This document shows positions 1 through 64,000 of a DNA stretch of 64,000 nucleotides, in pieces. Each line of letters begins with the position of its first letter. Positions within the stretch are counted from its first letter, which is position 1. A model generated the notes under the pieces. It had not been told where the DNA came from, did no database searches, and saw nothing but the letters and a program-made list of their open reading frames with translations. Both the position numbers and the translations under genes were made by a program. Origin of the DNA: Rhynchopus sp. YZ270_cl-10 (taxonomy: Eukaryota; Euglenozoa; Diplonemea; Diplonemida; Diplonemidae); assembly GCA_964035575.1 (NCBI GenBank), contig OZ037847.1:372001-436000 (forward strand). Reading direction: 5' to 3'.

Positions 1-2275
1 TTATCTGGGGGGGAGAAAATTTGAAAGATTTATGGCCGTTTTTGCCATGGTAGGTCTTCAAGAATTTCAATGGATAAAAAGAGGTTGAAAAGTGCAAAAA
101 AAAAACAACGTCACATACGGGGGAGACGCAGGCACTACATAAAACACGACCAAAAAACCGGGCTGACACTTTACCCAGCCGTTGAACAGAACAGAACAAA
201 GCAGCTGAAACAAAAAATAAACGGATGATAACTTAGAGAGAGAGACTATGTGTAACACTCTACACAGGCACCGTAAACCCGTAAACCCGCAAAACCTACA
301 AATTTGCAGGTTTTGTGCGATCAGACACAGACAGAGGTGTATGCGAGTGGGGGAAAAAAAAAGGAATGATTTTTGCTAATCAGATGCCGGCAGTAACACC
401 TTTTGGTATCTGTAGTTATTAGCTGTTGTTTGCTTCAGCAATAAGGGTAAAGCCGAGACAAGAGAAAAAAATAAAATACTTTGATAATAAAATGTGCTTC
501 TTGCGCACATCAAACGTAAAGGTTCGCAAGAATAAACTGAAGCCTCATGTGTGCTCAATTATCTTGAAAAAAAATAAATTCATATACAGGGGATGGGAAA
601 CGTACCGTAAGGTAGCAACAACATTAATGACACTTTTTTTGACGCGCTTATTTTTCCCCAGGGGGTTTTACAGCATTTAGTGAAGCGAATGCACGACGAA
701 ATCAAATAAAATTTGAAAGATGCCTCTTGTTCACACATCAGTCATCAAAATTTGAGCCCCCCCGGTGGGCGATCATTTTTCTTGAAATAAATTCCCCCCA
801 CTTACATTCCACTCAGGAGGAGAAGAACATGAGGGTAGAACAACTACTTTCCATTTGGATTTTTCTCGATAAAATGAACATTTCTCGAGGTAAAAAAATA
901 ATAGTAACAACGTGAGAGACACATGCCGGCAACGTGCACATTTTTTTTCAAAAGAGGGAGCGCAGAAGGACTGTCAGATACAAAAGCCCTTCGGGGCACA
1001 CCTCAAAATAAAAAGGTGATAAAAGTTGTAAGATGAACGGTGCTTCACATGCCTCACTTTCACTGCACACAACACACTTGGTTTTTTTTTAAAATTGACA
1101 CATAGTCCAACTAAAGAGCGTTCTGTACTAAAAAAAAGTCACCCGAAGAGGGGTTAGGGTCGTGCGGCAAAACCAAACCAAAAAACCCCAAAATAGGTGT
1201 TTATGATTCGTGGCACAATCACTCTTCGAAATGACTATTTGGTCCAAACATTCGGGACCAAAAAAAGACAGAAAAAATACTTCTGCACATTTTTACACGA
1301 TATTGAGAGGGGAAAAATATGGAAGACAAATGTGACATCACAAACATTGGATGATGGGATAAAAGGGGGGTGTGAGAAGGGGGGAGGGAAAAGGCAACAA
1401 CAACCTCCCCGAGATGATTCTTCCCAAGGGGGAAAAGCTTTAGAGGGAAGGGCTTTTCATTCCCTTCTTTCTTATTCATTGATTGAAAATCGTGTGGAAT
1501 TTTCTAAAAAAGACTTGTATAGGTCCATATTAATAAAAGGGTGAAGTTGATAACGTCCGGGCACCTCTTGTGGATGCAGGTCCGTAAAAATACCTTGATT
1601 TTCACACAAAGTGAACTGAGGCATAGGGGCACAAAAACTAAAGAGAGAAAAGTGGAACGGTACTGACACTCCATGGGTCATCGATCCGGGGAAAAAGACT
1701 AGTGATTCTTCGCAACGTTTTTGATACAAAAAACAACACATAAACACTGTTTTAAATGGCAGGAATTGCATAAGACTTATAGTGAAGTTGATAGTGCAAA
1801 CGCCTCTGGGGCGCAGGCACTGACACTTAAAACCTTTGGTTATTCTTCTATTAATGAACACCAAATTTGTCGTGACGTTTTTCTTAACTAGAAGCACCCA
1901 TCCCAAATAGAAAGAGCTGAGAGCATGCGCACACCCCCCTGACGAATAACACTAAACACATAACCAATCGTTTGCGCAACTTTTTTCCACACGCAAACCT
2001 TTAACGCAAACTCAAAGAAATACAGCTTTAAAACCAACAACACACGCTTCAACTTTTCTTGAAGAAAATGTTGGAATAACAACACAACACAGTTTCGAGA
2101 ATAGCACTCGCCTCTCACACACCTCTACAAAAGGAAGGAAGGGTTGCAAAGTACAAAACACTGCACTAAACCGCCACATGAAACCTCCCCTCACAGAAAA
2201 CCACCTCTTTTGCTTTTCCGATGCACTCTCTTCCTCCCACCTCCCTCCTCTTCCAAGCCCATCTCACCGTATCCT
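1..2275. other. gene-poor spacer with short dispersed repeats
   Basis: I find no open frame here with recognisable protein character; the short frames on both strands are AT-rich and low in complexity. The stretch is full of A, T and G homopolymers. It holds three diverged copies of the short repeat called family B here, around 84-160, 1541-1600 and 1776-1850, recognisable by a 'GAAGTTGA.AGTGCAAACGCC' start followed by 'GCAGGCACT'. They have the same orientation as the copies elsewhere in the window. The left end may include the 3' part of the transcript of the small membrane-protein gene that ends at 2276. Confidence 0.6.
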
Positions 2276-2683
2276 TCACTCTACAACCTCTATGGAGAGT
2301 TCCGGCTCCGTAGGGACCTTTGGGAGGATGGACGGGTCGTCAACTTTCCTTCCTTCATGGTTAAGTTCGACAAGACAACTGTTCACGTGGCCACGGATTT
2401 CTGCACGCTTACGAAGCCTTCTCCGTACGAGAATCGCTATGGCACCGCCCACTACGACCACTCCACCAGAAATGACAAAGACGATGAGCCAGATGGGGTC
2501 ATGCCCACTTCCTTTATGTTTCAAATGTCCGGACGGGCTAATCGCAGGGAAAGGTGTCGACAGAGGAGCGGTCGACTCATCGGTAAAGTTGCCCAAAAGC
2601 TCTTCATCCGTCTCACCAGCATCCACCACAACCAAACAGACACAAAGGAGTGCTGCTGTCACAAAAACTGTGGATCGGTTCAT
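2276..2683 (-). CDS. small type I single-pass membrane protein
   Basis: The product is 135 aa and matches no family I recognise. Residues 1-22 form a clear signal peptide (MNRSTVFVTAALLCVCLVVVDA). A short acidic, Ser/Thr-rich ectodomain of about 45 residues follows. Next come a Gly/Val-rich membrane helix (about 66-88, starting at DPIWLIVFVISGG) and an Arg-rich stop-transfer sequence (RRRLRKR). The cytoplasmic tail of about 45 residues ends in acidic residues. I chose the ATG at 2683 because it gives the signal peptide at residue 1; the frame is open further upstream but reads low-complexity sequence. The predicted topology is ectodomain outside, tail inside. It lies 259 bases after the coiled-coil gene on the same strand. 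The surface location is inferred and the function unknown. Confidence 0.75.
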   Translation of the reverse strand: MNRSTVFVTAALLCVCLVVVDAGETDEELLGNFTDESTAPLSTPFPAISPSGHLKHKGSGHDPIWLIVFVISGGVVVVGGAIAILVRRRLRKRAEIRGHVNSCLVELNHEGRKVDDPSILPKVPTEPELSIEVVE

Positions 2684-2942
2684 CGTTAATTCTTTTTGTT
2701 TTTTTTTCCCCCCCTCAACTCTGGTTCTATAAAAGGTTCTTGATGTTAAAATGAGCAAAAAGTGGAATAAAAAAATGGGCGAGGGAGAGAGGGAGAGAGG
2801 AGGGATATTTGGAGGATCAAAGGACCCTTTCGAGAAAAGAAACCCCATAAAGTATTGAGATGACCAACCTAAGCCTCTCACAAACTGCGCATGTTAATGT
2901 ACAGTTTTCAAAAAAAAAGGCACAATGAAAACATTGTGAAAA

Positions 2943-5852
2943 TCAGGTCTCAACCGAATTAACCTTGAGACAGGGGAAGCGGGGGACCGTGGCAGACTTA
3001 CGCCCATTTGCTGCTTCTATTTTCCGCATTATTTCGGGGGCACCTTTTTCGGAGAACCCTTCTCCTTTGTGGAGTACTGTTACGCCTGGGAGGACGTCGA
3101 GACTGATGTCGAGGGGTTCATTCAGGGCGGGGGAGTTGCTCCGGATGTCGCACCCCCCTCCTGGGGTTACCGAGGGCGCGTACGGACTGCGCTGTCGATG
3201 CCTTGGGGAGAGCCGCATCATGCCCTCCTCATGCGCAAGCTTTTCCTGCTGTTTGATGAGCGACTCCTTCTTTTTATACAATACACCCCGCTTCTTCTGC
3301 TCCACTACTGAGCTTGCCACATAGTAGTACTGAGGTGTCTGAGCCTCAGGCAACCGAATCACCGCCTCAGGAGCATCCTCTGTTGTAGTCGCAGCATCAA
3401 CCCCTACACTCTGCGGGGGTGCTGCTACAGTGCAATGTGCTGTCCGCCGTGCCACCTTCTTAGGCGCAACCTTCTTCTGTGCAGGGAACACACCCTTGAG
3501 GAGCCCCTTAATGCCGTTAGTACTCAGCACCTCTTTCCAGTCAAGCTTTTCAACAGGATCGCCGGATTCGGAGGAGAGGGGGATACGTTGCGGGATGGTG
3601 GTGGGGAGGTCTGGGCTGTGGCCTCGTTTTGCAAGCTTGGTGACTTCTCTTTGGTAATGTTCGTGGAGGAGGGGGATGACGGTTGGGCTGGTTAAAACGA
3701 GGCGGCCTGCTGCAGTGGGGCCGTTTCCGTCTGAAAGGGCGTGGGCCATGAAGCCGGCTGATTTGTCGGTGTGGATGTCGCCGTCGTTGTCGTCGTCGTT
3801 GGAGTGCGCACCTGGTTGGGGTGGTGCAGTGGTGTTCTTGACGTTCTTTACAGCTTCTTCAAGTGCTGCCAGCTTCGGCGGCGCATCCCGCACAACCCTC
3901 CCCGAAAACCGCAGCAGATCCATCATCTTGCGTAAAGTGCTGTTATGCCGCTCCCAGCACTCCACCTTCAGCAGCTCCACCGCGTTTATTTTTTGTTTCA
4001 CCAAGGATAGCTCCCGGATCAACTCCAAGGGGTACATCGATTCCAACCTATCTGAGTACATACACTCCACGCACGCCCTCGGCAGACGGCATATGGTGCA
4101 GGTGTCCTCCTGGATCGTTTGCGACCCGGTCCCGGTTTCGACAGTTTCTGGCTCCTTATTAGCTGCTTTGATGTCTTTTCCTTGGAGTCGCCGTTTGAGT
4201 TTGCTTTGTGTTGTGATGAGAGAAGAGACGTCCATGAGGCAGAGTTTCTTCTTTTTTTTGTCATTTTTGTCGTTTTTGTCATTTTTCGGGGATGGTGCTG
4301 AATCCTTCTCAGCAGTGGGTACAGAGATGGAGGCTCGCTTTGGGGCACCACCGCCACCAAAGGTCTTCAGAATTTTTGTCTTTTGAACAGACTTCTGGAA
4401 TCTATTCCGAATCGCATCCTTCGGCTTCGCAGGAGGTGGCGGCGAGCGCGGCGATGCGACGGGAGACAGTGGTGGGCTCTCTGAAGGCTCCTCCTTTTTC
4501 GCCAACTTCGCAGCCTTCATCATCCGCAACCCCAGAGTCGGCTTGACTGCCTCAACAGAGGGCTTCCGTGGTACCAGCTCATCATCCTTTCTTGACTTTA
4601 TCCTTTCGATCTCTAGCTTCAATGCAGCAGCGTACTCTATTTTGCATGCTGCCTGAACCTTCTGACAGCATGCAGTAGTACGGCCAAAGCGCACGCTGTT
4701 CCTTCGCAGAACGTTGTGCGATGTTTTGAGAACGATGCATTGGCAGTTGAGGGTGGTCAGCTCAGAGGGGATGTCTTGTGAGGATTGTACGAGGAATTGG
4801 ACGGTGGTGACCTCAGTGGGGCTGGTGTCGATGCAGGCGCGTTGGAAGGCGACGCCTGCGGTGCGCATGGAGGTTGCAGCAGCATCAAGGTTGTCGTGAA
4901 ACCACTTCAGCAGAATATGTGCCTCCTTCTTCAGCGCCTCCAGCAAACGCTGCAGGTCTATTGAGCGTAGTTGCTGGCCCTGAAAGGAGCGTTTGTACAC
5001 CAGCGCCTGCTCCAAAGACTTCATCCGTCCTGCCACCTCACGAATGACAAGAAGCTGTCTGCTGAAGGCGTCAATCCGTTCCCGTTCCTGCGGCTCTGCC
5101 ATGATCTCCAATGCAAACTCTGACCCAGACACTACCGGGGTAACCTCCTCAGGGCGTAAGGAGGGCATTTGGATGGTGACTGCAGAGGCGTCGGTGCTGA
5201 AGGATTCGCGTCGGTAGGTGTCGAGCATTGAGTTGGTCTCCTGCACCAACTCGGCAACGTGCCCTTGCAAGACGCGGGCGTCGTGTTGTACATCCCAGTC
5301 AACGGAGTGGAGGAGCTGTGCCTTTGCAAAGAGGGCACGGCTTTGGACGTTCATCCAGTGTCGCATTGCTTGGACTTCGTTGTGGACGCAGTTGCGCACC
5401 TCAGAGACGGAGTGCTGTGCGATTTTGACCCGTGTGTCGAGGTACATGAAGAACTCTTTGTATTTGCCACGCAGGGCGTAGTATTTGTCCTCAAGGTTGG
5501 TGATGCGGATGAGGAGAAGGTGTTTGCTTGCCTGGAGCTGGTGCATCTCGGAGTCGGGGTCGCCTGCCTGCAGGCATTCGTTGTTCTTCTGCTCGTAGTA
5601 GCGGATGCGTTCCCGGAGTACACGGCATTCATTGCGTGCCTCCTCGCGCTCTGCCTTGTAGAGACCGAGCTGCAGCTTCTGGTGCAGATACTCCTTCTTC
5701 GCTGCTCTCGCCTCATGGTCTGTAGACTGCCTCAAAGCATCCATCTCTCGCGTAAGAGACGCAATCCGGTCGTCCTTCTCCTTCAAAAGCTTCCCCATCA
5801 TATCCACTTTGTTGGCCTTCACAATGCCCCATAGGCCGGCGGGTTTCTCCAT
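2943..5852 (-). CDS. large coiled-coil protein with a Cys cluster
   Basis: The product is 969 aa and not assignable to a named family. The N-terminal 20-100 residues are charged and heptad-like (LLKEKDDRIASLTREMDALR and onward), typical of coiled coil. Further helical, Leu/Gln-rich segments run to about residue 430. The middle part (about 440-570) is Lys/Pro/Ser-rich and probably disordered. A compact Cys cluster (CTICRLPRACVECMY) sits near residues 584-598 and could bind a metal ion. It is followed by another helical stretch and a disordered C-terminus. Such proteins are common in flagellar and cytoskeletal structures of protists, but that role is inference. The ATG at 5852 is followed directly by MEKPAGLWG and is preceded by a pyrimidine-rich tract on the coding strand. 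Confidence 0.75.
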   Translation of the reverse strand: MEKPAGLWGIVKANKVDMMGKLLKEKDDRIASLTREMDALRQSTDHEARAAKKEYLHQKLQLGLYKAEREEARNECRVLRERIRYYEQKNNECLQAGDPDSEMHQLQASKHLLLIRITNLEDKYYALRGKYKEFFMYLDTRVKIAQHSVSEVRNCVHNEVQAMRHWMNVQSRALFAKAQLLHSVDWDVQHDARVLQGHVAELVQETNSMLDTYRRESFSTDASAVTIQMPSLRPEEVTPVVSGSEFALEIMAEPQERERIDAFSRQLLVIREVAGRMKSLEQALVYKRSFQGQQLRSIDLQRLLEALKKEAHILLKWFHDNLDAAATSMRTAGVAFQRACIDTSPTEVTTVQFLVQSSQDIPSELTTLNCQCIVLKTSHNVLRRNSVRFGRTTACCQKVQAACKIEYAAALKLEIERIKSRKDDELVPRKPSVEAVKPTLGLRMMKAAKLAKKEEPSESPPLSPVASPRSPPPPAKPKDAIRNRFQKSVQKTKILKTFGGGGAPKRASISVPTAEKDSAPSPKNDKNDKNDKKKKKLCLMDVSSLITTQSKLKRRLQGKDIKAANKEPETVETGTGSQTIQEDTCTICRLPRACVECMYSDRLESMYPLELIRELSLVKQKINAVELLKVECWERHNSTLRKMMDLLRFSGRVVRDAPPKLAALEEAVKNVKNTTAPPQPGAHSNDDDNDGDIHTDKSAGFMAHALSDGNGPTAAGRLVLTSPTVIPLLHEHYQREVTKLAKRGHSPDLPTTIPQRIPLSSESGDPVEKLDWKEVLSTNGIKGLLKGVFPAQKKVAPKKVARRTAHCTVAAPPQSVGVDAATTTEDAPEAVIRLPEAQTPQYYYVASSVVEQKKRGVLYKKKESLIKQQEKLAHEEGMMRLSPRHRQRSPYAPSVTPGGGCDIRSNSPALNEPLDISLDVLPGVTVLHKGEGFSEKGAPEIMRKIEAANGRKSATVPRFPCLKVNSVET

Positions 5853-6391
5853 GGGAGAAAAAAATGGGGGAAAATGGGGTAAAAGATGATCCTGAGCCTG
5901 AAGAAGCTCGGGGGCTATCTCACCTAAAGAAAAAAGTGTTGTTGAGTGTGGTGGAAAGTGTGGGTAGGAGGGGGGGGAATAAAGTGTGGAGGAGAAGTCG
6001 TTTTTGAGGGAATTGCAGTTTTTTTTGTGGCGGGGGCACTTTGGTTGCCTTCGCCAAAAGAAGGGGGGGAAATATAGAAGTGAAAAGGTACCCTCACGGC
6101 CCCATTCAAAAAGAGAAGTTCAAAAAAGTGCAAAACACCTCGGTGTAAACGCCTCTGTGGAAGCAAAGACACCTCAAAAAAAGACAGCCTAATATTATAT
6201 CACCCCCACCCGATTCCCCCACTGGAAAACCCCTATTGTTAGTTGAGATAGAAATATTTCAACCACAATTCTCTATAAACTTTTGCCATATTGTGGTGAT
6301 GCTTCTCACACCCCCCACCAAGCCTCCCCCTCCCCCTCCCTTCCCCTCATAGATTCATTCAATTTGAAGAGAAATGGTGCAAGAGACATTT
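5853..6391. other. spacer between coiled-coil and P4H genes
   Basis: No gene is seen. 5882-5912 carries a diverged family C repeat (AAGATGATCCTGAGCCTG), and about 6110-6180 has a family B-like stretch. The remainder is pyrimidine/purine-skewed sequence that would form the 5' region of the coiled-coil gene and the 3' region of the prolyl hydroxylase gene. Confidence 0.5.
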
Positions 6392-7576
6392 TCACGCAAC
6401 CGGCCGTTCACGAACCCAGGTTATTGCGACCCATTTTTCGAATCCTTCGTGTGGTGGGACTGCTTCGTGTTCGCTTTTTCTGTCAACCTTTCCGTTTCGC
6501 ATGATATTGTAGAAGAGGGCGAGTGTGCCAGCTTCTGGTGTGAACCCGACCGGCTCTGGTTTGGCATAGACGAAGCGGGTGTCCCCGCCTTTCCCTTCGG
6601 GGACGTCATTGAGGAAGACTATTGCCGTTGCAATGCGGTTGCCAGAGTTCCCCAGGTAGTCCTTCATGTTCGCTTCGAAGAAGTCGCTGTGGTGTATGTA
6701 CTTCTCCCCGGGTGAGTAGTGAAGGATCTGGAGAGACTCAAAGTGGGTTGTCGGCACACCGACCAACTCACTCACGACGTTCCGGATGTGCCGTGCTGGC
6801 GCAACGTTCTCATTCATCCACATCCCACTGCTGGTCCGCACGTCGTCCACCCCTTCGCTAGAATTTGTCGGGTGGACAACCTTTGAACGTTTCATTTTTG
6901 GTGCAGCTCTTTTGAGAATTTCTCGCATCTGTTCTTTGTTTAGGACGTTTTTTGCGGAGACAACGCGGGGTCGTGATTCGTGCCATTTTTTCCAGGAAAC
7001 TTCGGGGTATTTCTGCAGGGTTCCGTGGTCCTGCCCTTCACGCTCCCAGATGGTTTCGATGGACTTCGCTTCGCCAGAGGAGTCTTCGATGGGGATGCAG
7101 ATCCCGCAGGTTGCTTGGCAGGAGGACTTCATGAAGCCGCCTTCGCAGGGTTTGCCTTGTTCGGCGCAGTCCTGGGCACTGCATTTGGTGCCTTGGTGGG
7201 CGATTTCACCAGGGCAGCAGTCCTCCCATGCAGGGCAACCCTCGTAGTTGTCTTTGCAGTTGGGGTCGGGCTCCAGCTTGGTTTGGGTTGGCTGTTGTTC
7301 GCTGTGTTCGGAGTGCATCTGGGCCTCGCCGTGCCGTGCCGCCAACTGGTCGTTGTGTGCCTGCTCCAGATGTGCACCCTCGCGCTCTACGAGCTTGTCC
7401 AGCAGGTGCTGCTGACGCTCCTGCAGTGACTGTAACGAACGCAACTGTTTGTCCAGTTGTGCCCGTGCTGCACTGTCCGTCTGCTTCTTCTGTCCAAGCA
7501 TAAACATCGGTACAGTAGCCATCACACCAAGACCACCAAGAACTGCAAAAATGTACTTCGCATTTCGGGACAACAT
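6392..7576 (-). CDS. prolyl 4-hydroxylase, membrane-anchored, with ShK-like domain
   Basis: The 394-aa product is a 2-oxoglutarate/Fe(II) dioxygenase of the prolyl 4-hydroxylase alpha-subunit type, which hydroxylates proline in secretory-pathway proteins. Residues 8-27 form an uncleaved signal anchor. Residues 34-90 are Gln/Glu/Arg-rich coiled coil. Residues 107-160 hold ten cysteines in a ShK-like pattern ending SCQATCGIC. The catalytic domain spans about 190-392. Iron ligands are visible as H296-S-D298 (in YIHHSDFF) and H370 (in SEHEAVPP). K381 (in GFEKWVAITW) is placed to bind 2-oxoglutarate. The ATG at 7576 starts the signal anchor; the frame extends upstream only through a non-ATG codon. 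A likely splice-acceptor AG lies 15 bases upstream. Plant and algal P4Hs often carry a ShK (ShKT) domain, but usually C-terminally; here it is N-terminal. Confidence 0.9.
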   Translation of the reverse strand: MLSRNAKYIFAVLGGLGVMATVPMFMLGQKKQTDSAARAQLDKQLRSLQSLQERQQHLLDKLVEREGAHLEQAHNDQLAARHGEAQMHSEHSEQQPTQTKLEPDPNCKDNYEGCPAWEDCCPGEIAHQGTKCSAQDCAEQGKPCEGGFMKSSCQATCGICIPIEDSSGEAKSIETIWEREGQDHGTLQKYPEVSWKKWHESRPRVVSAKNVLNKEQMREILKRAAPKMKRSKVVHPTNSSEGVDDVRTSSGMWMNENVAPARHIRNVVSELVGVPTTHFESLQILHYSPGEKYIHHSDFFEANMKDYLGNSGNRIATAIVFLNDVPEGKGGDTRFVYAKPEPVGFTPEAGTLALFYNIMRNGKVDRKSEHEAVPPHEGFEKWVAITWVRERPVA

Positions 7577-7590
7577 TTTTCTTTTTTGTA

Positions 7591-7592
7591 CT
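7591..7592 (-). promoter_or_regulatory. candidate 3' splice acceptor AG for the P4H gene
   Basis: On the coding strand, a pyrimidine-rich tract (CTCTCACTCTCTTTGACAG) ends in AG only 15 bases before the ATG at 7576. This fits a trans-splice acceptor with a very short 5' leader. The assignment is inferred from pattern alone. Confidence 0.35.
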
Positions 7593-7697
7593 GTCAAAGA
7601 GAGTGAGAGATATGGGGAATAAAGGAGTGCGCAACCTTGAAACAAATCCTTCTTTTTTTTTGTAAATACAAGAACAAACAGTGTTTTTTTCTACAAA

Positions 7698-8891
7698 TCA
7701 CATCCCAATAAACCGCATTCCTGTCCGCACTGACTTTTGACTGGAACTGCGGGTCGGCATGAAGAGCGACTTGGTCACCCTCTTCTCCTCTGTCGCGCCT
7801 TCCACCCCAAAGGGCGGACGCGTCCCCCCTGCCTCTACCGACCCCTTCCGCCTCTGCGGGCTTGCCCGCCCCACCCTCTGCTCCACCTTAGGCTGTGGTG
7901 GCGGTGCGTGCCGCTTCCCTGTTATATCCACCGCATGCGCACCCACCGGCCCTGTGTACGCCTGCGGCGCTGCGTCCCTTAGAAAGGTCTTGCTAGGAGA
8001 CAACACCTCATTAGGGTTGCCACGCACCGGACGGGAGACAGGCGACGCAGCACGCCTTCCTAACACACGCCGCTCTGTGGACGCACTGCGCACACCGTAC
8101 TGCCGTTTGCTTGACGTCCACTCCGATGCCGCAGTGGTGGTGGCGGTGGTGGTAGTTGTGGTAGCTTCACTCCGCACACCACACCACTGCCCCCTCTGAT
8201 GCGCCGCTGCCGTTGGCGACAGAGACCGAATCGTAGCCGCTTCTCCCGCACCCCCGGCACTCCCTCTAACGTACATCCTCCGTGAAGGCGATGCAGAGTG
8301 ATGCATCGTCACCGAAGAAGGGTCCGACCGCGCTGCAGGCTCTTCAGAGAGACGCCGCCTTCGTTGCATGGAGGGGGAAGGTGGTGCGGTGGGGATCTCA
8401 AATGGTGCAGCATGCACGGCACGACCGTACACTGCGACGGTGGAGGTCGAGGTGGGGTGGGAGGGGGCAGACATCTGAGAAGCAGAACGCCGTGCAGGGG
8501 GGATCGGAACACTGGTGCTTCTCCGAGAGGTGCTTCCCGTGGTGCTGCCCTTAGCCCGAGAGGAGGAAGGTGTACGGCGTGAAGGTGTCCCTCCTGTTGC
8601 CATGGAAGCCAACGATGTGACGGAGGGGCTTCGGATGTGTGAGGCAGCAGCCTTCGGGGTGGTGGAGGTGGAGGGTGTAGGGCGTGCAAGAGAGGTAGTT
8701 GTCTCAAGGCGGCCGCCGCCTAAGACACGCCATTGGATTTCTACCCGTGCGCGTGCTACAGCGCTGGCCACTCCATATTCAGGGAGAAGCTCCTGAAGCG
8801 CCTTCAAGGAAAGCCCAAGAAGCTCGTCTTTGGTGAAGTCGTCTCCTACCTTTGTCGTAAACTGTTCCCATGCGGTAGCGCTGGCAGACAT
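7698..8891 (-). CDS. basic Ser/Thr/Pro-rich protein with small helical N-terminus
   Basis: The product is 397 aa with no family I can name. The first 60 residues (MSASATAWEQFTTKVGDDF and onward, with DELLGLSLKALQELLPEYG) look like a small helical domain. The rest is low-complexity, highly basic and rich in Ser, Thr, Pro, Arg and Ala, with many SP and RS dipeptides. It is therefore probably disordered and phosphorylated. A cytoskeleton-associated or nucleic-acid-binding role is conceivable but not supported by a motif. The ATG at 8891 follows a pyrimidine-rich stretch and an AG 21-22 bases upstream. The stop codon is 121 bases before the next gene's ATG, which leaves little room for a separate promoter. 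Confidence 0.7.
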   Translation of the reverse strand: MSASATAWEQFTTKVGDDFTKDELLGLSLKALQELLPEYGVASAVARARVEIQWRVLGGGRLETTTSLARPTPSTSTTPKAAASHIRSPSVTSLASMATGGTPSRRTPSSSRAKGSTTGSTSRRSTSVPIPPARRSASQMSAPSHPTSTSTVAVYGRAVHAAPFEIPTAPPSPSMQRRRRLSEEPAARSDPSSVTMHHSASPSRRMYVRGSAGGAGEAATIRSLSPTAAAHQRGQWCGVRSEATTTTTTATTTAASEWTSSKRQYGVRSASTERRVLGRRAASPVSRPVRGNPNEVLSPSKTFLRDAAPQAYTGPVGAHAVDITGKRHAPPPQPKVEQRVGRASPQRRKGSVEAGGTRPPFGVEGATEEKRVTKSLFMPTRSSSQKSVRTGMRFIGM

Positions 8892-9287
8892 CAAAGCCCG
8901 CCAGGGTTTGTCTGAGGTTTGTGAAAATGTGGGGAGGGAAGAGGGAGAGGAAGAGGAGAAGGGATAAAAATAAAAGAAACGGGTTGGAGTGTCGTTTAAG
9001 CGTGCTGTGTAAATGAGCGTGGGGTGGGGGGGTAGGGTGCGTCCTCCAATACGACTAAAAGGAGGTGAGGTGGATAAAACCTCGCATGGGCTAGATGGTT
9101 TTTTTTTTTTTTTTTGGTTTTTTTTTAGAAAAGGAAGACGTTAAAAGACCCTCTTTTGGTGCAGAAAAGTTTTTTGTATGAGAGACCCCTCTTTGACTAC
9201 AATGCTTTCTACTCCAGGTCACATCACAAAAGAGGGTCGGAGGTCCCCAACACCGGAGACTCATAGGGAGGGTTCCTCTCTCTCCGT
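8892..9287. other. short spacer with homopolymer tracts
   Basis: No gene is seen. On the coding strand it contains a strongly pyrimidine-rich tract just upstream of the 8891 start, with a candidate acceptor AG at 8912-8913. An interrupted run of T occupies about 9099-9126. Confidence 0.5.
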
Positions 9288-11051
9288 TCACCCTGAGAAC
9301 GACACACACGAAGCACCCCGAGAGGGACTCCGCCGCACAGTACCTGCAGGGGGTTGGAGGTGCCCTGCTGTGCTTGCTACTCGCTCCCTCGCTCCTCCTC
9401 CTCCTCCTCCTCTTCGCTGATCCGCTTCAAGAAAGGCTTTAGAAACGCATGGCGAAGCGCTATGTGGACGGCGTATAGGGGACGACTCTCTTCGGTTGGG
9501 GGGTGCCGGGTGTTTTGCGGACTGTTGCATTTGCTGCAGTTCTTCGCACTGTGACATAAAGGTTCGGGTCTGTTGCCGTGAGGTGGAGAGCTCGCTACGC
9601 AGCTCTGCTACATTGAGCATAAGCGCCTGCCTCTTATTTTCAGACTCCGACAGCAATGCTACACTCTGCCGCCATGCAATCTCTAAGGTGCTCTGGAATC
9701 GGTCCACCTCCTTAACTCTCCCTTGCAAAGCTACTTCTTTATTCGACCTCACCAAGGTCCCCCGAGTAACCGCAGCTAACGTCCCAGCGCGGTGCATCAA
9801 GAGCGGTGGGTATTGTGTGCTGACAGCAGAAGGGACTGCTGCGGCAGCGTCGTGTGGTGTGAAAGGGACGTTGGAGGAAAGGGGTTGGTCGATAGGGCGG
9901 GGCGGTGCTTGGAAGGAGTCTTTGAAATTGCTGAGAATATGCGAAATGACGGAGGCGCCGGAAAGCGCGGTGGCTTCATCATATTCGCTGAAGCAGGTTC
10001 CTGGGGCGCCTACCTTATCGAAAAGCTGTATCGCCCCAATGCACTCTCTGACATACGCCTTGAAGCGAACCGGGATGGGGACAAGCAACGTTGTGGGCAT
10101 GTCTTGGTCGCTGACTTTTGGTTCCCCCCCTCCTTCCTCATCGGATTTGAGCGTTTTGAGGTTTGTTACGACGGCTTCTGCGACAGATTCCGATCCGGTT
10201 GTACCCTGGGTGTGTGCAGGGGCACGCTGCTCAACACCAACGTTGACACCCACTCCGGTCCCTACCACCGCACCGACAACGCCTTGAGAGAGGGGCCGCC
10301 GTGTGGGCTCCTCCTTGCCTGAGACGGAGAAGTTCCCCATGCATACCAACGGCACAATCTCGTCGCCTGCTTCAGACAGCAGGGCCCCCTGCACCCTCCC
10401 CCACAGCACCGCCCGCGAGGCACCTACCTGCTCCGCAACAGACTCCGCAACAAGATACAGAGCAGACATAATCTGCACCCCTACACCCACCGCAGGCGCG
10501 ACACCACGCTGTCGAGACAGTTTCGGACCAGAGACCTGCTGTCCAAACCTATTTGTGACAACACGCTGCGTCTGTTTTGGGTTGAATTTGGTGTATTTAG
10601 TGCCGCGAGAATTGGTGCGAACGGTAGGTTCCTCCGAAGACACGCTGTGTGCTTTGTGTTGGGGTTTTTGTGCTTTGGGGCTGCGTACGGTGGCGCCTTT
10701 GGTACGTACATGGCGGGTTGTGCTGTCGTCGCGGATGCTGTTGTGGAGTTCAACGGTGCGTTTGCGTGCTTCTGCTGCAGCTGCGTTTGCAAGCTCTCGT
10801 TCACTATGCAGCATCGCTAAGGAAGCTTGCAGGTCGTGTATTTCCTGATGTACTTGGCTTGCAAGCGTGTTAAACGCCTCTTGCAATGTTGCTGCCACCT
10901 TCGAAAGTTTCGTCGACTGCGGTTTCAATTCACTCAAAGAAGAAATATTCACCCTCACATCCTGAAACAAAGACTGCAAACCCCCCTCAATGCACAATGA
11001 TTGCACATTCGATTCGGTAAAGGGGTGCAAGCACCCCCAGCACATATGCAT
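9288..11051 (-). CDS. coiled-coil protein with GAF-like domain
   Basis: The product is 587 aa. Residues about 45-110 form a coiled coil (KVAATLQEAFNTLASQVHQE and onward), followed by a basic linker. Residues about 190-375 resemble a GAF domain: an opening helix (IMSALYLVAESVAEQVGASR), the strand RAVLWGRV, a Gly/Val-rich variable loop, then LLVPIPVRF, CIGAIQLFDK and the closing helix FSEYDEATALSGASVISHIL. A second coiled coil occupies about 440-520, and the C-terminus is Arg/Ser/Gly-rich. GAF domains bind small ligands such as cyclic nucleotides, or serve in dimerisation; no ligand can be inferred here. Coiled-coil/GAF proteins occur in flagellar proteomes, so an axonemal location is possible. 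A family C repeat lies 70-100 bases upstream of the start. Confidence 0.72.
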   Translation of the reverse strand: MHMCWGCLHPFTESNVQSLCIEGGLQSLFQDVRVNISSLSELKPQSTKLSKVAATLQEAFNTLASQVHQEIHDLQASLAMLHSERELANAAAAEARKRTVELHNSIRDDSTTRHVRTKGATVRSPKAQKPQHKAHSVSSEEPTVRTNSRGTKYTKFNPKQTQRVVTNRFGQQVSGPKLSRQRGVAPAVGVGVQIMSALYLVAESVAEQVGASRAVLWGRVQGALLSEAGDEIVPLVCMGNFSVSGKEEPTRRPLSQGVVGAVVGTGVGVNVGVEQRAPAHTQGTTGSESVAEAVVTNLKTLKSDEEGGGEPKVSDQDMPTTLLVPIPVRFKAYVRECIGAIQLFDKVGAPGTCFSEYDEATALSGASVISHILSNFKDSFQAPPRPIDQPLSSNVPFTPHDAAAAVPSAVSTQYPPLLMHRAGTLAAVTRGTLVRSNKEVALQGRVKEVDRFQSTLEIAWRQSVALLSESENKRQALMLNVAELRSELSTSRQQTRTFMSQCEELQQMQQSAKHPAPPNRRESSPIRRPHSASPCVSKAFLEADQRRGGGGGGARERVASTAGHLQPPAGTVRRSPSRGASCVSFSG

Positions 11052-11435
11052 TGTGTGAGAGAGAGCGTAGAGGGTTGAATCAAATCACTCAAAAAAAAAT
11101 GAAGAGAAAAGTTTGTAATGATGAACCTAAGCCTCTCGTGCTTCCATCAAAGAAAGGTGAGTTCTGTTAAAGTATCGCAAAAAAGGGAATATGGGTGTGA
11201 GAGAGAGAAGGTTCTTTTCTGGGTTAGTGAGGGTAGTGAGAAAGAGAAGGATGATAATTTAAAACAAAATATTCTGTGGATGCGTGACCGGGACACACAC
11301 CGGAGGGTTTTAGATACGTTTTCATTTCCTCCCCTACTGCAAGGCAGTTGTCTCAAAAAAAGGGGGGTGGGGGAAGAACTGTAGGAGCTATTTTTTTATC
11401 GTACTTCGAAAAACACTGGGTTAGAATGAATAAAG
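11052..11435. other. spacer upstream of the GAF protein gene
   Basis: Contains a family C repeat at about 11110-11148 (GATGAACCTAAGCCTCTCGT). It ends with AATAAAG (11429-11435), the left target-site copy of the adjacent transposon. No gene is seen. Confidence 0.5.
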
Positions 11436-12360
11436 CAGGGTCCTAGCTCAGTAGAACGGAAAAGGTGGCCCACCTTTTCCGTTGTTTTTTTTTTTTTTTT
11501 TTTGGGATTTTTTTTTGGGTTTTTTTTACACGGTGCAAAAAACCGGTTGGCCAAGGAGGTCCTCAGTGTCGTCAGCCAGTCCCCTTTGCTGTTAAAAACA
11601 GCGACTTGGCGTGGTCAATTTTTCCGCGCGAACAGGGATTACGCTCCACGTGTGGAACGTATGGAAATCCATACGTGAATTGTTTTTGAAAAGGTGGAAT
11701 CCATACGTGTCCATACGTAGGTAATTTGGGTTTTGGATTGGTGCTGGGGTGGGGTAGGTGAGGAGTGGGGCTCCGCCCCCACCTCTCACCTACCCCCTAC
11801 AGAATTCTATTTGTAGGAGACAATTTTCTATTTTACCGGAAAAGGAGCATGCAGCATGGCGAAAGAAAAAAGTAGCGTACCGTGCGCCTGCGGCGCTAGA
11901 TTGTAATACACCCTTCCCATGACATAATAGGCAATTTTAAGCGCAATTTTTAGAAATGTTGCGTACCGTGGCTTCGCCAGAAACTTTCGTTTTAGCAAAA
12001 TATGGAAGTAAAGTTTACGGAACTGGACCATAGTTACCAACGAAAGTGCCATTTTATGTCAAGATTTTTTAAAAATGTTGCGTACCGTGGCTTCGCCAGG
12101 AACATTTGGATGCCATGACTGATGATTTCTCCAGTTCTTCGAACTTTCACAACCCTTCTCAACCAACTTTGCCAGGGAGAGCGCGCGCGAAGCGCGCGCG
12201 GTTTTTAATTGTTTTTGCTTAGAATTGTACGTGTTGAAAATCCATACGTACTTTTTTTATTTTTGGGGGAGCTGCGTAATCCCTGCGCGCGAAGCGCAAA
12301 AAATTTTTTTTTGAGCCACCTTTTCCGTTTCTTTTTTTTTTCTTCTGAGCTAGAACCCTG
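11436..12360. mobile_element. hAT-like non-autonomous DNA transposon (925 bp)
   Basis: The ends are inverted repeats. The left end reads CAGGGTCCTAGCTCAGTAGA; read inward on the other strand, the right end is CAGGGTTCTAGCTCAGAAGA. After that, both ends continue to AACGGAAAAGGTGG. The element is flanked by AATAAAG on both sides (11429-11435 and 12361-12367), a 7-base match to a target-site duplication. CAGGG termini and a duplication near 8 bases are typical of the hAT superfamily. There is no transposase frame, so it must be mobilised in trans. Inside are many small palindromes: AACGGAAAAGGTGG followed by its complement near 11455-11485, a GC-rich hairpin at about 11750-11800, GCGCGCGAAGCGCGCGC near 12180-12200, and repeats of GTACCGTGGCTTCGCCAG. 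Confidence 0.75.
11455..11485. repeat. perfect subterminal palindrome
   Basis: AACGGAAAAGGTGG is followed at once by its near-exact complement CCACCTTTTCCGTT. The same half-site recurs in inverted orientation near the right end (about 12315-12330), so the element can fold at its left end and also pair its two ends. Confidence 0.7.
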
Positions 12361-12367
12361 AATAAAG

Positions 12368-12556
12368 GTCCGTTTTTTTTTTTACCGCCCTTCTGGAACA
12401 ATACAATATTGTAACGGTATGCTCTGCTACATCCCCTTTGTAAAAAGGGGTCTATGTTAAAGTACCTTGGTGCATGACCGGCTGTACCGAGGTGGACACC
12501 CAACCATGCAGTCCTACATCCATTTCGTGGTTTCCATCTGCTGATGTAAATAAAAA
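12368..12556. repeat. spacer with family A repeat copy
   Basis: About 12463-12544 is a copy of the dispersed repeat called family A here: CTTGGTGCATGACCGGCTGT, ACCGAGGTGG, then CCTACATCCATTTCGTGG and TTTCCATCTG. Similar copies lie at 29112-29212 and 30220-30355, all in the same orientation. This one sits directly after the stop codon of the leucine-rich-repeat gene, in its likely 3' untranslated region. Confidence 0.6.
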
Positions 12557-13852
12557 TTACGAACACAACTTCTTTCCATCAATTTGCCGGAGTGATGGGA
12601 GTGCGTCCATCAAATCCTCCTCGAAGCCTACTATTTCACAGATGGGATTTCCTTTTAGATGAAGCGATTTGAGACGAGGAAATTTATCTGATGTGAGACC
12701 ACTCGTATTCATTATGAAATTACCAGAAACATACAGGGTAAGAAGGTTTGGCAGCCGCGGGAACGCCGCCCAACTCACAATTTGGTTTCGACTGATATAG
12801 AGCACCTCGAGCTTCGGCAAATACAAATCAGCTATGGTGGACAACTGACTGTCCGTCAGCGACAAGGTTTTGACACCTCTGTTTAGGTCTAAATATGCTT
12901 GAAGATGCTGCATTTGGTACGGATCTCCTAGATCTTGGTAACCAAGGTTCAACACTTTGACAGTCGAGATATCCGCATCTTTGATCGAAAGCGCCTTAAC
13001 CTTGAGCACTTCAACATTCGCCTTCCTCCATTTCCATTCATCCGGTGCAAGCCTTATCCTCGGAGCCCTAAGATCCTCTACAGGAAACCTGACCCCTTCC
13101 ACATCTACCCACCTTGCAGGTATCGCTCCACTAGGGTTACTATGATACGACGGAAACGGAAGACCACTCTTCAACGTGAGATACCCCTCAGAGGATTTAT
13201 CCTCAACACTTCGATACCGTTTGTACGTCAAATTGTAGGCACGTTCCTGCTCAGGGTCTTCTGGAGGTGTAATATGAATTCTTCGTGGAGAGTTTGGGGT
13301 TTCTACCCGATTAAACAACCCTTCCAAAAAATCGCTGGAAGTGGCGAGAAGTGCGTTAAGGTTATTTCCAAATGTTGTTGAAAACATTTGAGAGGCAGAA
13401 CGGAGTAGTTTGGTTCCTTCTGTCAGCCAATGTGTAGGTTCTTCTTCGATTGAATCACAAAAAGGGTTTTCATCTGGAGAAGGAGGATCAGAAGCGGGTG
13501 ACGGATCTGAAACATCGGTTTTAATCTCATCCTCTAACGCAGAGAGAAGCGTGGGTGGTGGTGGTGTGGTCTTCTTTTTGGATCGTTTCTTCTTTTTTGG
13601 TGTGCCATCAGGGGTCGTAGATGCAGCATCAGAAGCGGCTGGAGAAGGCGTCCGTCTCTTATGCTTCTTCGATGAGGACGCAGAACCAACAGAGGTGGTG
13701 GTGGTGTTGTTCACCTCCGCCTGCAGTGCACCCCGCACCCCACCGCCACGCTTTTTACTCTTCTTCACCTTTTTTTGTGGCAAAACCGATTCCTGGTTGA
13801 CCAAACCATCTGGGGAAGGTGGGGTAGGTGGTGGTGGTGGTGGTGAATCCAT
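12557..13852 (-). CDS. leucine-rich-repeat protein with disordered N-terminus
   Basis: The product is 431 aa. It starts with a proline run (MDSPPPPPPTPPSPDG). A Lys-rich, Ser/Thr/Pro-rich disordered region of about 110 residues follows, with several nuclear-localisation-like basic clusters (KKVKKSKKRGGG, KKKKRSKKK). The C-terminal 145 residues (about 287-431) form four to five leucine-rich repeats of the SDS22/LRRC type: VKTLSLTDSQLSTI, LEVLYISRNQIVSW, LLTLYVSGNFIMN, LKSLHLKGNPICEI. The end, ALPSLRQIDGKKL, resembles an LRR cap. Such proteins are adaptors in dynein arms, phosphatase complexes or nuclear complexes. The basic tail favours the nucleus, but that is inference. The ATG at 13852 begins the proline run. 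Confidence 0.8.
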   Translation of the reverse strand: MDSPPPPPPTPPSPDGLVNQESVLPQKKVKKSKKRGGGVRGALQAEVNNTTTTSVGSASSSKKHKRRTPSPAASDAASTTPDGTPKKKKRSKKKTTPPPPTLLSALEDEIKTDVSDPSPASDPPSPDENPFCDSIEEEPTHWLTEGTKLLRSASQMFSTTFGNNLNALLATSSDFLEGLFNRVETPNSPRRIHITPPEDPEQERAYNLTYKRYRSVEDKSSEGYLTLKSGLPFPSYHSNPSGAIPARWVDVEGVRFPVEDLRAPRIRLAPDEWKWRKANVEVLKVKALSIKDADISTVKVLNLGYQDLGDPYQMQHLQAYLDLNRGVKTLSLTDSQLSTIADLYLPKLEVLYISRNQIVSWAAFPRLPNLLTLYVSGNFIMNTSGLTSDKFPRLKSLHLKGNPICEIVGFEEDLMDALPSLRQIDGKKLCS

Positions 13853-16330
13853 TCTGTTATGTGTTTTTTTTCGAAAAGAAAGAAATACAAAAAAAATATG
13901 CAATTCAAAGAAGAAGAGGGAGAAATTCACTTTATACTGAGGGCCGGGGGGGGGAGTAGGTGAGGGGGTATTTTGTAAGAACTTTGGGGAGTGAGAGAGA
14001 GAGAGTGTGTGTGTGTGCGGGAATTCTGTCCTGATGCAAAAGGCATCTTGCTGACGATTGTGCATTTTACTTTTTTTGCTTTTTACAGGGCTATATTTTC
14101 AGAAGAAAAATACAAAAAAGGTGGATGTGCATCCAGAGTTTGTCACCCCAACAAGACGCAAACATCTCAGCGGGGAGGTAGACAATCCACGACACTGATT
14201 CACCCTGGAGACGTTGTACTGTTACGAAGTAAAAAAAAGTATAAATATGCAACGAAATATTTCCTTCATCTCAAAAAATGGGCGTTTTTTTTGTAGTTTC
14301 AACAATCACCTGTCCAAGGACAGGGTTGTGTTCAAATTCGCCCAGGCAAGGCTAATGAAGTTCAAAGGTTTTCATCCAGACCCTTTTGCTAAATATGAAG
14401 ACCAACCCCAATAGGTTTTCTTTTCCATATGGGGTATATTTCCTCTCCCTCTCTTGTACCTCAGCATTGTGTATAAAATTACGTCAAAAAGTAAACCTGA
14501 GATAGGTCTTTGCGTACAATGCAATTGCACACCCATTGAAGGCTAGAATTGCGTACAGTACAAACGACATGCCTCGTCCAAAAAGACTCTTTGCCAACTA
14601 CACTGGAGACATTGAAACTCTGACCATTTCTCCCCATTGCCGCAATGTTACAAAAGGTGTTTTGGGCGCATTTTGAATGAAACAAATGATCCGGGGTTTT
14701 TGAAAAAAATAAATAAAAAAGTGAAGTTTTTAAATGACACCTTATCAAAATGAGCATTATCACGGACTACAGTTACAACCTGGTTCCGTAGGAAGGTGTG
14801 GGGAGGGGGGGGGGAGGGGGAAAGATTAAATTTATAAGTGCTTTCACAAAATAAAAAATGTGAGGCGATCCGAAGGCTGTTTACAAATTGGTATCAAAAA
14901 TTGGGGAACTAAAAAGGGGGGTTTATAAGATGAACCTAAGCCTCTCGTGCTTAGCCATCTCACACAAAAAAGAGAAGTTGAAAGTGCAAACGCCTCACCG
15001 TTCAGCGGACTGCAGGCACTGGTTCTCCGCGGGTTATCGAACCCCCCAGAGAGCACTTCGGGGAAAATACAGACACACTATTGGCAACTGCTCTGGTCTC
15101 ACTCTCCAATACATTGTGTCAACAAAGAAGGGGCGGGGAAGGGGAAGGGCTGTGTTCACCCTGGATCGCTTCAGGGTAGCGCCTCAGGGGCACCTCCTCC
15201 AATCAGTTCAAGGGCCGTGGGGGGGTGGAGACGTCGCTTCAGATAAAAAAGTAGAGTTGAAATAACAAATACAAAGCCCTCTCGTGAACAGCGTATTTAA
15301 AATAGGTGGGATACCTCTGGGGGTGGTGTTACGTTTCCCCAAACGTTACTTTTTTTTTCTCTGAAAACTTGGTTATTTTTTTTGTTGCCATTTGCTGGCG
15401 AAGGTTGAAAAAAAAAAAACAAAAATACACTACTCAGGTACCAAACCCCAGTTTATCATTGAAATAAGAGAAATCCAAAACATGGAAGGGGGGGGGAGAT
15501 GAATGTGCTCTGTGCTCTGCACAAACATCTAAAAAAAGGGAAGGAGGGGATGCTGCAATACAGTATATTTTTGTGTGAAAATAGTGAAAATTTGCACACC
15601 CTCCGAAGACAAGGGCCTTTTTTTTTCTCGTGTGGAATAGACACAATACAAAAAAAAACCATAAAAATGAACAAAAAGAAAGCTTTTAGACTTAAATAAT
15701 CAATGCATTACATTACAAACAGTTTTCAAACTACTCGACAAATGACGAGCAAACGGCAAAACCTACATGTGGCTATTTGAAGAGGAAAAAAAGAGGCAGT
15801 TACAACTGCCTCCTCCTTCCTCACCTTCAATTGATTTTTTCCCGTTGTGGGGAGAGGGGGGGGATGAAGTGAGTAAAACACAACAACAGTGGAAGATGGT
15901 TTTCAGTGATTCATTTCGCATCGACAATCACCCGACTCTGTAAACCATGCACCACAATGGGGGGGGGGGGGGGGAGAACAAAATTAGAAAAGGCGAGAAC
16001 CTTTTTTTGACACTATTTTTATTTTTTTTACTTTTTTCGTTTCGTTGATTTCCCTCCCCCTTCCCCTTCCCATCCCCATCCCCCAAAAACCACCAACCAT
16101 CCATCAAAATCCATCAACCACCTTCAGCCTTTGAATATGAATACGACAACCTTTTTTTTTGACCATATTAGTTAGTCCTCCTCCTCTCTTCTCTTCTCCT
16201 CTCCTGCTTGCTAAATTGAAAAAATGGTGATTTTTAATCCAACCATTTTCACCCTTTTAATTGGAGTTAGCACAAAAAATACAAGAAGTTGAACACTCGA
16301 AAAACTTTGATGTTCCCGGGGGGTTATTAA
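13853..16330. other. long AT-rich spacer with repeats
   Basis: I see no gene in these 2.5 kb. Contents: a pyrimidine-rich leader with candidate acceptor AGs just upstream of 13852; a GT microsatellite near 14006-14020; a family C repeat at 14921-14954, followed at once by a family B repeat at 14972-15055; a partial family A head at about 15251-15300; and a 15-base G run near 15960-15974. Short frames such as the one at 14214-14414 lack recognisable protein character. Confidence 0.55.
14921..15055 (-). repeat. adjacent family C and family B repeats
   Basis: Family C (14921-14954) contains a TTATAA core and CTAAGCCTCTCGTGCTTAG, a perfect 6-bp stem (CTAAGC/GCTTAG) with a 7-base loop. Family B follows after 17 bases: GAAGTTGAAAGTGCAAACGC, CTCACCG, GCAGGCACTGG and GGGTTATCGAACCCC. 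Strand is given as that of the genes; every copy found in the window has this same orientation. Confidence 0.6.
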
Positions 16331-17833
16331 TTATGAAGGTGGATGGCCGAAATAGTAGAGTCCAAGGCACCATGAGGCAAAGGAGACGCAGACAACGTCG
16401 TTTGCTCTGAGGAGGGGGAGGAAGAAGGAGGCGATGTCGGACTCATCCCAGGCCACTCCTGTGGCTTCGGAGTCGAGGGGGTCTTTGCACTTCATGAAGG
16501 CGGCAACCCCGCTCACGACGAGATCGTTCATGGCCGCATCGCAGTCAGCCCAGCTCCTCATTGTCAACAAAATCATTATCACCGAAAACTTCGACGTTTC
16601 AAACTCCGGAGAAAACAGCAACGACGACACCACCTCACCGACCCCCATCCGGCTCAACACCCTCCTCGTCATTGGATGGGCTAATAGGTTAAACACATTG
16701 CCCAATACGTTCTGTACTATTAGCCCCTTTTCAACAAACCCCACCTCACCGTTTAACACAATCCGCAATCTTTCCGTTGAAAAGTGAAGAAGTTGGGCCA
16801 CCGTTTCATCCTTTACCAGCACCGCCGAAGGACCAAGCAAATTGAACAAAGCTTGGAACACCTCTACTCGCAGCTCCTCTGAAGTCCCCGGGTCGCCACT
16901 AAGGAAGACCAGACTGTCCACATTGCAGTCCGAGGTTTTCACAAAATTGCACCCAACCTTACGTTTACAACGCGCAATCTCAAAAATCGCCCGGCAGTAC
17001 CCAACCTTCACAACATCACTCTCCACCTCCACCCCTTCCCCTCCACTGAGAACCGGAGGGGTCAACAGGTTGTAGTAAGGGTTCAATGGTAGTGCGAGCT
17101 CGAGGGCGAGGGTTAAATTGATTTTGATGAGAACTTCGGATTTCATTGCGTGCTCGGGGGGGAAGTCGGATGTCATGAACGAGAACGGCTGGGAAACATC
17201 TATGTCGATATGCTGTTCGGGAATTACATCCATTGTGTTGAGCGAATCGCGGACGGACATCACACAGTACGCACCAAAGTAATGTTCGGCAGAGGTTGCG
17301 GTCCATTCGTTTGTCGTCCATAAACGGAGTGCAGCAGGTTGCGCAACGCCTTCCTGCGCACGGTTCGCAACCCGCCCCGTAGAATGCGGGATGGTCTCGC
17401 CCACATCAAATTCCATCTGCCATCGGATCTGTTCTCCCAACGCATCGTCTGCAAATCCAAATTCTCGTGACCTCACAGTAATAGGATTCCCTTCCCCCCC
17501 CAAGGCTACCCGCCAATATAAAGTGCAAGCCCCGTACGCCTCTTTGTTGTGTACGCGGACCCGGATTTCTCGTTCATATGTCGCAAGGTATGCTTTCCAC
17601 GAAGAAGGTTCGACGCGAGGCGCGCTCCATCCATGCGCAGTTACGTTGTGGAGGAAGACGCGTCTCCAGACGTTGCCTCGTGTGATCAACTCATGCAGGG
17701 CAACGCACACCTCCTCGACAACCCGTAGAGTAGCGGGAGGCAAATACGCAAAGCATAGCAAAGCAACGTTTGTGTCCAGCCCCTTAAAAGGCAGGCGCGC
17801 GATAGGCAAAGACGTCACACGATCCGCTTCCAT
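16331..17833 (-). CDS. F-box / armadillo-like repeat protein
   Basis: The product is 500 aa. The N-terminal 70 residues fit an F-box-type fold: LDTNVALLCFAYLPPATLRV, then VEEVCVALHELI and VWRRVFLHNV, with the Leu/Pro and Trp-Arg spacing of that motif. Such modules bind Skp1 in SCF ubiquitin ligases. A beta-rich middle follows (about 95-250). The C-terminal 230 residues are helical and resemble armadillo/HEAT repeats (LRVEVFQALFNLLGP, LIVQNVLGNVFNLLAHP, SKFSVIMILLTMRSWADC), ending in ASWCLGLYYFGH. The combination suggests a substrate-recognition subunit, with the repeats holding the target. The ATG at 17833 (MEADRVTSLP) is chosen because upstream codons read the pyrimidine-rich leader. F-box assignment is moderate, armadillo-like fold weaker. 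Confidence 0.68.
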   Translation of the reverse strand: MEADRVTSLPIARLPFKGLDTNVALLCFAYLPPATLRVVEEVCVALHELITRGNVWRRVFLHNVTAHGWSAPRVEPSSWKAYLATYEREIRVRVHNKEAYGACTLYWRVALGGEGNPITVRSREFGFADDALGEQIRWQMEFDVGETIPHSTGRVANRAQEGVAQPAALRLWTTNEWTATSAEHYFGAYCVMSVRDSLNTMDVIPEQHIDIDVSQPFSFMTSDFPPEHAMKSEVLIKINLTLALELALPLNPYYNLLTPPVLSGGEGVEVESDVVKVGYCRAIFEIARCKRKVGCNFVKTSDCNVDSLVFLSGDPGTSEELRVEVFQALFNLLGPSAVLVKDETVAQLLHFSTERLRIVLNGEVGFVEKGLIVQNVLGNVFNLLAHPMTRRVLSRMGVGEVVSSLLFSPEFETSKFSVIMILLTMRSWADCDAAMNDLVVSGVAAFMKCKDPLDSEATGVAWDESDIASFFLPLLRANDVVCVSFASWCLGLYYFGHPPS

Positions 17834-18905
17834 GAAAATGAAAACAACAAAAAGGGGAAGACAGAGAGGGGAGCTAGGTGCGTGTCTTCCTGCGGAGAAG
17901 TGGAAAGGTAATGGATAAAAAAGGGAAATGCGTAAAGAACACTCAGATGAATAACCTCTCGTTGCCCACAACAGCTTTACTGCTATTGGTATGTTGGAAC
18001 ACTCACGGGTTTTGAAATAGCTGTGTAGTCATCGTGATAACCTCTGATGCGATGTCATCACCCCATTTTGCTAACTACTCTGGTATCAGGGAGCGTATGG
18101 ACAGAAGATGCAAATATTTGATCCTGCGGTGAAAGAGAGGTAAGTGTATAACGTTCGTTGCAACACCACTGTCAATGCGGTTTTGTCGGTAGTCGTGATC
18201 AATACGACCACAATAAACGAACGACGCAGTCTCACTGTATTGCATTGATCTAACTATTCCATCGTAATACATAGGTCAAAGAAGGGCAGTGGTTAAGATG
18301 TACGTCACGATGTTGAGAAAAAAAGAGAAAAAATGGGAGGGTGATTATGGGTTATGGTAGAGGAGATAGTCTTGAGAGGGAAACAAACGTTGTCATGTCA
18401 CAGCGAAGGTCACAGGCTGAACAGAAAAAAAAAAAAGAGAAGTTGAAAGTGCAAACACCTCACCGTTCATCGGCGGACGCAGGCATTGGCTAAAAATGCT
18501 TGAAAGATGAACGTCCCCCGCAATGCACGTTGAAAGAAAAATTTGAGGTTAAAAGAAAGAAAGAAACGTTTATAAGATTGAACCAAAGCCTCTCGTAGGC
18601 ACCTTTTAAAAGGGCTCCACTTTGTCCAGTACACGGCAATTTCATTAAAAAGCCCTCTGACGCCGGCTGTACAACTGTACGCCGCAAACGAGCTATTTTG
18701 GCACCCCCCACCCTTCGTGAGTACTCTGAACATGCCAACATTAAGTGCACCAACAACTTGAAAGATAGAGCTCTCATAACAGAGAAGCAATGCAAAAACA
18801 ACACTCTCTGAAAACACATTTCTGGCCAGATCTGACCAGAGGAGAGCAACTGTGTTGAACGTGCAAACATATTACTAAACGGCAGAACCTTTTTTTTTGG
18901 GGGCC
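17834..18905. other. spacer with family B and C repeats
   Basis: No gene is seen. A family B copy lies at about 18428-18492 (GAAGTTGAAAGTGCAAACAC). A family C copy follows at about 18566-18606 (GTTTATAAGATTGAACC). Both have the same orientation as the other copies. The right end has a short T run beside the stop codon of the nitronate monooxygenase gene. Confidence 0.5.
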
Positions 18906-19979
18906 TCAAAGCTTCGCCACAACCATGGTATCGACCTTGCTCTGCAGAAGCTTTGCCGCACCGTGTGTCATCCCGTCCACAATTTCCTTCGCGGACAGCA
19001 CCTTGTCGATACTGCCGACGACCTGCCCTGCAAGGAGCATGCGTGTCTTGGCTATGCTGAAGGGTGTGCCCTCCTTCATTGCCCGATCCCTTTGGTCAGC
19101 GTAGGGAATCACACCACGTGTGGTCAGCGCTTTGATGGTGTCCTGTTTGTTGTCCTCCCAATCTTTGACGAAAGGGGTTTTGACCGTTCTGAGCGGGCGT
19201 CCAGAGTAGATGAGGGTTCTGACTGTGTCCGTGGGGCCGGATTTGAGAACCGCGTCAACGTGTTGCTTGCTTGCAGTGGATTCTTTGCAGGCAATGAATC
19301 GGGTGCCGACCCAGACAGCGTGGGCACCCATCGCCAGCATCGCTGCCATGCTTCTGTCATCGTAGATCCCCCCAGCGGCCACTACCTGCACCTCCTTTCC
19401 AGTCAGCTCACTGCGCGACCCCTTTACCGCGTCGAGACACATCGGAATCAAAGCGAGCGTTCCAATCTCTCCGGTGTGCCCTCCAGCCTCATAACCTTGA
19501 CAGCACACAATGTCCATTCCGATGTCAATCGCCTTTTTGACGTGCTTTGGATGTCCAACCATGTTCATGCAGAGGATGCCTGCTTTGTGAAGCTTCTCGA
19601 CCACCCAGCGTGGAGGAACTCCGACAGCGCTGATGAAGAGGCGGGCCTTCGATTCAATGATGACGTCGATCAGTTCGGGGAGTTGCCCCTCTGTGTAGTC
19701 GTAGTTGGTTTTGCGTGCACTGCCGCCCAGTTGGGGGAGCAGCAGGTCAACGCCGAAGCAGGTTTTGTCATCAAGAAGGCTCTTCAATAGAACAAGCTCC
19801 TTCCGCAGCTGGTCCGGTGTCATCCGCAGCCCGCCAATGCTGCCAAGACCTCCTGCATTGGAGACTGCTGCCGCAAGAGTCGCGGTCGACACATTGTTCA
19901 TCCCAGCCAACAAAACTGGGTGCGTAATACGAAGCATCTTTGTCACATCTGTGCTCAAAACCTGCTTTGAAATGGACAT
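18906..19979 (-). CDS. nitronate monooxygenase (2-nitropropane dioxygenase family)
   Basis: The 357-aa product is an FMN-dependent TIM-barrel enzyme that oxidises alkyl nitronates such as the toxin propionate-3-nitronate. Visible family motifs are PVLLAGMNNV near the start (21-30), GGLGSIGG (43-50), the signature QGYEAGGHTGE (161-171) with the FMN-proximal and catalytic-type His168, AAGGI (201-205) and GAHAVWVGTRF (218-228). Length matches the usual 330-380 residues. The ATG at 19979 (MSISKQVL) is the first true ATG; the frame continues upstream through GTG only. There is no targeting peptide, so it is probably cytosolic; the final residues (VVAKL) end in a PTS1-like AKL tripeptide, which could direct it to peroxisomes or glycosomes. 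Confidence 0.92.
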   Translation of the reverse strand: MSISKQVLSTDVTKMLRITHPVLLAGMNNVSTATLAAAVSNAGGLGSIGGLRMTPDQLRKELVLLKSLLDDKTCFGVDLLLPQLGGSARKTNYDYTEGQLPELIDVIIESKARLFISAVGVPPRWVVEKLHKAGILCMNMVGHPKHVKKAIDIGMDIVCCQGYEAGGHTGEIGTLALIPMCLDAVKGSRSELTGKEVQVVAAGGIYDDRSMAAMLAMGAHAVWVGTRFIACKESTASKQHVDAVLKSGPTDTVRTLIYSGRPLRTVKTPFVKDWEDNKQDTIKALTTRGVIPYADQRDRAMKEGTPFSIAKTRMLLAGQVVGSIDKVLSAKEIVDGMTHGAAKLLQSKVDTMVVAKL

Positions 19980-20571
19980 CTTTTTTGTAGTGCTCACTGT
20001 GGTTGTAGTTGTAAAGGGTGTTGGGTAGAAAGGCTAAGGGAGTGGAAAAAGGGTATGGGTTTTTCGCTGTTGGGATAGTGAAGTATTTTTTTTTGTTTTT
20101 TTGCTCGGCTCAGCAAAAAGAAAAAATGCAGCAAAGTTCGAAAGTTGAATAAACAGCGAAGAAATGAAATAAAAAATGTGAATGCAATTCAACATCAAGA
20201 ACAAAGATGAAGAAGAACAGTAGTAGGAACAAGAGAGAAAGTGAGATTTTTTTTGAGTGCAGCAAAGACATCAAAGGGAAATAAAGGTGGACTTCTCTCT
20301 TAGCTTTTTTTGGGAAAAAAGGGATGGCACCCAGCTAGATCAGGTGCGAGGAAGGGGGAAACATTCTGAGAAATATAAACTTACGTCATTACGTTATCAC
20401 CCTTTTTAAGAAAAAAGTGAAGTTTGATACAACAAACGCCTCTGGGACACAACACTGACCCTTCATTGGTTATCGAAGCACACACAAATGCACACAAAAA
20501 AAAAAAATAACCAAAAATTCATCGGATCTACAAAGTGACCTTTTTTTTGGGATTACCCCCATCCTCTCTTC
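19980..20571. other. spacer with family B repeat
   Basis: No gene is seen. A family B copy lies at about 20415-20480 (GTGAAGTTTGATACAACAAACG ... GGTTATCGAAGCAC), in the common orientation. Confidence 0.5.
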
Positions 20572-21552
20572 TCAGGATGTCACCCGAAACGACGACTTCA
20601 CCGCCGCAAGACAAAATGACCCAATCAACCCCCACTCCTGTCTGAGCCCTTCGCTGGCGTATTGGTAGGCTTGGGGGTTTTTTTTGATGGCAGCGTGGAT
20701 GAAGTCGCGATCCGCCAACAAAATTTGAGGACAGAGCGAAAGAAGACGCGCTGTGTCCGGGGTGACGCAGGCGAGCGCGATATCACGATCTCCACGGAGC
20801 TCTTCTATTACAGAAGCATAGCCCCAATGAGACTCTTCTACTAGGCTGAGAACGAAGTTCCGGTCCTGCTTCACATTATCCCCAGCAAGCTGCAAAGCAA
20901 CGTGCGACAGCCGATATGCATCCCGGACAAACTCCTTATCACACCTCAACCTCTCGCTAGCGTGACCTACAGCTGCCTGACACCTTCTCATCGCTGAGGT
21001 AACCACCTCTGCACAATCCTTCATTTCATCTGAAGCAAATTCCAACGCTTTTCCATCACATTTCACCGCATGCAGCACCATCTCTCTGTCTCCCTGAAAC
21101 GCAGGAAGATACTCCAAAGCTGCAGGAAACTTCGTTAACAGCAATTTCACAATTTGTTTATCGCTACGCAACTCTTCGGTTGCGTATTGCAGTTCAGGGA
21201 GACTGTGACGTACGGCGGAGTTGACGCACAGTGGGTCACCTTGTATCCATGAAGGCATGCCCTTTAGAGTGGCGCCAGCATCGAGCTGCGCGAGGTAGGT
21301 GCTGTGGAAGGTCGGGAGGACGTCGATCCTGCACCCCGCCTCGATGCTGCAGTTGCGGAGCTCCTCTGTGTCCATCGTTGCGGGCAGCGTGCTCCCCTGG
21401 AGGGTCAGCTCCACATTCTCCCCCGCCACCACCTCCATCTCCCCCGCAAACACCCGAATCGCCTCCTCCCGTACCGACCCCACAGTAGCATCAACCGATA
21501 TAACAATGCATCTCTCCTCTAGGTTGTGTTTGTTCACAAGGGTTACTTCCAT
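20572..21552 (-). CDS. ubiquitin-like domain plus DUF4116 repeats
   Basis: The product is 326 aa. Residues 1-80 look like a ubiquitin-like fold (MEVTLVNKHNLEERCIVI, a helix SVREEAIRVFAG, then VELTLQGSTLPATM and CRIDVLPT). Residues about 100-315 are five to six helical repeats of the DUF4116 type. Each has the pattern of a Leu/Ala-rich helix followed by 'L+xDKxxV' (LQYATEELRSDKQIVKLLL; ALEFASDEMKDCAEVVTSAM; VGHASERLRCDKEFVRDA; LQLAGDNVKQDRNFVLSLV; YQYASEGLRQEW). DUF4116 has no assigned biochemical function and is common in protists. The ATG at 21552 begins the ubiquitin-like strand and follows a T-rich/purine-poor leader on the coding strand. A protein-protein interaction role is inferred. Confidence 0.78.
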   Translation of the reverse strand: MEVTLVNKHNLEERCIVISVDATVGSVREEAIRVFAGEMEVVAGENVELTLQGSTLPATMDTEELRNCSIEAGCRIDVLPTFHSTYLAQLDAGATLKGMPSWIQGDPLCVNSAVRHSLPELQYATEELRSDKQIVKLLLTKFPAALEYLPAFQGDREMVLHAVKCDGKALEFASDEMKDCAEVVTSAMRRCQAAVGHASERLRCDKEFVRDAYRLSHVALQLAGDNVKQDRNFVLSLVEESHWGYASVIEELRGDRDIALACVTPDTARLLSLCPQILLADRDFIHAAIKKNPQAYQYASEGLRQEWGLIGSFCLAAVKSSFRVTS

Positions 21553-22291
21553 TTTGTTTTTATTTTTTGAAAATTTGGACGTAGAAGGAGAAGAAGAAGG
21601 ATTAGAGTGTAAACCACCCAAGGATAAACTCCACTATTTATTCCTGAGGGGAAATGGTGGAATTTTAGAGTAGGGGAAAAGGTGTTAGAGGGGGAAAAAG
21701 TGAAGGGTAGAAGAAGAGGGGGTTTTGCCGTTTTCAAAAAGAGAGAAAAAAAGAACGGAAAAAACGAGAGTACACGAACACATGAGTAAGTTGGGTTTTT
21801 TTGTGGGGGGGAAAACGATGTTCTGAAGAAAAAAACTGTTTCTTCTTCAGAAAAAAATAATAGTAAATTGATGAAACTGCCGTTTTATCATCTTAAAAAG
21901 CCGTTTGAAAAAAAAAGCTGCGTCCTTGAGAAGCGAAGACTACTTTGGAGTGAGTACAAAACTTCGAAGGAGGGCCGGTCTTTTTTTTGCGATTCGGTAA
22001 TAAATGTCATAAGAACAAGATAAAAAAAGAAAAAAGAAAACGATAAGATGAGCAGAAGCCTCTCCAACGCTTCGCCACCTTCAGAGCAACGTAGTTGAAA
22101 ATACCCCTTGAAATGCAAAACAAAGAAAAGCCATGGGTGCCATTTAACACCCCCTAATAACCTTTTCTTTTTCCGCAGGGTCAGCAACTATAAAGTAAGC
22201 GGAGTCTTTTTGACAGACTACACTCAAAACAAAAACAAAAATAATCGAAAGAAAAAAACAGACAATTTCACAAAAAGAAAAAAAACCAAAA
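21553..22291. other. spacer upstream of the DUF4116 gene
   Basis: No gene is seen. A family C copy lies at about 22038-22075 (GATAAGATGAGCAGAAGCCT). The sequence is A- and G-rich on the plus strand, so pyrimidine-rich on the coding strand next to the start at 21552. Confidence 0.45.
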
Positions 22292-23494
22292 CTACAAGGC
22301 AGTGTAGATCCCAGCACCGTGAGAAGGGATCACTGCGGTAAACTCCTTGAAGGACCCGAGATCTACACGCACCCAGAGGTCTCTCACCTTCTTTTCTGCT
22401 GTGAAGGTGATGGTCACATTGAGGGCGGCTTCTGTGGGGTTGTACAGAACAAAGGCGGTGCCGTAGACAAGCTCTCTGTTCCAAACCTGTCCGCCGTCTG
22501 CGTTCCATACGGAGCGGATCCCCTGCTTGCCGAGGGCGTCCTGGTTGACGGCAATGACCTCGGAGTTCAGAAGGATTTCGCGGTGTGTTTCGGGGACAGT
22601 TCTGAGGTCGTTGCCCATGATGAGGGGTGCTGCAGAAATCGACCAAATCGCCATCTGCGAGCGCGCCTCGTCATCCGTGATGCAGGTGTTTCCAATCAGA
22701 AGCATGTCAGGGTCGTTCCAGCGCCCCGGACCAGATGCATTCGCCAGCACCTCGCTGTAGTTCCCCCAGTGCTCAATGACGTCAGCGAGAGACCCCCAGT
22801 TGCATTGGATGTCACGGTAGTTGCGCCAGAGGTTGCAGTGTGCGGCAGCGAATTGGTCGAAGGGCTTTGCACTCTCGTTGTGCCCGAAGGAGGCGGCCCA
22901 TTCGCAGGAGAAGACAATGTCGCGCTCGCCTGCCACCAAGGCGTCACCCATGGCGGGGTAGCCCTTAGGGTAGTAGGAGTCGCTGCCGCAGCCGTCTGCC
23001 TTGAGGTAGTCGACGCCCCATGCGGCGAAGGTGTCTGCGTCGGTCTTCTCGTTGTTCTCGGACCCGGGGTACTTCCCGCAGGTCTGTGTGCTCTCGGCAG
23101 TGTAGATCCCAAGCTTGATGGAGTTGTTGTGCATGTATCCCGAGAGTCCGTCGATGCCGTTAGGAAAGCGTGCAGGGTCGGCAACAAGCTTGCCGGAGGC
23201 GTCGCGTGGAGGTGTCTTCTGCTGCCAGCAGTCGTCAATGTGGATCGTGTCGTACCCTACAGCCGCATACCCCCCAGCAACAAGTGCGTCCCCCTGCGCA
23301 CGGTACAGCGCCTCATTCACGCACGCCTCAGGCTTCGCAGTGCAGTTCACCTCACACCGGAACACCTCCCAGCTCATCCACCCCATAGGGGGTGTGGCTG
23401 CAAGCAGCGCAGAGGACATCGTGAAGGTCAAAGCGGCCAACATTGTTGTAATGAAAAATCTGTGTTTTGTGGGGGGTATTTTTTGGGCGGACAT
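22292..23494 (-). CDS. GH27 alpha-galactosidase, secreted or lysosomal
   Basis: The 400-aa product is a retaining alpha-galactosidase (or alpha-N-acetylgalactosaminidase) of glycoside hydrolase family 27. It removes terminal alpha-linked galactose from glycolipids, glycoproteins or plant and algal polysaccharides. A signal peptide spans about residues 10-33 (HRFFITTMLAALTFTMSSAL), and the mature enzyme begins at TPPMGWMSWE. Catalytic residues are visible: nucleophile D167 in YLKADGCG, and acid/base D228 in WRNYRDIQ, with the usual Arg at 224. Other family motifs are GYDTIHIDDCW (80-90), GRWNDPDMLLIGN (257-269) and APLIMGNDL (289-297). The ATG at 23494 is the first true start. The gap to the upstream importin-like gene is only 61 bases, the tightest in the window. 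Confidence 0.93.
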   Translation of the reverse strand: MSAQKIPPTKHRFFITTMLAALTFTMSSALLAATPPMGWMSWEVFRCEVNCTAKPEACVNEALYRAQGDALVAGGYAAVGYDTIHIDDCWQQKTPPRDASGKLVADPARFPNGIDGLSGYMHNNSIKLGIYTAESTQTCGKYPGSENNEKTDADTFAAWGVDYLKADGCGSDSYYPKGYPAMGDALVAGERDIVFSCEWAASFGHNESAKPFDQFAAAHCNLWRNYRDIQCNWGSLADVIEHWGNYSEVLANASGPGRWNDPDMLLIGNTCITDDEARSQMAIWSISAAPLIMGNDLRTVPETHREILLNSEVIAVNQDALGKQGIRSVWNADGGQVWNRELVYGTAFVLYNPTEAALNVTITFTAEKKVRDLWVRVDLGSFKEFTAVIPSHGAGIYTAL

Positions 23495-23555
23495 CAGATG
23501 CGATAACAAAACACTGACTCTCTTTTTAAATGCTTATGTTAAACTGACCCCCTTT

Positions 23556-26285
23556 TCAACTCTCTGAGGATAGTGCGGCCTGGAGGGCACCTAAGGCGGA
23601 GTTCCACTGTGTGGTGCTGGAGGAAGACGTCTGGCGCAGTTCTGTCGTCAATGCAAGCATCTGCTCGGTCACGTCGCCCCTCCCCTGCAGAGCGACCTCC
23701 ACAGCTTGGCAGGCGAGCTGTGCATCTGGGGTTGTGGTGAGACCTCCGGACACCATGAGCAGTGTGGCGGTCAGCTTCTCTGAGTGCAGCTCGGACCGCA
23801 GTCTGAGCGTGGCAATGCGGAGTGCAATCTGCTGCCTCTCTTGCATCGAACACAGTGTTGAGAAGAGCTGAATCGCCTTCTCCATCTGCGCCATCCATGT
23901 CAAGAAGAAGAACAGCTCGCTTGGCTGCGTCGCCTCCGCATACAACGGACGCAACGCTGCTGTCACCAACGAAGGGAATGCGGCCACCTCTGCCGGCGGC
24001 TGGATGATGCTTTCCTCCGGATGGTACTCAATCACACTGCAGATCAACCTTACAAACGCTTCATTCGCTGCAGCCGGGAACTGTTCACTGGAGGGCAACA
24101 TTCTGCATATCAACAAACACGTATCTTTCACATGCGGCGACTTCGCGGGTCTCACAAGAAGCTCCAACAACTCAAACAGACTAACCAACGTCTCCTCCGA
24201 GAGTTGTCCTTGAGCAGAGTTTGACAGCACGGAGACAACCTGCGCTTCAAGCTCCTGTCCTACCTCACGGTGCATCCATCGGAAGAGACAGCGAAGGAGC
24301 GACACTATCCCGGAGACAGAGCGGTTGTCTTCAGACTGCAGTGCCTTTTGAAGCGCCCCTCCGATGCCGTTCATATGGGGCTGCAGGGCACGCCACACTC
24401 CTTGTCTACGTGCCGCGTCGCAGTCTGTCTCTGCCGTAATCCCTTCCACCGCGGCAGCAAGGATCGCCACCCCCTCCGGCCCCGTCATGATATGCGCGAT
24501 CACCCCAGCAAACCGCTCCGTACAGCTCGGATACGCTGCCATCACCTTGCACACCGCGACATAGTATCCTGAGAACTGTGCACCCACCGCCCCCTTCTCC
24601 AATCCTTCAATGATACTAAAGAACGACTCAGTAGCAGCAAGAATAGGTAGAAGCGAGCGAGACGCATAATCTGATAACATTTGCCCCGCATACTTAATGA
24701 TATTAGTATCGTCTGAGGTGCTAACAGCCAGAGCGACGCCACAAAGAAGCCCAATTAAATCGGCCTGAACCACATCCGGCATTTTCTTCACAATACTACA
24801 AAGCGCCGAAATCACTCCAAAGGTGTGACACAACAGACTGACATCCCCCATCCCTTCTCTCCCAATCACGGTGACTGCATGGTGTGCCAACACCTCCACT
24901 ACAAAGTCATGCGCAACTTCCCCCATCCCCAAGAGGTCTGGAGAAACCGACGCAATAACCTGCATCATAACGTCTCTTTCCTTTACATCCTCTGATCCCT
25001 TTAACCGGTCGAGCGAGACTCTCATGATACTCCCTTTTGCGATCATCGAGGACACACAGTAAACACCACATATCCGAGAGGCGGTGAGAACGTAACGTCC
25101 AGACAACCCTGAATACCATGATTCTGCGTCTGTGTCAACTGATACGACGTCTTTGGGAATGCATCTCCCCTCTCCAGGAAGAACGGCAGAGAGAAAGGCA
25201 AACAGCATCGGACGAAGCGAGGTGACGATGGGGTCAGAGGATTCGGGTGAGTCACGAAGGGAGGAGCCTTGGTCTGCTCTGGTAGAGGCAAGATCGGCAA
25301 GGACATCCCAGATGCTGACGCACAGCTCGAGAACGTCATCGTCATAAGAGGCCAGCATGCGGTCGTGCACCGCACGCATTATATTCGTAAAATTCTGTGC
25401 CGCTTCAATAAGACGAATCAAATGCCGTTCCACCAGAGTCAACACTACACGCAAAATGCTGGCATCGTCGCACCCGGGGTCTGCTGCAGCCTTCACAACA
25501 ACAAGAAGACAGGAATCAAATAGAACACTCCACGGTCCTCCCGGAGGTACTGCTCTGACCTCCACAACTTCGTGGCAAATTGGAAGAAGGGCCATAGGGT
25601 GGTCACAGCGTTGGAGAACTTCAAGAAGACCTAGTTCTGGTGCTGCGAGGTGGGTGGGGTCTGCGAAGTGGAGAAACGCTGCGGCAACATCGATTCCAGC
25701 GTCGGAAGGAATGCGGAGAGCGGTTGCCATGCAGGTTGGTGCTGCGTCTTTTAGAAGTGTTTGCAGCTCGGTGTATCGGCGTTGTCCGACAGAGGCGGCG
25801 TTTAGAGTCACTTCTTCGCAGGTGCCCTGTAAAATTTTTGCGCCAAATCTCGCAGAAGAAGGGTCCAAAGAAGAAGCTAGAGAGTTTGCCCAAGAAATGT
25901 GGTCTCCCCATATTTCAGGCCATTCGCTCATGACGGCAGCGCAGGATAGAACGTCGGCAGCCTTGTTGCGAAGGAAATGGGGTGCGTTGGTGTCACCCAT
26001 CAGGGTGGCCAGGGTGTTGCGTACTGTGTTGCTTTGCTCGTTGAAGGAGCTGCGCCAGCGGCATTCCTTGGCAGCCTTCTGCCAGACCCCAAGGATGTAG
26101 AAGAGAATTCGCCCCTGAGATTCGGTACGGCATTCATGTCCGTGGCGCTGTACCAATCCTAAGGCATCTGCAGCGGCACTGCGGTCTGCCTGGATACGGA
26201 GAAGCTGTGCATCAGAGGAAGCAATGCGCACTGGGTCACCACTGTGCAGACCATCCAATAGGCACTCTAAGGTGGCCCAGTCCAT
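23556..26285 (-). CDS. importin/exportin-family HEAT-repeat karyopherin
   Basis: The 909-aa product is almost wholly alpha-helical. It starts MDWATLECLLDGLHSGDPVR, like the first HEAT repeat of beta-karyopherins. Residues about 70-160 (RILFYILGVWQKAAKECRW, LRNKAADVLSCAAVMSEWP, EIWGDHISW) match the Xpo1/IPO13-type N-terminal domain, in which the conserved 'WPe.W' segment follows a helix. Helical repeats continue to the end (ELLELLVRPAKS, LFFFLTWMAQMEKAI). Transportin-3/importin-13 and exportin-T/5 relatives have about 900-1200 residues and carry proteins or RNAs through nuclear pores with Ran-GTP. The particular cargo class cannot be told from sequence by eye. The ATG at 26285 gives the canonical N-terminus; codons upstream encode Lys-rich leader sequence. 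Confidence 0.72.
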   Translation of the reverse strand: MDWATLECLLDGLHSGDPVRIASSDAQLLRIQADRSAAADALGLVQRHGHECRTESQGRILFYILGVWQKAAKECRWRSSFNEQSNTVRNTLATLMGDTNAPHFLRNKAADVLSCAAVMSEWPEIWGDHISWANSLASSLDPSSARFGAKILQGTCEEVTLNAASVGQRRYTELQTLLKDAAPTCMATALRIPSDAGIDVAAAFLHFADPTHLAAPELGLLEVLQRCDHPMALLPICHEVVEVRAVPPGGPWSVLFDSCLLVVVKAAADPGCDDASILRVVLTLVERHLIRLIEAAQNFTNIMRAVHDRMLASYDDDVLELCVSIWDVLADLASTRADQGSSLRDSPESSDPIVTSLRPMLFAFLSAVLPGEGRCIPKDVVSVDTDAESWYSGLSGRYVLTASRICGVYCVSSMIAKGSIMRVSLDRLKGSEDVKERDVMMQVIASVSPDLLGMGEVAHDFVVEVLAHHAVTVIGREGMGDVSLLCHTFGVISALCSIVKKMPDVVQADLIGLLCGVALAVSTSDDTNIIKYAGQMLSDYASRSLLPILAATESFFSIIEGLEKGAVGAQFSGYYVAVCKVMAAYPSCTERFAGVIAHIMTGPEGVAILAAAVEGITAETDCDAARRQGVWRALQPHMNGIGGALQKALQSEDNRSVSGIVSLLRCLFRWMHREVGQELEAQVVSVLSNSAQGQLSEETLVSLFELLELLVRPAKSPHVKDTCLLICRMLPSSEQFPAAANEAFVRLICSVIEYHPEESIIQPPAEVAAFPSLVTAALRPLYAEATQPSELFFFLTWMAQMEKAIQLFSTLCSMQERQQIALRIATLRLRSELHSEKLTATLLMVSGGLTTTPDAQLACQAVEVALQGRGDVTEQMLALTTELRQTSSSSTTQWNSALGALQAALSSES

Positions 26286-26677
26286 TTTTTGTTTTTTTCT
26301 CTTTTTTTTCGTATTTTCTGGAATTTTTGTGTGAAAATTGAGAGGGGTGTGGCGTGAATAATACATCATAACAGAATAGACATTGGAAGTTGAAGTTGCT
26401 CTGAGACTTCCACACACTATTGGGTGGTGGTATTGCGGTTAGGTGAGTGAATGATGTGACACTTTCCGCTCAAAGTAGTGTGCGGTTATGGGGGAAAAAG
26501 TGAAGGTGATAGTGCAAAAAAATATGGGGAGAGGAGGAAAAGTAAACCTTGGTATTGAAAGAAAACAGAGAAAAACAACAACGCACAAAGTGATGAGATT
26601 TTGAAGAGAGTAAAAAGAGAAAAAAAACCCCCTGGAAAGATGATGGGAAAGAAAATGATGTATCACGCACGACCAAC
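26286..26677. other. spacer upstream of the karyopherin gene
   Basis: No gene is seen. About 26498-26520 looks like a truncated family B start (AGTGAAGGTGATAGTGCAAA). Confidence 0.4.
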
Positions 26678-26685
26678 GTTAGGGG

Positions 26686-27765
26686 CAGGGGTTAAGTTAG
26701 GGCGGGTTTCTGGGTTTTCAAAACCCGGTTTTCGGGTTTTCGGGTTTTTCAAAAAAAAAAAAAAAAAATGGAATCCGAAAAAAAAAATCCAAATTTTTGG
26801 GTGGTGTAGGCTGGGAAGGTGGGGTAGGGGTGGGGGCGGAGCCCCCACCCCACCCTCTAAGAAAAAAAATATCCTCCCGACCCAAACAAACCCCCGGTCA
26901 GAACTGGGAATTATTCATATGGCAGCGTCCGCGAAAGACCCCCCCCTAAAGCTAACATCCATGCTTATTGGTATTTCACTAATTAAAATTTTGGTATTTT
27001 ATAAGATCTTTTTTTTGAATGAACTCAGAGTTAAGTTTCTGAGTTCATTAAAAAAAAAATCGGTGAAAAATTCCGAGTAGGTATTAAGTTAGATGGGAGA
27101 AGCTATGTCAACAGCTATGTGTCCCCTTATTTTACCTGTATTTTACTAAGGACCTAAATCCTTGGTATTTACAGGTAAAATAAGGGGACACATAGCTGTT
27201 GACATAGCTTCTCCCATCTAACTTAATACCTACTCGGAATTTTTCACCGATTTTTTTTTTAATGAACTCAGAAACTTAACTCTGAGTTCATTCAAAAAAA
27301 AAGATCTTATAAAATACCAAAATTTTAATTAGTGAAATACCAATAAGCATGGATGTTAGTTTTAGGGGGGGGTCTTTCGCGGACGCTCCCATATGAAGAG
27401 GCAACAGGGATCTCTGGCGAACTTCGGGTTCAGTACTAGTGTTGCGAGAGTGCGGGTGAAGCAGGACGTGGGAACTGAGGTCGGTGAGGGGTACACCAGT
27501 CCTGTTCTTCAAATTTATGCTCCAAAATTGTTAGGACAAATCCAAAAATCCCCAGCCCCCCATTTTTTGGTGGGATTTTTGAACTTTGCCCAAAAATCGC
27601 GGAATTTTTTTTTCGCTCGCTACGCTCGCGGAGGTGCACCTTAAAATTTTCCCGCTCGCTGCGCTCGCGGAGGGGATTGGTTATTTTTCGCAAAATCCAG
27701 AAAAATCGAAAAAAACCCAGAAAACCCGACTCAGCGAGAAAAAAAAAAAGCTAACTTAACCCCTG
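26686..27765. mobile_element. hAT-like non-autonomous DNA transposon (1080 bp)
   Basis: Both ends read CAGGGGTTAAGTTAG inward (15 bp perfect terminal inverted repeat) and then share CGGGTTT..CTGGGTTTT. The element is flanked by perfect 8-bp target-site duplications GTTAGGGG at 26678-26685 and 27766-27773. CAG termini with 8-bp duplications are the mark of the hAT superfamily. It has no transposase frame. It holds a GC-rich hairpin (about 26817-26858, GTGGGGGCGGAGCCCCCAC core), a 480-bp near-perfect palindrome (26916-27395) and two copies of a CGCTCGCT.CGCTCGCGGAGG motif near 27617 and 27651. The perfect duplications suggest a fairly recent insertion. Confidence 0.82.
26916..27395. repeat. 480-bp near-perfect palindrome (foldback)
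   Basis: The left half beginning CATATGGCAGCGTCCGCGAA is mirrored by the right half ending GGACGCTCCCATATG. Arms of about 230 bp differ at only a few positions around a short centre near 27150-27160 (AAGGACCTAAATCCTT). CATATG occurs at both outer edges and could be a target duplication of an independent foldback element that landed inside the hAT-like element. As CATATG is itself palindromic, this cannot be decided from one copy. Confidence 0.85.
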
Positions 27766-27773
27766 GTTAGGGG

Positions 27774-27971
27774 GGTTCGTGGTAAAAAAAAGCAAGAAAA
27801 AAGGCAAGGGTAAATAAAACCGCTAAAAATCAAGCAAAAACTACACTATAAACAAAACGTTTCCAATTTCCTGAGAACACGACAAAACACACATAGACTA
27901 CGCACAAAAAAATTTTTGATGATGTCTTGATTTTTGCTGTCATAATATTCAAACAACATTTTTCGAACACC
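27774..27971. other. short spacer after the hAT-like element
   Basis: AT-rich sequence between the right target-site copy and the stop codon of the WD40 gene. No feature is seen. Confidence 0.4.
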
Positions 27972-29072
27972 TTACTCCCCCTCAACTCCACTTTCCAGCA
28001 TCTCAGCTTCAACTACATCCACCTTGGGTAGAAAAACCACCCGCCCACAAGCACTCACCTCCACCCCCATGGAAATGAATGTATGTCCAGGGAGGTCAGC
28101 CAGCTTACGGGTCTGCTCCGTATCGATGTTGCACAGGAAGACACCTTTGTCGGACTGCACAATCACCACATTCGTGGCCGCGGCAATCCTCGCACAAATA
28201 CCGTCAAATGTAAAAACCCGGAGGCACCTCTCTTCCTCTAGACTCCATACCCGAACAGATCTGTCAGAAGATGCGGACACCAGATGCACACTGTCCTCCG
28301 ACAGACGCAGGTCATGCACCTTCTTTTCGTGACCGTGCAGGCTCCTCTGGGATGACAGATCCTTCAGGGAGATGGCCACGATATCGGATCCTCTGGTAGC
28401 ATAGGCTTTCAGCTCCGAGACCACCACTGCAATGCCGTCAGTCGCAGAATCTGTGACTCTACAGGGTTGCTGATCTGCTTCGATATCCCATACTCTGACC
28501 TCTCCGTTCAACGATGCAGCGACCACCCATCTACCACAAAGCGACCACCCTGTTACAGACCGGAGACGTGCAGACAGTGCAAACCTCTTTGCACCGCTTT
28601 GTGTATTATAAATCAATACCGCAGCACCACAGCCGCAGGCCAACCAATTACCGCACGGTGAAAATGAGGGGATGGTGTTCGAGTAGATGTCAAAGGAGGT
28701 GATCTTCTCGCCGGATTGGGTGTCGTATTGGCGCATCGTGGAGTCTACCCCGAGAATGTATAGATGCTTGTTGCATGGTGACAGCACTGCCCTCGTGGAG
28801 GTATGGCCGTAGGTCGCGTAGGTGGAAGGGGTCTTGATGCGTACGTTGCTGTGCACTACCTCGACTGTGTCGCCTGCGGTCAGGCTTGTCTCGCTGAGGA
28901 GCTCTTCGTCATCCCCCAACGGTGCGCCCCCAAAGCGTAGGTCAGTAGAGCGTACGTTCATCCCACCTCCGATCAATCGCACTGCCTTTCCCCGTAGGGT
29001 GAACACCGTGTCCTCAGGCTCTACAGGAACAACGCAACAGCCGCCATCCTCAGAAAAGCATGTGACATCCAT
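27972..29072 (-). CDS. WD40-repeat protein with ubiquitin-like N-terminus
   Basis: The product is 366 aa. Residues 1-80 have a ubiquitin-like pattern (MDVTCFSEDGGCCVVPVEPE, TVFTLRGKAVRLIGG, LRFGGAPLGDDEELL, AGDTVEVVHSNVRI). From about 88 to 355 run six to seven WD40 blades. The clearest are YILGVDSTMRQYDTQSGEKI, WVVAASLNGEVRVWDIE, the GH..VH start GHEKKVHDLRLSEDSVHLVS and SASSDRSVRVWSLEEERCL. The propeller is a protein-binding platform. The N-terminal fold echoes that of the DUF4116 gene 6.4 kb away, so ubiquitin-like heads on scaffold repeats may be a recurrent design in this genome. The ATG at 29072 begins the first strand directly. No catalytic domain is present. Confidence 0.82.
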   Translation of the reverse strand: MDVTCFSEDGGCCVVPVEPEDTVFTLRGKAVRLIGGGMNVRSTDLRFGGAPLGDDEELLSETSLTAGDTVEVVHSNVRIKTPSTYATYGHTSTRAVLSPCNKHLYILGVDSTMRQYDTQSGEKITSFDIYSNTIPSFSPCGNWLACGCGAAVLIYNTQSGAKRFALSARLRSVTGWSLCGRWVVAASLNGEVRVWDIEADQQPCRVTDSATDGIAVVVSELKAYATRGSDIVAISLKDLSSQRSLHGHEKKVHDLRLSEDSVHLVSASSDRSVRVWSLEEERCLRVFTFDGICARIAAATNVVIVQSDKGVFLCNIDTEQTRKLADLPGHTFISMGVEVSACGRVVFLPKVDVVEAEMLESGVEGE

Positions 29073-31135
29073 CTCGAAGTGTTAAATCTGAAGTATGTGA
29101 GGGGTAAAAAAGAAGAGTTGAAATACAAAGCCCTCTCGTAAACAGTGTACTTTGGTATGACCGGCATGTACCGTAAGTGGAGTCCTACATCCATTTCGTG
29201 GTTTACATCTGATATGAAAGAAAGAAACATCTTGAAAGAAGCGGTAGGGAGAGAGACGGAAGAGGAATGGGTTTAAAAAAAATGCTTTGCAGATTGGGAG
29301 GGGAAGGGGAAGGGTGTCTTTTGTTTGCATCAACAAAAAGAATTGCTACTGCGTTGCCATCTTGTTGTCAACCTTTTGGTCCAGATGCACGTTTTTTTTT
29401 TCCATTTGAACAGAAGGGCAGATGGTTCTATCCTACGGAGTGTGGAAGAGACAAAGCATCATTTGAATGCATTCTTGCACCATTTTCGTTTTTCAACAAC
29501 AGTAGGTTAATTACCCCCTTTTTGCTGTGGCCAATCACTTTACACAAATATTCTGTGTTTATTGGGCGAAGCCTTTCTGTGGTTGTGTTTGCGCCAATTG
29601 CTGTGGGCTGAAAGAGGAAACTCTTGATAAATGAGCATCTCGTAAAAAGGGGGAACAGAGGAAAACAAAAAAACAGAACACACACACATACACGCACACA
29701 AATGGAAAATCGATTTCACTGTAACCTACCTGGTAGGCGTGACGCTGACTAGTGTGCTGGGTTTTTATTAAACTCACAAAGTTGTGTGTGGTTGGGCGAC
29801 TCGAATACGTTGTGGACGCAGTCACGCGACAAAAATTAAAAAAAAAAAAAAAACAAAGGGAACAGGACAGTCTGGGCCTACTACGTCTGTCTTTGGATAG
29901 TGGGCCCAAAATCTTTGCAAGAAAGACAGTTCGGGCCCAAACCTTTGCCATAAAGACAGCTGTCTTTATCAAAACCCGTTTTCGGTCCATACTGTCCAAA
30001 AGACACACTTAGTGAGCCAGGCTGTCCTTATCCCAAAAACAAATGAACAAGGCGCCGTGGGGTTTGTGAAGAAAGAAAGACATAACAAAAACACACACAC
30101 ACACACACATACAATAGAAAGAGTACTATGGTGTCCTCTCTCTCTTTTGGTTGCATTAGTGTGGACACCGATATAATGTGCTCACCACTAGCTTTGAAGG
30201 GAAAAAAAAAGAAAAAAACCGACTTGAAATACAAAAAAACGAAAAAGAAGAACAAAAACCCCTCTCGTGACTGTGTCTTGGTGTGATGACCAGTACACCG
30301 AGGGTGGGTGCAACCACGCTTTCCCTACATCCATTTCGAGGTTTTTAAATCTGATTCGCCCTCCGCCCGCTTCTCATCAGATTGAACGGGAATCATTGGA
30401 GACACAGGTTAATAAGGTCTGTGTGATGTAGGTTCCGGTTAGGGGCACACAAAAAAGAAAAGTTTATAAGATGATCCTAAGCCTCTCGTGCTTAGTCACC
30501 TTACAAAAAAAATTAAGTGATGAATACAGGGGTTCCCCTCGTTGCCGTTCAACAAAAATTGCCAAAAAATCCCAAAAAAAGGCGTAAAAAAAACAAAAAA
30601 ACAAAAAATGAGCATGGGAAACCTGGCTGAATGTGTCTCTCATGTATGGTTGCAGTGAAGGATTTACCCAGGCAATGCTTCGATGCAAAGGGGACAGATA
30701 GTTGTGTTTCCTTTTTTCCTTTGATAAATCGGTTGGTTTAGTGTAGCTGACGGAGAGTATCCACTATCCACAGTATTTTTGGTTTGCTTTTTGGAAGCAA
30801 ATAGTAAGGTGAAACCTTATTTGTAAAGTTTTATCAACCCTCATCTCAAGAAACAAAAACCCTCAAGAATATCTCAAAAAAAAAAAAGAATAGTTGAAAA
30901 GTGCAAAAACGACAAGAAACAAAAAACCTCGGGGAGAAAAAAAAATCAAAAAAAAAAGGGATTCGCACCCTTCAATACGTGCCGTCGCAAAATGCAGACA
31001 GCCCCTTTTTCTTCGTTCCAACACATCATAATACTTACGACAAAAAATCTCCAAAAAAAAAGGTCTACCTTAGCAATTTCGACCTACAGCAAACGCCACC
31101 GGGATAGGATACACGACACATTTTTTTTAAAGCGA
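29073..31135. other. spacer with family A, B and C repeats
   Basis: I see no gene. Family A copies lie at about 29112-29212 and 30220-30355. A family C copy lies at 30462-30495, with the perfect CTAAGC/GCTTAG hairpin. A family B head is at about 30890-30920. A small inverted-repeat block lies at 29865-30027, and a CA microsatellite near 30091-30112. All A, B and C copies share one orientation. Confidence 0.55.
29865..30027. repeat. 163-bp imperfect inverted-repeat block
   Basis: It begins GGACAGTCTGGGCC and ends with the near complement GAGCCAGGCTGTCC. Inside are two copies of GGGCCCAAA followed by a CTTTGC-type motif, and a perfect 20-bp palindrome (ATAAAGACAGCTGTCTTTAT). This could be a very short MITE, but no flanking duplication is visible. 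Confidence 0.4.
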
Positions 31136-32812
31136 TCACAACTTGCTCTCGTTTGCAGATCCTCCTTTCGACCTTGGGGTGACGTCGAACATCTTGAAGT
31201 TGAGCGTCTTTTGGCACATGAAAAGAAACTCTGTGACAGTTCCTGGGAAGAGAACGTCAATTCTGCCGTCCTCATCTTTGTACCAGCTGGCGCAGCTGTC
31301 CCAGATACTGCCCTTCAGACGGCTTTGGAGGGAATCGTTGTAACGCTTAGCGGTTTGCTCGGTAGGGACAACCTCTACATCTTCTTCGACAATCTTGGAC
31401 AACACCTGCTCCACAACCAACAACTGGGCCTCCATCATTGCAACCACACTGTTATGCCCCAACCCCGTGTTCGGCCCCATCAGGGTAAAGAAATTCGGGT
31501 AATTCGTTGACATTGTACCAAGGTAGAACGACCCACTGCTCTTCTTCGCATCCTCATCCGTTGCCACCACCCCCTTCGGCCCTTCCATGACATAGGGAAT
31601 GCCACGTGGCGAAAACCCCGTTGCCCAGACAATGCAGTCGGTCTTGATGGAGACCTCTGTGTTGTCGTGCTTCTTCACGATGAGGTCGGTTGCGGTGGTG
31701 GCGTGGACCTGCCCGGGGATGACCTCCACGTTGTCGCGTGCCAAAGACTTCAGGTATTCATTTGAGACTAAAGCGCGTTTGCATCCAACTGGGAAGTTAG
31801 GAATCATAGCGTCTGCAAGGGCAGTGGGGTAGAGGGAGTTGACATAGGTCTTGTAGTCTGCCATCATCTTGCGGGTCACGAAGCTGCCCCCAAAGCGTAC
31901 CATGACAAAGTATACGGCCTCGTTTCTGAGGAAGACAAGAAGCCTCATAAGACTGCGCATGCCAGGCAGTGAAAGGAAGGTACGAAGCATCCCGCTAAAC
32001 TCCATGTCTGACCGCGGAAGAACCCAACCCGGTGTGCGCTGTACAACGTACAGTTTTGCTACCTCCTTCTGAAGTTCGGGAATTGCCTGTACCGCGGACG
32101 CGCCTGTTCCTACCAGGCACACGGTTTTCCCTTTCATCGTGTAATCGTGGTTCCAAGTCGCAGTGTGAATCTTCTCGCCCTGGAACACCGCTCTCTTCTC
32201 CTCAGACATAGGGTAAGAAGGAATATGCAGCCCCCCCGCACCACTCACCACCGCAAATCCTTCTCTCGTCCCAGAGCTGGTCTGGACAACCCACATCGAC
32301 CGCTTGGCGTCCCATTTGATGGATTCGATCGTCGTTTTGAAGGTAATGTACTGGCGCAGCTTGAAGTGGTCGACCAGCTCCTTGATGTACTCGAGAACCT
32401 CAGGCTGGCGGGAGTACTGCCGTCCCCACCCCCCCTTCGGGCAAGGGTAGGAGGAGAGGCCGTAGAGGAAGGACATCACGTCCACCTGGCAGCCGGGGTA
32501 TTGGTTGACGTACCAGGTGCCCCCGACCTCGTCCTCCTTCTCGATGATCTCGAAGGGGATGCCCATCTCGAGGAGCTTGATCGCAGTGGCCAGGCCGGAG
32601 AACCCGCTGCCCACAATGATGACCTTGTGGTTGCGCTTCTTGCACACAGCGGCGAGGCGGGCCCTCTTGTTGTTTTTGTCCCGTGCCTGCTTCAAGCGGA
32701 GCAGAACCGCAAGTGCTGCAACCCCTGCTGCAGCAAGTGCAGTATCCCTCGCACTCCGAAACGTCATCACAATCACCGGAATGGCGGCCGCAACCAGAAA
32801 GGGGACCGACAT
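31136..32812 (-). CDS. Baeyer-Villiger / flavin-containing monooxygenase, membrane-anchored
   Basis: The 558-aa product is a class B flavoprotein monooxygenase that uses FAD and NADPH to insert oxygen into ketones or onto N/S atoms. Residues 1-40 are hydrophobic (MSVPFLVAAAIPVIVM, then AALAAAGVAALAVLL-like), a likely N-terminal membrane anchor. FAD-binding GSGFSG is at 68-73, GGTW (typical of BVMOs) at 97-100, and NADP-binding GTGASA at 235-240. The fingerprint FQGEKIHTATWN (210-221) matches FxGxxxHxxxW. BVMOs usually have P or D after the Trp and FMOs have a shorter FxGxxxHxxxY/F motif, so a BVMO-like class is favoured. The substrate is unknown. The ATG at 32812 begins the anchor. The upstream GT8 gene stops 123 bases before it. 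Confidence 0.9.
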   Translation of the reverse strand: MSVPFLVAAAIPVIVMTFRSARDTALAAAGVAALAVLLRLKQARDKNNKRARLAAVCKKRNHKVIIVGSGFSGLATAIKLLEMGIPFEIIEKEDEVGGTWYVNQYPGCQVDVMSFLYGLSSYPCPKGGWGRQYSRQPEVLEYIKELVDHFKLRQYITFKTTIESIKWDAKRSMWVVQTSSGTREGFAVVSGAGGLHIPSYPMSEEKRAVFQGEKIHTATWNHDYTMKGKTVCLVGTGASAVQAIPELQKEVAKLYVVQRTPGWVLPRSDMEFSGMLRTFLSLPGMRSLMRLLVFLRNEAVYFVMVRFGGSFVTRKMMADYKTYVNSLYPTALADAMIPNFPVGCKRALVSNEYLKSLARDNVEVIPGQVHATTATDLIVKKHDNTEVSIKTDCIVWATGFSPRGIPYVMEGPKGVVATDEDAKKSSGSFYLGTMSTNYPNFFTLMGPNTGLGHNSVVAMMEAQLLVVEQVLSKIVEEDVEVVPTEQTAKRYNDSLQSRLKGSIWDSCASWYKDEDGRIDVLFPGTVTEFLFMCQKTLNFKMFDVTPRSKGGSANESKL

Positions 32813-32935
32813 TTTATGTTTTACTTTTTTTTCCCTGTAGATGGTGGGTGGTGGGGGGAATAATGGGTGGGGGAAATGGTTAAAATGACGTCGGCTGATT
32901 TTTACTTTTAGAATTTAAAACGGCCGCCCCATCCC

Positions 32936-34870
32936 TCAAAACTGCCCATCCCAGGTCTCCGCAGTCAGCTCCTCCCCTTCCTCTACACAGGGGCACAGCC
33001 GCATGGCGTCTGGATCTGCCGCATCGCAGCTGGGCGGCGCCCTCTCATCGAGGAGCAGGTGGTATGTGCATTGCACGTATTTGAGAGGCGGCTCTGTGGT
33101 TGCGTCTTTCTTCTTCTTCTTGCGCACCAACAGCACCGAGGGGTGGATGTCGCCCTTCCGCTGTTTCGTGTAGATCCCAGGCTCGCACGATGTGCACACA
33201 GTGTTCAGAACCTCCCCGGCTGCGTTCTCCAGAACGCGGTCGCTTGCTTCGTACCTCCCGTCGCCTTTGACGCCTTCAACGCCATACCCAGAGACGTGCT
33301 TGATGAAGTTACACGAATTCAGCTTTGTGGAGTTGAGGGATAAGAGGTGGCAGGTTTCGTGGTGTTTCTTGCATGTTTCTGTGCAGGACTGTCCATAGTC
33401 GGAGCGGCGTACAGTTACACCGGAGTAGGTGAGATTGCGTTTTGCGGCTAATGCATCAGAGTAGGGTTGGACGTACGCTTCGTCTGTGTGTCGCAGCATG
33501 TGGACGTGGGTTTTGTGTGACGCAGGTTCGATCTGTTCTTCATCGGAAAGCCAGACGCGTTCGATGTCTTCTGCAGCGGAGGGGCTAGGCCAGAAGTCGG
33601 TTTTGCCTTTGCCTTTGGTTTTGAAGCGGCTGCTGGAGAGAAACCTTTGCATTTCTTCGTTGAGCTTCCACCAATGCAAATAGGCATAGCCAAAGTCCTT
33701 TCGGGTGTCGTCCTGAGCTGGGTCTACACCCTTTAATCGTGTCTGCTTCGGCTTTGCACGGTTAAACCACGGTTTATACCCACCACGATAGTGCACCCCA
33801 ACGACACCTTCAATTTTCTTGCGCGGATCGATATTGCGTGAAAACTTATCCGGCAGAGAGCTGTAGTGGGGGCCGAAGAATTCGCGGAGCAGTGCGCCGT
33901 CTCTTCCGTTGACGGTGTTGTAGGACATAAGGTCCTTTTCGAACTTCCCCCAGATCTGTTTGTGCATAGCGACTGTAGGGCGGAAGACCATCATTCCCGT
34001 TTGGAAGTAGTTTTTCCTACCTTTGGATGGTTTTGACCCTATCGCGATTACATGAGGGTTGTCGCTGTCTTGTGGTATTTTCAAGGAGAAAACGCCGTTA
34101 GGATCGTCGGCAATCGCCATGTCTGAGTCCCAGTATGCTACTTTGTCGTATTCAGTGAAGTTGAACATATGCAGCTTCACAAAGGAGTCCTTCCACATCG
34201 ACCGTTTCAGAGTGTGTGCAAAGGAGTCGACCGAAATGACTCTGTCCCACCCAACCCTCTCCAGGCGTGTGATGCTCTCCTTGTGTACCTTCCCCTCGGT
34301 TACCAGGCATACTAGTTCTTGTGATTTTGTTTTGTATTTGTTGAGCGACCACCCCATCACCAAGGCGCCGTCAACATATTTCTCATTTCCGACAACGACG
34401 ATGTGCGCGCTTTTCTTTGTGGGGTGCGGGTCCTCGGTGTCTGCGTGGGTGTTGCTGTCTGGGGAGGTGTCTTCACTGTGGTCGCCTTCAGAGGACTCTG
34501 AGGCGTCGTGGTGGGGTTTGTGTTTTGTCTCTTTGTGTGCGTGCAATGCGTTGTGAGTTTTGTGTTTTGAATCGGTGTTATCATGCTTCTTTTTTTTGTG
34601 CTTTTTATCGGATTGGTGATTACCGTGTTGATGAACGGTGTGGTGTCTCGCGTGGTTGTCTTCTTCGTTGTCGTCGCTGTCAGAGTCTGGCGTTATCGTA
34701 TGGTGTTTTATAGAAAGCTTTTGTCCGTGTCCTTTATGCAAATGTGCAAGCTTCTCCTTCTGCCTCTCCTTCTTAATAACCTCCCCTTTCCCATCACCTA
34801 TCAACGCAAAGGGTACAACAGTCAACCCGACCATCCCCATTATCGCAACCGCCGCTATGCTTTGCTTCAT
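32936..34870 (-). CDS. GT8 glycosyltransferase with MGAT5-like Cys-rich C-terminus
   Basis: The product is 644 aa, a predicted type II Golgi/ER membrane enzyme. Residues 4-25 form the signal anchor. Residues about 40-150 are an extreme His/Lys/Asp-rich stem. The catalytic domain (about 154-410) is GT8/glycogenin-like: HIVVVGNEKYVDGALVM, the metal-binding DSD at 248-250 in VAYWDSDMAI, YFQTGMMVFRP (288-298) and HYRGGYKPWF (360-369). The C-terminus (493-628) has GQSCTETCKKHHETC, then CTYHLLLDERAPPSC and RLCPC. This pattern resembles the C-terminal Cys-rich domain of N-acetylglucosaminyltransferase V (MGAT5). The fusion implies a glycoprotein-modifying enzyme rather than glycogen priming. The ATG at 34870 is the first true start; upstream codons begin with TTG. 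Confidence 0.82.
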   Translation of the reverse strand: MKQSIAAVAIMGMVGLTVVPFALIGDGKGEVIKKERQKEKLAHLHKGHGQKLSIKHHTITPDSDSDDNEEDNHARHHTVHQHGNHQSDKKHKKKKHDNTDSKHKTHNALHAHKETKHKPHHDASESSEGDHSEDTSPDSNTHADTEDPHPTKKSAHIVVVGNEKYVDGALVMGWSLNKYKTKSQELVCLVTEGKVHKESITRLERVGWDRVISVDSFAHTLKRSMWKDSFVKLHMFNFTEYDKVAYWDSDMAIADDPNGVFSLKIPQDSDNPHVIAIGSKPSKGRKNYFQTGMMVFRPTVAMHKQIWGKFEKDLMSYNTVNGRDGALLREFFGPHYSSLPDKFSRNIDPRKKIEGVVGVHYRGGYKPWFNRAKPKQTRLKGVDPAQDDTRKDFGYAYLHWWKLNEEMQRFLSSSRFKTKGKGKTDFWPSPSAAEDIERVWLSDEEQIEPASHKTHVHMLRHTDEAYVQPYSDALAAKRNLTYSGVTVRRSDYGQSCTETCKKHHETCHLLSLNSTKLNSCNFIKHVSGYGVEGVKGDGRYEASDRVLENAAGEVLNTVCTSCEPGIYTKQRKGDIHPSVLLVRKKKKKDATTEPPLKYVQCTYHLLLDERAPPSCDAADPDAMRLCPCVEEGEELTAETWDGQF

Positions 34871-35497
34871 TGGATTTGAAAAGAGCAAATATTTTTTAGC
34901 GATTTCGAGAGAGGGAGCCAAAAGGAAAACAAAAATAAGAGGATAAAACAAAGCGCACCCCTGATATCCAAGTTGTCTCAATATGTGGGATAAAAAGGAA
35001 AATAAATGTGTTATGTAAACATTGTGTAAAAAATGGCTGGTAGGAGGGGGGTTGGAGGAGGGAGGATGTAAAAAGGTGGGAGAATTTTATTGTGAGTCAA
35101 AAAAAAGGGGGGGAGGGGAAGGGGGAGGGGAAGATTTTGTAAGATGAACTAAAAGCCTCACCGTTGCTTGGTCATCAGATCAAAAAAGAGATTTGTAAAA
35201 AAAGACAAAAACACAAAACACAAAATCTCACATCTGTGAGTGGAGCGAGAGAGAGAAAGTAAGTCGGTAAACGTGGCCAGAACCTTCGGATTGAAGAAGC
35301 CGACACGTGGTAGAAAGAAAAGAATAATGGAGTTGAGATGAAGTGCGCCTCGTTGTACGCACACATCTCTGTTGTTGTAAAAAGCTTGAAAGATAAAATG
35401 AGCCTCACAGCAACACAATAAAATCCAAGCGTTAGTTTAAAAAAAAAACGAGAAAAACAAAATAAAAGTTTATAAGATGACCCTAAGCCTCTGCTTA
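34871..35497. other. spacer upstream of the GT8 gene with two family C repeats
   Basis: No gene is seen. A diverged family C copy is at about 35132-35175. A second begins at about 35467 (GTTTATAAGATGACCCTAAG) and is split by the TA-flanked element that starts at 35498; the remainder of this copy continues at 37769. 34940-34980 contains a leader motif shared with the P4H gene (see findings). Confidence 0.5.
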
Positions 35498-35518
35498 CTG
35501 GGGGGGGGGGGGGGGGGG

Positions 35519-35573
35519 CTAATAAAGTATACGGTGCTAATAAAGTATACGGGGGTAATAAAGTATACGGCGC
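35519..35573. repeat. 18-bp tandem repeat of the TAAAGTATACGG motif
   Basis: Three units of about 18 bp with core CTAATAAAGTATACGG lie just inside the left terminus; a fourth stray copy is at about 35606-35619. The right terminus carries the palindrome TAAAGTATACGTATACTTTA. Subterminal repeats of this kind are typical transposase-binding sites. Confidence 0.7.
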
Positions 35574-36241
35574 GGAAACCCATTTTGAGCGTGGCAATCT
35601 GTGAAATAAAGTATACGGTTTTTGTGTACATTTTTCTTACTAAAAATTTTTTTCAGCATTTTTTGCACAAAAAATCGGAATTTTTTTTTTTTTGATTTCG
35701 GTGGTCCGGATTCTGTGCGTGCTGCGATGGGGTCACTTTGCGCTGAGAAATGAGTATTTTTGACCTAAAACGCGTGTATCAGTTTTTACACGATTGGTGC
35801 CTGATGGGGTTCAGATTTGTGAAAATTTAAGTCACCAAAAAATTGTTCATTTTTCCACATTGACCCCACCACTGGCTGGGATTGGCCCAAAAATGTCAAT
35901 GGTGGTGTTTTCGCGAGGTTTCGGCCACTAGAAACCCCAAAATAACAGTGATTTTTTTTTTTTTTCCCTTTTCGTTTTTTCACGGGTCGGGAAAGATTTT
36001 TTTTTTTTTTTTTTTTTCGAGAAAAAAAATCCTCTTTTCCCGAAAAAAAAAAAAAAAAAAAAAGATTTTTCAAAATCCCAAAAATCTTTTTTATCTTTTT
36101 TTTGAAAAAAAAAAAGATTTTCAAGATCTTTTTCATCTTTTTTTCTCTTTTTTTCCTTTTTTTCCTTTTTTTTTCAGGATTTTTCAAAGATCTCAAAGAT
36201 CTCGAGAGATCCTGAAAAAAAAAGACAAAAATCCTGAAAAT

Positions 36242-37116
36242 CACGTATGGCAAATGATAATATATTATGCGCTATTATGAGATCTCATAATACATGTGAT
36301 ATTATGCGCTATTATGTGCTATTATGTGCTATTATGTGCTATTATGTGCTATTATGTGCTATTATGCGCTATTATGCGCCAATTATGCGGCGTTATGCGC
36401 TCATTATGTGCCGTACCCCCCACCCCCCCACCCAAAAAAAGTCGCTCAGAAGTGGTCAAAAGTGCCCAAAACCGGGCGGAATTCGATTTTTGGGGTACAA
36501 ATGGGCCTATGGTGTGGTTTTTATTGACTTCAGGGGGGTTTCTTTGATTTATTACCTACTTCACGTTTTTTGACGGCTTAAGATACCTTGGGTGGGAAAA
36601 CCTTTGGTACCAGGTGCTTGACACTTTTTGAAACATGGTTCTAAGTTCCACCAAGTCCCTCTAAACACCCCGAAACCGCCTGGGTACCCCTCGGGATAGG
36701 TTCTGGGGTGAAAATATGTGGCTTTGGGGGCTTTTCTGGCCCCTGGCTCACACTGAGGCGTGATGGATGTGTGAGTTGCTCTATCTACGAGGGGTGGGCA
36801 GGTACAAGTTGTATGTACATTTTTGAAAAAAGCAGATACGGGGCTTCTTGAGGCTCAAAACTGCTCAAAACCGGGCGCAGATGGATTTTTGGACATCTGA
36901 GGGTGGTACTTTCTGGTTTGGGGCATTGGGGTCGGGCACATAATGAGCACATAATGAGCACATAATAGCGCATAATCATTATGCGCTATTATGTGCTATT
37001 ATGTGCTATTATGCGCTATTATGCATTATGCGATTATTATGAGCGCGCATAATAGCGCATAATGATCTCATAATTTATTATGAGATCTCATAATAAATTA
37101 TCATTTGCCATACGTG
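36242..37116. mobile_element. nested inverted-repeat element (875 bp)
   Basis: Ends are CACGTATGGCAAATGATAA (36242-36260) and its exact complement (37098-37116), a 19-bp perfect inverted repeat. GAAAAT flanks both ends (36236-36241 and 37117-37122). The uninterrupted form (ATCCTGAAAATCTTGATTTT) is present in the second copy of the surrounding block at about 37580-37600. This confirms a 6-bp duplication and insertion after the block had duplicated or into one of two copies. There is no coding frame. Both sides carry arrays of a 10-bp unit (ATTATGTGCT on the left, similar ATTATGCGCT on the right). Confidence 0.75.
36301..36380. repeat. 10-bp minisatellite ATTATGYGCT, 8 units
   Basis: Eight consecutive 10-bp units, five or more of them identical. 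Related units (ATTATGAGC and ATTATGCGCT, partly in inverted order) recur at about 36938-37060 on the other side of the nested element, so the element is largely self-complementary. Confidence 0.85.
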
Positions 37117-37768
37117 GAAAATCTTGATTTTTTTTTTTTTCTCTCGAAAAAACACGGGTCGGGAAAGATCTTTTTTTTTTTTTTTTTTTTCGAGAAAAAA
37201 AATCCTCTTCTCCCGAAAAAAAAAAAAAAAAAAAGATTTTTGGGAGAAAAAAAAAAAGAGAAAAGATTTGAAAATCCTGGGAAAATCCTGAAAAAATCCT
37301 GAAAAATCCTGGAAAAATCCATGAAATTTCATGAAAAATCTCGAGATCTTGAGAAATCTTTGAAAAAAAAAAAAAAGATTTTCAAAATCTTTTTTTTTTT
37401 TTTTCCCCAAAAAGATTTTTCAAAATCCCAAAAATCTTTTTTATCTTTTTTTTGAGAAAAAAAAGATTTTCAAGATCTTTTTCATCTTTTTTTCTCTTTT
37501 TTTCCTTTTTTTTCCTTTTTTTTTCAGGATTTTTCAAAGATCTCAAAGATCTCGAGAGATCCTGAAAAAAAAAGACAAAAATCCTGAAAATCTTGATTTT
37601 TTTTTTTTTTCTCCCGAGATTCTCGAAAAAAGACAAAAGATCTTTCCTGACCCGTGAAAAAAGACAAAAAAAGACAAAAGATCTTTCCTAACCCGTGTTT
37701 TTTGGCCATTTAAGCAGTAATTCCCGCCGAATAAAGTATACGTATACTTTAATAGCTCCCCCCCAGTA

Positions 37769-38160
37769 GTCATCGGGTTGTTTGTGCGTTGATAAAACAA
37801 CGTTGGCCAAAAAAGAGAAAAAAAAGAAGAAAAACTTGAAATAATGAAGGATGCTGTCTGCTCCTAGCCACATCTTTCAAATAATTTCAGGTTTTGGTAA
37901 GAGAGTAAGAAAAGAGGAGTATTGCGTATGAAAAAAACGCCTTTTTTTGAATACTTGGTTGTATTAGTGTAGATATCCGAGGATGAAATCCACTGTTCTA
38001 CATACGTTTTGTATTTTGTTATTTTTTTTTTTGAAACTCCCTCGATAAAGACAAAGCTTGTAAGATGAACCAGACGTTGTTGAAAATAAAATTTGGAAAT
38101 AAAAACAAAAAACCTGAATGTGTCTCCCAGATAAAAAAGCAACTAAACAACAAAGTGGAT
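37769..38160. other. spacer right of the TA-flanked element
   Basis: Contains the second half of the split family C repeat at its left edge (GTCATC). A diverged family A-like stretch lies around 37960-38015, and a family C head at about 38057-38080. No gene is seen. Confidence 0.4.
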
Positions 38161-39740
38161 GAAAAAGGGAATGTATGAAGGGGTACTCGCATCCTACAAC
38201 TGATAGAGCACATCACAGAAATGTTTCTCTTTATAGTTCCCACCTCTGTGATACAGTGTCTATCAGCTAAGGTACGACATGCCAACGCTTCCTTGCAGAA
38301 TACAAGAAAGAAAGGTGGCAATATGGGTTGTAAAGCCTTTTTGACGGCAAAAACAAGGCAAACACAAAAAAAAACTAGATGAACAAATATGTATGGGGTA
38401 TTCGATAGTGTAGCCTATCAATACTAAAATGCTTGAAAGATTGAATGCGTCTCACGAGGGTGCGCACATCTTTCTAACGAATCAAAACATACGAAAAATG
38501 ATTTTTGTAAAACAATATGGTAAAAAACGCCTCTCGCAGGCACACAGACCATCCGTGGGTTATCGAAGCACGGAGTGTTGCTGCGCTTTTGGGTGTTGCT
38601 TGACAGAGGCACACAGCATTCCTTGGATTCAAGGTGCTGTACGAAAAAAGAAAAAGTAAGATGTGCCGCTAAATGCACCTACACATCTTTAAACACGAGC
38701 AAAAAATAGAATCGCCGTTTTGCAATTGTTGCGCATCGCTCAAACCGGAGAAACTGTTGTGTGAAGAAAACTTCAAGAAGAAAAAAACGGATACCGTTTC
38801 AAAACAAAGTTGGCAAAAAGTACCACACTCGAAAAAAAAACAAAAACAAAAGTTGTTTCCAATACTTTCGATTCTACAGAAGAGAACGATACTACAGAAC
38901 TTGATAGATGAATGTGTCTCACGTCCACACAGACACAGAGTTCTTTTCTTATCATTTTGCATGCGTGTCGTTTAACACATGCAGGGGGGTAAACACTTTC
39001 TGGGATATTTCTACTCGGTAAAGTGGTGGGTAGAAAATATGCCGAAAGCTGTCTCTTCGGAACCACGTTTGTTGAACGGTTCACTGGGAACGGAAACAGG
39101 GAATGGAGGAAAGGGGGAAAATAAAAAAAAGAGACCCTCGCTGACGCGAGAGCAAACTATTCGTTGGATGTAGGTTACAGTGAAGAAAAATAAAAAACGT
39201 TGGTATGTTGGTACAGATGCTTAGGATGAATTGCTATACTCCAAATATGTTTTGTGTCCAAAAACGTCGCCAAATTACATCAAAATCCGAAATCTGCTAA
39301 ACTTATCTGCACGCAAAACTATTTGGAGTACAGAATGATGGAGGTGTCCATCAGTATGTTGATCGTGCAATACGGGGAGCGGGATTTCACAACTTTTGAC
39401 AATTTTTCACACCCAAAAAAGTCAAGCAAAGCTGACAAAAGTTGGTGCACAGATGTGAAGAGTTGTGAAACCCCACCCTCGTACAGCATCAGTTGATGTA
39501 CAAAAATAAAATGTTAGCCTGCAAACACCCATGGGTATATGCAGGCACAAACCAAAAGAAAGCAAATAAGAAATGTAAAATTCATTGTGCAGCGCACAAC
39601 ATCTAATCGATCGAGAGTAAAAATAAAAAACAGTTTTGTGTAAGCTGAACCTAAGTCTCGCTCATCAAAACAAAAGGGGCGGGGGGGTGTTTGGTTGGTA
39701 TGAGCTGGAACCAGTCGACGATACCACGTCCAGCTGCAAA
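38161..39740 (-). repeat. diverged relic of the array's intergenic unit
   Basis: This stretch aligns with the intergenic part of the 6292-bp array unit (from 44661 on) but with scattered substitutions and three large indels. It lacks about 80 bases present in the unit after 38605. It has about 200 extra bases at 38765-38965 and about 130 extra bases at 39360-39500. It contains a family B copy near 38527-38580 and a family C head near 39640. It marks the old left border of the array; no remnant of a further oxidase gene is seen beyond it. Confidence 0.7.
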
Positions 39741-40166
39741 AACGTTGGCCTACAAAAAAATAGGAAAAAACAGGGGGGAAGCTTGCAAGATGAATGAACC
39801 ACACAACACAGGGGTACAGACATCATGGGTAAAGATAGGGTACAGTCCAGGAGACACAAAAACACCCCCATCCCCAACTTGACAACTTTCGGGAGTGTGT
39901 TCTCGGTTTCTCTCTCTCCCATCTGAGAGGGTGGTAAAAGAAACCGCGACACACCCCGAACAACAGACCATCTCCGACAAATCTGTTTTCAGAAAAAGAA
40001 GTACATTCCCTTTTCGGGTTCAAAGCTGGGGCGGTGTCTCAAATAAAAAAAGCTATTTTTTTGTTTGTTTTTTGGATCAATGTGTTTGGCTGCACATTCA
40101 TCAGTAAGATAGGCGTCACCTTACAACGTTGGTAGGTTGAGAAATGCTTCGAATATCAAACCCTTT

Positions 40167-43100
40167 CTAAGGCTCGTTCGCGGCCACAGGGGTTTGCACA
40201 TCGAATTCAAACCAGAGCTTGTCGCAGGTGATGATGTCGGTGGGTTCGAAGACGGTGTGGGTGCCGACCTGGGTGCCGTGGGTGGGTCCGCGGCAGTGGG
40301 AAGCATCGACACCGAGCTCGAGGAGGAACTTTGCGCCGACCTTGCCTTCGTCCTGCCAGCAGGGGAAGACGGACTTGGAGCAGGATCCGCTGTAGGCGTA
40401 GAGGCCGGGGGTCGTGCGTGAGACCTTCTCGCAGATGCCCTCGTTGTGGTGTGCAAGGCTGCCGTTGTACGTGAACTTCAGCGTCGCCTGCCCAGCGTCA
40501 AACGGCTTGTCCCTTGGCGCAAGAATCACCATGGCATCACCGTCCCAGTTCAACACAGGGGTGAAGGTGTCGTCACCCTGCGTCACCTCCAACTTCACAT
40601 TCGACAGATGCTTTGTGTTCAAGGTGAAGTCCCAGGCACGGTGGTTCAGCACCAAGTCCATGGTGCATTCCGCACGGAAGGTCTTCGTCGCAACGTCAGG
40701 GTCAATGCGGAGGCGGGTGTTCAAAGGGTACATCATCTGCGATGCGTTCGCTGCCGTTCTCGGGTCTGTGCCCCAAGAGAAGTCGCCGTTCTCGATGTTG
40801 ACAATCTGTGGGGCCGGGATCCCGTACTTCGCTTCGAGGATCTTCTCCATCTCCGTGAAGGCACCTTCCACCCAGCCTTGGGCTCCACTGTAGGCCTCAC
40901 CTGCAACGAAGACAGAGTCCCAGATGTGGGGCTGTCTGATGAAGGGCATCTTGTCGGGCACGAGGAAGCCTGCCTTCCATGCGTGGTAACCTCCTCCGAA
41001 GGGGTCGGATCCCCAGTCCTGGAAGGCAGCGGCGTAGGGGGTGCCGATCTTCTCCGCAACCTCTGGGGGGTGCATCTGCCTGAGCTGTGCAAGCCCCACC
41101 TCCACCATGCGCTGCGAAGGGACCGGGTACGACGGCAGGCTGTCGTGCGCCGCCTGAAGACGTGCGCTCTTCGCAATTGCCTTCGTCGGTGTCCCCTTGA
41201 AGGACTGCTCCGTCCCCTTGCTTGCAAGGATGTCCTTTGCCTTCTGCAGAACAGACTTCGTAAGCTTCTCCTTCAACACCTTCACCAGATCGCATCCGTG
41301 CTTCTCTGTGAAGTCACGCTGGATCGCAAGCCACTCCTTCAGGCTCGTCACCGCCTCCAGCACCTCAAAGATCGCAGCATCGTCGACAGTGCCGCTCATC
41401 GCAGTGTACAGACGGTCTGCAGGGGCGCCAGGGCATGTTGTGTTGTTGAAGTCGATCTTCTTGGCCGCAAGGATGTCCTTTGCTTTCGTCATTTCACATG
41501 CTGTGAGCTCCTCGGTGATGGCCTTGAGGAGGCTGCCGTCGTAGAAGGTGGGGTACTTCTGGGCGAAGTCGCGTTGCGTGGCACGCCAGTCGGCGGCACT
41601 GCGCATGGCAGAGAGCTCGTTGTAGAGGCCGTCCTCGTCGGTGCCGAAGCCCTTCATTGCCTTGTAGAGGCGGTCTGCCTTGCCGCTGTCGTGCTTGAAG
41701 ATGTCTGCTGTGGTGCTGGTGCTGGTCTGCACTCCGGTGTTGCCCACAATGTTGTATTTGTCAGAGCCGTAGCCGGTCTGGCTGTTGTAGCTCCCAGCGT
41801 CGCTTTCGAGCTGGATGCCCTCTGTCGACTCAAAGGTCTTCCAGAACGGCACCGTGCGCATGTCGTTGTAGGACGCAAGGAGGAGACCGTGCTGGTTCGT
41901 CTGGTCCACACCGAAGTAGTACGTCTGGCGCAGGGGAAGCGTCGTCACAGAGTGCGGGATGTTCGTGGTGGCGGAGTCGTCGCCAGGCTTGAGCCACCAC
42001 GGCTTCTCAAAGGCCATGAGCAGCTTCAGTGCTGGGGACGGGATGACTGCCTCAATGTTGCTGCGCCACTCCGCGTTGGCCGGGTTGTACTTCGAGAAGA
42101 ACGGCATCTCCTGGTCAAGGAGCTCAAGGGCACGGCGCGGCATCGCCAGGATAATGCTCTTGGCACGCACCTTCGAGGTCTTCGGGTGCTCCCCGTCGCG
42201 CAGGAACTGCGGTGGTGTCTTGAAGGTCAGCTCGTAGATGGGCTTCCCCGCCTTCGCACACCACACCTTCTCGAAGGACACCAGCGCGTTGCGTGTCGTG
42301 ATCGACCCGCCGTAGGAGAGGTACTTGCTTGCAGGCACCTTCAGCAGGTTCTCGAACCCGCCTGCGACAGTCTTGTACGTCGCGTCTGCGCCAAAGTCAC
42401 CCAAGATGTACGGGAAGGCCTCCGCCGCGTTCCAGTTCAGCGTGTTGCTGTAGTAGCCTCCCGAGTCTGCCACGAAGTTGTACGTCTCCTGGTCAAGCAT
42501 CTCAAGCATCAGGTTCCAGAACCCGATGGAGTACAGGAACTGGCCCGCGTAGATCGAGTCGCTCCCGTTGTCGGCCTTCACAAGGTACTGCACGGTGCGC
42601 TTGATCTCGTCCCACACACTCGTCTGTTCCTTCGTCGGCAGGCTGGTGATCTCGGCCATGTTGCACACAGTGTCCCCGTTGCAGAGCGTGTACTGGAAGT
42701 TTGCCGCACACAGGATGCGGTCCATCTGTGCCTTCAGGATTGTCTCCATTGTGTCGGTGATCTTGTTTCCAGACTCAGGGAAGTAGCGCACATCTGCAGT
42801 CTTGTTCGCAAAGTCCTCTGCCGTGTAGCGCGAGCCACGCAGGTAGAAGAGCGACTGGTCATCGGAACCCATCGGGAAGTTGATGGAGCGGAGCGAGCCT
42901 TCGGACTGGAACTTCTCGATGTAGCCGTTGACAAGCGTCTGCTGGTTCAGGTAGCGCATGCCGCCAAGCTCTGCCGCAACGTTCATGTTCGGGAGCTTGA
43001 TGGACCAGAGACGTCCGCAGACACGGTCGCTCATCTCGTAGATGCCTGTGGTCTGGTAGGGCAGCTCCGATGTGCCGCCTGCGTGCTCATCGGGCACAAC

Positions 43101-44492
43101 CATGCGCATGCCTGCGTACAGCCCTGCCGCACCTGCACCAATGATCGCCACGTCAACCTCCTCGTCCTGCGCAATCTCTGTCTTCATGTTCTTGTGCGTG
43201 TCAAACACGTAGTCCCAGTCCACCTTGAACTGCGCCGTCAGACGCTGCTCCAGGTTCGGGTCCGTTGCCTGCACCGGTGGTGTCGTGTCGTACTGGTTGA
43301 GTGCGTCGTACGGCTTCCCCTCGAGCATGTGTGCAATCCATTCTCCAAGTGTGGGGATGAACTTCCCTGCCCATCCCGACGTGTAGAGCACAATGTCCTT
43401 GTTGTTGGGCACCGTGCCAGGAAGGGTGTCGAGGAGCATTGCCTTGCTGGGGTCCAGCGGGAGGCCGATGATGCAGTAGGTGGTTGGGGTCCTGTCGTCC
43501 GCGTCAAGACCGGGCATGTGGTTGCGCACGAAGTCGACTGTGTACTTGATGGTCTCCGTCCCGTCGCTCTGGCGCTGCGAGGGGTCGGTGAGGATGCGGT
43601 CCTGCCAGCCGGGGCACACACGTGCGTAGCCGGGGGTGTCCCAGGAGGCTGACTCGGTGAAGCCGTAGAAGACCTTCTGGTCTGCTGCAGTCGGGCTGTC
43701 GGGCTCGTCAAAGACGTACCAGGTGTTGTCCGGCACCTTCGTCCTGTCCTTGATCTTGAAGTACGTCGACGACATCTCCCACGTCGTGATCGGTGCCTGC
43801 AGCCCCCACTCCGAGAGGATGCTGCGGTTCACGTACGCACCCCCCGCAATGACAAGCTTCTTTGTGGGGAACGACTGCGTCACGCCGCCGTTCTCTGCGA
43901 TGACGGTGATCCCACCCTCGACAGTCGAGGTGAAGGTGTTCACAGTCTGGTTTGCCATCAGGGTCACATTCTCCATCTCCCCCAGCACCTTGATCAGAAG
44001 CGCCTGGGTACCGTGCAGGTCGACCGACCCTCCGTCCTTCTGCAGGAACCCTGCATAGCTCTCAGGGAGGTTTGCCACGTACGGGTGCGCTGCAGTGATC
44101 TCAGCACCGTTCTGGTAAGGCGTGTACGCAAGCTTCGCCTCGTCCATGGCCTCCTCGGCAGCAGCGACGCCACCCTCCTCAGAGACAATCTGCGAGTTCC
44201 CGAACCAGAGCGAGCCCTCCTCATAGAAGACGGGGGGGAGACCATGCGCCTTCGCAAGCGCGTTGAACTCATCCCACTGCTCACGGGCCAGCTGCGCCAT
44301 GTTGATCATGTCCGGCTCGGTGTACTGCAGGCGCATCTGCCTGCTCTGTCCCGCAGAGCTCCCCTCCTGGTTCTCAAACTCAAACTGCTCCAAAACCAGA
44401 ACCTTCCTCTGTGTGCTCTCCTTCATCACAGCGTAGGCCGCAGAAAGACCAACAGGCCCTCCTCCGACAATCACAACATCGTATTTCTCCAT
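40167..44492 (-). CDS. dual flavin oxidase-annexin-M1-like fusion, copy 1
   Basis: The 1441-aa product has five parts. (1) Residues 5-400 are a DAO-family oxidase like sarcosine/N-methyltryptophan oxidase: FAD loop VIVGGGPVGL, SSAGQSRQMRLQY (45-57), Cys340 where MSOX binds flavin covalently, and SGWAGKFIPTLGE (372-384). (2) Residues 447-900 start an amine/L-amino-acid oxidase: AIIGAGAAGL, AELGGMRY (507-514). (3) Residues 930-1095 are two annexin-like repeats, the first with KGFGTDEDGL (947-956). (4) Residues 1120-1225 complete the oxidase: WGSDPFGGGYHAW (1160-1172), GEAYSGAQGWVEGA (1198-1211). (5) Residues 1250-1435 resemble the N-terminal beta-sandwich of M1 aminopeptidases (FPCWQDEGKVGAKF), without the zinc-binding HEXXH. 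No signal peptide is seen. Likely reaction: oxidation of amino acids or N-methyl amino acids with H2O2 release; the annexin part may bind membranes. The ATG at 44492 is used because MEKYDVVIVGGG starts the fold. Confidence 0.88.
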   Translation of the reverse strand: MEKYDVVIVGGGPVGLSAAYAVMKESTQRKVLVLEQFEFENQEGSSAGQSRQMRLQYTEPDMINMAQLAREQWDEFNALAKAHGLPPVFYEEGSLWFGNSQIVSEEGGVAAAEEAMDEAKLAYTPYQNGAEITAAHPYVANLPESYAGFLQKDGGSVDLHGTQALLIKVLGEMENVTLMANQTVNTFTSTVEGGITVIAENGGVTQSFPTKKLVIAGGAYVNRSILSEWGLQAPITTWEMSSTYFKIKDRTKVPDNTWYVFDEPDSPTAADQKVFYGFTESASWDTPGYARVCPGWQDRILTDPSQRQSDGTETIKYTVDFVRNHMPGLDADDRTPTTYCIIGLPLDPSKAMLLDTLPGTVPNNKDIVLYTSGWAGKFIPTLGEWIAHMLEGKPYDALNQYDTTPPVQATDPNLEQRLTAQFKVDWDYVFDTHKNMKTEIAQDEEVDVAIIGAGAAGLYAGMRMVVPDEHAGGTSELPYQTTGIYEMSDRVCGRLWSIKLPNMNVAAELGGMRYLNQQTLVNGYIEKFQSEGSLRSINFPMGSDDQSLFYLRGSRYTAEDFANKTADVRYFPESGNKITDTMETILKAQMDRILCAANFQYTLCNGDTVCNMAEITSLPTKEQTSVWDEIKRTVQYLVKADNGSDSIYAGQFLYSIGFWNLMLEMLDQETYNFVADSGGYYSNTLNWNAAEAFPYILGDFGADATYKTVAGGFENLLKVPASKYLSYGGSITTRNALVSFEKVWCAKAGKPIYELTFKTPPQFLRDGEHPKTSKVRAKSIILAMPRRALELLDQEMPFFSKYNPANAEWRSNIEAVIPSPALKLLMAFEKPWWLKPGDDSATTNIPHSVTTLPLRQTYYFGVDQTNQHGLLLASYNDMRTVPFWKTFESTEGIQLESDAGSYNSQTGYGSDKYNIVGNTGVQTSTSTTADIFKHDSGKADRLYKAMKGFGTDEDGLYNELSAMRSAADWRATQRDFAQKYPTFYDGSLLKAITEELTACEMTKAKDILAAKKIDFNNTTCPGAPADRLYTAMSGTVDDAAIFEVLEAVTSLKEWLAIQRDFTEKHGCDLVKVLKEKLTKSVLQKAKDILASKGTEQSFKGTPTKAIAKSARLQAAHDSLPSYPVPSQRMVEVGLAQLRQMHPPEVAEKIGTPYAAAFQDWGSDPFGGGYHAWKAGFLVPDKMPFIRQPHIWDSVFVAGEAYSGAQGWVEGAFTEMEKILEAKYGIPAPQIVNIENGDFSWGTDPRTAANASQMMYPLNTRLRIDPDVATKTFRAECTMDLVLNHRAWDFTLNTKHLSNVKLEVTQGDDTFTPVLNWDGDAMVILAPRDKPFDAGQATLKFTYNGSLAHHNEGICEKVSRTTPGLYAYSGSCSKSVFPCWQDEGKVGAKFLLELGVDASHCRGPTHGTQVGTHTVFEPTDIITCDKLWFEFDVQTPVAANEP

Positions 44493-46458
44493 GGTTTGTT
44501 TGTTTGTATGTGGTTTTCTTTTAGCTGCGAGGTGTGGAGTGGGTGGAGGGTGTGCTGGGCGTTGAGGGCGACAACAGTGTGAAAAGGTTGTGAGAGAGAG
44601 CTTCGGGTTATTGAAGGAAAAAAAACAAGAAAAAGGTTGTAATACGTGTCTCAAAGAATAAGAGCAAAGGGAATGTATGCAGGGGTACTCGCATCCTACA
44701 ACTGATAGAGCACATCACAGAAATGTTTCTTTTTATAGTTTCCACCTCTGTGATACAGTGTCTATCAGCTAAGGTACGACATGCCAACGCTTCCTTGCAG
44801 AATACAAGAAAGAAAGGTGGCAATATGGGTTGTAAAGCCTTTTTGACGGCAAAAACAAGGCAAACACAAAAAAAAACTAGATGAACAAATATGTATGGGG
44901 TATTCGATAGTGTAGCCTATCAATACTAAAATGCTTGAAAGATTGGATGCGTCTCACGAGGGTGCACACATCTTTCTAACGAATCAAAATATACGAAAAA
45001 TGTTTTTTTGAAAAAAAAATATGGTAAAAAACGCCTCTGGGACGCAGGCACACAGACCATCCGTGGGTTATCGAAGCACGGAGTGTTGCTGCGCTTGGGT
45101 GTTGCTGACAGGGAAACTGAACCCCCGTCATCACCGTCTTGCGTCTGTGGCATCTGACCTGAACGAGGAAGCCTCGAAAAATGGAACTAACGAAGTATTG
45201 CCAGGCACACAGCATTCCTTGGATTCAAGGTGCTGTGCACGAGAAAAGAAAAGAAACGAAAAGTAAGATGTGCCGCTCAATGCACCTACACATCTTTAAA
45301 CACGAGCAAAAAAAATAGAATCACCGATTTGCAATTGTTGCGCATCGCTCAAACAGGAGAAACTGTTGTGTGAAGTGTCGTTTAACACATGCAGGGGGGT
45401 AAACACTTTCTGGGATATTTCTACTCAGTAAAGTGGTGGGTAGAAAATATGTCGAAAGCTGTCTCTTCGGAACCACGTTTGTTGAACGGTTCACTGGGAA
45501 CGGAAACAGGGGGAATGGGGGAAGGGAAAAGAAAACTTCAAAAACAAAACAAAAAAGACCCTCACTCACGCGAGAGCAAACTATTCGTTGGATGTAGGTT
45601 ACAGTGAAGTAAAATAAAAAAACGTTGGTATGTTGGTACAGATGCTTAGGATGAATTGCTATACTCCAAATATGTTTGGTGTCCAAAAAAGTCGCCAAAT
45701 TACATCAAAATCCGAAATCTGCTAAACTTATTTGCACACAAAACTATTTGGAGTAAAGAATGATGGAGGTGTCCATCAGTATGTTGTTGTACAAAAAGAA
45801 AACAGTTAGCCTGCAAACACCCATGGGTATATGCAGGCACAAACCAAAAGAAAGCAAATAAGAAATGTAAAACTTGTTATGCAGCGCACAACATCTAATC
45901 GATCGAGAGTAAAAATAAAAAACAGTTTTGTAAGCTGAACCTAAGTCTCGCTCACCAAAACAAAAGGGGCGGGGAGGGTGTTTGGTTGGTATGAGCTGGA
46001 ACCAGTTGACGATACCACGTCCAGCTGCAAAAAACGTTGGCCTACAAAAAAATAGGAAAAAACAGGGGGGAAGCTTGCAAGATGAATGAACCACACAACA
46101 CAGGGGTACAGACATCATGGGTAAAGATAGGGTACAGTCCAGGAGACACAAAAACACCCCCATCCCCAACTTGACAACTTTCGGGAGTGTGTTCTCGGTT
46201 TCTCTCTCTCCCATCTGAGAGGGTGGTAAAAGAAACCGCGACACACCCCGAACAACAGACCATCTCCGACAAATCTGTTTTCAGAAAAAGAAGTACATTC
46301 CCTTTTCGGGTTCAAAGCTGGGGCGGTGTCTCAAATAAAAAAAGCTATTTTTTTGTTTGTTTTTTGGATCAATGTGTTTGGCTGCACATTCATCAGTAAG
46401 ATAGGCGTCACCTTACAACGTTGGTAGGTTGAGAAATGCTTCGAATATCAAACCCTTT
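44493..46458. other. array spacer 1 (1966 bp)
   Basis: Between gene copies 1 and 2. It holds the pyrimidine-rich leader of copy 1 with a candidate acceptor AG at 44525-44526, a family B repeat at about 45026-45085 (AAACGCCTCTGGGACGCAGG) and a family C-like head at about 45930-45955. No gene is seen; short frames here lack protein character. Confidence 0.6.
44525..44526 (-). promoter_or_regulatory. candidate 3' splice acceptor AG for the array genes
   Basis: On the coding strand the sequence CCACTCCACACCTCGCAG precedes the ATG by about 32 bases, after a pyrimidine-rich tract. The same layout recurs at each copy; in copy 4 the diverged leader keeps it (CCACACCTTGCAG, AG at 63411-63412). This conservation supports function, though no transcript evidence is available. 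Confidence 0.4.
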
Positions 46459-49400
46459 CTAAGGCTCGTTCGCGGCCACAGGGGTTTGCACATCGAATTC
46501 AAACCAGAGCTTGTCGCAGGTGATGATGTCGGTGGGTTCGAAGACGGTGTGGGTGCCGACCTGGGTGCCGTGGGTGGGTCCGCGGCAGTGGGAAGCATCG
46601 ACACCGAGCTCGAGGAGGAACTTTGCGCCGACCTTGCCTTCGTCCTGCCAGCAGGGGAAGACGGACTTGGAGCAGGATCCGCTGTAGGCGTAGAGGCCGG
46701 GGGTCGTGCGTGAGACCTTCTCGCAGATGCCCTCGTTGTGGTGTGCAAGGCTGCCGTTGTACGTGAACTTCAGCGTCGCCTGCCCAGCGTCAAACGGCTT
46801 GTCCCTTGGCGCAAGAATCACCATGGCATCACCGTCCCAGTTCAACACAGGGGTGAAGGTGTCGTCACCCTGCGTCACCTCCAACTTCACATTCGACAGA
46901 TGCTTTGTGTTCAAGGTGAAGTCCCAGGCACGGTGGTTCAGCACCAAGTCCATGGTGCATTCCGCACGGAAGGTCTTCGTCGCAACGTCAGGGTCAATGC
47001 GGAGGCGGGTGTTCAAAGGGTACATCATCTGCGATGCGTTCGCTGCCGTTCTCGGGTCTGTGCCCCAAGAGAAGTCGCCGTTCTCGATGTTGACAATCTG
47101 TGGGGCCGGGATCCCGTACTTCGCTTCGAGGATCTTCTCCATCTCCGTGAAGGCACCTTCCACCCAGCCTTGGGCTCCACTGTAGGCCTCACCTGCAACG
47201 AAGACAGAGTCCCAGATGTGGGGCTGTCTGATGAAGGGCATCTTGTCGGGCACGAGGAAGCCTGCCTTCCATGCGTGGTAACCTCCTCCGAAGGGGTCGG
47301 ATCCCCAGTCCTGGAAGGCAGCGGCGTAGGGGGTGCCGATCTTCTCCGCAACCTCTGGGGGGTGCATCTGCCTGAGCTGTGCAAGCCCCACCTCCACCAT
47401 GCGCTGCGAAGGGACCGGGTACGACGGCAGGCTGTCGTGCGCCGCCTGAAGACGTGCGCTCTTCGCAATTGCCTTCGTCGGTGTCCCCTTGAAGGACTGC
47501 TCCGTCCCCTTGCTTGCAAGGATGTCCTTTGCCTTCTGCAGAACAGACTTCGTAAGCTTCTCCTTCAACACCTTCACCAGATCGCATCCGTGCTTCTCTG
47601 TGAAGTCACGCTGGATCGCAAGCCACTCCTTCAGGCTCGTCACCGCCTCCAGCACCTCAAAGATCGCAGCATCGTCGACAGTGCCGCTCATCGCAGTGTA
47701 CAGACGGTCTGCAGGGGCGCCAGGGCATGTTGTGTTGTTGAAGTCGATCTTCTTGGCCGCAAGGATGTCCTTTGCTTTCGTCATTTCACATGCTGTGAGC
47801 TCCTCGGTGATGGCCTTGAGGAGGCTGCCGTCGTAGAAGGTGGGGTACTTCTGGGCGAAGTCGCGTTGCGTGGCACGCCAGTCGGCGGCACTGCGCATGG
47901 CAGAGAGCTCGTTGTAGAGGCCGTCCTCGTCGGTGCCGAAGCCCTTCATTGCCTTGTAGAGGCGGTCTGCCTTGCCGCTGTCGTGCTTGAAGATGTCTGC
48001 TGTGGTGCTGGTGCTGGTCTGCACTCCGGTGTTGCCCACAATGTTGTATTTGTCAGAGCCGTAGCCGGTCTGGCTGTTGTAGCTCCCAGCGTCGCTTTCG
48101 AGCTGGATGCCCTCTGTCGACTCAAAGGTCTTCCAGAACGGCACCGTGCGCATGTCGTTGTAGGACGCAAGGAGGAGACCGTGCTGGTTCGTCTGGTCCA
48201 CACCGAAGTAGTACGTCTGGCGCAGGGGAAGCGTCGTCACAGAGTGCGGGATGTTCGTGGTGGCGGAGTCGTCGCCAGGCTTGAGCCACCACGGCTTCTC
48301 AAAGGCCATGAGCAGCTTCAGTGCTGGGGACGGGATGACTGCCTCAATGTTGCTGCGCCACTCCGCGTTGGCCGGGTTGTACTTCGAGAAGAACGGCATC
48401 TCCTGGTCAAGGAGCTCAAGGGCACGGCGCGGCATCGCCAGGATAATGCTCTTGGCACGCACCTTCGAGGTCTTCGGGTGCTCCCCGTCGCGCAGGAACT
48501 GCGGTGGTGTCTTGAAGGTCAGCTCGTAGATGGGCTTCCCCGCCTTCGCACACCACACCTTCTCGAAGGACACCAGCGCGTTGCGTGTCGTGATCGACCC
48601 GCCGTAGGAGAGGTACTTGCTTGCAGGCACCTTCAGCAGGTTCTCGAACCCGCCTGCGACAGTCTTGTACGTCGCGTCTGCGCCAAAGTCACCCAAGATG
48701 TACGGGAAGGCCTCCGCCGCGTTCCAGTTCAGCGTGTTGCTGTAGTAGCCTCCCGAGTCTGCCACGAAGTTGTACGTCTCCTGGTCAAGCATCTCAAGCA
48801 TCAGGTTCCAGAACCCGATGGAGTACAGGAACTGGCCCGCGTAGATCGAGTCGCTCCCGTTGTCGGCCTTCACAAGGTACTGCACGGTGCGCTTGATCTC
48901 GTCCCACACACTCGTCTGTTCCTTCGTCGGCAGGCTGGTGATCTCGGCCATGTTGCACACAGTGTCCCCGTTGCAGAGCGTGTACTGGAAGTTTGCCGCA
49001 CACAGGATGCGGTCCATCTGTGCCTTCAGGATTGTCTCCATTGTGTCGGTGATCTTGTTTCCAGACTCAGGGAAGTAGCGCACATCTGCAGTCTTGTTCG
49101 CAAAGTCCTCTGCCGTGTAGCGCGAGCCACGCAGGTAGAAGAGCGACTGGTCATCGGAACCCATCGGGAAGTTGATGGAGCGGAGCGAGCCTTCGGACTG
49201 GAACTTCTCGATGTAGCCGTTGACAAGCGTCTGCTGGTTCAGGTAGCGCATGCCGCCAAGCTCTGCCGCAACGTTCATGTTCGGGAGCTTGATGGACCAG
49301 AGACGTCCGCAGACACGGTCGCTCATCTCGTAGATGCCTGTGGTCTGGTAGGGCAGCTCCGATGTGCCGCCTGCGTGCTCATCGGGCACAACCATGCGCA

Positions 49401-50784
49401 TGCCTGCGTACAGCCCTGCCGCACCTGCACCAATGATCGCCACGTCAACCTCCTCGTCCTGCGCAATCTCTGTCTTCATGTTCTTGTGCGTGTCAAACAC
49501 GTAGTCCCAGTCCACCTTGAACTGCGCCGTCAGACGCTGCTCCAGGTTCGGGTCCGTTGCCTGCACCGGTGGTGTCGTGTCGTACTGGTTGAGTGCGTCG
49601 TACGGCTTCCCCTCGAGCATGTGTGCAATCCATTCTCCAAGTGTGGGGATGAACTTCCCTGCCCATCCCGACGTGTAGAGCACAATGTCCTTGTTGTTGG
49701 GCACCGTGCCAGGAAGGGTGTCGAGGAGCATTGCCTTGCTGGGGTCCAGCGGGAGGCCGATGATGCAGTAGGTGGTTGGGGTCCTGTCGTCCGCGTCAAG
49801 ACCGGGCATGTGGTTGCGCACGAAGTCGACTGTGTACTTGATGGTCTCCGTCCCGTCGCTCTGGCGCTGCGAGGGGTCGGTGAGGATGCGGTCCTGCCAG
49901 CCGGGGCACACACGTGCGTAGCCGGGGGTGTCCCAGGAGGCTGACTCGGTGAAGCCGTAGAAGACCTTCTGGTCTGCTGCAGTCGGGCTGTCGGGCTCGT
50001 CAAAGACGTACCAGGTGTTGTCCGGCACCTTCGTCCTGTCCTTGATCTTGAAGTACGTCGACGACATCTCCCACGTCGTGATCGGTGCCTGCAGCCCCCA
50101 CTCCGAGAGGATGCTGCGGTTCACGTACGCACCCCCCGCAATGACAAGCTTCTTTGTGGGGAACGACTGCGTCACGCCGCCGTTCTCTGCGATGACGGTG
50201 ATCCCACCCTCGACAGTCGAGGTGAAGGTGTTCACAGTCTGGTTTGCCATCAGGGTCACATTCTCCATCTCCCCCAGCACCTTGATCAGAAGCGCCTGGG
50301 TACCGTGCAGGTCGACCGACCCTCCGTCCTTCTGCAGGAACCCTGCATAGCTCTCAGGGAGGTTTGCCACGTACGGGTGCGCTGCAGTGATCTCAGCACC
50401 GTTCTGGTAAGGCGTGTACGCAAGCTTCGCCTCGTCCATGGCCTCCTCGGCAGCAGCGACGCCACCCTCCTCAGAGACAATCTGCGAGTTCCCGAACCAG
50501 AGCGAGCCCTCCTCATAGAAGACGGGGGGGAGACCATGCGCCTTCGCAAGCGCGTTGAACTCATCCCACTGCTCACGGGCCAGCTGCGCCATGTTGATCA
50601 TGTCCGGCTCGGTGTACTGCAGGCGCATCTGCCTGCTCTGTCCCGCAGAGCTCCCCTCCTGGTTCTCAAACTCAAACTGCTCCAAAACCAGAACCTTCCT
50701 CTGTGTGCTCTCCTTCATCACAGCGTAGGCCGCAGAAAGACCAACAGGCCCTCCTCCGACAATCACAACATCGTATTTCTCCAT
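46459..50784 (-). CDS. dual flavin oxidase-annexin-M1-like fusion, copy 2
   Basis: The 1441-aa product is identical to that of copy 1, with the same domains and start (MEKYDVVIVGGG). It lies exactly 6292 bases to the right. No inactivating change is seen, so all copies should be functional. Confidence 0.88.
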   Translation of the reverse strand: MEKYDVVIVGGGPVGLSAAYAVMKESTQRKVLVLEQFEFENQEGSSAGQSRQMRLQYTEPDMINMAQLAREQWDEFNALAKAHGLPPVFYEEGSLWFGNSQIVSEEGGVAAAEEAMDEAKLAYTPYQNGAEITAAHPYVANLPESYAGFLQKDGGSVDLHGTQALLIKVLGEMENVTLMANQTVNTFTSTVEGGITVIAENGGVTQSFPTKKLVIAGGAYVNRSILSEWGLQAPITTWEMSSTYFKIKDRTKVPDNTWYVFDEPDSPTAADQKVFYGFTESASWDTPGYARVCPGWQDRILTDPSQRQSDGTETIKYTVDFVRNHMPGLDADDRTPTTYCIIGLPLDPSKAMLLDTLPGTVPNNKDIVLYTSGWAGKFIPTLGEWIAHMLEGKPYDALNQYDTTPPVQATDPNLEQRLTAQFKVDWDYVFDTHKNMKTEIAQDEEVDVAIIGAGAAGLYAGMRMVVPDEHAGGTSELPYQTTGIYEMSDRVCGRLWSIKLPNMNVAAELGGMRYLNQQTLVNGYIEKFQSEGSLRSINFPMGSDDQSLFYLRGSRYTAEDFANKTADVRYFPESGNKITDTMETILKAQMDRILCAANFQYTLCNGDTVCNMAEITSLPTKEQTSVWDEIKRTVQYLVKADNGSDSIYAGQFLYSIGFWNLMLEMLDQETYNFVADSGGYYSNTLNWNAAEAFPYILGDFGADATYKTVAGGFENLLKVPASKYLSYGGSITTRNALVSFEKVWCAKAGKPIYELTFKTPPQFLRDGEHPKTSKVRAKSIILAMPRRALELLDQEMPFFSKYNPANAEWRSNIEAVIPSPALKLLMAFEKPWWLKPGDDSATTNIPHSVTTLPLRQTYYFGVDQTNQHGLLLASYNDMRTVPFWKTFESTEGIQLESDAGSYNSQTGYGSDKYNIVGNTGVQTSTSTTADIFKHDSGKADRLYKAMKGFGTDEDGLYNELSAMRSAADWRATQRDFAQKYPTFYDGSLLKAITEELTACEMTKAKDILAAKKIDFNNTTCPGAPADRLYTAMSGTVDDAAIFEVLEAVTSLKEWLAIQRDFTEKHGCDLVKVLKEKLTKSVLQKAKDILASKGTEQSFKGTPTKAIAKSARLQAAHDSLPSYPVPSQRMVEVGLAQLRQMHPPEVAEKIGTPYAAAFQDWGSDPFGGGYHAWKAGFLVPDKMPFIRQPHIWDSVFVAGEAYSGAQGWVEGAFTEMEKILEAKYGIPAPQIVNIENGDFSWGTDPRTAANASQMMYPLNTRLRIDPDVATKTFRAECTMDLVLNHRAWDFTLNTKHLSNVKLEVTQGDDTFTPVLNWDGDAMVILAPRDKPFDAGQATLKFTYNGSLAHHNEGICEKVSRTTPGLYAYSGSCSKSVFPCWQDEGKVGAKFLLELGVDASHCRGPTHGTQVGTHTVFEPTDIITCDKLWFEFDVQTPVAANEP

Positions 50785-52750
50785 GGTTTGTTTGTTTGTA
50801 TGTGGTTTTCTTTTAGCTGCGAGGTGTGGAGTGGGTGGAGGGTGTGCTGGGCGTTGAGGGCGACAACAGTGTGAAAAGGTTGTGAGAGAGAGCTTCGGGT
50901 TATTGAAGGAAAAAAAACAAGAAAAAGGTTGTAATACGTGTCTCAAAGAATAAGAGCAAAGGGAATGTATGCAGGGGTACTCGCATCCTACAACTGATAG
51001 AGCACATCACAGAAATGTTTCTTTTTATAGTTTCCACCTCTGTGATACAGTGTCTATCAGCTAAGGTACGACATGCCAACGCTTCCTTGCAGAATACAAG
51101 AAAGAAAGGTGGCAATATGGGTTGTAAAGCCTTTTTGACGGCAAAAACAAGGCAAACACAAAAAAAAACTAGATGAACAAATATGTATGGGGTATTCGAT
51201 AGTGTAGCCTATCAATACTAAAATGCTTGAAAGATTGGATGCGTCTCACGAGGGTGCACACATCTTTCTAACGAATCAAAATATACGAAAAATGTTTTTT
51301 TGAAAAAAAAATATGGTAAAAAACGCCTCTGGGACGCAGGCACACAGACCATCCGTGGGTTATCGAAGCACGGAGTGTTGCTGCGCTTGGGTGTTGCTGA
51401 CAGGGAAACTGAACCCCCGTCATCACCGTCTTGCGTCTGTGGCATCTGACCTGAACGAGGAAGCCTCGAAAAATGGAACTAACGAAGTATTGCCAGGCAC
51501 ACAGCATTCCTTGGATTCAAGGTGCTGTGCACGAGAAAAGAAAAGAAACGAAAAGTAAGATGTGCCGCTCAATGCACCTACACATCTTTAAACACGAGCA
51601 AAAAAAATAGAATCACCGATTTGCAATTGTTGCGCATCGCTCAAACAGGAGAAACTGTTGTGTGAAGTGTCGTTTAACACATGCAGGGGGGTAAACACTT
51701 TCTGGGATATTTCTACTCAGTAAAGTGGTGGGTAGAAAATATGTCGAAAGCTGTCTCTTCGGAACCACGTTTGTTGAACGGTTCACTGGGAACGGAAACA
51801 GGGGGAATGGGGGAAGGGAAAAGAAAACTTCAAAAACAAAACAAAAAAGACCCTCACTCACGCGAGAGCAAACTATTCGTTGGATGTAGGTTACAGTGAA
51901 GTAAAATAAAAAAACGTTGGTATGTTGGTACAGATGCTTAGGATGAATTGCTATACTCCAAATATGTTTGGTGTCCAAAAAAGTCGCCAAATTACATCAA
52001 AATCCGAAATCTGCTAAACTTATTTGCACACAAAACTATTTGGAGTAAAGAATGATGGAGGTGTCCATCAGTATGTTGTTGTACAAAAAGAAAACAGTTA
52101 GCCTGCAAACACCCATGGGTATATGCAGGCACAAACCAAAAGAAAGCAAATAAGAAATGTAAAACTTGTTATGCAGCGCACAACATCTAATCGATCGAGA
52201 GTAAAAATAAAAAACAGTTTTGTAAGCTGAACCTAAGTCTCGCTCACCAAAACAAAAGGGGCGGGGAGGGTGTTTGGTTGGTATGAGCTGGAACCAGTTG
52301 ACGATACCACGTCCAGCTGCAAAAAACGTTGGCCTACAAAAAAATAGGAAAAAACAGGGGGGAAGCTTGCAAGATGAATGAACCACACAACACAGGGGTA
52401 CAGACATCATGGGTAAAGATAGGGTACAGTCCAGGAGACACAAAAACACCCCCATCCCCAACTTGACAACTTTCGGGAGTGTGTTCTCGGTTTCTCTCTC
52501 TCCCATCTGAGAGGGTGGTAAAAGAAACCGCGACACACCCCGAACAACAGACCATCTCCGACAAATCTGTTTTCAGAAAAAGAAGTACATTCCCTTTTCG
52601 GGTTCAAAGCTGGGGCGGTGTCTCAAATAAAAAAAGCTATTTTTTTGTTTGTTTTTTGGATCAATGTGTTTGGCTGCACATTCATCAGTAAGATAGGCGT
52701 CACCTTACAACGTTGGTAGGTTGAGAAATGCTTCGAATATCAAACCCTTT
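50785..52750. other. array spacer 2 (1966 bp)
   Basis: Matches array spacer 1 in content, including the family B repeat (about 51318-51377) and the candidate acceptor AG at 50817-50818. No gene is seen. Confidence 0.6.
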
Positions 52751-55700
52751 CTAAGGCTCGTTCGCGGCCACAGGGGTTTGCACATCGAATTCAAACCAGA
52801 GCTTGTCGCAGGTGATGATGTCGGTGGGTTCGAAGACGGTGTGGGTGCCGACCTGGGTGCCGTGGGTGGGTCCGCGGCAGTGGGAAGCATCGACACCGAG
52901 CTCGAGGAGGAACTTTGCGCCGACCTTGCCTTCGTCCTGCCAGCAGGGGAAGACGGACTTGGAGCAGGATCCGCTGTAGGCGTAGAGGCCGGGGGTCGTG
53001 CGTGAGACCTTCTCGCAGATGCCCTCGTTGTGGTGTGCAAGGCTGCCGTTGTACGTGAACTTCAGCGTCGCCTGCCCAGCGTCAAACGGCTTGTCCCTTG
53101 GCGCAAGAATCACCATGGCATCACCGTCCCAGTTCAACACAGGGGTGAAGGTGTCGTCACCCTGCGTCACCTCCAACTTCACATTCGACAGATGCTTTGT
53201 GTTCAAGGTGAAGTCCCAGGCACGGTGGTTCAGCACCAAGTCCATGGTGCATTCCGCACGGAAGGTCTTCGTCGCAACGTCAGGGTCAATGCGGAGGCGG
53301 GTGTTCAAAGGGTACATCATCTGCGATGCGTTCGCTGCCGTTCTCGGGTCTGTGCCCCAAGAGAAGTCGCCGTTCTCGATGTTGACAATCTGTGGGGCCG
53401 GGATCCCGTACTTCGCTTCGAGGATCTTCTCCATCTCCGTGAAGGCACCTTCCACCCAGCCTTGGGCTCCACTGTAGGCCTCACCTGCAACGAAGACAGA
53501 GTCCCAGATGTGGGGCTGTCTGATGAAGGGCATCTTGTCGGGCACGAGGAAGCCTGCCTTCCATGCGTGGTAACCTCCTCCGAAGGGGTCGGATCCCCAG
53601 TCCTGGAAGGCAGCGGCGTAGGGGGTGCCGATCTTCTCCGCAACCTCTGGGGGGTGCATCTGCCTGAGCTGTGCAAGCCCCACCTCCACCATGCGCTGCG
53701 AAGGGACCGGGTACGACGGCAGGCTGTCGTGCGCCGCCTGAAGACGTGCGCTCTTCGCAATTGCCTTCGTCGGTGTCCCCTTGAAGGACTGCTCCGTCCC
53801 CTTGCTTGCAAGGATGTCCTTTGCCTTCTGCAGAACAGACTTCGTAAGCTTCTCCTTCAACACCTTCACCAGATCGCATCCGTGCTTCTCTGTGAAGTCA
53901 CGCTGGATCGCAAGCCACTCCTTCAGGCTCGTCACCGCCTCCAGCACCTCAAAGATCGCAGCATCGTCGACAGTGCCGCTCATCGCAGTGTACAGACGGT
54001 CTGCAGGGGCGCCAGGGCATGTTGTGTTGTTGAAGTCGATCTTCTTGGCCGCAAGGATGTCCTTTGCTTTCGTCATTTCACATGCTGTGAGCTCCTCGGT
54101 GATGGCCTTGAGGAGGCTGCCGTCGTAGAAGGTGGGGTACTTCTGGGCGAAGTCGCGTTGCGTGGCACGCCAGTCGGCGGCACTGCGCATGGCAGAGAGC
54201 TCGTTGTAGAGGCCGTCCTCGTCGGTGCCGAAGCCCTTCATTGCCTTGTAGAGGCGGTCTGCCTTGCCGCTGTCGTGCTTGAAGATGTCTGCTGTGGTGC
54301 TGGTGCTGGTCTGCACTCCGGTGTTGCCCACAATGTTGTATTTGTCAGAGCCGTAGCCGGTCTGGCTGTTGTAGCTCCCAGCGTCGCTTTCGAGCTGGAT
54401 GCCCTCTGTCGACTCAAAGGTCTTCCAGAACGGCACCGTGCGCATGTCGTTGTAGGACGCAAGGAGGAGACCGTGCTGGTTCGTCTGGTCCACACCGAAG
54501 TAGTACGTCTGGCGCAGGGGAAGCGTCGTCACAGAGTGCGGGATGTTCGTGGTGGCGGAGTCGTCGCCAGGCTTGAGCCACCACGGCTTCTCAAAGGCCA
54601 TGAGCAGCTTCAGTGCTGGGGACGGGATGACTGCCTCAATGTTGCTGCGCCACTCCGCGTTGGCCGGGTTGTACTTCGAGAAGAACGGCATCTCCTGGTC
54701 AAGGAGCTCAAGGGCACGGCGCGGCATCGCCAGGATAATGCTCTTGGCACGCACCTTCGAGGTCTTCGGGTGCTCCCCGTCGCGCAGGAACTGCGGTGGT
54801 GTCTTGAAGGTCAGCTCGTAGATGGGCTTCCCCGCCTTCGCACACCACACCTTCTCGAAGGACACCAGCGCGTTGCGTGTCGTGATCGACCCGCCGTAGG
54901 AGAGGTACTTGCTTGCAGGCACCTTCAGCAGGTTCTCGAACCCGCCTGCGACAGTCTTGTACGTCGCGTCTGCGCCAAAGTCACCCAAGATGTACGGGAA
55001 GGCCTCCGCCGCGTTCCAGTTCAGCGTGTTGCTGTAGTAGCCTCCCGAGTCTGCCACGAAGTTGTACGTCTCCTGGTCAAGCATCTCAAGCATCAGGTTC
55101 CAGAACCCGATGGAGTACAGGAACTGGCCCGCGTAGATCGAGTCGCTCCCGTTGTCGGCCTTCACAAGGTACTGCACGGTGCGCTTGATCTCGTCCCACA
55201 CACTCGTCTGTTCCTTCGTCGGCAGGCTGGTGATCTCGGCCATGTTGCACACAGTGTCCCCGTTGCAGAGCGTGTACTGGAAGTTTGCCGCACACAGGAT
55301 GCGGTCCATCTGTGCCTTCAGGATTGTCTCCATTGTGTCGGTGATCTTGTTTCCAGACTCAGGGAAGTAGCGCACATCTGCAGTCTTGTTCGCAAAGTCC
55401 TCTGCCGTGTAGCGCGAGCCACGCAGGTAGAAGAGCGACTGGTCATCGGAACCCATCGGGAAGTTGATGGAGCGGAGCGAGCCTTCGGACTGGAACTTCT
55501 CGATGTAGCCGTTGACAAGCGTCTGCTGGTTCAGGTAGCGCATGCCGCCAAGCTCTGCCGCAACGTTCATGTTCGGGAGCTTGATGGACCAGAGACGTCC
55601 GCAGACACGGTCGCTCATCTCGTAGATGCCTGTGGTCTGGTAGGGCAGCTCCGATGTGCCGCCTGCGTGCTCATCGGGCACAACCATGCGCATGCCTGCG

Positions 55701-57076
55701 TACAGCCCTGCCGCACCTGCACCAATGATCGCCACGTCAACCTCCTCGTCCTGCGCAATCTCTGTCTTCATGTTCTTGTGCGTGTCAAACACGTAGTCCC
55801 AGTCCACCTTGAACTGCGCCGTCAGACGCTGCTCCAGGTTCGGGTCCGTTGCCTGCACCGGTGGTGTCGTGTCGTACTGGTTGAGTGCGTCGTACGGCTT
55901 CCCCTCGAGCATGTGTGCAATCCATTCTCCAAGTGTGGGGATGAACTTCCCTGCCCATCCCGACGTGTAGAGCACAATGTCCTTGTTGTTGGGCACCGTG
56001 CCAGGAAGGGTGTCGAGGAGCATTGCCTTGCTGGGGTCCAGCGGGAGGCCGATGATGCAGTAGGTGGTTGGGGTCCTGTCGTCCGCGTCAAGACCGGGCA
56101 TGTGGTTGCGCACGAAGTCGACTGTGTACTTGATGGTCTCCGTCCCGTCGCTCTGGCGCTGCGAGGGGTCGGTGAGGATGCGGTCCTGCCAGCCGGGGCA
56201 CACACGTGCGTAGCCGGGGGTGTCCCAGGAGGCTGACTCGGTGAAGCCGTAGAAGACCTTCTGGTCTGCTGCAGTCGGGCTGTCGGGCTCGTCAAAGACG
56301 TACCAGGTGTTGTCCGGCACCTTCGTCCTGTCCTTGATCTTGAAGTACGTCGACGACATCTCCCACGTCGTGATCGGTGCCTGCAGCCCCCACTCCGAGA
56401 GGATGCTGCGGTTCACGTACGCACCCCCCGCAATGACAAGCTTCTTTGTGGGGAACGACTGCGTCACGCCGCCGTTCTCTGCGATGACGGTGATCCCACC
56501 CTCGACAGTCGAGGTGAAGGTGTTCACAGTCTGGTTTGCCATCAGGGTCACATTCTCCATCTCCCCCAGCACCTTGATCAGAAGCGCCTGGGTACCGTGC
56601 AGGTCGACCGACCCTCCGTCCTTCTGCAGGAACCCTGCATAGCTCTCAGGGAGGTTTGCCACGTACGGGTGCGCTGCAGTGATCTCAGCACCGTTCTGGT
56701 AAGGCGTGTACGCAAGCTTCGCCTCGTCCATGGCCTCCTCGGCAGCAGCGACGCCACCCTCCTCAGAGACAATCTGCGAGTTCCCGAACCAGAGCGAGCC
56801 CTCCTCATAGAAGACGGGGGGGAGACCATGCGCCTTCGCAAGCGCGTTGAACTCATCCCACTGCTCACGGGCCAGCTGCGCCATGTTGATCATGTCCGGC
56901 TCGGTGTACTGCAGGCGCATCTGCCTGCTCTGTCCCGCAGAGCTCCCCTCCTGGTTCTCAAACTCAAACTGCTCCAAAACCAGAACCTTCCTCTGTGTGC
57001 TCTCCTTCATCACAGCGTAGGCCGCAGAAAGACCAACAGGCCCTCCTCCGACAATCACAACATCGTATTTCTCCAT
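52751..57076 (-). CDS. dual flavin oxidase-annexin-M1-like fusion, copy 3
   Basis: Identical in protein sequence to copies 1 and 2, with the same start and 6292-base offset. Leader and downstream spacer are also unchanged. Confidence 0.88.
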   Translation of the reverse strand: MEKYDVVIVGGGPVGLSAAYAVMKESTQRKVLVLEQFEFENQEGSSAGQSRQMRLQYTEPDMINMAQLAREQWDEFNALAKAHGLPPVFYEEGSLWFGNSQIVSEEGGVAAAEEAMDEAKLAYTPYQNGAEITAAHPYVANLPESYAGFLQKDGGSVDLHGTQALLIKVLGEMENVTLMANQTVNTFTSTVEGGITVIAENGGVTQSFPTKKLVIAGGAYVNRSILSEWGLQAPITTWEMSSTYFKIKDRTKVPDNTWYVFDEPDSPTAADQKVFYGFTESASWDTPGYARVCPGWQDRILTDPSQRQSDGTETIKYTVDFVRNHMPGLDADDRTPTTYCIIGLPLDPSKAMLLDTLPGTVPNNKDIVLYTSGWAGKFIPTLGEWIAHMLEGKPYDALNQYDTTPPVQATDPNLEQRLTAQFKVDWDYVFDTHKNMKTEIAQDEEVDVAIIGAGAAGLYAGMRMVVPDEHAGGTSELPYQTTGIYEMSDRVCGRLWSIKLPNMNVAAELGGMRYLNQQTLVNGYIEKFQSEGSLRSINFPMGSDDQSLFYLRGSRYTAEDFANKTADVRYFPESGNKITDTMETILKAQMDRILCAANFQYTLCNGDTVCNMAEITSLPTKEQTSVWDEIKRTVQYLVKADNGSDSIYAGQFLYSIGFWNLMLEMLDQETYNFVADSGGYYSNTLNWNAAEAFPYILGDFGADATYKTVAGGFENLLKVPASKYLSYGGSITTRNALVSFEKVWCAKAGKPIYELTFKTPPQFLRDGEHPKTSKVRAKSIILAMPRRALELLDQEMPFFSKYNPANAEWRSNIEAVIPSPALKLLMAFEKPWWLKPGDDSATTNIPHSVTTLPLRQTYYFGVDQTNQHGLLLASYNDMRTVPFWKTFESTEGIQLESDAGSYNSQTGYGSDKYNIVGNTGVQTSTSTTADIFKHDSGKADRLYKAMKGFGTDEDGLYNELSAMRSAADWRATQRDFAQKYPTFYDGSLLKAITEELTACEMTKAKDILAAKKIDFNNTTCPGAPADRLYTAMSGTVDDAAIFEVLEAVTSLKEWLAIQRDFTEKHGCDLVKVLKEKLTKSVLQKAKDILASKGTEQSFKGTPTKAIAKSARLQAAHDSLPSYPVPSQRMVEVGLAQLRQMHPPEVAEKIGTPYAAAFQDWGSDPFGGGYHAWKAGFLVPDKMPFIRQPHIWDSVFVAGEAYSGAQGWVEGAFTEMEKILEAKYGIPAPQIVNIENGDFSWGTDPRTAANASQMMYPLNTRLRIDPDVATKTFRAECTMDLVLNHRAWDFTLNTKHLSNVKLEVTQGDDTFTPVLNWDGDAMVILAPRDKPFDAGQATLKFTYNGSLAHHNEGICEKVSRTTPGLYAYSGSCSKSVFPCWQDEGKVGAKFLLELGVDASHCRGPTHGTQVGTHTVFEPTDIITCDKLWFEFDVQTPVAANEP

Positions 57077-59042
57077 GGTTTGTTTGTTTGTATGTGGTTT
57101 TCTTTTAGCTGCGAGGTGTGGAGTGGGTGGAGGGTGTGCTGGGCGTTGAGGGCGACAACAGTGTGAAAAGGTTGTGAGAGAGAGCTTCGGGTTATTGAAG
57201 GAAAAAAAACAAGAAAAAGGTTGTAATACGTGTCTCAAAGAATAAGAGCAAAGGGAATGTATGCAGGGGTACTCGCATCCTACAACTGATAGAGCACATC
57301 ACAGAAATGTTTCTTTTTATAGTTTCCACCTCTGTGATACAGTGTCTATCAGCTAAGGTACGACATGCCAACGCTTCCTTGCAGAATACAAGAAAGAAAG
57401 GTGGCAATATGGGTTGTAAAGCCTTTTTGACGGCAAAAACAAGGCAAACACAAAAAAAAACTAGATGAACAAATATGTATGGGGTATTCGATAGTGTAGC
57501 CTATCAATACTAAAATGCTTGAAAGATTGGATGCGTCTCACGAGGGTGCACACATCTTTCTAACGAATCAAAATATACGAAAAATGTTTTTTTGAAAAAA
57601 AAATATGGTAAAAAACGCCTCTGGGACGCAGGCACACAGACCATCCGTGGGTTATCGAAGCACGGAGTGTTGCTGCGCTTGGGTGTTGCTGACAGGGAAA
57701 CTGAACCCCCGTCATCACCGTCTTGCGTCTGTGGCATCTGACCTGAACGAGGAAGCCTCGAAAAATGGAACTAACGAAGTATTGCCAGGCACACAGCATT
57801 CCTTGGATTCAAGGTGCTGTGCACGAGAAAAGAAAAGAAACGAAAAGTAAGATGTGCCGCTCAATGCACCTACACATCTTTAAACACGAGCAAAAAAAAT
57901 AGAATCACCGATTTGCAATTGTTGCGCATCGCTCAAACAGGAGAAACTGTTGTGTGAAGTGTCGTTTAACACATGCAGGGGGGTAAACACTTTCTGGGAT
58001 ATTTCTACTCAGTAAAGTGGTGGGTAGAAAATATGTCGAAAGCTGTCTCTTCGGAACCACGTTTGTTGAACGGTTCACTGGGAACGGAAACAGGGGGAAT
58101 GGGGGAAGGGAAAAGAAAACTTCAAAAACAAAACAAAAAAGACCCTCACTCACGCGAGAGCAAACTATTCGTTGGATGTAGGTTACAGTGAAGTAAAATA
58201 AAAAAACGTTGGTATGTTGGTACAGATGCTTAGGATGAATTGCTATACTCCAAATATGTTTGGTGTCCAAAAAAGTCGCCAAATTACATCAAAATCCGAA
58301 ATCTGCTAAACTTATTTGCACACAAAACTATTTGGAGTAAAGAATGATGGAGGTGTCCATCAGTATGTTGTTGTACAAAAAGAAAACAGTTAGCCTGCAA
58401 ACACCCATGGGTATATGCAGGCACAAACCAAAAGAAAGCAAATAAGAAATGTAAAACTTGTTATGCAGCGCACAACATCTAATCGATCGAGAGTAAAAAT
58501 AAAAAACAGTTTTGTAAGCTGAACCTAAGTCTCGCTCACCAAAACAAAAGGGGCGGGGAGGGTGTTTGGTTGGTATGAGCTGGAACCAGTTGACGATACC
58601 ACGTCCAGCTGCAAAAAACGTTGGCCTACAAAAAAATAGGAAAAAACAGGGGGGAAGCTTGCAAGATGAATGAACCACACAACACAGGGGTACAGACATC
58701 ATGGGTAAAGATAGGGTACAGTCCAGGAGACACAAAAACACCCCCATCCCCAACTTGACAACTTTCGGGAGTGTGTTCTCGGTTTCTCTCTCTCCCATCT
58801 GAGAGGGTGGTAAAAGAAACCGCGACACACCCCGAACAACAGACCATCTCCGACAAATCTGTTTTCAGAAAAAGAAGTACATTCCCTTTTCGGGTTCAAA
58901 GCTGGGGCGGTGTCTCAAATAAAAAAAGCTATTTTTTTGTTTGTTTTTTGGATCAATGTGTTTGGCTGCACATTCATCAGTAAGATAGGCGTCACCTTAC
59001 AACGTTGGTAGGTTGAGAAATGCTTCGAATATCAAACCCTTT
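57077..59042. other. array spacer 3 (1966 bp)
   Basis: Matches array spacers 1 and 2, with the same repeats at the same offsets. No gene is seen. Confidence 0.6.
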
Positions 59043-62000
59043 CTAAGGCTCGTTCGCGGCCACAGGGGTTTGCACATCGAATTCAAACCAGAGCTTGTCG
59101 CAGGTGATGATGTCGGTGGGTTCGAAGACGGTGTGGGTGCCGACCTGGGTGCCGTGGGTGGGTCCGCGGCAGTGGGAAGCATCGACACCGAGCTCGAGGA
59201 GGAACTTTGCGCCGACCTTGCCTTCGTCCTGCCAGCAGGGGAAGACGGACTTGGAGCAGGATCCGCTGTAGGCGTAGAGGCCGGGGGTCGTGCGTGAGAC
59301 CTTCTCGCAGATGCCCTCGTTGTGGTGTGCAAGGCTGCCGTTGTACGTGAACTTCAGCGTCGCCTGCCCAGCGTCAAACGGCTTGTCCCTTGGCGCAAGA
59401 ATCACCATGGCATCACCGTCCCAGTTCAACACAGGGGTGAAGGTGTCGTCACCCTGCGTCACCTCCAACTTCACATTCGACAGATGCTTTGTGTTCAAGG
59501 TGAAGTCCCAGGCACGGTGGTTCAGCACCAAGTCCATGGTGCATTCCGCACGGAAGGTCTTCGTCGCAACGTCAGGGTCAATGCGGAGGCGGGTGTTCAA
59601 AGGGTACATCATCTGCGATGCGTTCGCTGCCGTTCTCGGGTCTGTGCCCCAAGAGAAGTCGCCGTTCTCGATGTTGACAATCTGTGGGGCCGGGATCCCG
59701 TACTTCGCTTCGAGGATCTTCTCCATCTCCGTGAAGGCACCTTCCACCCAGCCTTGGGCTCCACTGTAGGCCTCACCTGCAACGAAGACAGAGTCCCAGA
59801 TGTGGGGCTGTCTGATGAAGGGCATCTTGTCGGGCACGAGGAAGCCTGCCTTCCATGCGTGGTAACCTCCTCCGAAGGGGTCGGATCCCCAGTCCTGGAA
59901 GGCAGCGGCGTAGGGGGTGCCGATCTTCTCCGCAACCTCTGGGGGGTGCATCTGCCTGAGCTGTGCAAGCCCCACCTCCACCATGCGCTGCGAAGGGACC
60001 GGGTACGACGGCAGGCTGTCGTGCGCCGCCTGAAGACGTGCGCTCTTCGCAATTGCCTTCGTCGGTGTCCCCTTGAAGGACTGCTCCGTCCCCTTGCTTG
60101 CAAGGATGTCCTTTGCCTTCTGCAGAACAGACTTCGTAAGCTTCTCCTTCAACACCTTCACCAGATCGCATCCGTGCTTCTCTGTGAAGTCACGCTGGAT
60201 CGCAAGCCACTCCTTCAGGCTCGTCACCGCCTCCAGCACCTCAAAGATCGCAGCATCGTCGACAGTGCCGCTCATCGCAGTGTACAGACGGTCTGCAGGG
60301 GCGCCAGGGCATGTTGTGTTGTTGAAGTCGATCTTCTTGGCCGCAAGGATGTCCTTTGCTTTCGTCATTTCACATGCTGTGAGCTCCTCGGTGATGGCCT
60401 TGAGGAGGCTGCCGTCGTAGAAGGTGGGGTACTTCTGGGCGAAGTCGCGTTGCGTGGCACGCCAGTCGGCGGCACTGCGCATGGCAGAGAGCTCGTTGTA
60501 GAGGCCGTCCTCGTCGGTGCCGAAGCCCTTCATTGCCTTGTAGAGGCGGTCTGCCTTGCCGCTGTCGTGCTTGAAGATGTCTGCTGTGGTGCTGGTGCTG
60601 GTCTGCACTCCGGTGTTGCCCACAATGTTGTATTTGTCAGAGCCGTAGCCGGTCTGGCTGTTGTAGCTCCCAGCGTCGCTTTCGAGCTGGATGCCCTCTG
60701 TCGACTCAAAGGTCTTCCAGAACGGCACCGTGCGCATGTCGTTGTAGGACGCAAGGAGGAGACCGTGCTGGTTCGTCTGGTCCACACCGAAGTAGTACGT
60801 CTGGCGCAGGGGAAGCGTCGTCACAGAGTGCGGGATGTTCGTGGTGGCGGAGTCGTCGCCAGGCTTGAGCCACCACGGCTTCTCAAAGGCCATGAGCAGC
60901 TTCAGTGCTGGGGACGGGATGACTGCCTCAATGTTGCTGCGCCACTCCGCGTTGGCCGGGTTGTACTTCGAGAAGAACGGCATCTCCTGGTCAAGGAGCT
61001 CAAGGGCACGGCGCGGCATCGCCAGGATAATGCTCTTGGCACGCACCTTCGAGGTCTTCGGGTGCTCCCCGTCGCGCAGGAACTGCGGTGGTGTCTTGAA
61101 GGTCAGCTCGTAGATGGGCTTCCCCGCCTTCGCACACCACACCTTCTCGAAGGACACCAGCGCGTTGCGTGTCGTGATCGACCCGCCGTAGGAGAGGTAC
61201 TTGCTTGCAGGCACCTTCAGCAGGTTCTCGAACCCGCCTGCGACAGTCTTGTACGTCGCGTCTGCGCCAAAGTCACCCAAGATGTACGGGAAGGCCTCCG
61301 CCGCGTTCCAGTTCAGCGTGTTGCTGTAGTAGCCTCCCGAGTCTGCCACGAAGTTGTACGTCTCCTGGTCAAGCATCTCAAGCATCAGGTTCCAGAACCC
61401 GATGGAGTACAGGAACTGGCCCGCGTAGATCGAGTCGCTCCCGTTGTCGGCCTTCACAAGGTACTGCACGGTGCGCTTGATCTCGTCCCACACACTCGTC
61501 TGTTCCTTCGTCGGCAGGCTGGTGATCTCGGCCATGTTGCACACAGTGTCCCCGTTGCAGAGCGTGTACTGGAAGTTTGCCGCACACAGGATGCGGTCCA
61601 TCTGTGCCTTCAGGATTGTCTCCATTGTGTCGGTGATCTTGTTTCCAGACTCAGGGAAGTAGCGCACATCTGCAGTCTTGTTCGCAAAGTCCTCTGCCGT
61701 GTAGCGCGAGCCACGCAGGTAGAAGAGCGACTGGTCATCGGAACCCATCGGGAAGTTGATGGAGCGGAGCGAGCCTTCGGACTGGAACTTCTCGATGTAG
61801 CCGTTGACAAGCGTCTGCTGGTTCAGGTAGCGCATGCCGCCAAGCTCTGCCGCAACGTTCATGTTCGGGAGCTTGATGGACCAGAGACGTCCGCAGACAC
61901 GGTCGCTCATCTCGTAGATGCCTGTGGTCTGGTAGGGCAGCTCCGATGTGCCGCCTGCGTGCTCATCGGGCACAACCATGCGCATGCCTGCGTACAGCCC

Positions 62001-63368
62001 TGCCGCACCTGCACCAATGATCGCCACGTCAACCTCCTCGTCCTGCGCAATCTCTGTCTTCATGTTCTTGTGCGTGTCAAACACGTAGTCCCAGTCCACC
62101 TTGAACTGCGCCGTCAGACGCTGCTCCAGGTTCGGGTCCGTTGCCTGCACCGGTGGTGTCGTGTCGTACTGGTTGAGTGCGTCGTACGGCTTCCCCTCGA
62201 GCATGTGTGCAATCCATTCTCCAAGTGTGGGGATGAACTTCCCTGCCCATCCCGACGTGTAGAGCACAATGTCCTTGTTGTTGGGCACCGTGCCAGGAAG
62301 GGTGTCGAGGAGCATTGCCTTGCTGGGGTCCAGCGGGAGGCCGATGATGCAGTAGGTGGTTGGGGTCCTGTCGTCCGCGTCAAGACCGGGCATGTGGTTG
62401 CGCACGAAGTCGACTGTGTACTTGATGGTCTCCGTCCCGTCGCTCTGGCGCTGCGAGGGGTCGGTGAGGATGCGGTCCTGCCAGCCGGGGCACACACGTG
62501 CGTAGCCGGGGGTGTCCCAGGAGGCTGACTCGGTGAAGCCGTAGAAGACCTTCTGGTCTGCTGCAGTCGGGCTGTCGGGCTCGTCAAAGACGTACCAGGT
62601 GTTGTCCGGCACCTTCGTCCTGTCCTTGATCTTGAAGTACGTCGACGACATCTCCCACGTCGTGATCGGTGCCTGCAGCCCCCACTCCGAGAGGATGCTG
62701 CGGTTCACGTACGCACCCCCCGCAATGACAAGCTTCTTTGTGGGGAACGACTGCGTCACGCCGCCGTTCTCTGCGATGACGGTGATCCCACCCTCGACAG
62801 TCGAGGTGAAGGTGTTCACAGTCTGGTTTGCCATCAGGGTCACATTCTCCATCTCCCCCAGCACCTTGATCAGAAGCGCCTGGGTACCGTGCAGGTCGAC
62901 CGACCCTCCGTCCTTCTGCAGGAACCCTGCATAGCTCTCAGGGAGGTTTGCCACGTACGGGTGCGCTGCAGTGATCTCAGCACCGTTCTGGTAAGGCGTG
63001 TACGCAAGCTTCGCCTCGTCCATGGCCTCCTCGGCAGCAGCGACGCCACCCTCCTCAGAGACAATCTGCGAGTTCCCGAACCAGAGCGAGCCCTCCTCAT
63101 AGAAGACGGGGGGGAGACCATGCGCCTTCGCAAGCGCGTTGAACTCATCCCACTGCTCACGGGCCAGCTGCGCCATGTTGATCATGTCCGGCTCGGTGTA
63201 CTGCAGGCGCATCTGCCTGCTCTGTCCCGCAGAGCTCCCCTCCTGGTTCTCAAACTCAAACTGCTCCAAAACCAGAACCTTCCTCTGTGTGCTCTCCTTC
63301 ATCACAGCGTAGGCCGCAGAAAGACCAACAGGCCCTCCTCCGACAATCACAACATCGTATTTCTCCAT
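59043..63368 (-). CDS. dual flavin oxidase-annexin-M1-like fusion, copy 4 (array's 5' end)
   Basis: The protein is identical to copies 1-3 over all 1441 residues, but this is the first gene of the array in transcription order and its leader differs. Upstream of the ATG the other copies read CAAACAAACAAACC-type sequence once, while here a (CAAA)n run is longer and the next 150 bases are alignable yet diverged. The frame stays open upstream through this run (NKQTNKQT), but MEKYDVVIVGGG is the natural N-terminus. The abrupt change at the start codon suggests that coding sequences are homogenised while this outer leader is not. Confidence 0.88.
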   Translation of the reverse strand: MEKYDVVIVGGGPVGLSAAYAVMKESTQRKVLVLEQFEFENQEGSSAGQSRQMRLQYTEPDMINMAQLAREQWDEFNALAKAHGLPPVFYEEGSLWFGNSQIVSEEGGVAAAEEAMDEAKLAYTPYQNGAEITAAHPYVANLPESYAGFLQKDGGSVDLHGTQALLIKVLGEMENVTLMANQTVNTFTSTVEGGITVIAENGGVTQSFPTKKLVIAGGAYVNRSILSEWGLQAPITTWEMSSTYFKIKDRTKVPDNTWYVFDEPDSPTAADQKVFYGFTESASWDTPGYARVCPGWQDRILTDPSQRQSDGTETIKYTVDFVRNHMPGLDADDRTPTTYCIIGLPLDPSKAMLLDTLPGTVPNNKDIVLYTSGWAGKFIPTLGEWIAHMLEGKPYDALNQYDTTPPVQATDPNLEQRLTAQFKVDWDYVFDTHKNMKTEIAQDEEVDVAIIGAGAAGLYAGMRMVVPDEHAGGTSELPYQTTGIYEMSDRVCGRLWSIKLPNMNVAAELGGMRYLNQQTLVNGYIEKFQSEGSLRSINFPMGSDDQSLFYLRGSRYTAEDFANKTADVRYFPESGNKITDTMETILKAQMDRILCAANFQYTLCNGDTVCNMAEITSLPTKEQTSVWDEIKRTVQYLVKADNGSDSIYAGQFLYSIGFWNLMLEMLDQETYNFVADSGGYYSNTLNWNAAEAFPYILGDFGADATYKTVAGGFENLLKVPASKYLSYGGSITTRNALVSFEKVWCAKAGKPIYELTFKTPPQFLRDGEHPKTSKVRAKSIILAMPRRALELLDQEMPFFSKYNPANAEWRSNIEAVIPSPALKLLMAFEKPWWLKPGDDSATTNIPHSVTTLPLRQTYYFGVDQTNQHGLLLASYNDMRTVPFWKTFESTEGIQLESDAGSYNSQTGYGSDKYNIVGNTGVQTSTSTTADIFKHDSGKADRLYKAMKGFGTDEDGLYNELSAMRSAADWRATQRDFAQKYPTFYDGSLLKAITEELTACEMTKAKDILAAKKIDFNNTTCPGAPADRLYTAMSGTVDDAAIFEVLEAVTSLKEWLAIQRDFTEKHGCDLVKVLKEKLTKSVLQKAKDILASKGTEQSFKGTPTKAIAKSARLQAAHDSLPSYPVPSQRMVEVGLAQLRQMHPPEVAEKIGTPYAAAFQDWGSDPFGGGYHAWKAGFLVPDKMPFIRQPHIWDSVFVAGEAYSGAQGWVEGAFTEMEKILEAKYGIPAPQIVNIENGDFSWGTDPRTAANASQMMYPLNTRLRIDPDVATKTFRAECTMDLVLNHRAWDFTLNTKHLSNVKLEVTQGDDTFTPVLNWDGDAMVILAPRDKPFDAGQATLKFTYNGSLAHHNEGICEKVSRTTPGLYAYSGSCSKSVFPCWQDEGKVGAKFLLELGVDASHCRGPTHGTQVGTHTVFEPTDIITCDKLWFEFDVQTPVAANEP

Positions 63369-64000
63369 CGTTTGTTTGTTTGTTTGTTTGTTTGTGAGGT
63401 TTTCTTTTAGCTGCAAGGTGTGGAGTGTGGTGGGCGTTGAGGGTGACAACAGCGAGAAGAAGGGGTGGTTAGAGAGAGATTCTAATTATTGAAGGGAGAA
63501 AACAAGAAAAGATTTTGAAAGACGTGCCTCATGTGAGAACATTACAAATAATAATAGGGGAAAAGCAGAGGAACTGAAAAAAGGACGACAATCGAGACCC
63601 AATATTCAAGAAAAATGGAGGTTTTTACAACATTTCCTTAAATAGTAGTTAGGATCAAACTTCACACGAAGCTGTCAAAGAAGTGAAGTTGAAAGTGCAG
63701 AAAAGAAAAAGAAAACATGATTTGGCTCCATAAACTTTCAAACCAAGCGAAGAGAAAATTCAAGAATGTTCGACAGCTACATCCATTCGCATACTGCTCG
63801 AGCGACTCGTTGCTCTTTGCTTGTTGGCTCAAAAGACTACAAAAGAACATTATACCTAGAGTCGTAAATTAAGTGTACACTTTCCCAAACCCCACAAACA
63901 TGATTTATTAGGCAAAACAGATAGCCAACCATTGTTCCTTTTTGTTTTTATTTACCACCTACTTTTGTAACCCGCCCTTACCCCCCGGGATTCTCACACC
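63369..64000. other. right flank of the array
   Basis: The first 170 bases are a diverged version of the array leader, with a candidate acceptor AG at 63411-63412. Beyond about 63540 there is no similarity to the array. A family B head lies at about 63678-63702 (GAAGTGAAGTTGAAAGTGCA). No gene is seen before the window ends. Confidence 0.5.

Follow-up and report, generated by a model that had tools for sequence, protein, structure and literature searches.

What does a diplonemid do with one protein that carries two different flavin oxidase domains, annexin repeats and a peptidase-like tail, and where does such a combination come from? The question is raised by an open frame coding for 1441 amino acids at 40167..44492 of the window (the whole stretch of 64,000 nucleotides analysed here). 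The preliminary description had located this frame correctly, but it lies on the minus strand, with its ATG at 44492 and its stop codon at 40167–40169. All of the motifs named there (GGGPVG, GAGAAG, KGFGTDEDGL and FPCWQDEGKVGAKF) were present in the translation, and the DAO (PF01266, E 1.9e-24), Amino_oxidase (E 1.3e-15) and Annexin (PF00191, residues 939–996, E 1.5e-6) families were recovered with Pfam at scores well above chance. It had overlooked that the gene forms a four-copy array, that the annexin repeats sit inside the oxidase domain, and that fusions of DAO and amine-oxidase domains occur in bacteria.

A four-copy gene with two flavin oxidase domains

The frame is the 3'-most member (copy 1) of a tandem array of four gene copies with 6292-bp units and coding parts that are 100% identical. 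Sequence comparison in the window placed copy 2 at 46459..50784, copy 3 at 52751..57076 and copy 4 at 59043..63368, all on the minus strand, with ATGs at 44492, 50784, 57076 and 63368 (spacing 6292). Copy 4, the 5'-most, diverges from the other units beginning at the base just upstream of its ATG. Beyond the last copy, pieces at 38164..39491 matched the intergenic spacer at 90–96% identity and contained no gene body; they are probably the remnant of a lost array unit. The organism's own genome (152.4 Mb, 126 contigs) contained at least four full copies, all in the array, and a fifth was not among the matches listed. Other genes of the window on the same strand (minus) code for a 2OG oxygenase (6392–7645), a nitronate monooxygenase (18906–19997), an alpha-galactosidase (22292–23509), an FMO-like monooxygenase (31136–32812) and a GT8 protein (32936–34981).

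A search for relatives, in which the 7990 candidates sharing most words were scored, returned two transcript-derived proteins of EukProt source, P0003 and P0004, with 78% and 68% identity to the window protein, respectively; they were the only EukProt-source relatives among the matches listed, many of which were unnamed. The label 'Rhum' of P0003 we take to stand for Rhynchopus humris, a diplonemid. Both proteins carry the NikD-like, oxidase and M1-type C-terminal domains described below in one frame and in the order of the window protein, but without the annexin insert. Since these transcripts span all these domains, the domains are not separate genes in the relatives, and a split of the frame into separate mRNAs, considered at the outset, was not borne out there. 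The window protein, P0003 and P0004 are hereafter called diplonemid-type proteins.

Both a DAO-type domain in the first part and an amino-oxidase domain in the second were found by profile and by PDB sequence search. For residues 1–395 (43308..44492, minus strand), the best PDB match was NikD of the picolinate branch of nikkomycin biosynthesis (PDB 2oln/2q6u, chain residues 3–370, E 2e-52). Sarcosine oxidase-type structures (MSOX/MTOX) matched far more weakly (2.3e-12 and 2.5e-9), and the scores for a sarcosine or N-methyltryptophan oxidase were far under the curated cut-offs (101 versus 480 bits and 87 versus 257), so that the earlier assignment of this part to these enzymes had to be given up in favour of a NikD-like domain.

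Residues Arg53, Glu101, Cys321, Trp355 and Lys358 of NikD correspond to Arg54, Glu106, Cys340, Trp374 and Lys377 of the window protein, and Arg54, Cys340, Trp374 and Lys377 are kept in 3/3 diplonemid-type proteins. We take Cys321 to be the flavin-linking residue of NikD, likewise assume a role for Trp355, and presume that Asp276 is an active-site residue. Among 109 bacterial rows of the alignment, the positions of Arg53 (R in 106, gap in 3), Glu101 (E in 106, Q in 2, gap in 1), Cys321 (C in 107, A in 2), Trp355 (W in 106, Q in 3) and Lys358 (K in 109) were nearly or fully invariant. The Asp276 position, occupied by Asp in 100/109 and by Ala in 9/109 bacterial rows, is a glycine (Gly295) in 3/3 diplonemid-type proteins; the nearest bacterial relatives (L001, L002 and L004) have Ala here and retain the Glu383 of the oxidase domain discussed below. 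Arg54 and Lys377 match the carboxylate pair of the NikD/FsqB family, represented in FsqB by Arg-66 and Lys-448, which are reported to bind as in NikD (PMC6222107).

The second flavin domain is an L-amino-acid oxidase of the lysine-oxidase type in two pieces, residues 442–888 (41829..43169, minus strand), assigned by Pfam, PDB sequence search and fold search, and residues about 1081–1228 (40809..41252, minus strand), assigned by alignment to relatives and PDB sequence search. Its best PDB match was the ancestral L-Lys oxidase AncLLysO (E 4.1e-102), in two stretches that flank the insert. An AlphaFold model of residues 441–1441 was of modest quality (pLDDT 59.9, pTM 0.47), for which reason its geometry was left unread; as a query for Foldseek it likewise pointed to an amino oxidase, with 7eih as the top match (8.5e-32), followed by 8jt7 and 8jhe.

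Several residues of AncLLysO and CaLLysO (PDB 7eih, 7eii) are kept in the window protein, namely Arg76, Lys387, Tyr268, Tyr516 and the GGYY plug loop (the AncLLysO chain numbering in our alignment runs, by our count, two ahead of that of the paper). The positions identified in the first piece were Arg513, the plug loop (678–681), Tyr695, Ser819 and Lys823, and those in the second Tyr1169 and Gln1205-Gly1206-Trp1207. The R76A and K387A forms of AncLLysO are reported to have no detectable activity (PMC8405998), and the corresponding Arg513 and Lys823 were kept in 117/117 aligned rows. Glu383 of AncLLysO is reported to bind the side-chain amine of lysine, and the E383D form to be inactive (PMC8405998). 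This position holds Glu in 113/114 bacterial rows (80/80 loci and 33/34 other proteins) and Ser819 in 3/3 diplonemid-type proteins, in which, moreover, Thr851 (3/3) replaces an Asp found in 114/114 bacterial rows. Because of the change from Glu383 to Ser819 we refrained from classing the diplonemid enzyme among the lysine oxidases, and this change, together with that from Asp276 of NikD to Gly, suggests that the substrate may have changed in an enzyme that would work like a tandem of two flavin domains. An arginine oxidase was considered and rejected: by our counting, Ala1171 stands where that enzyme has Glu493, and AncLLysO likewise has Ala there. The window protein further differs from AncLLysO and CaLLysO in its insert of about 190 residues and in its fusion to NikD-like and M1-type domains.

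The annexin insert and the C-terminal domain

The insert (residues about 889–1080, 41253..41828, minus strand) was delimited by Pfam and by alignment to relatives. Its annexin repeat passed the cut-off of 25 bits both within the whole protein (28.6) and as a cut-out (37.5), and a second, degenerate repeat was seen by eye to follow the first. The insert was missing from eight aligned relatives (P0003, P0004 and six bacterial fusions), in which the oxidase is continuous. As residues about 1081–1228 form the latter part of the amine-oxidase domain, the annexin repeats sit inside that domain; annexin sequence is therefore present, as first described, but nested within the oxidase rather than forming a segment of its own. 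A KGFGT-bearing repeat over the cut-off is common to the insert and to annexins (PF00191); annexins, however, usually have four repeats, whereas the insert has at most two in about 190 residues, with one Pfam stretch, and lies within an enzyme domain. A search for the insert among proteins of about 91–290 amino acids, a range outside which ordinary four-repeat annexins fell, gave a single match, a 206-aa transcriptome annexin (37%). Several annexin-like genes were found in the own genome, the best matches showing 49–53% identity. One annexin-like frame of 649 amino acids (L091:2389-4338, plus strand) has five repeats by our count, joined by Asn/Gly/Ser-rich linkers.

The insert has so far been seen only in the window protein, and its one canonical-looking repeat suggests that it may dock the protein on membranes. 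The alternative that it is a non-functional gene fragment, whose insertion the fold tolerates, carries nearly even weight: P0003 and P0004 do without the insert, a single clear GxGT motif occurs within it, and the same genome holds another in-frame captured fragment from the same gene. That fragment is a 267-bp piece of the C-terminal domain with 93% DNA identity, which lies in frame inside a second frame of 2253 amino acids, so that fragment capture does occur in this genome. Against a non-functional insert stand the intact frame in four copies and the score of the first repeat above the Pfam cut-off. The 2253-aa host frame (L089:3054-9815, minus strand; G000:C7:723501-733400) codes for ankyrin repeats, repeated modules, a PEP-mutase and a protein kinase domain.

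Residues 1229–1441 (40167..40808, minus strand) resemble the N-terminal domain of M1 peptidases. Peptidase_M1_N (PF17900, cut-off 25.8 bits) scored just under the cut-off in the whole protein (24.8 bits) and above it on the cut-out C-terminal 213 residues (29.8 bits, E 7.6e-7); P0003 (23.6) and P0004 (17.9) remained below. With a model of this domain (pLDDT 64.7), Foldseek returned IRAP (E 3e-10). The likeness to M1 aminopeptidases (IRAP, ERAP1) is thus confined to their N-terminal beta domain, and the window protein lacks their catalytic zinc domain: the HExxH zinc motif had no match across the 1441 amino acids, which rules out a working M1 peptidase and leaves the proposed M1-peptidase-like domain standing as a beta domain only. 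By alignment, the domain is common to the three diplonemid-type proteins. A search with the C-terminal domain missed P0004, which has it by alignment, and its short list of matches is therefore no evidence of absence elsewhere.

Bacterial pairs and the origin of the gene

The statements that each of the two flavin families normally stands alone, and that their fusion is without precedent, did not hold. Thirty-four proteins with both flavin domains in one chain (P0005–P0038) were found among the matches listed, those of named source being mostly from Bacteroidota and one from a Thermoanaerobaculia bacterium. Among bacterial loci (the best 80 of 169 for the fused query, overlapping with the P proteins), 10 carried a fusion and 65 had the two genes side by side; the NikD-like gene came first in 59/80, with a median gap of 12 bp, and the oxidase in 6/80, while 5/80 had an oxidase without a NikD-like partner. 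Since pairs of NikD-like and lysine-oxidase-like genes are frequent among bacteria, the joining of the two is itself a bacterial trait. The bacterial fusions (P0005–P0038, L001–L008, L029 and L036) share with the window protein two flavin domains in the same order in one chain; unlike it, P0005–P0038 had no annexin Pfam match listed, and the open reading frames of the 80 loci gave no annexin or M1-type matches. No characterisation of the bacterial NikD-like/lysine-oxidase fusions was found in the literature.

Since the 80 loci were ranked by a fused query and are thus biased toward pairs, a survey of one genus is the fairer test. Chryseobacterium angstadtii is the source of CaLLysO, for which a preliminary assay pointed to activity as a lysine oxidase; AncLLysO, an ancestral protein of the CaLLysO family, is reported to have this activity (PMC8405998). 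Among 59 related genomes of this genus, the starting genome included, 15 contained the oxidase (E<=1e-60), and exactly these also carried the NikD-like gene (E<=1e-80); the two adjoined in 15/15, and the other 44 genomes had neither gene at these thresholds. At E<=1e-20, a single oxidase of the class was detected in the C. angstadtii genome (locus L023), and a NikD-like gene immediately precedes it; CaLLysO was tied to this locus by species and by its being the single oxidase of the class. The terms nikD, picolin-, operon, neighbor, piperideine and gene cluster do not occur in the main text of PMC8405998.

The wider bacterial neighbourhood was rejected as a guide to the product, as the most widespread neighbour among the 25 largest gene families occurred in 11/80 loci, all of one genus. 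One neighbour family of 513–515 amino acids without a Pfam match was present at 5 loci of several genera. At E 0.01, Pfam gave no match for six neighbour proteins (three at L010, one each at L013, L023 and L027). The neighbours at L001 include a ferritin-like protein (PF12902) and a GMC oxidoreductase, and those at L050 a PixA inclusion-body protein and a haem-peroxidase-like protein. In Tenacibaculum sp. MAR_2009_124, a second, separate oxidase-like frame of 701 amino acids (L004:6471-8576, plus strand) lies a few kb ahead of the gene fusion.

A quick tree (57 rows, left from 112 by thinning at 80% identity; no bootstrap or outgroup) grouped the three diplonemid-type proteins in one clade (100), which joined four bacterial fusions (SH-aLRT 99) on a long stem of 2.05 changes per site; three named sources among these four are Flavobacteriaceae. 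Despite the length of this stem, which counts against it, the likeliest origin seems to be a transfer from marine flavobacteria in which the gene arrived in its fused form. The M1-type tail would predate the divergence of the three diplonemid-type proteins, and the annexin insert would have been gained later in the lineage of the window protein, or lost elsewhere. A viral carrier of the gene was rejected, with 0/78 pattern matches confirmed in a collection of viral contigs.

A proposed two-step reaction and its alternatives

We consider it probable that the protein is a horizontally acquired, bacterial-type two-step flavoenzyme, which would convert an L-amino acid via a cyclic imine to a picolinate-type aromatic acid. 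The oxidase domain would use O2 to oxidise the alpha-amino group of the L-amino acid; H2O2 would be released, and the resulting imino or keto acid would close to a cyclic imine. The NikD-like domain, with FAD held on Cys340 by analogy, would then oxidise the ring to an aromatic, picolinate-type acid and release more H2O2. Its likeness to NikD is the reason why the first part of the chain probably acts second, on the imine from the other domain. The earlier idea of two oxidations of one substrate is favoured by the bacterial pairing, and the first step proposed for it, an N-demethylation, is probably wrong. A Ca2+-dependent tether to membranes is a possible role of the annexin insert, which occupies an oxidase loop of variable length; for the M1-type domain, a role in binding or as a scaffold is probable.

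The bacterial ancestors most likely acted on lysine and produced picolinate. We read the bacterial cassette as most likely making picolinate from lysine, because an alpha-oxidase acting on lysine would yield the same piperideine-2-carboxylate (P2C) that NikD oxidises to picolinate. In nikkomycin biosynthesis, P2C is reported to come from a lysine 2-aminotransferase and picolinic acid from a sarcosine-oxidase-like enzyme (PMC4021061, which cites work on NikD for it); in the window protein, an oxidase is fused in place of the aminotransferase. In the assay of AncLLysO itself, 5-aminopentanoic acid was reported after decarboxylation (PMC8405998), so that formation of P2C by the oxidase is a presumed step. 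The pocket for the side chain differs in diplonemids, where a related substrate is possible. A more specific version of this two-step reading is offered tentatively: a Ca2+-tethered, one-chain amino-acid-to-pyridine-carboxylate synthase that was already fused in marine flavobacteria, has moved its substrate off lysine and is directed to membranes by the annexin lodged in its oxidase fold, the bacterial cassette being an overlooked lysine-to-picolinate route in which the oxidase replaces the aminotransferase NikC.

It is possible, if doubtful, that the diplonemid enzyme is a plain lysine-to-picolinate synthase, which has kept the bacterial substrate and holds the lysine side chain by other residues. 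Other residues of the lysine pocket (Tyr695, Tyr1169, the GGYY plug loop and Gln1205) are indeed retained, and an L-arginine oxidase with Gln at the Glu383 position is reported to accept lysine at 18% of arginine (PMC11694665); the replacement of Glu383 by Ser and of the invariant Asp by Thr in 3/3 diplonemid-type proteins speaks against it. It is unlikely that each flavin domain has a substrate of its own, unrelated to the other's, and that they stay joined just for regulation or as a source of H2O2 in defence or signalling: H2O2-making amino-acid oxidases are often defensive, and the haem-peroxidase-like and PixA genes at L050 would suit such a role, but the two genes occur together and adjoining in 15/15 carrier genomes of the 59, and their NikD and lysine-oxidase identities fit one chemical path. 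N-demethylation by a sarcosine or N-methyl-amino-acid oxidase followed by deamination is highly improbable, given the scores far under the curated cut-offs and the much closer match of the first part to NikD.

Among the titles and abstract openings listed from open-licence PMC, no paper on the NikD/lysine-oxidase pair or on a diplonemid annexin enzyme was found. The main text of PMC10161547, on Diplonema papillatum, contains none of the terms annexin, lysine, amino acid oxidase, fusion and picolin-. In the passages of PMC9512073 that were searched, lysine, annexin and picolin- are likewise absent, and amino acid oxidase occurs twice, both times for a kinetoplastid D-amino acid oxidase.

The surprising features of the locus are the annexin repeats nested in the oxidase and the bacterial cassette, the fusion of the flavin domains being already present in bacteria. 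A lysine oxidase family that was structurally known and biologically unplaced gains a NikD-type partner, and the pairing predicts that many Bacteroidota, along with some other bacteria, can turn lysine into picolinate, a pyridine acid that binds metals. For diplonemids, an abundant marine group, the locus indicates that they can adopt a bacterial enzyme, nest one domain in another and multiply the gene in tandem.
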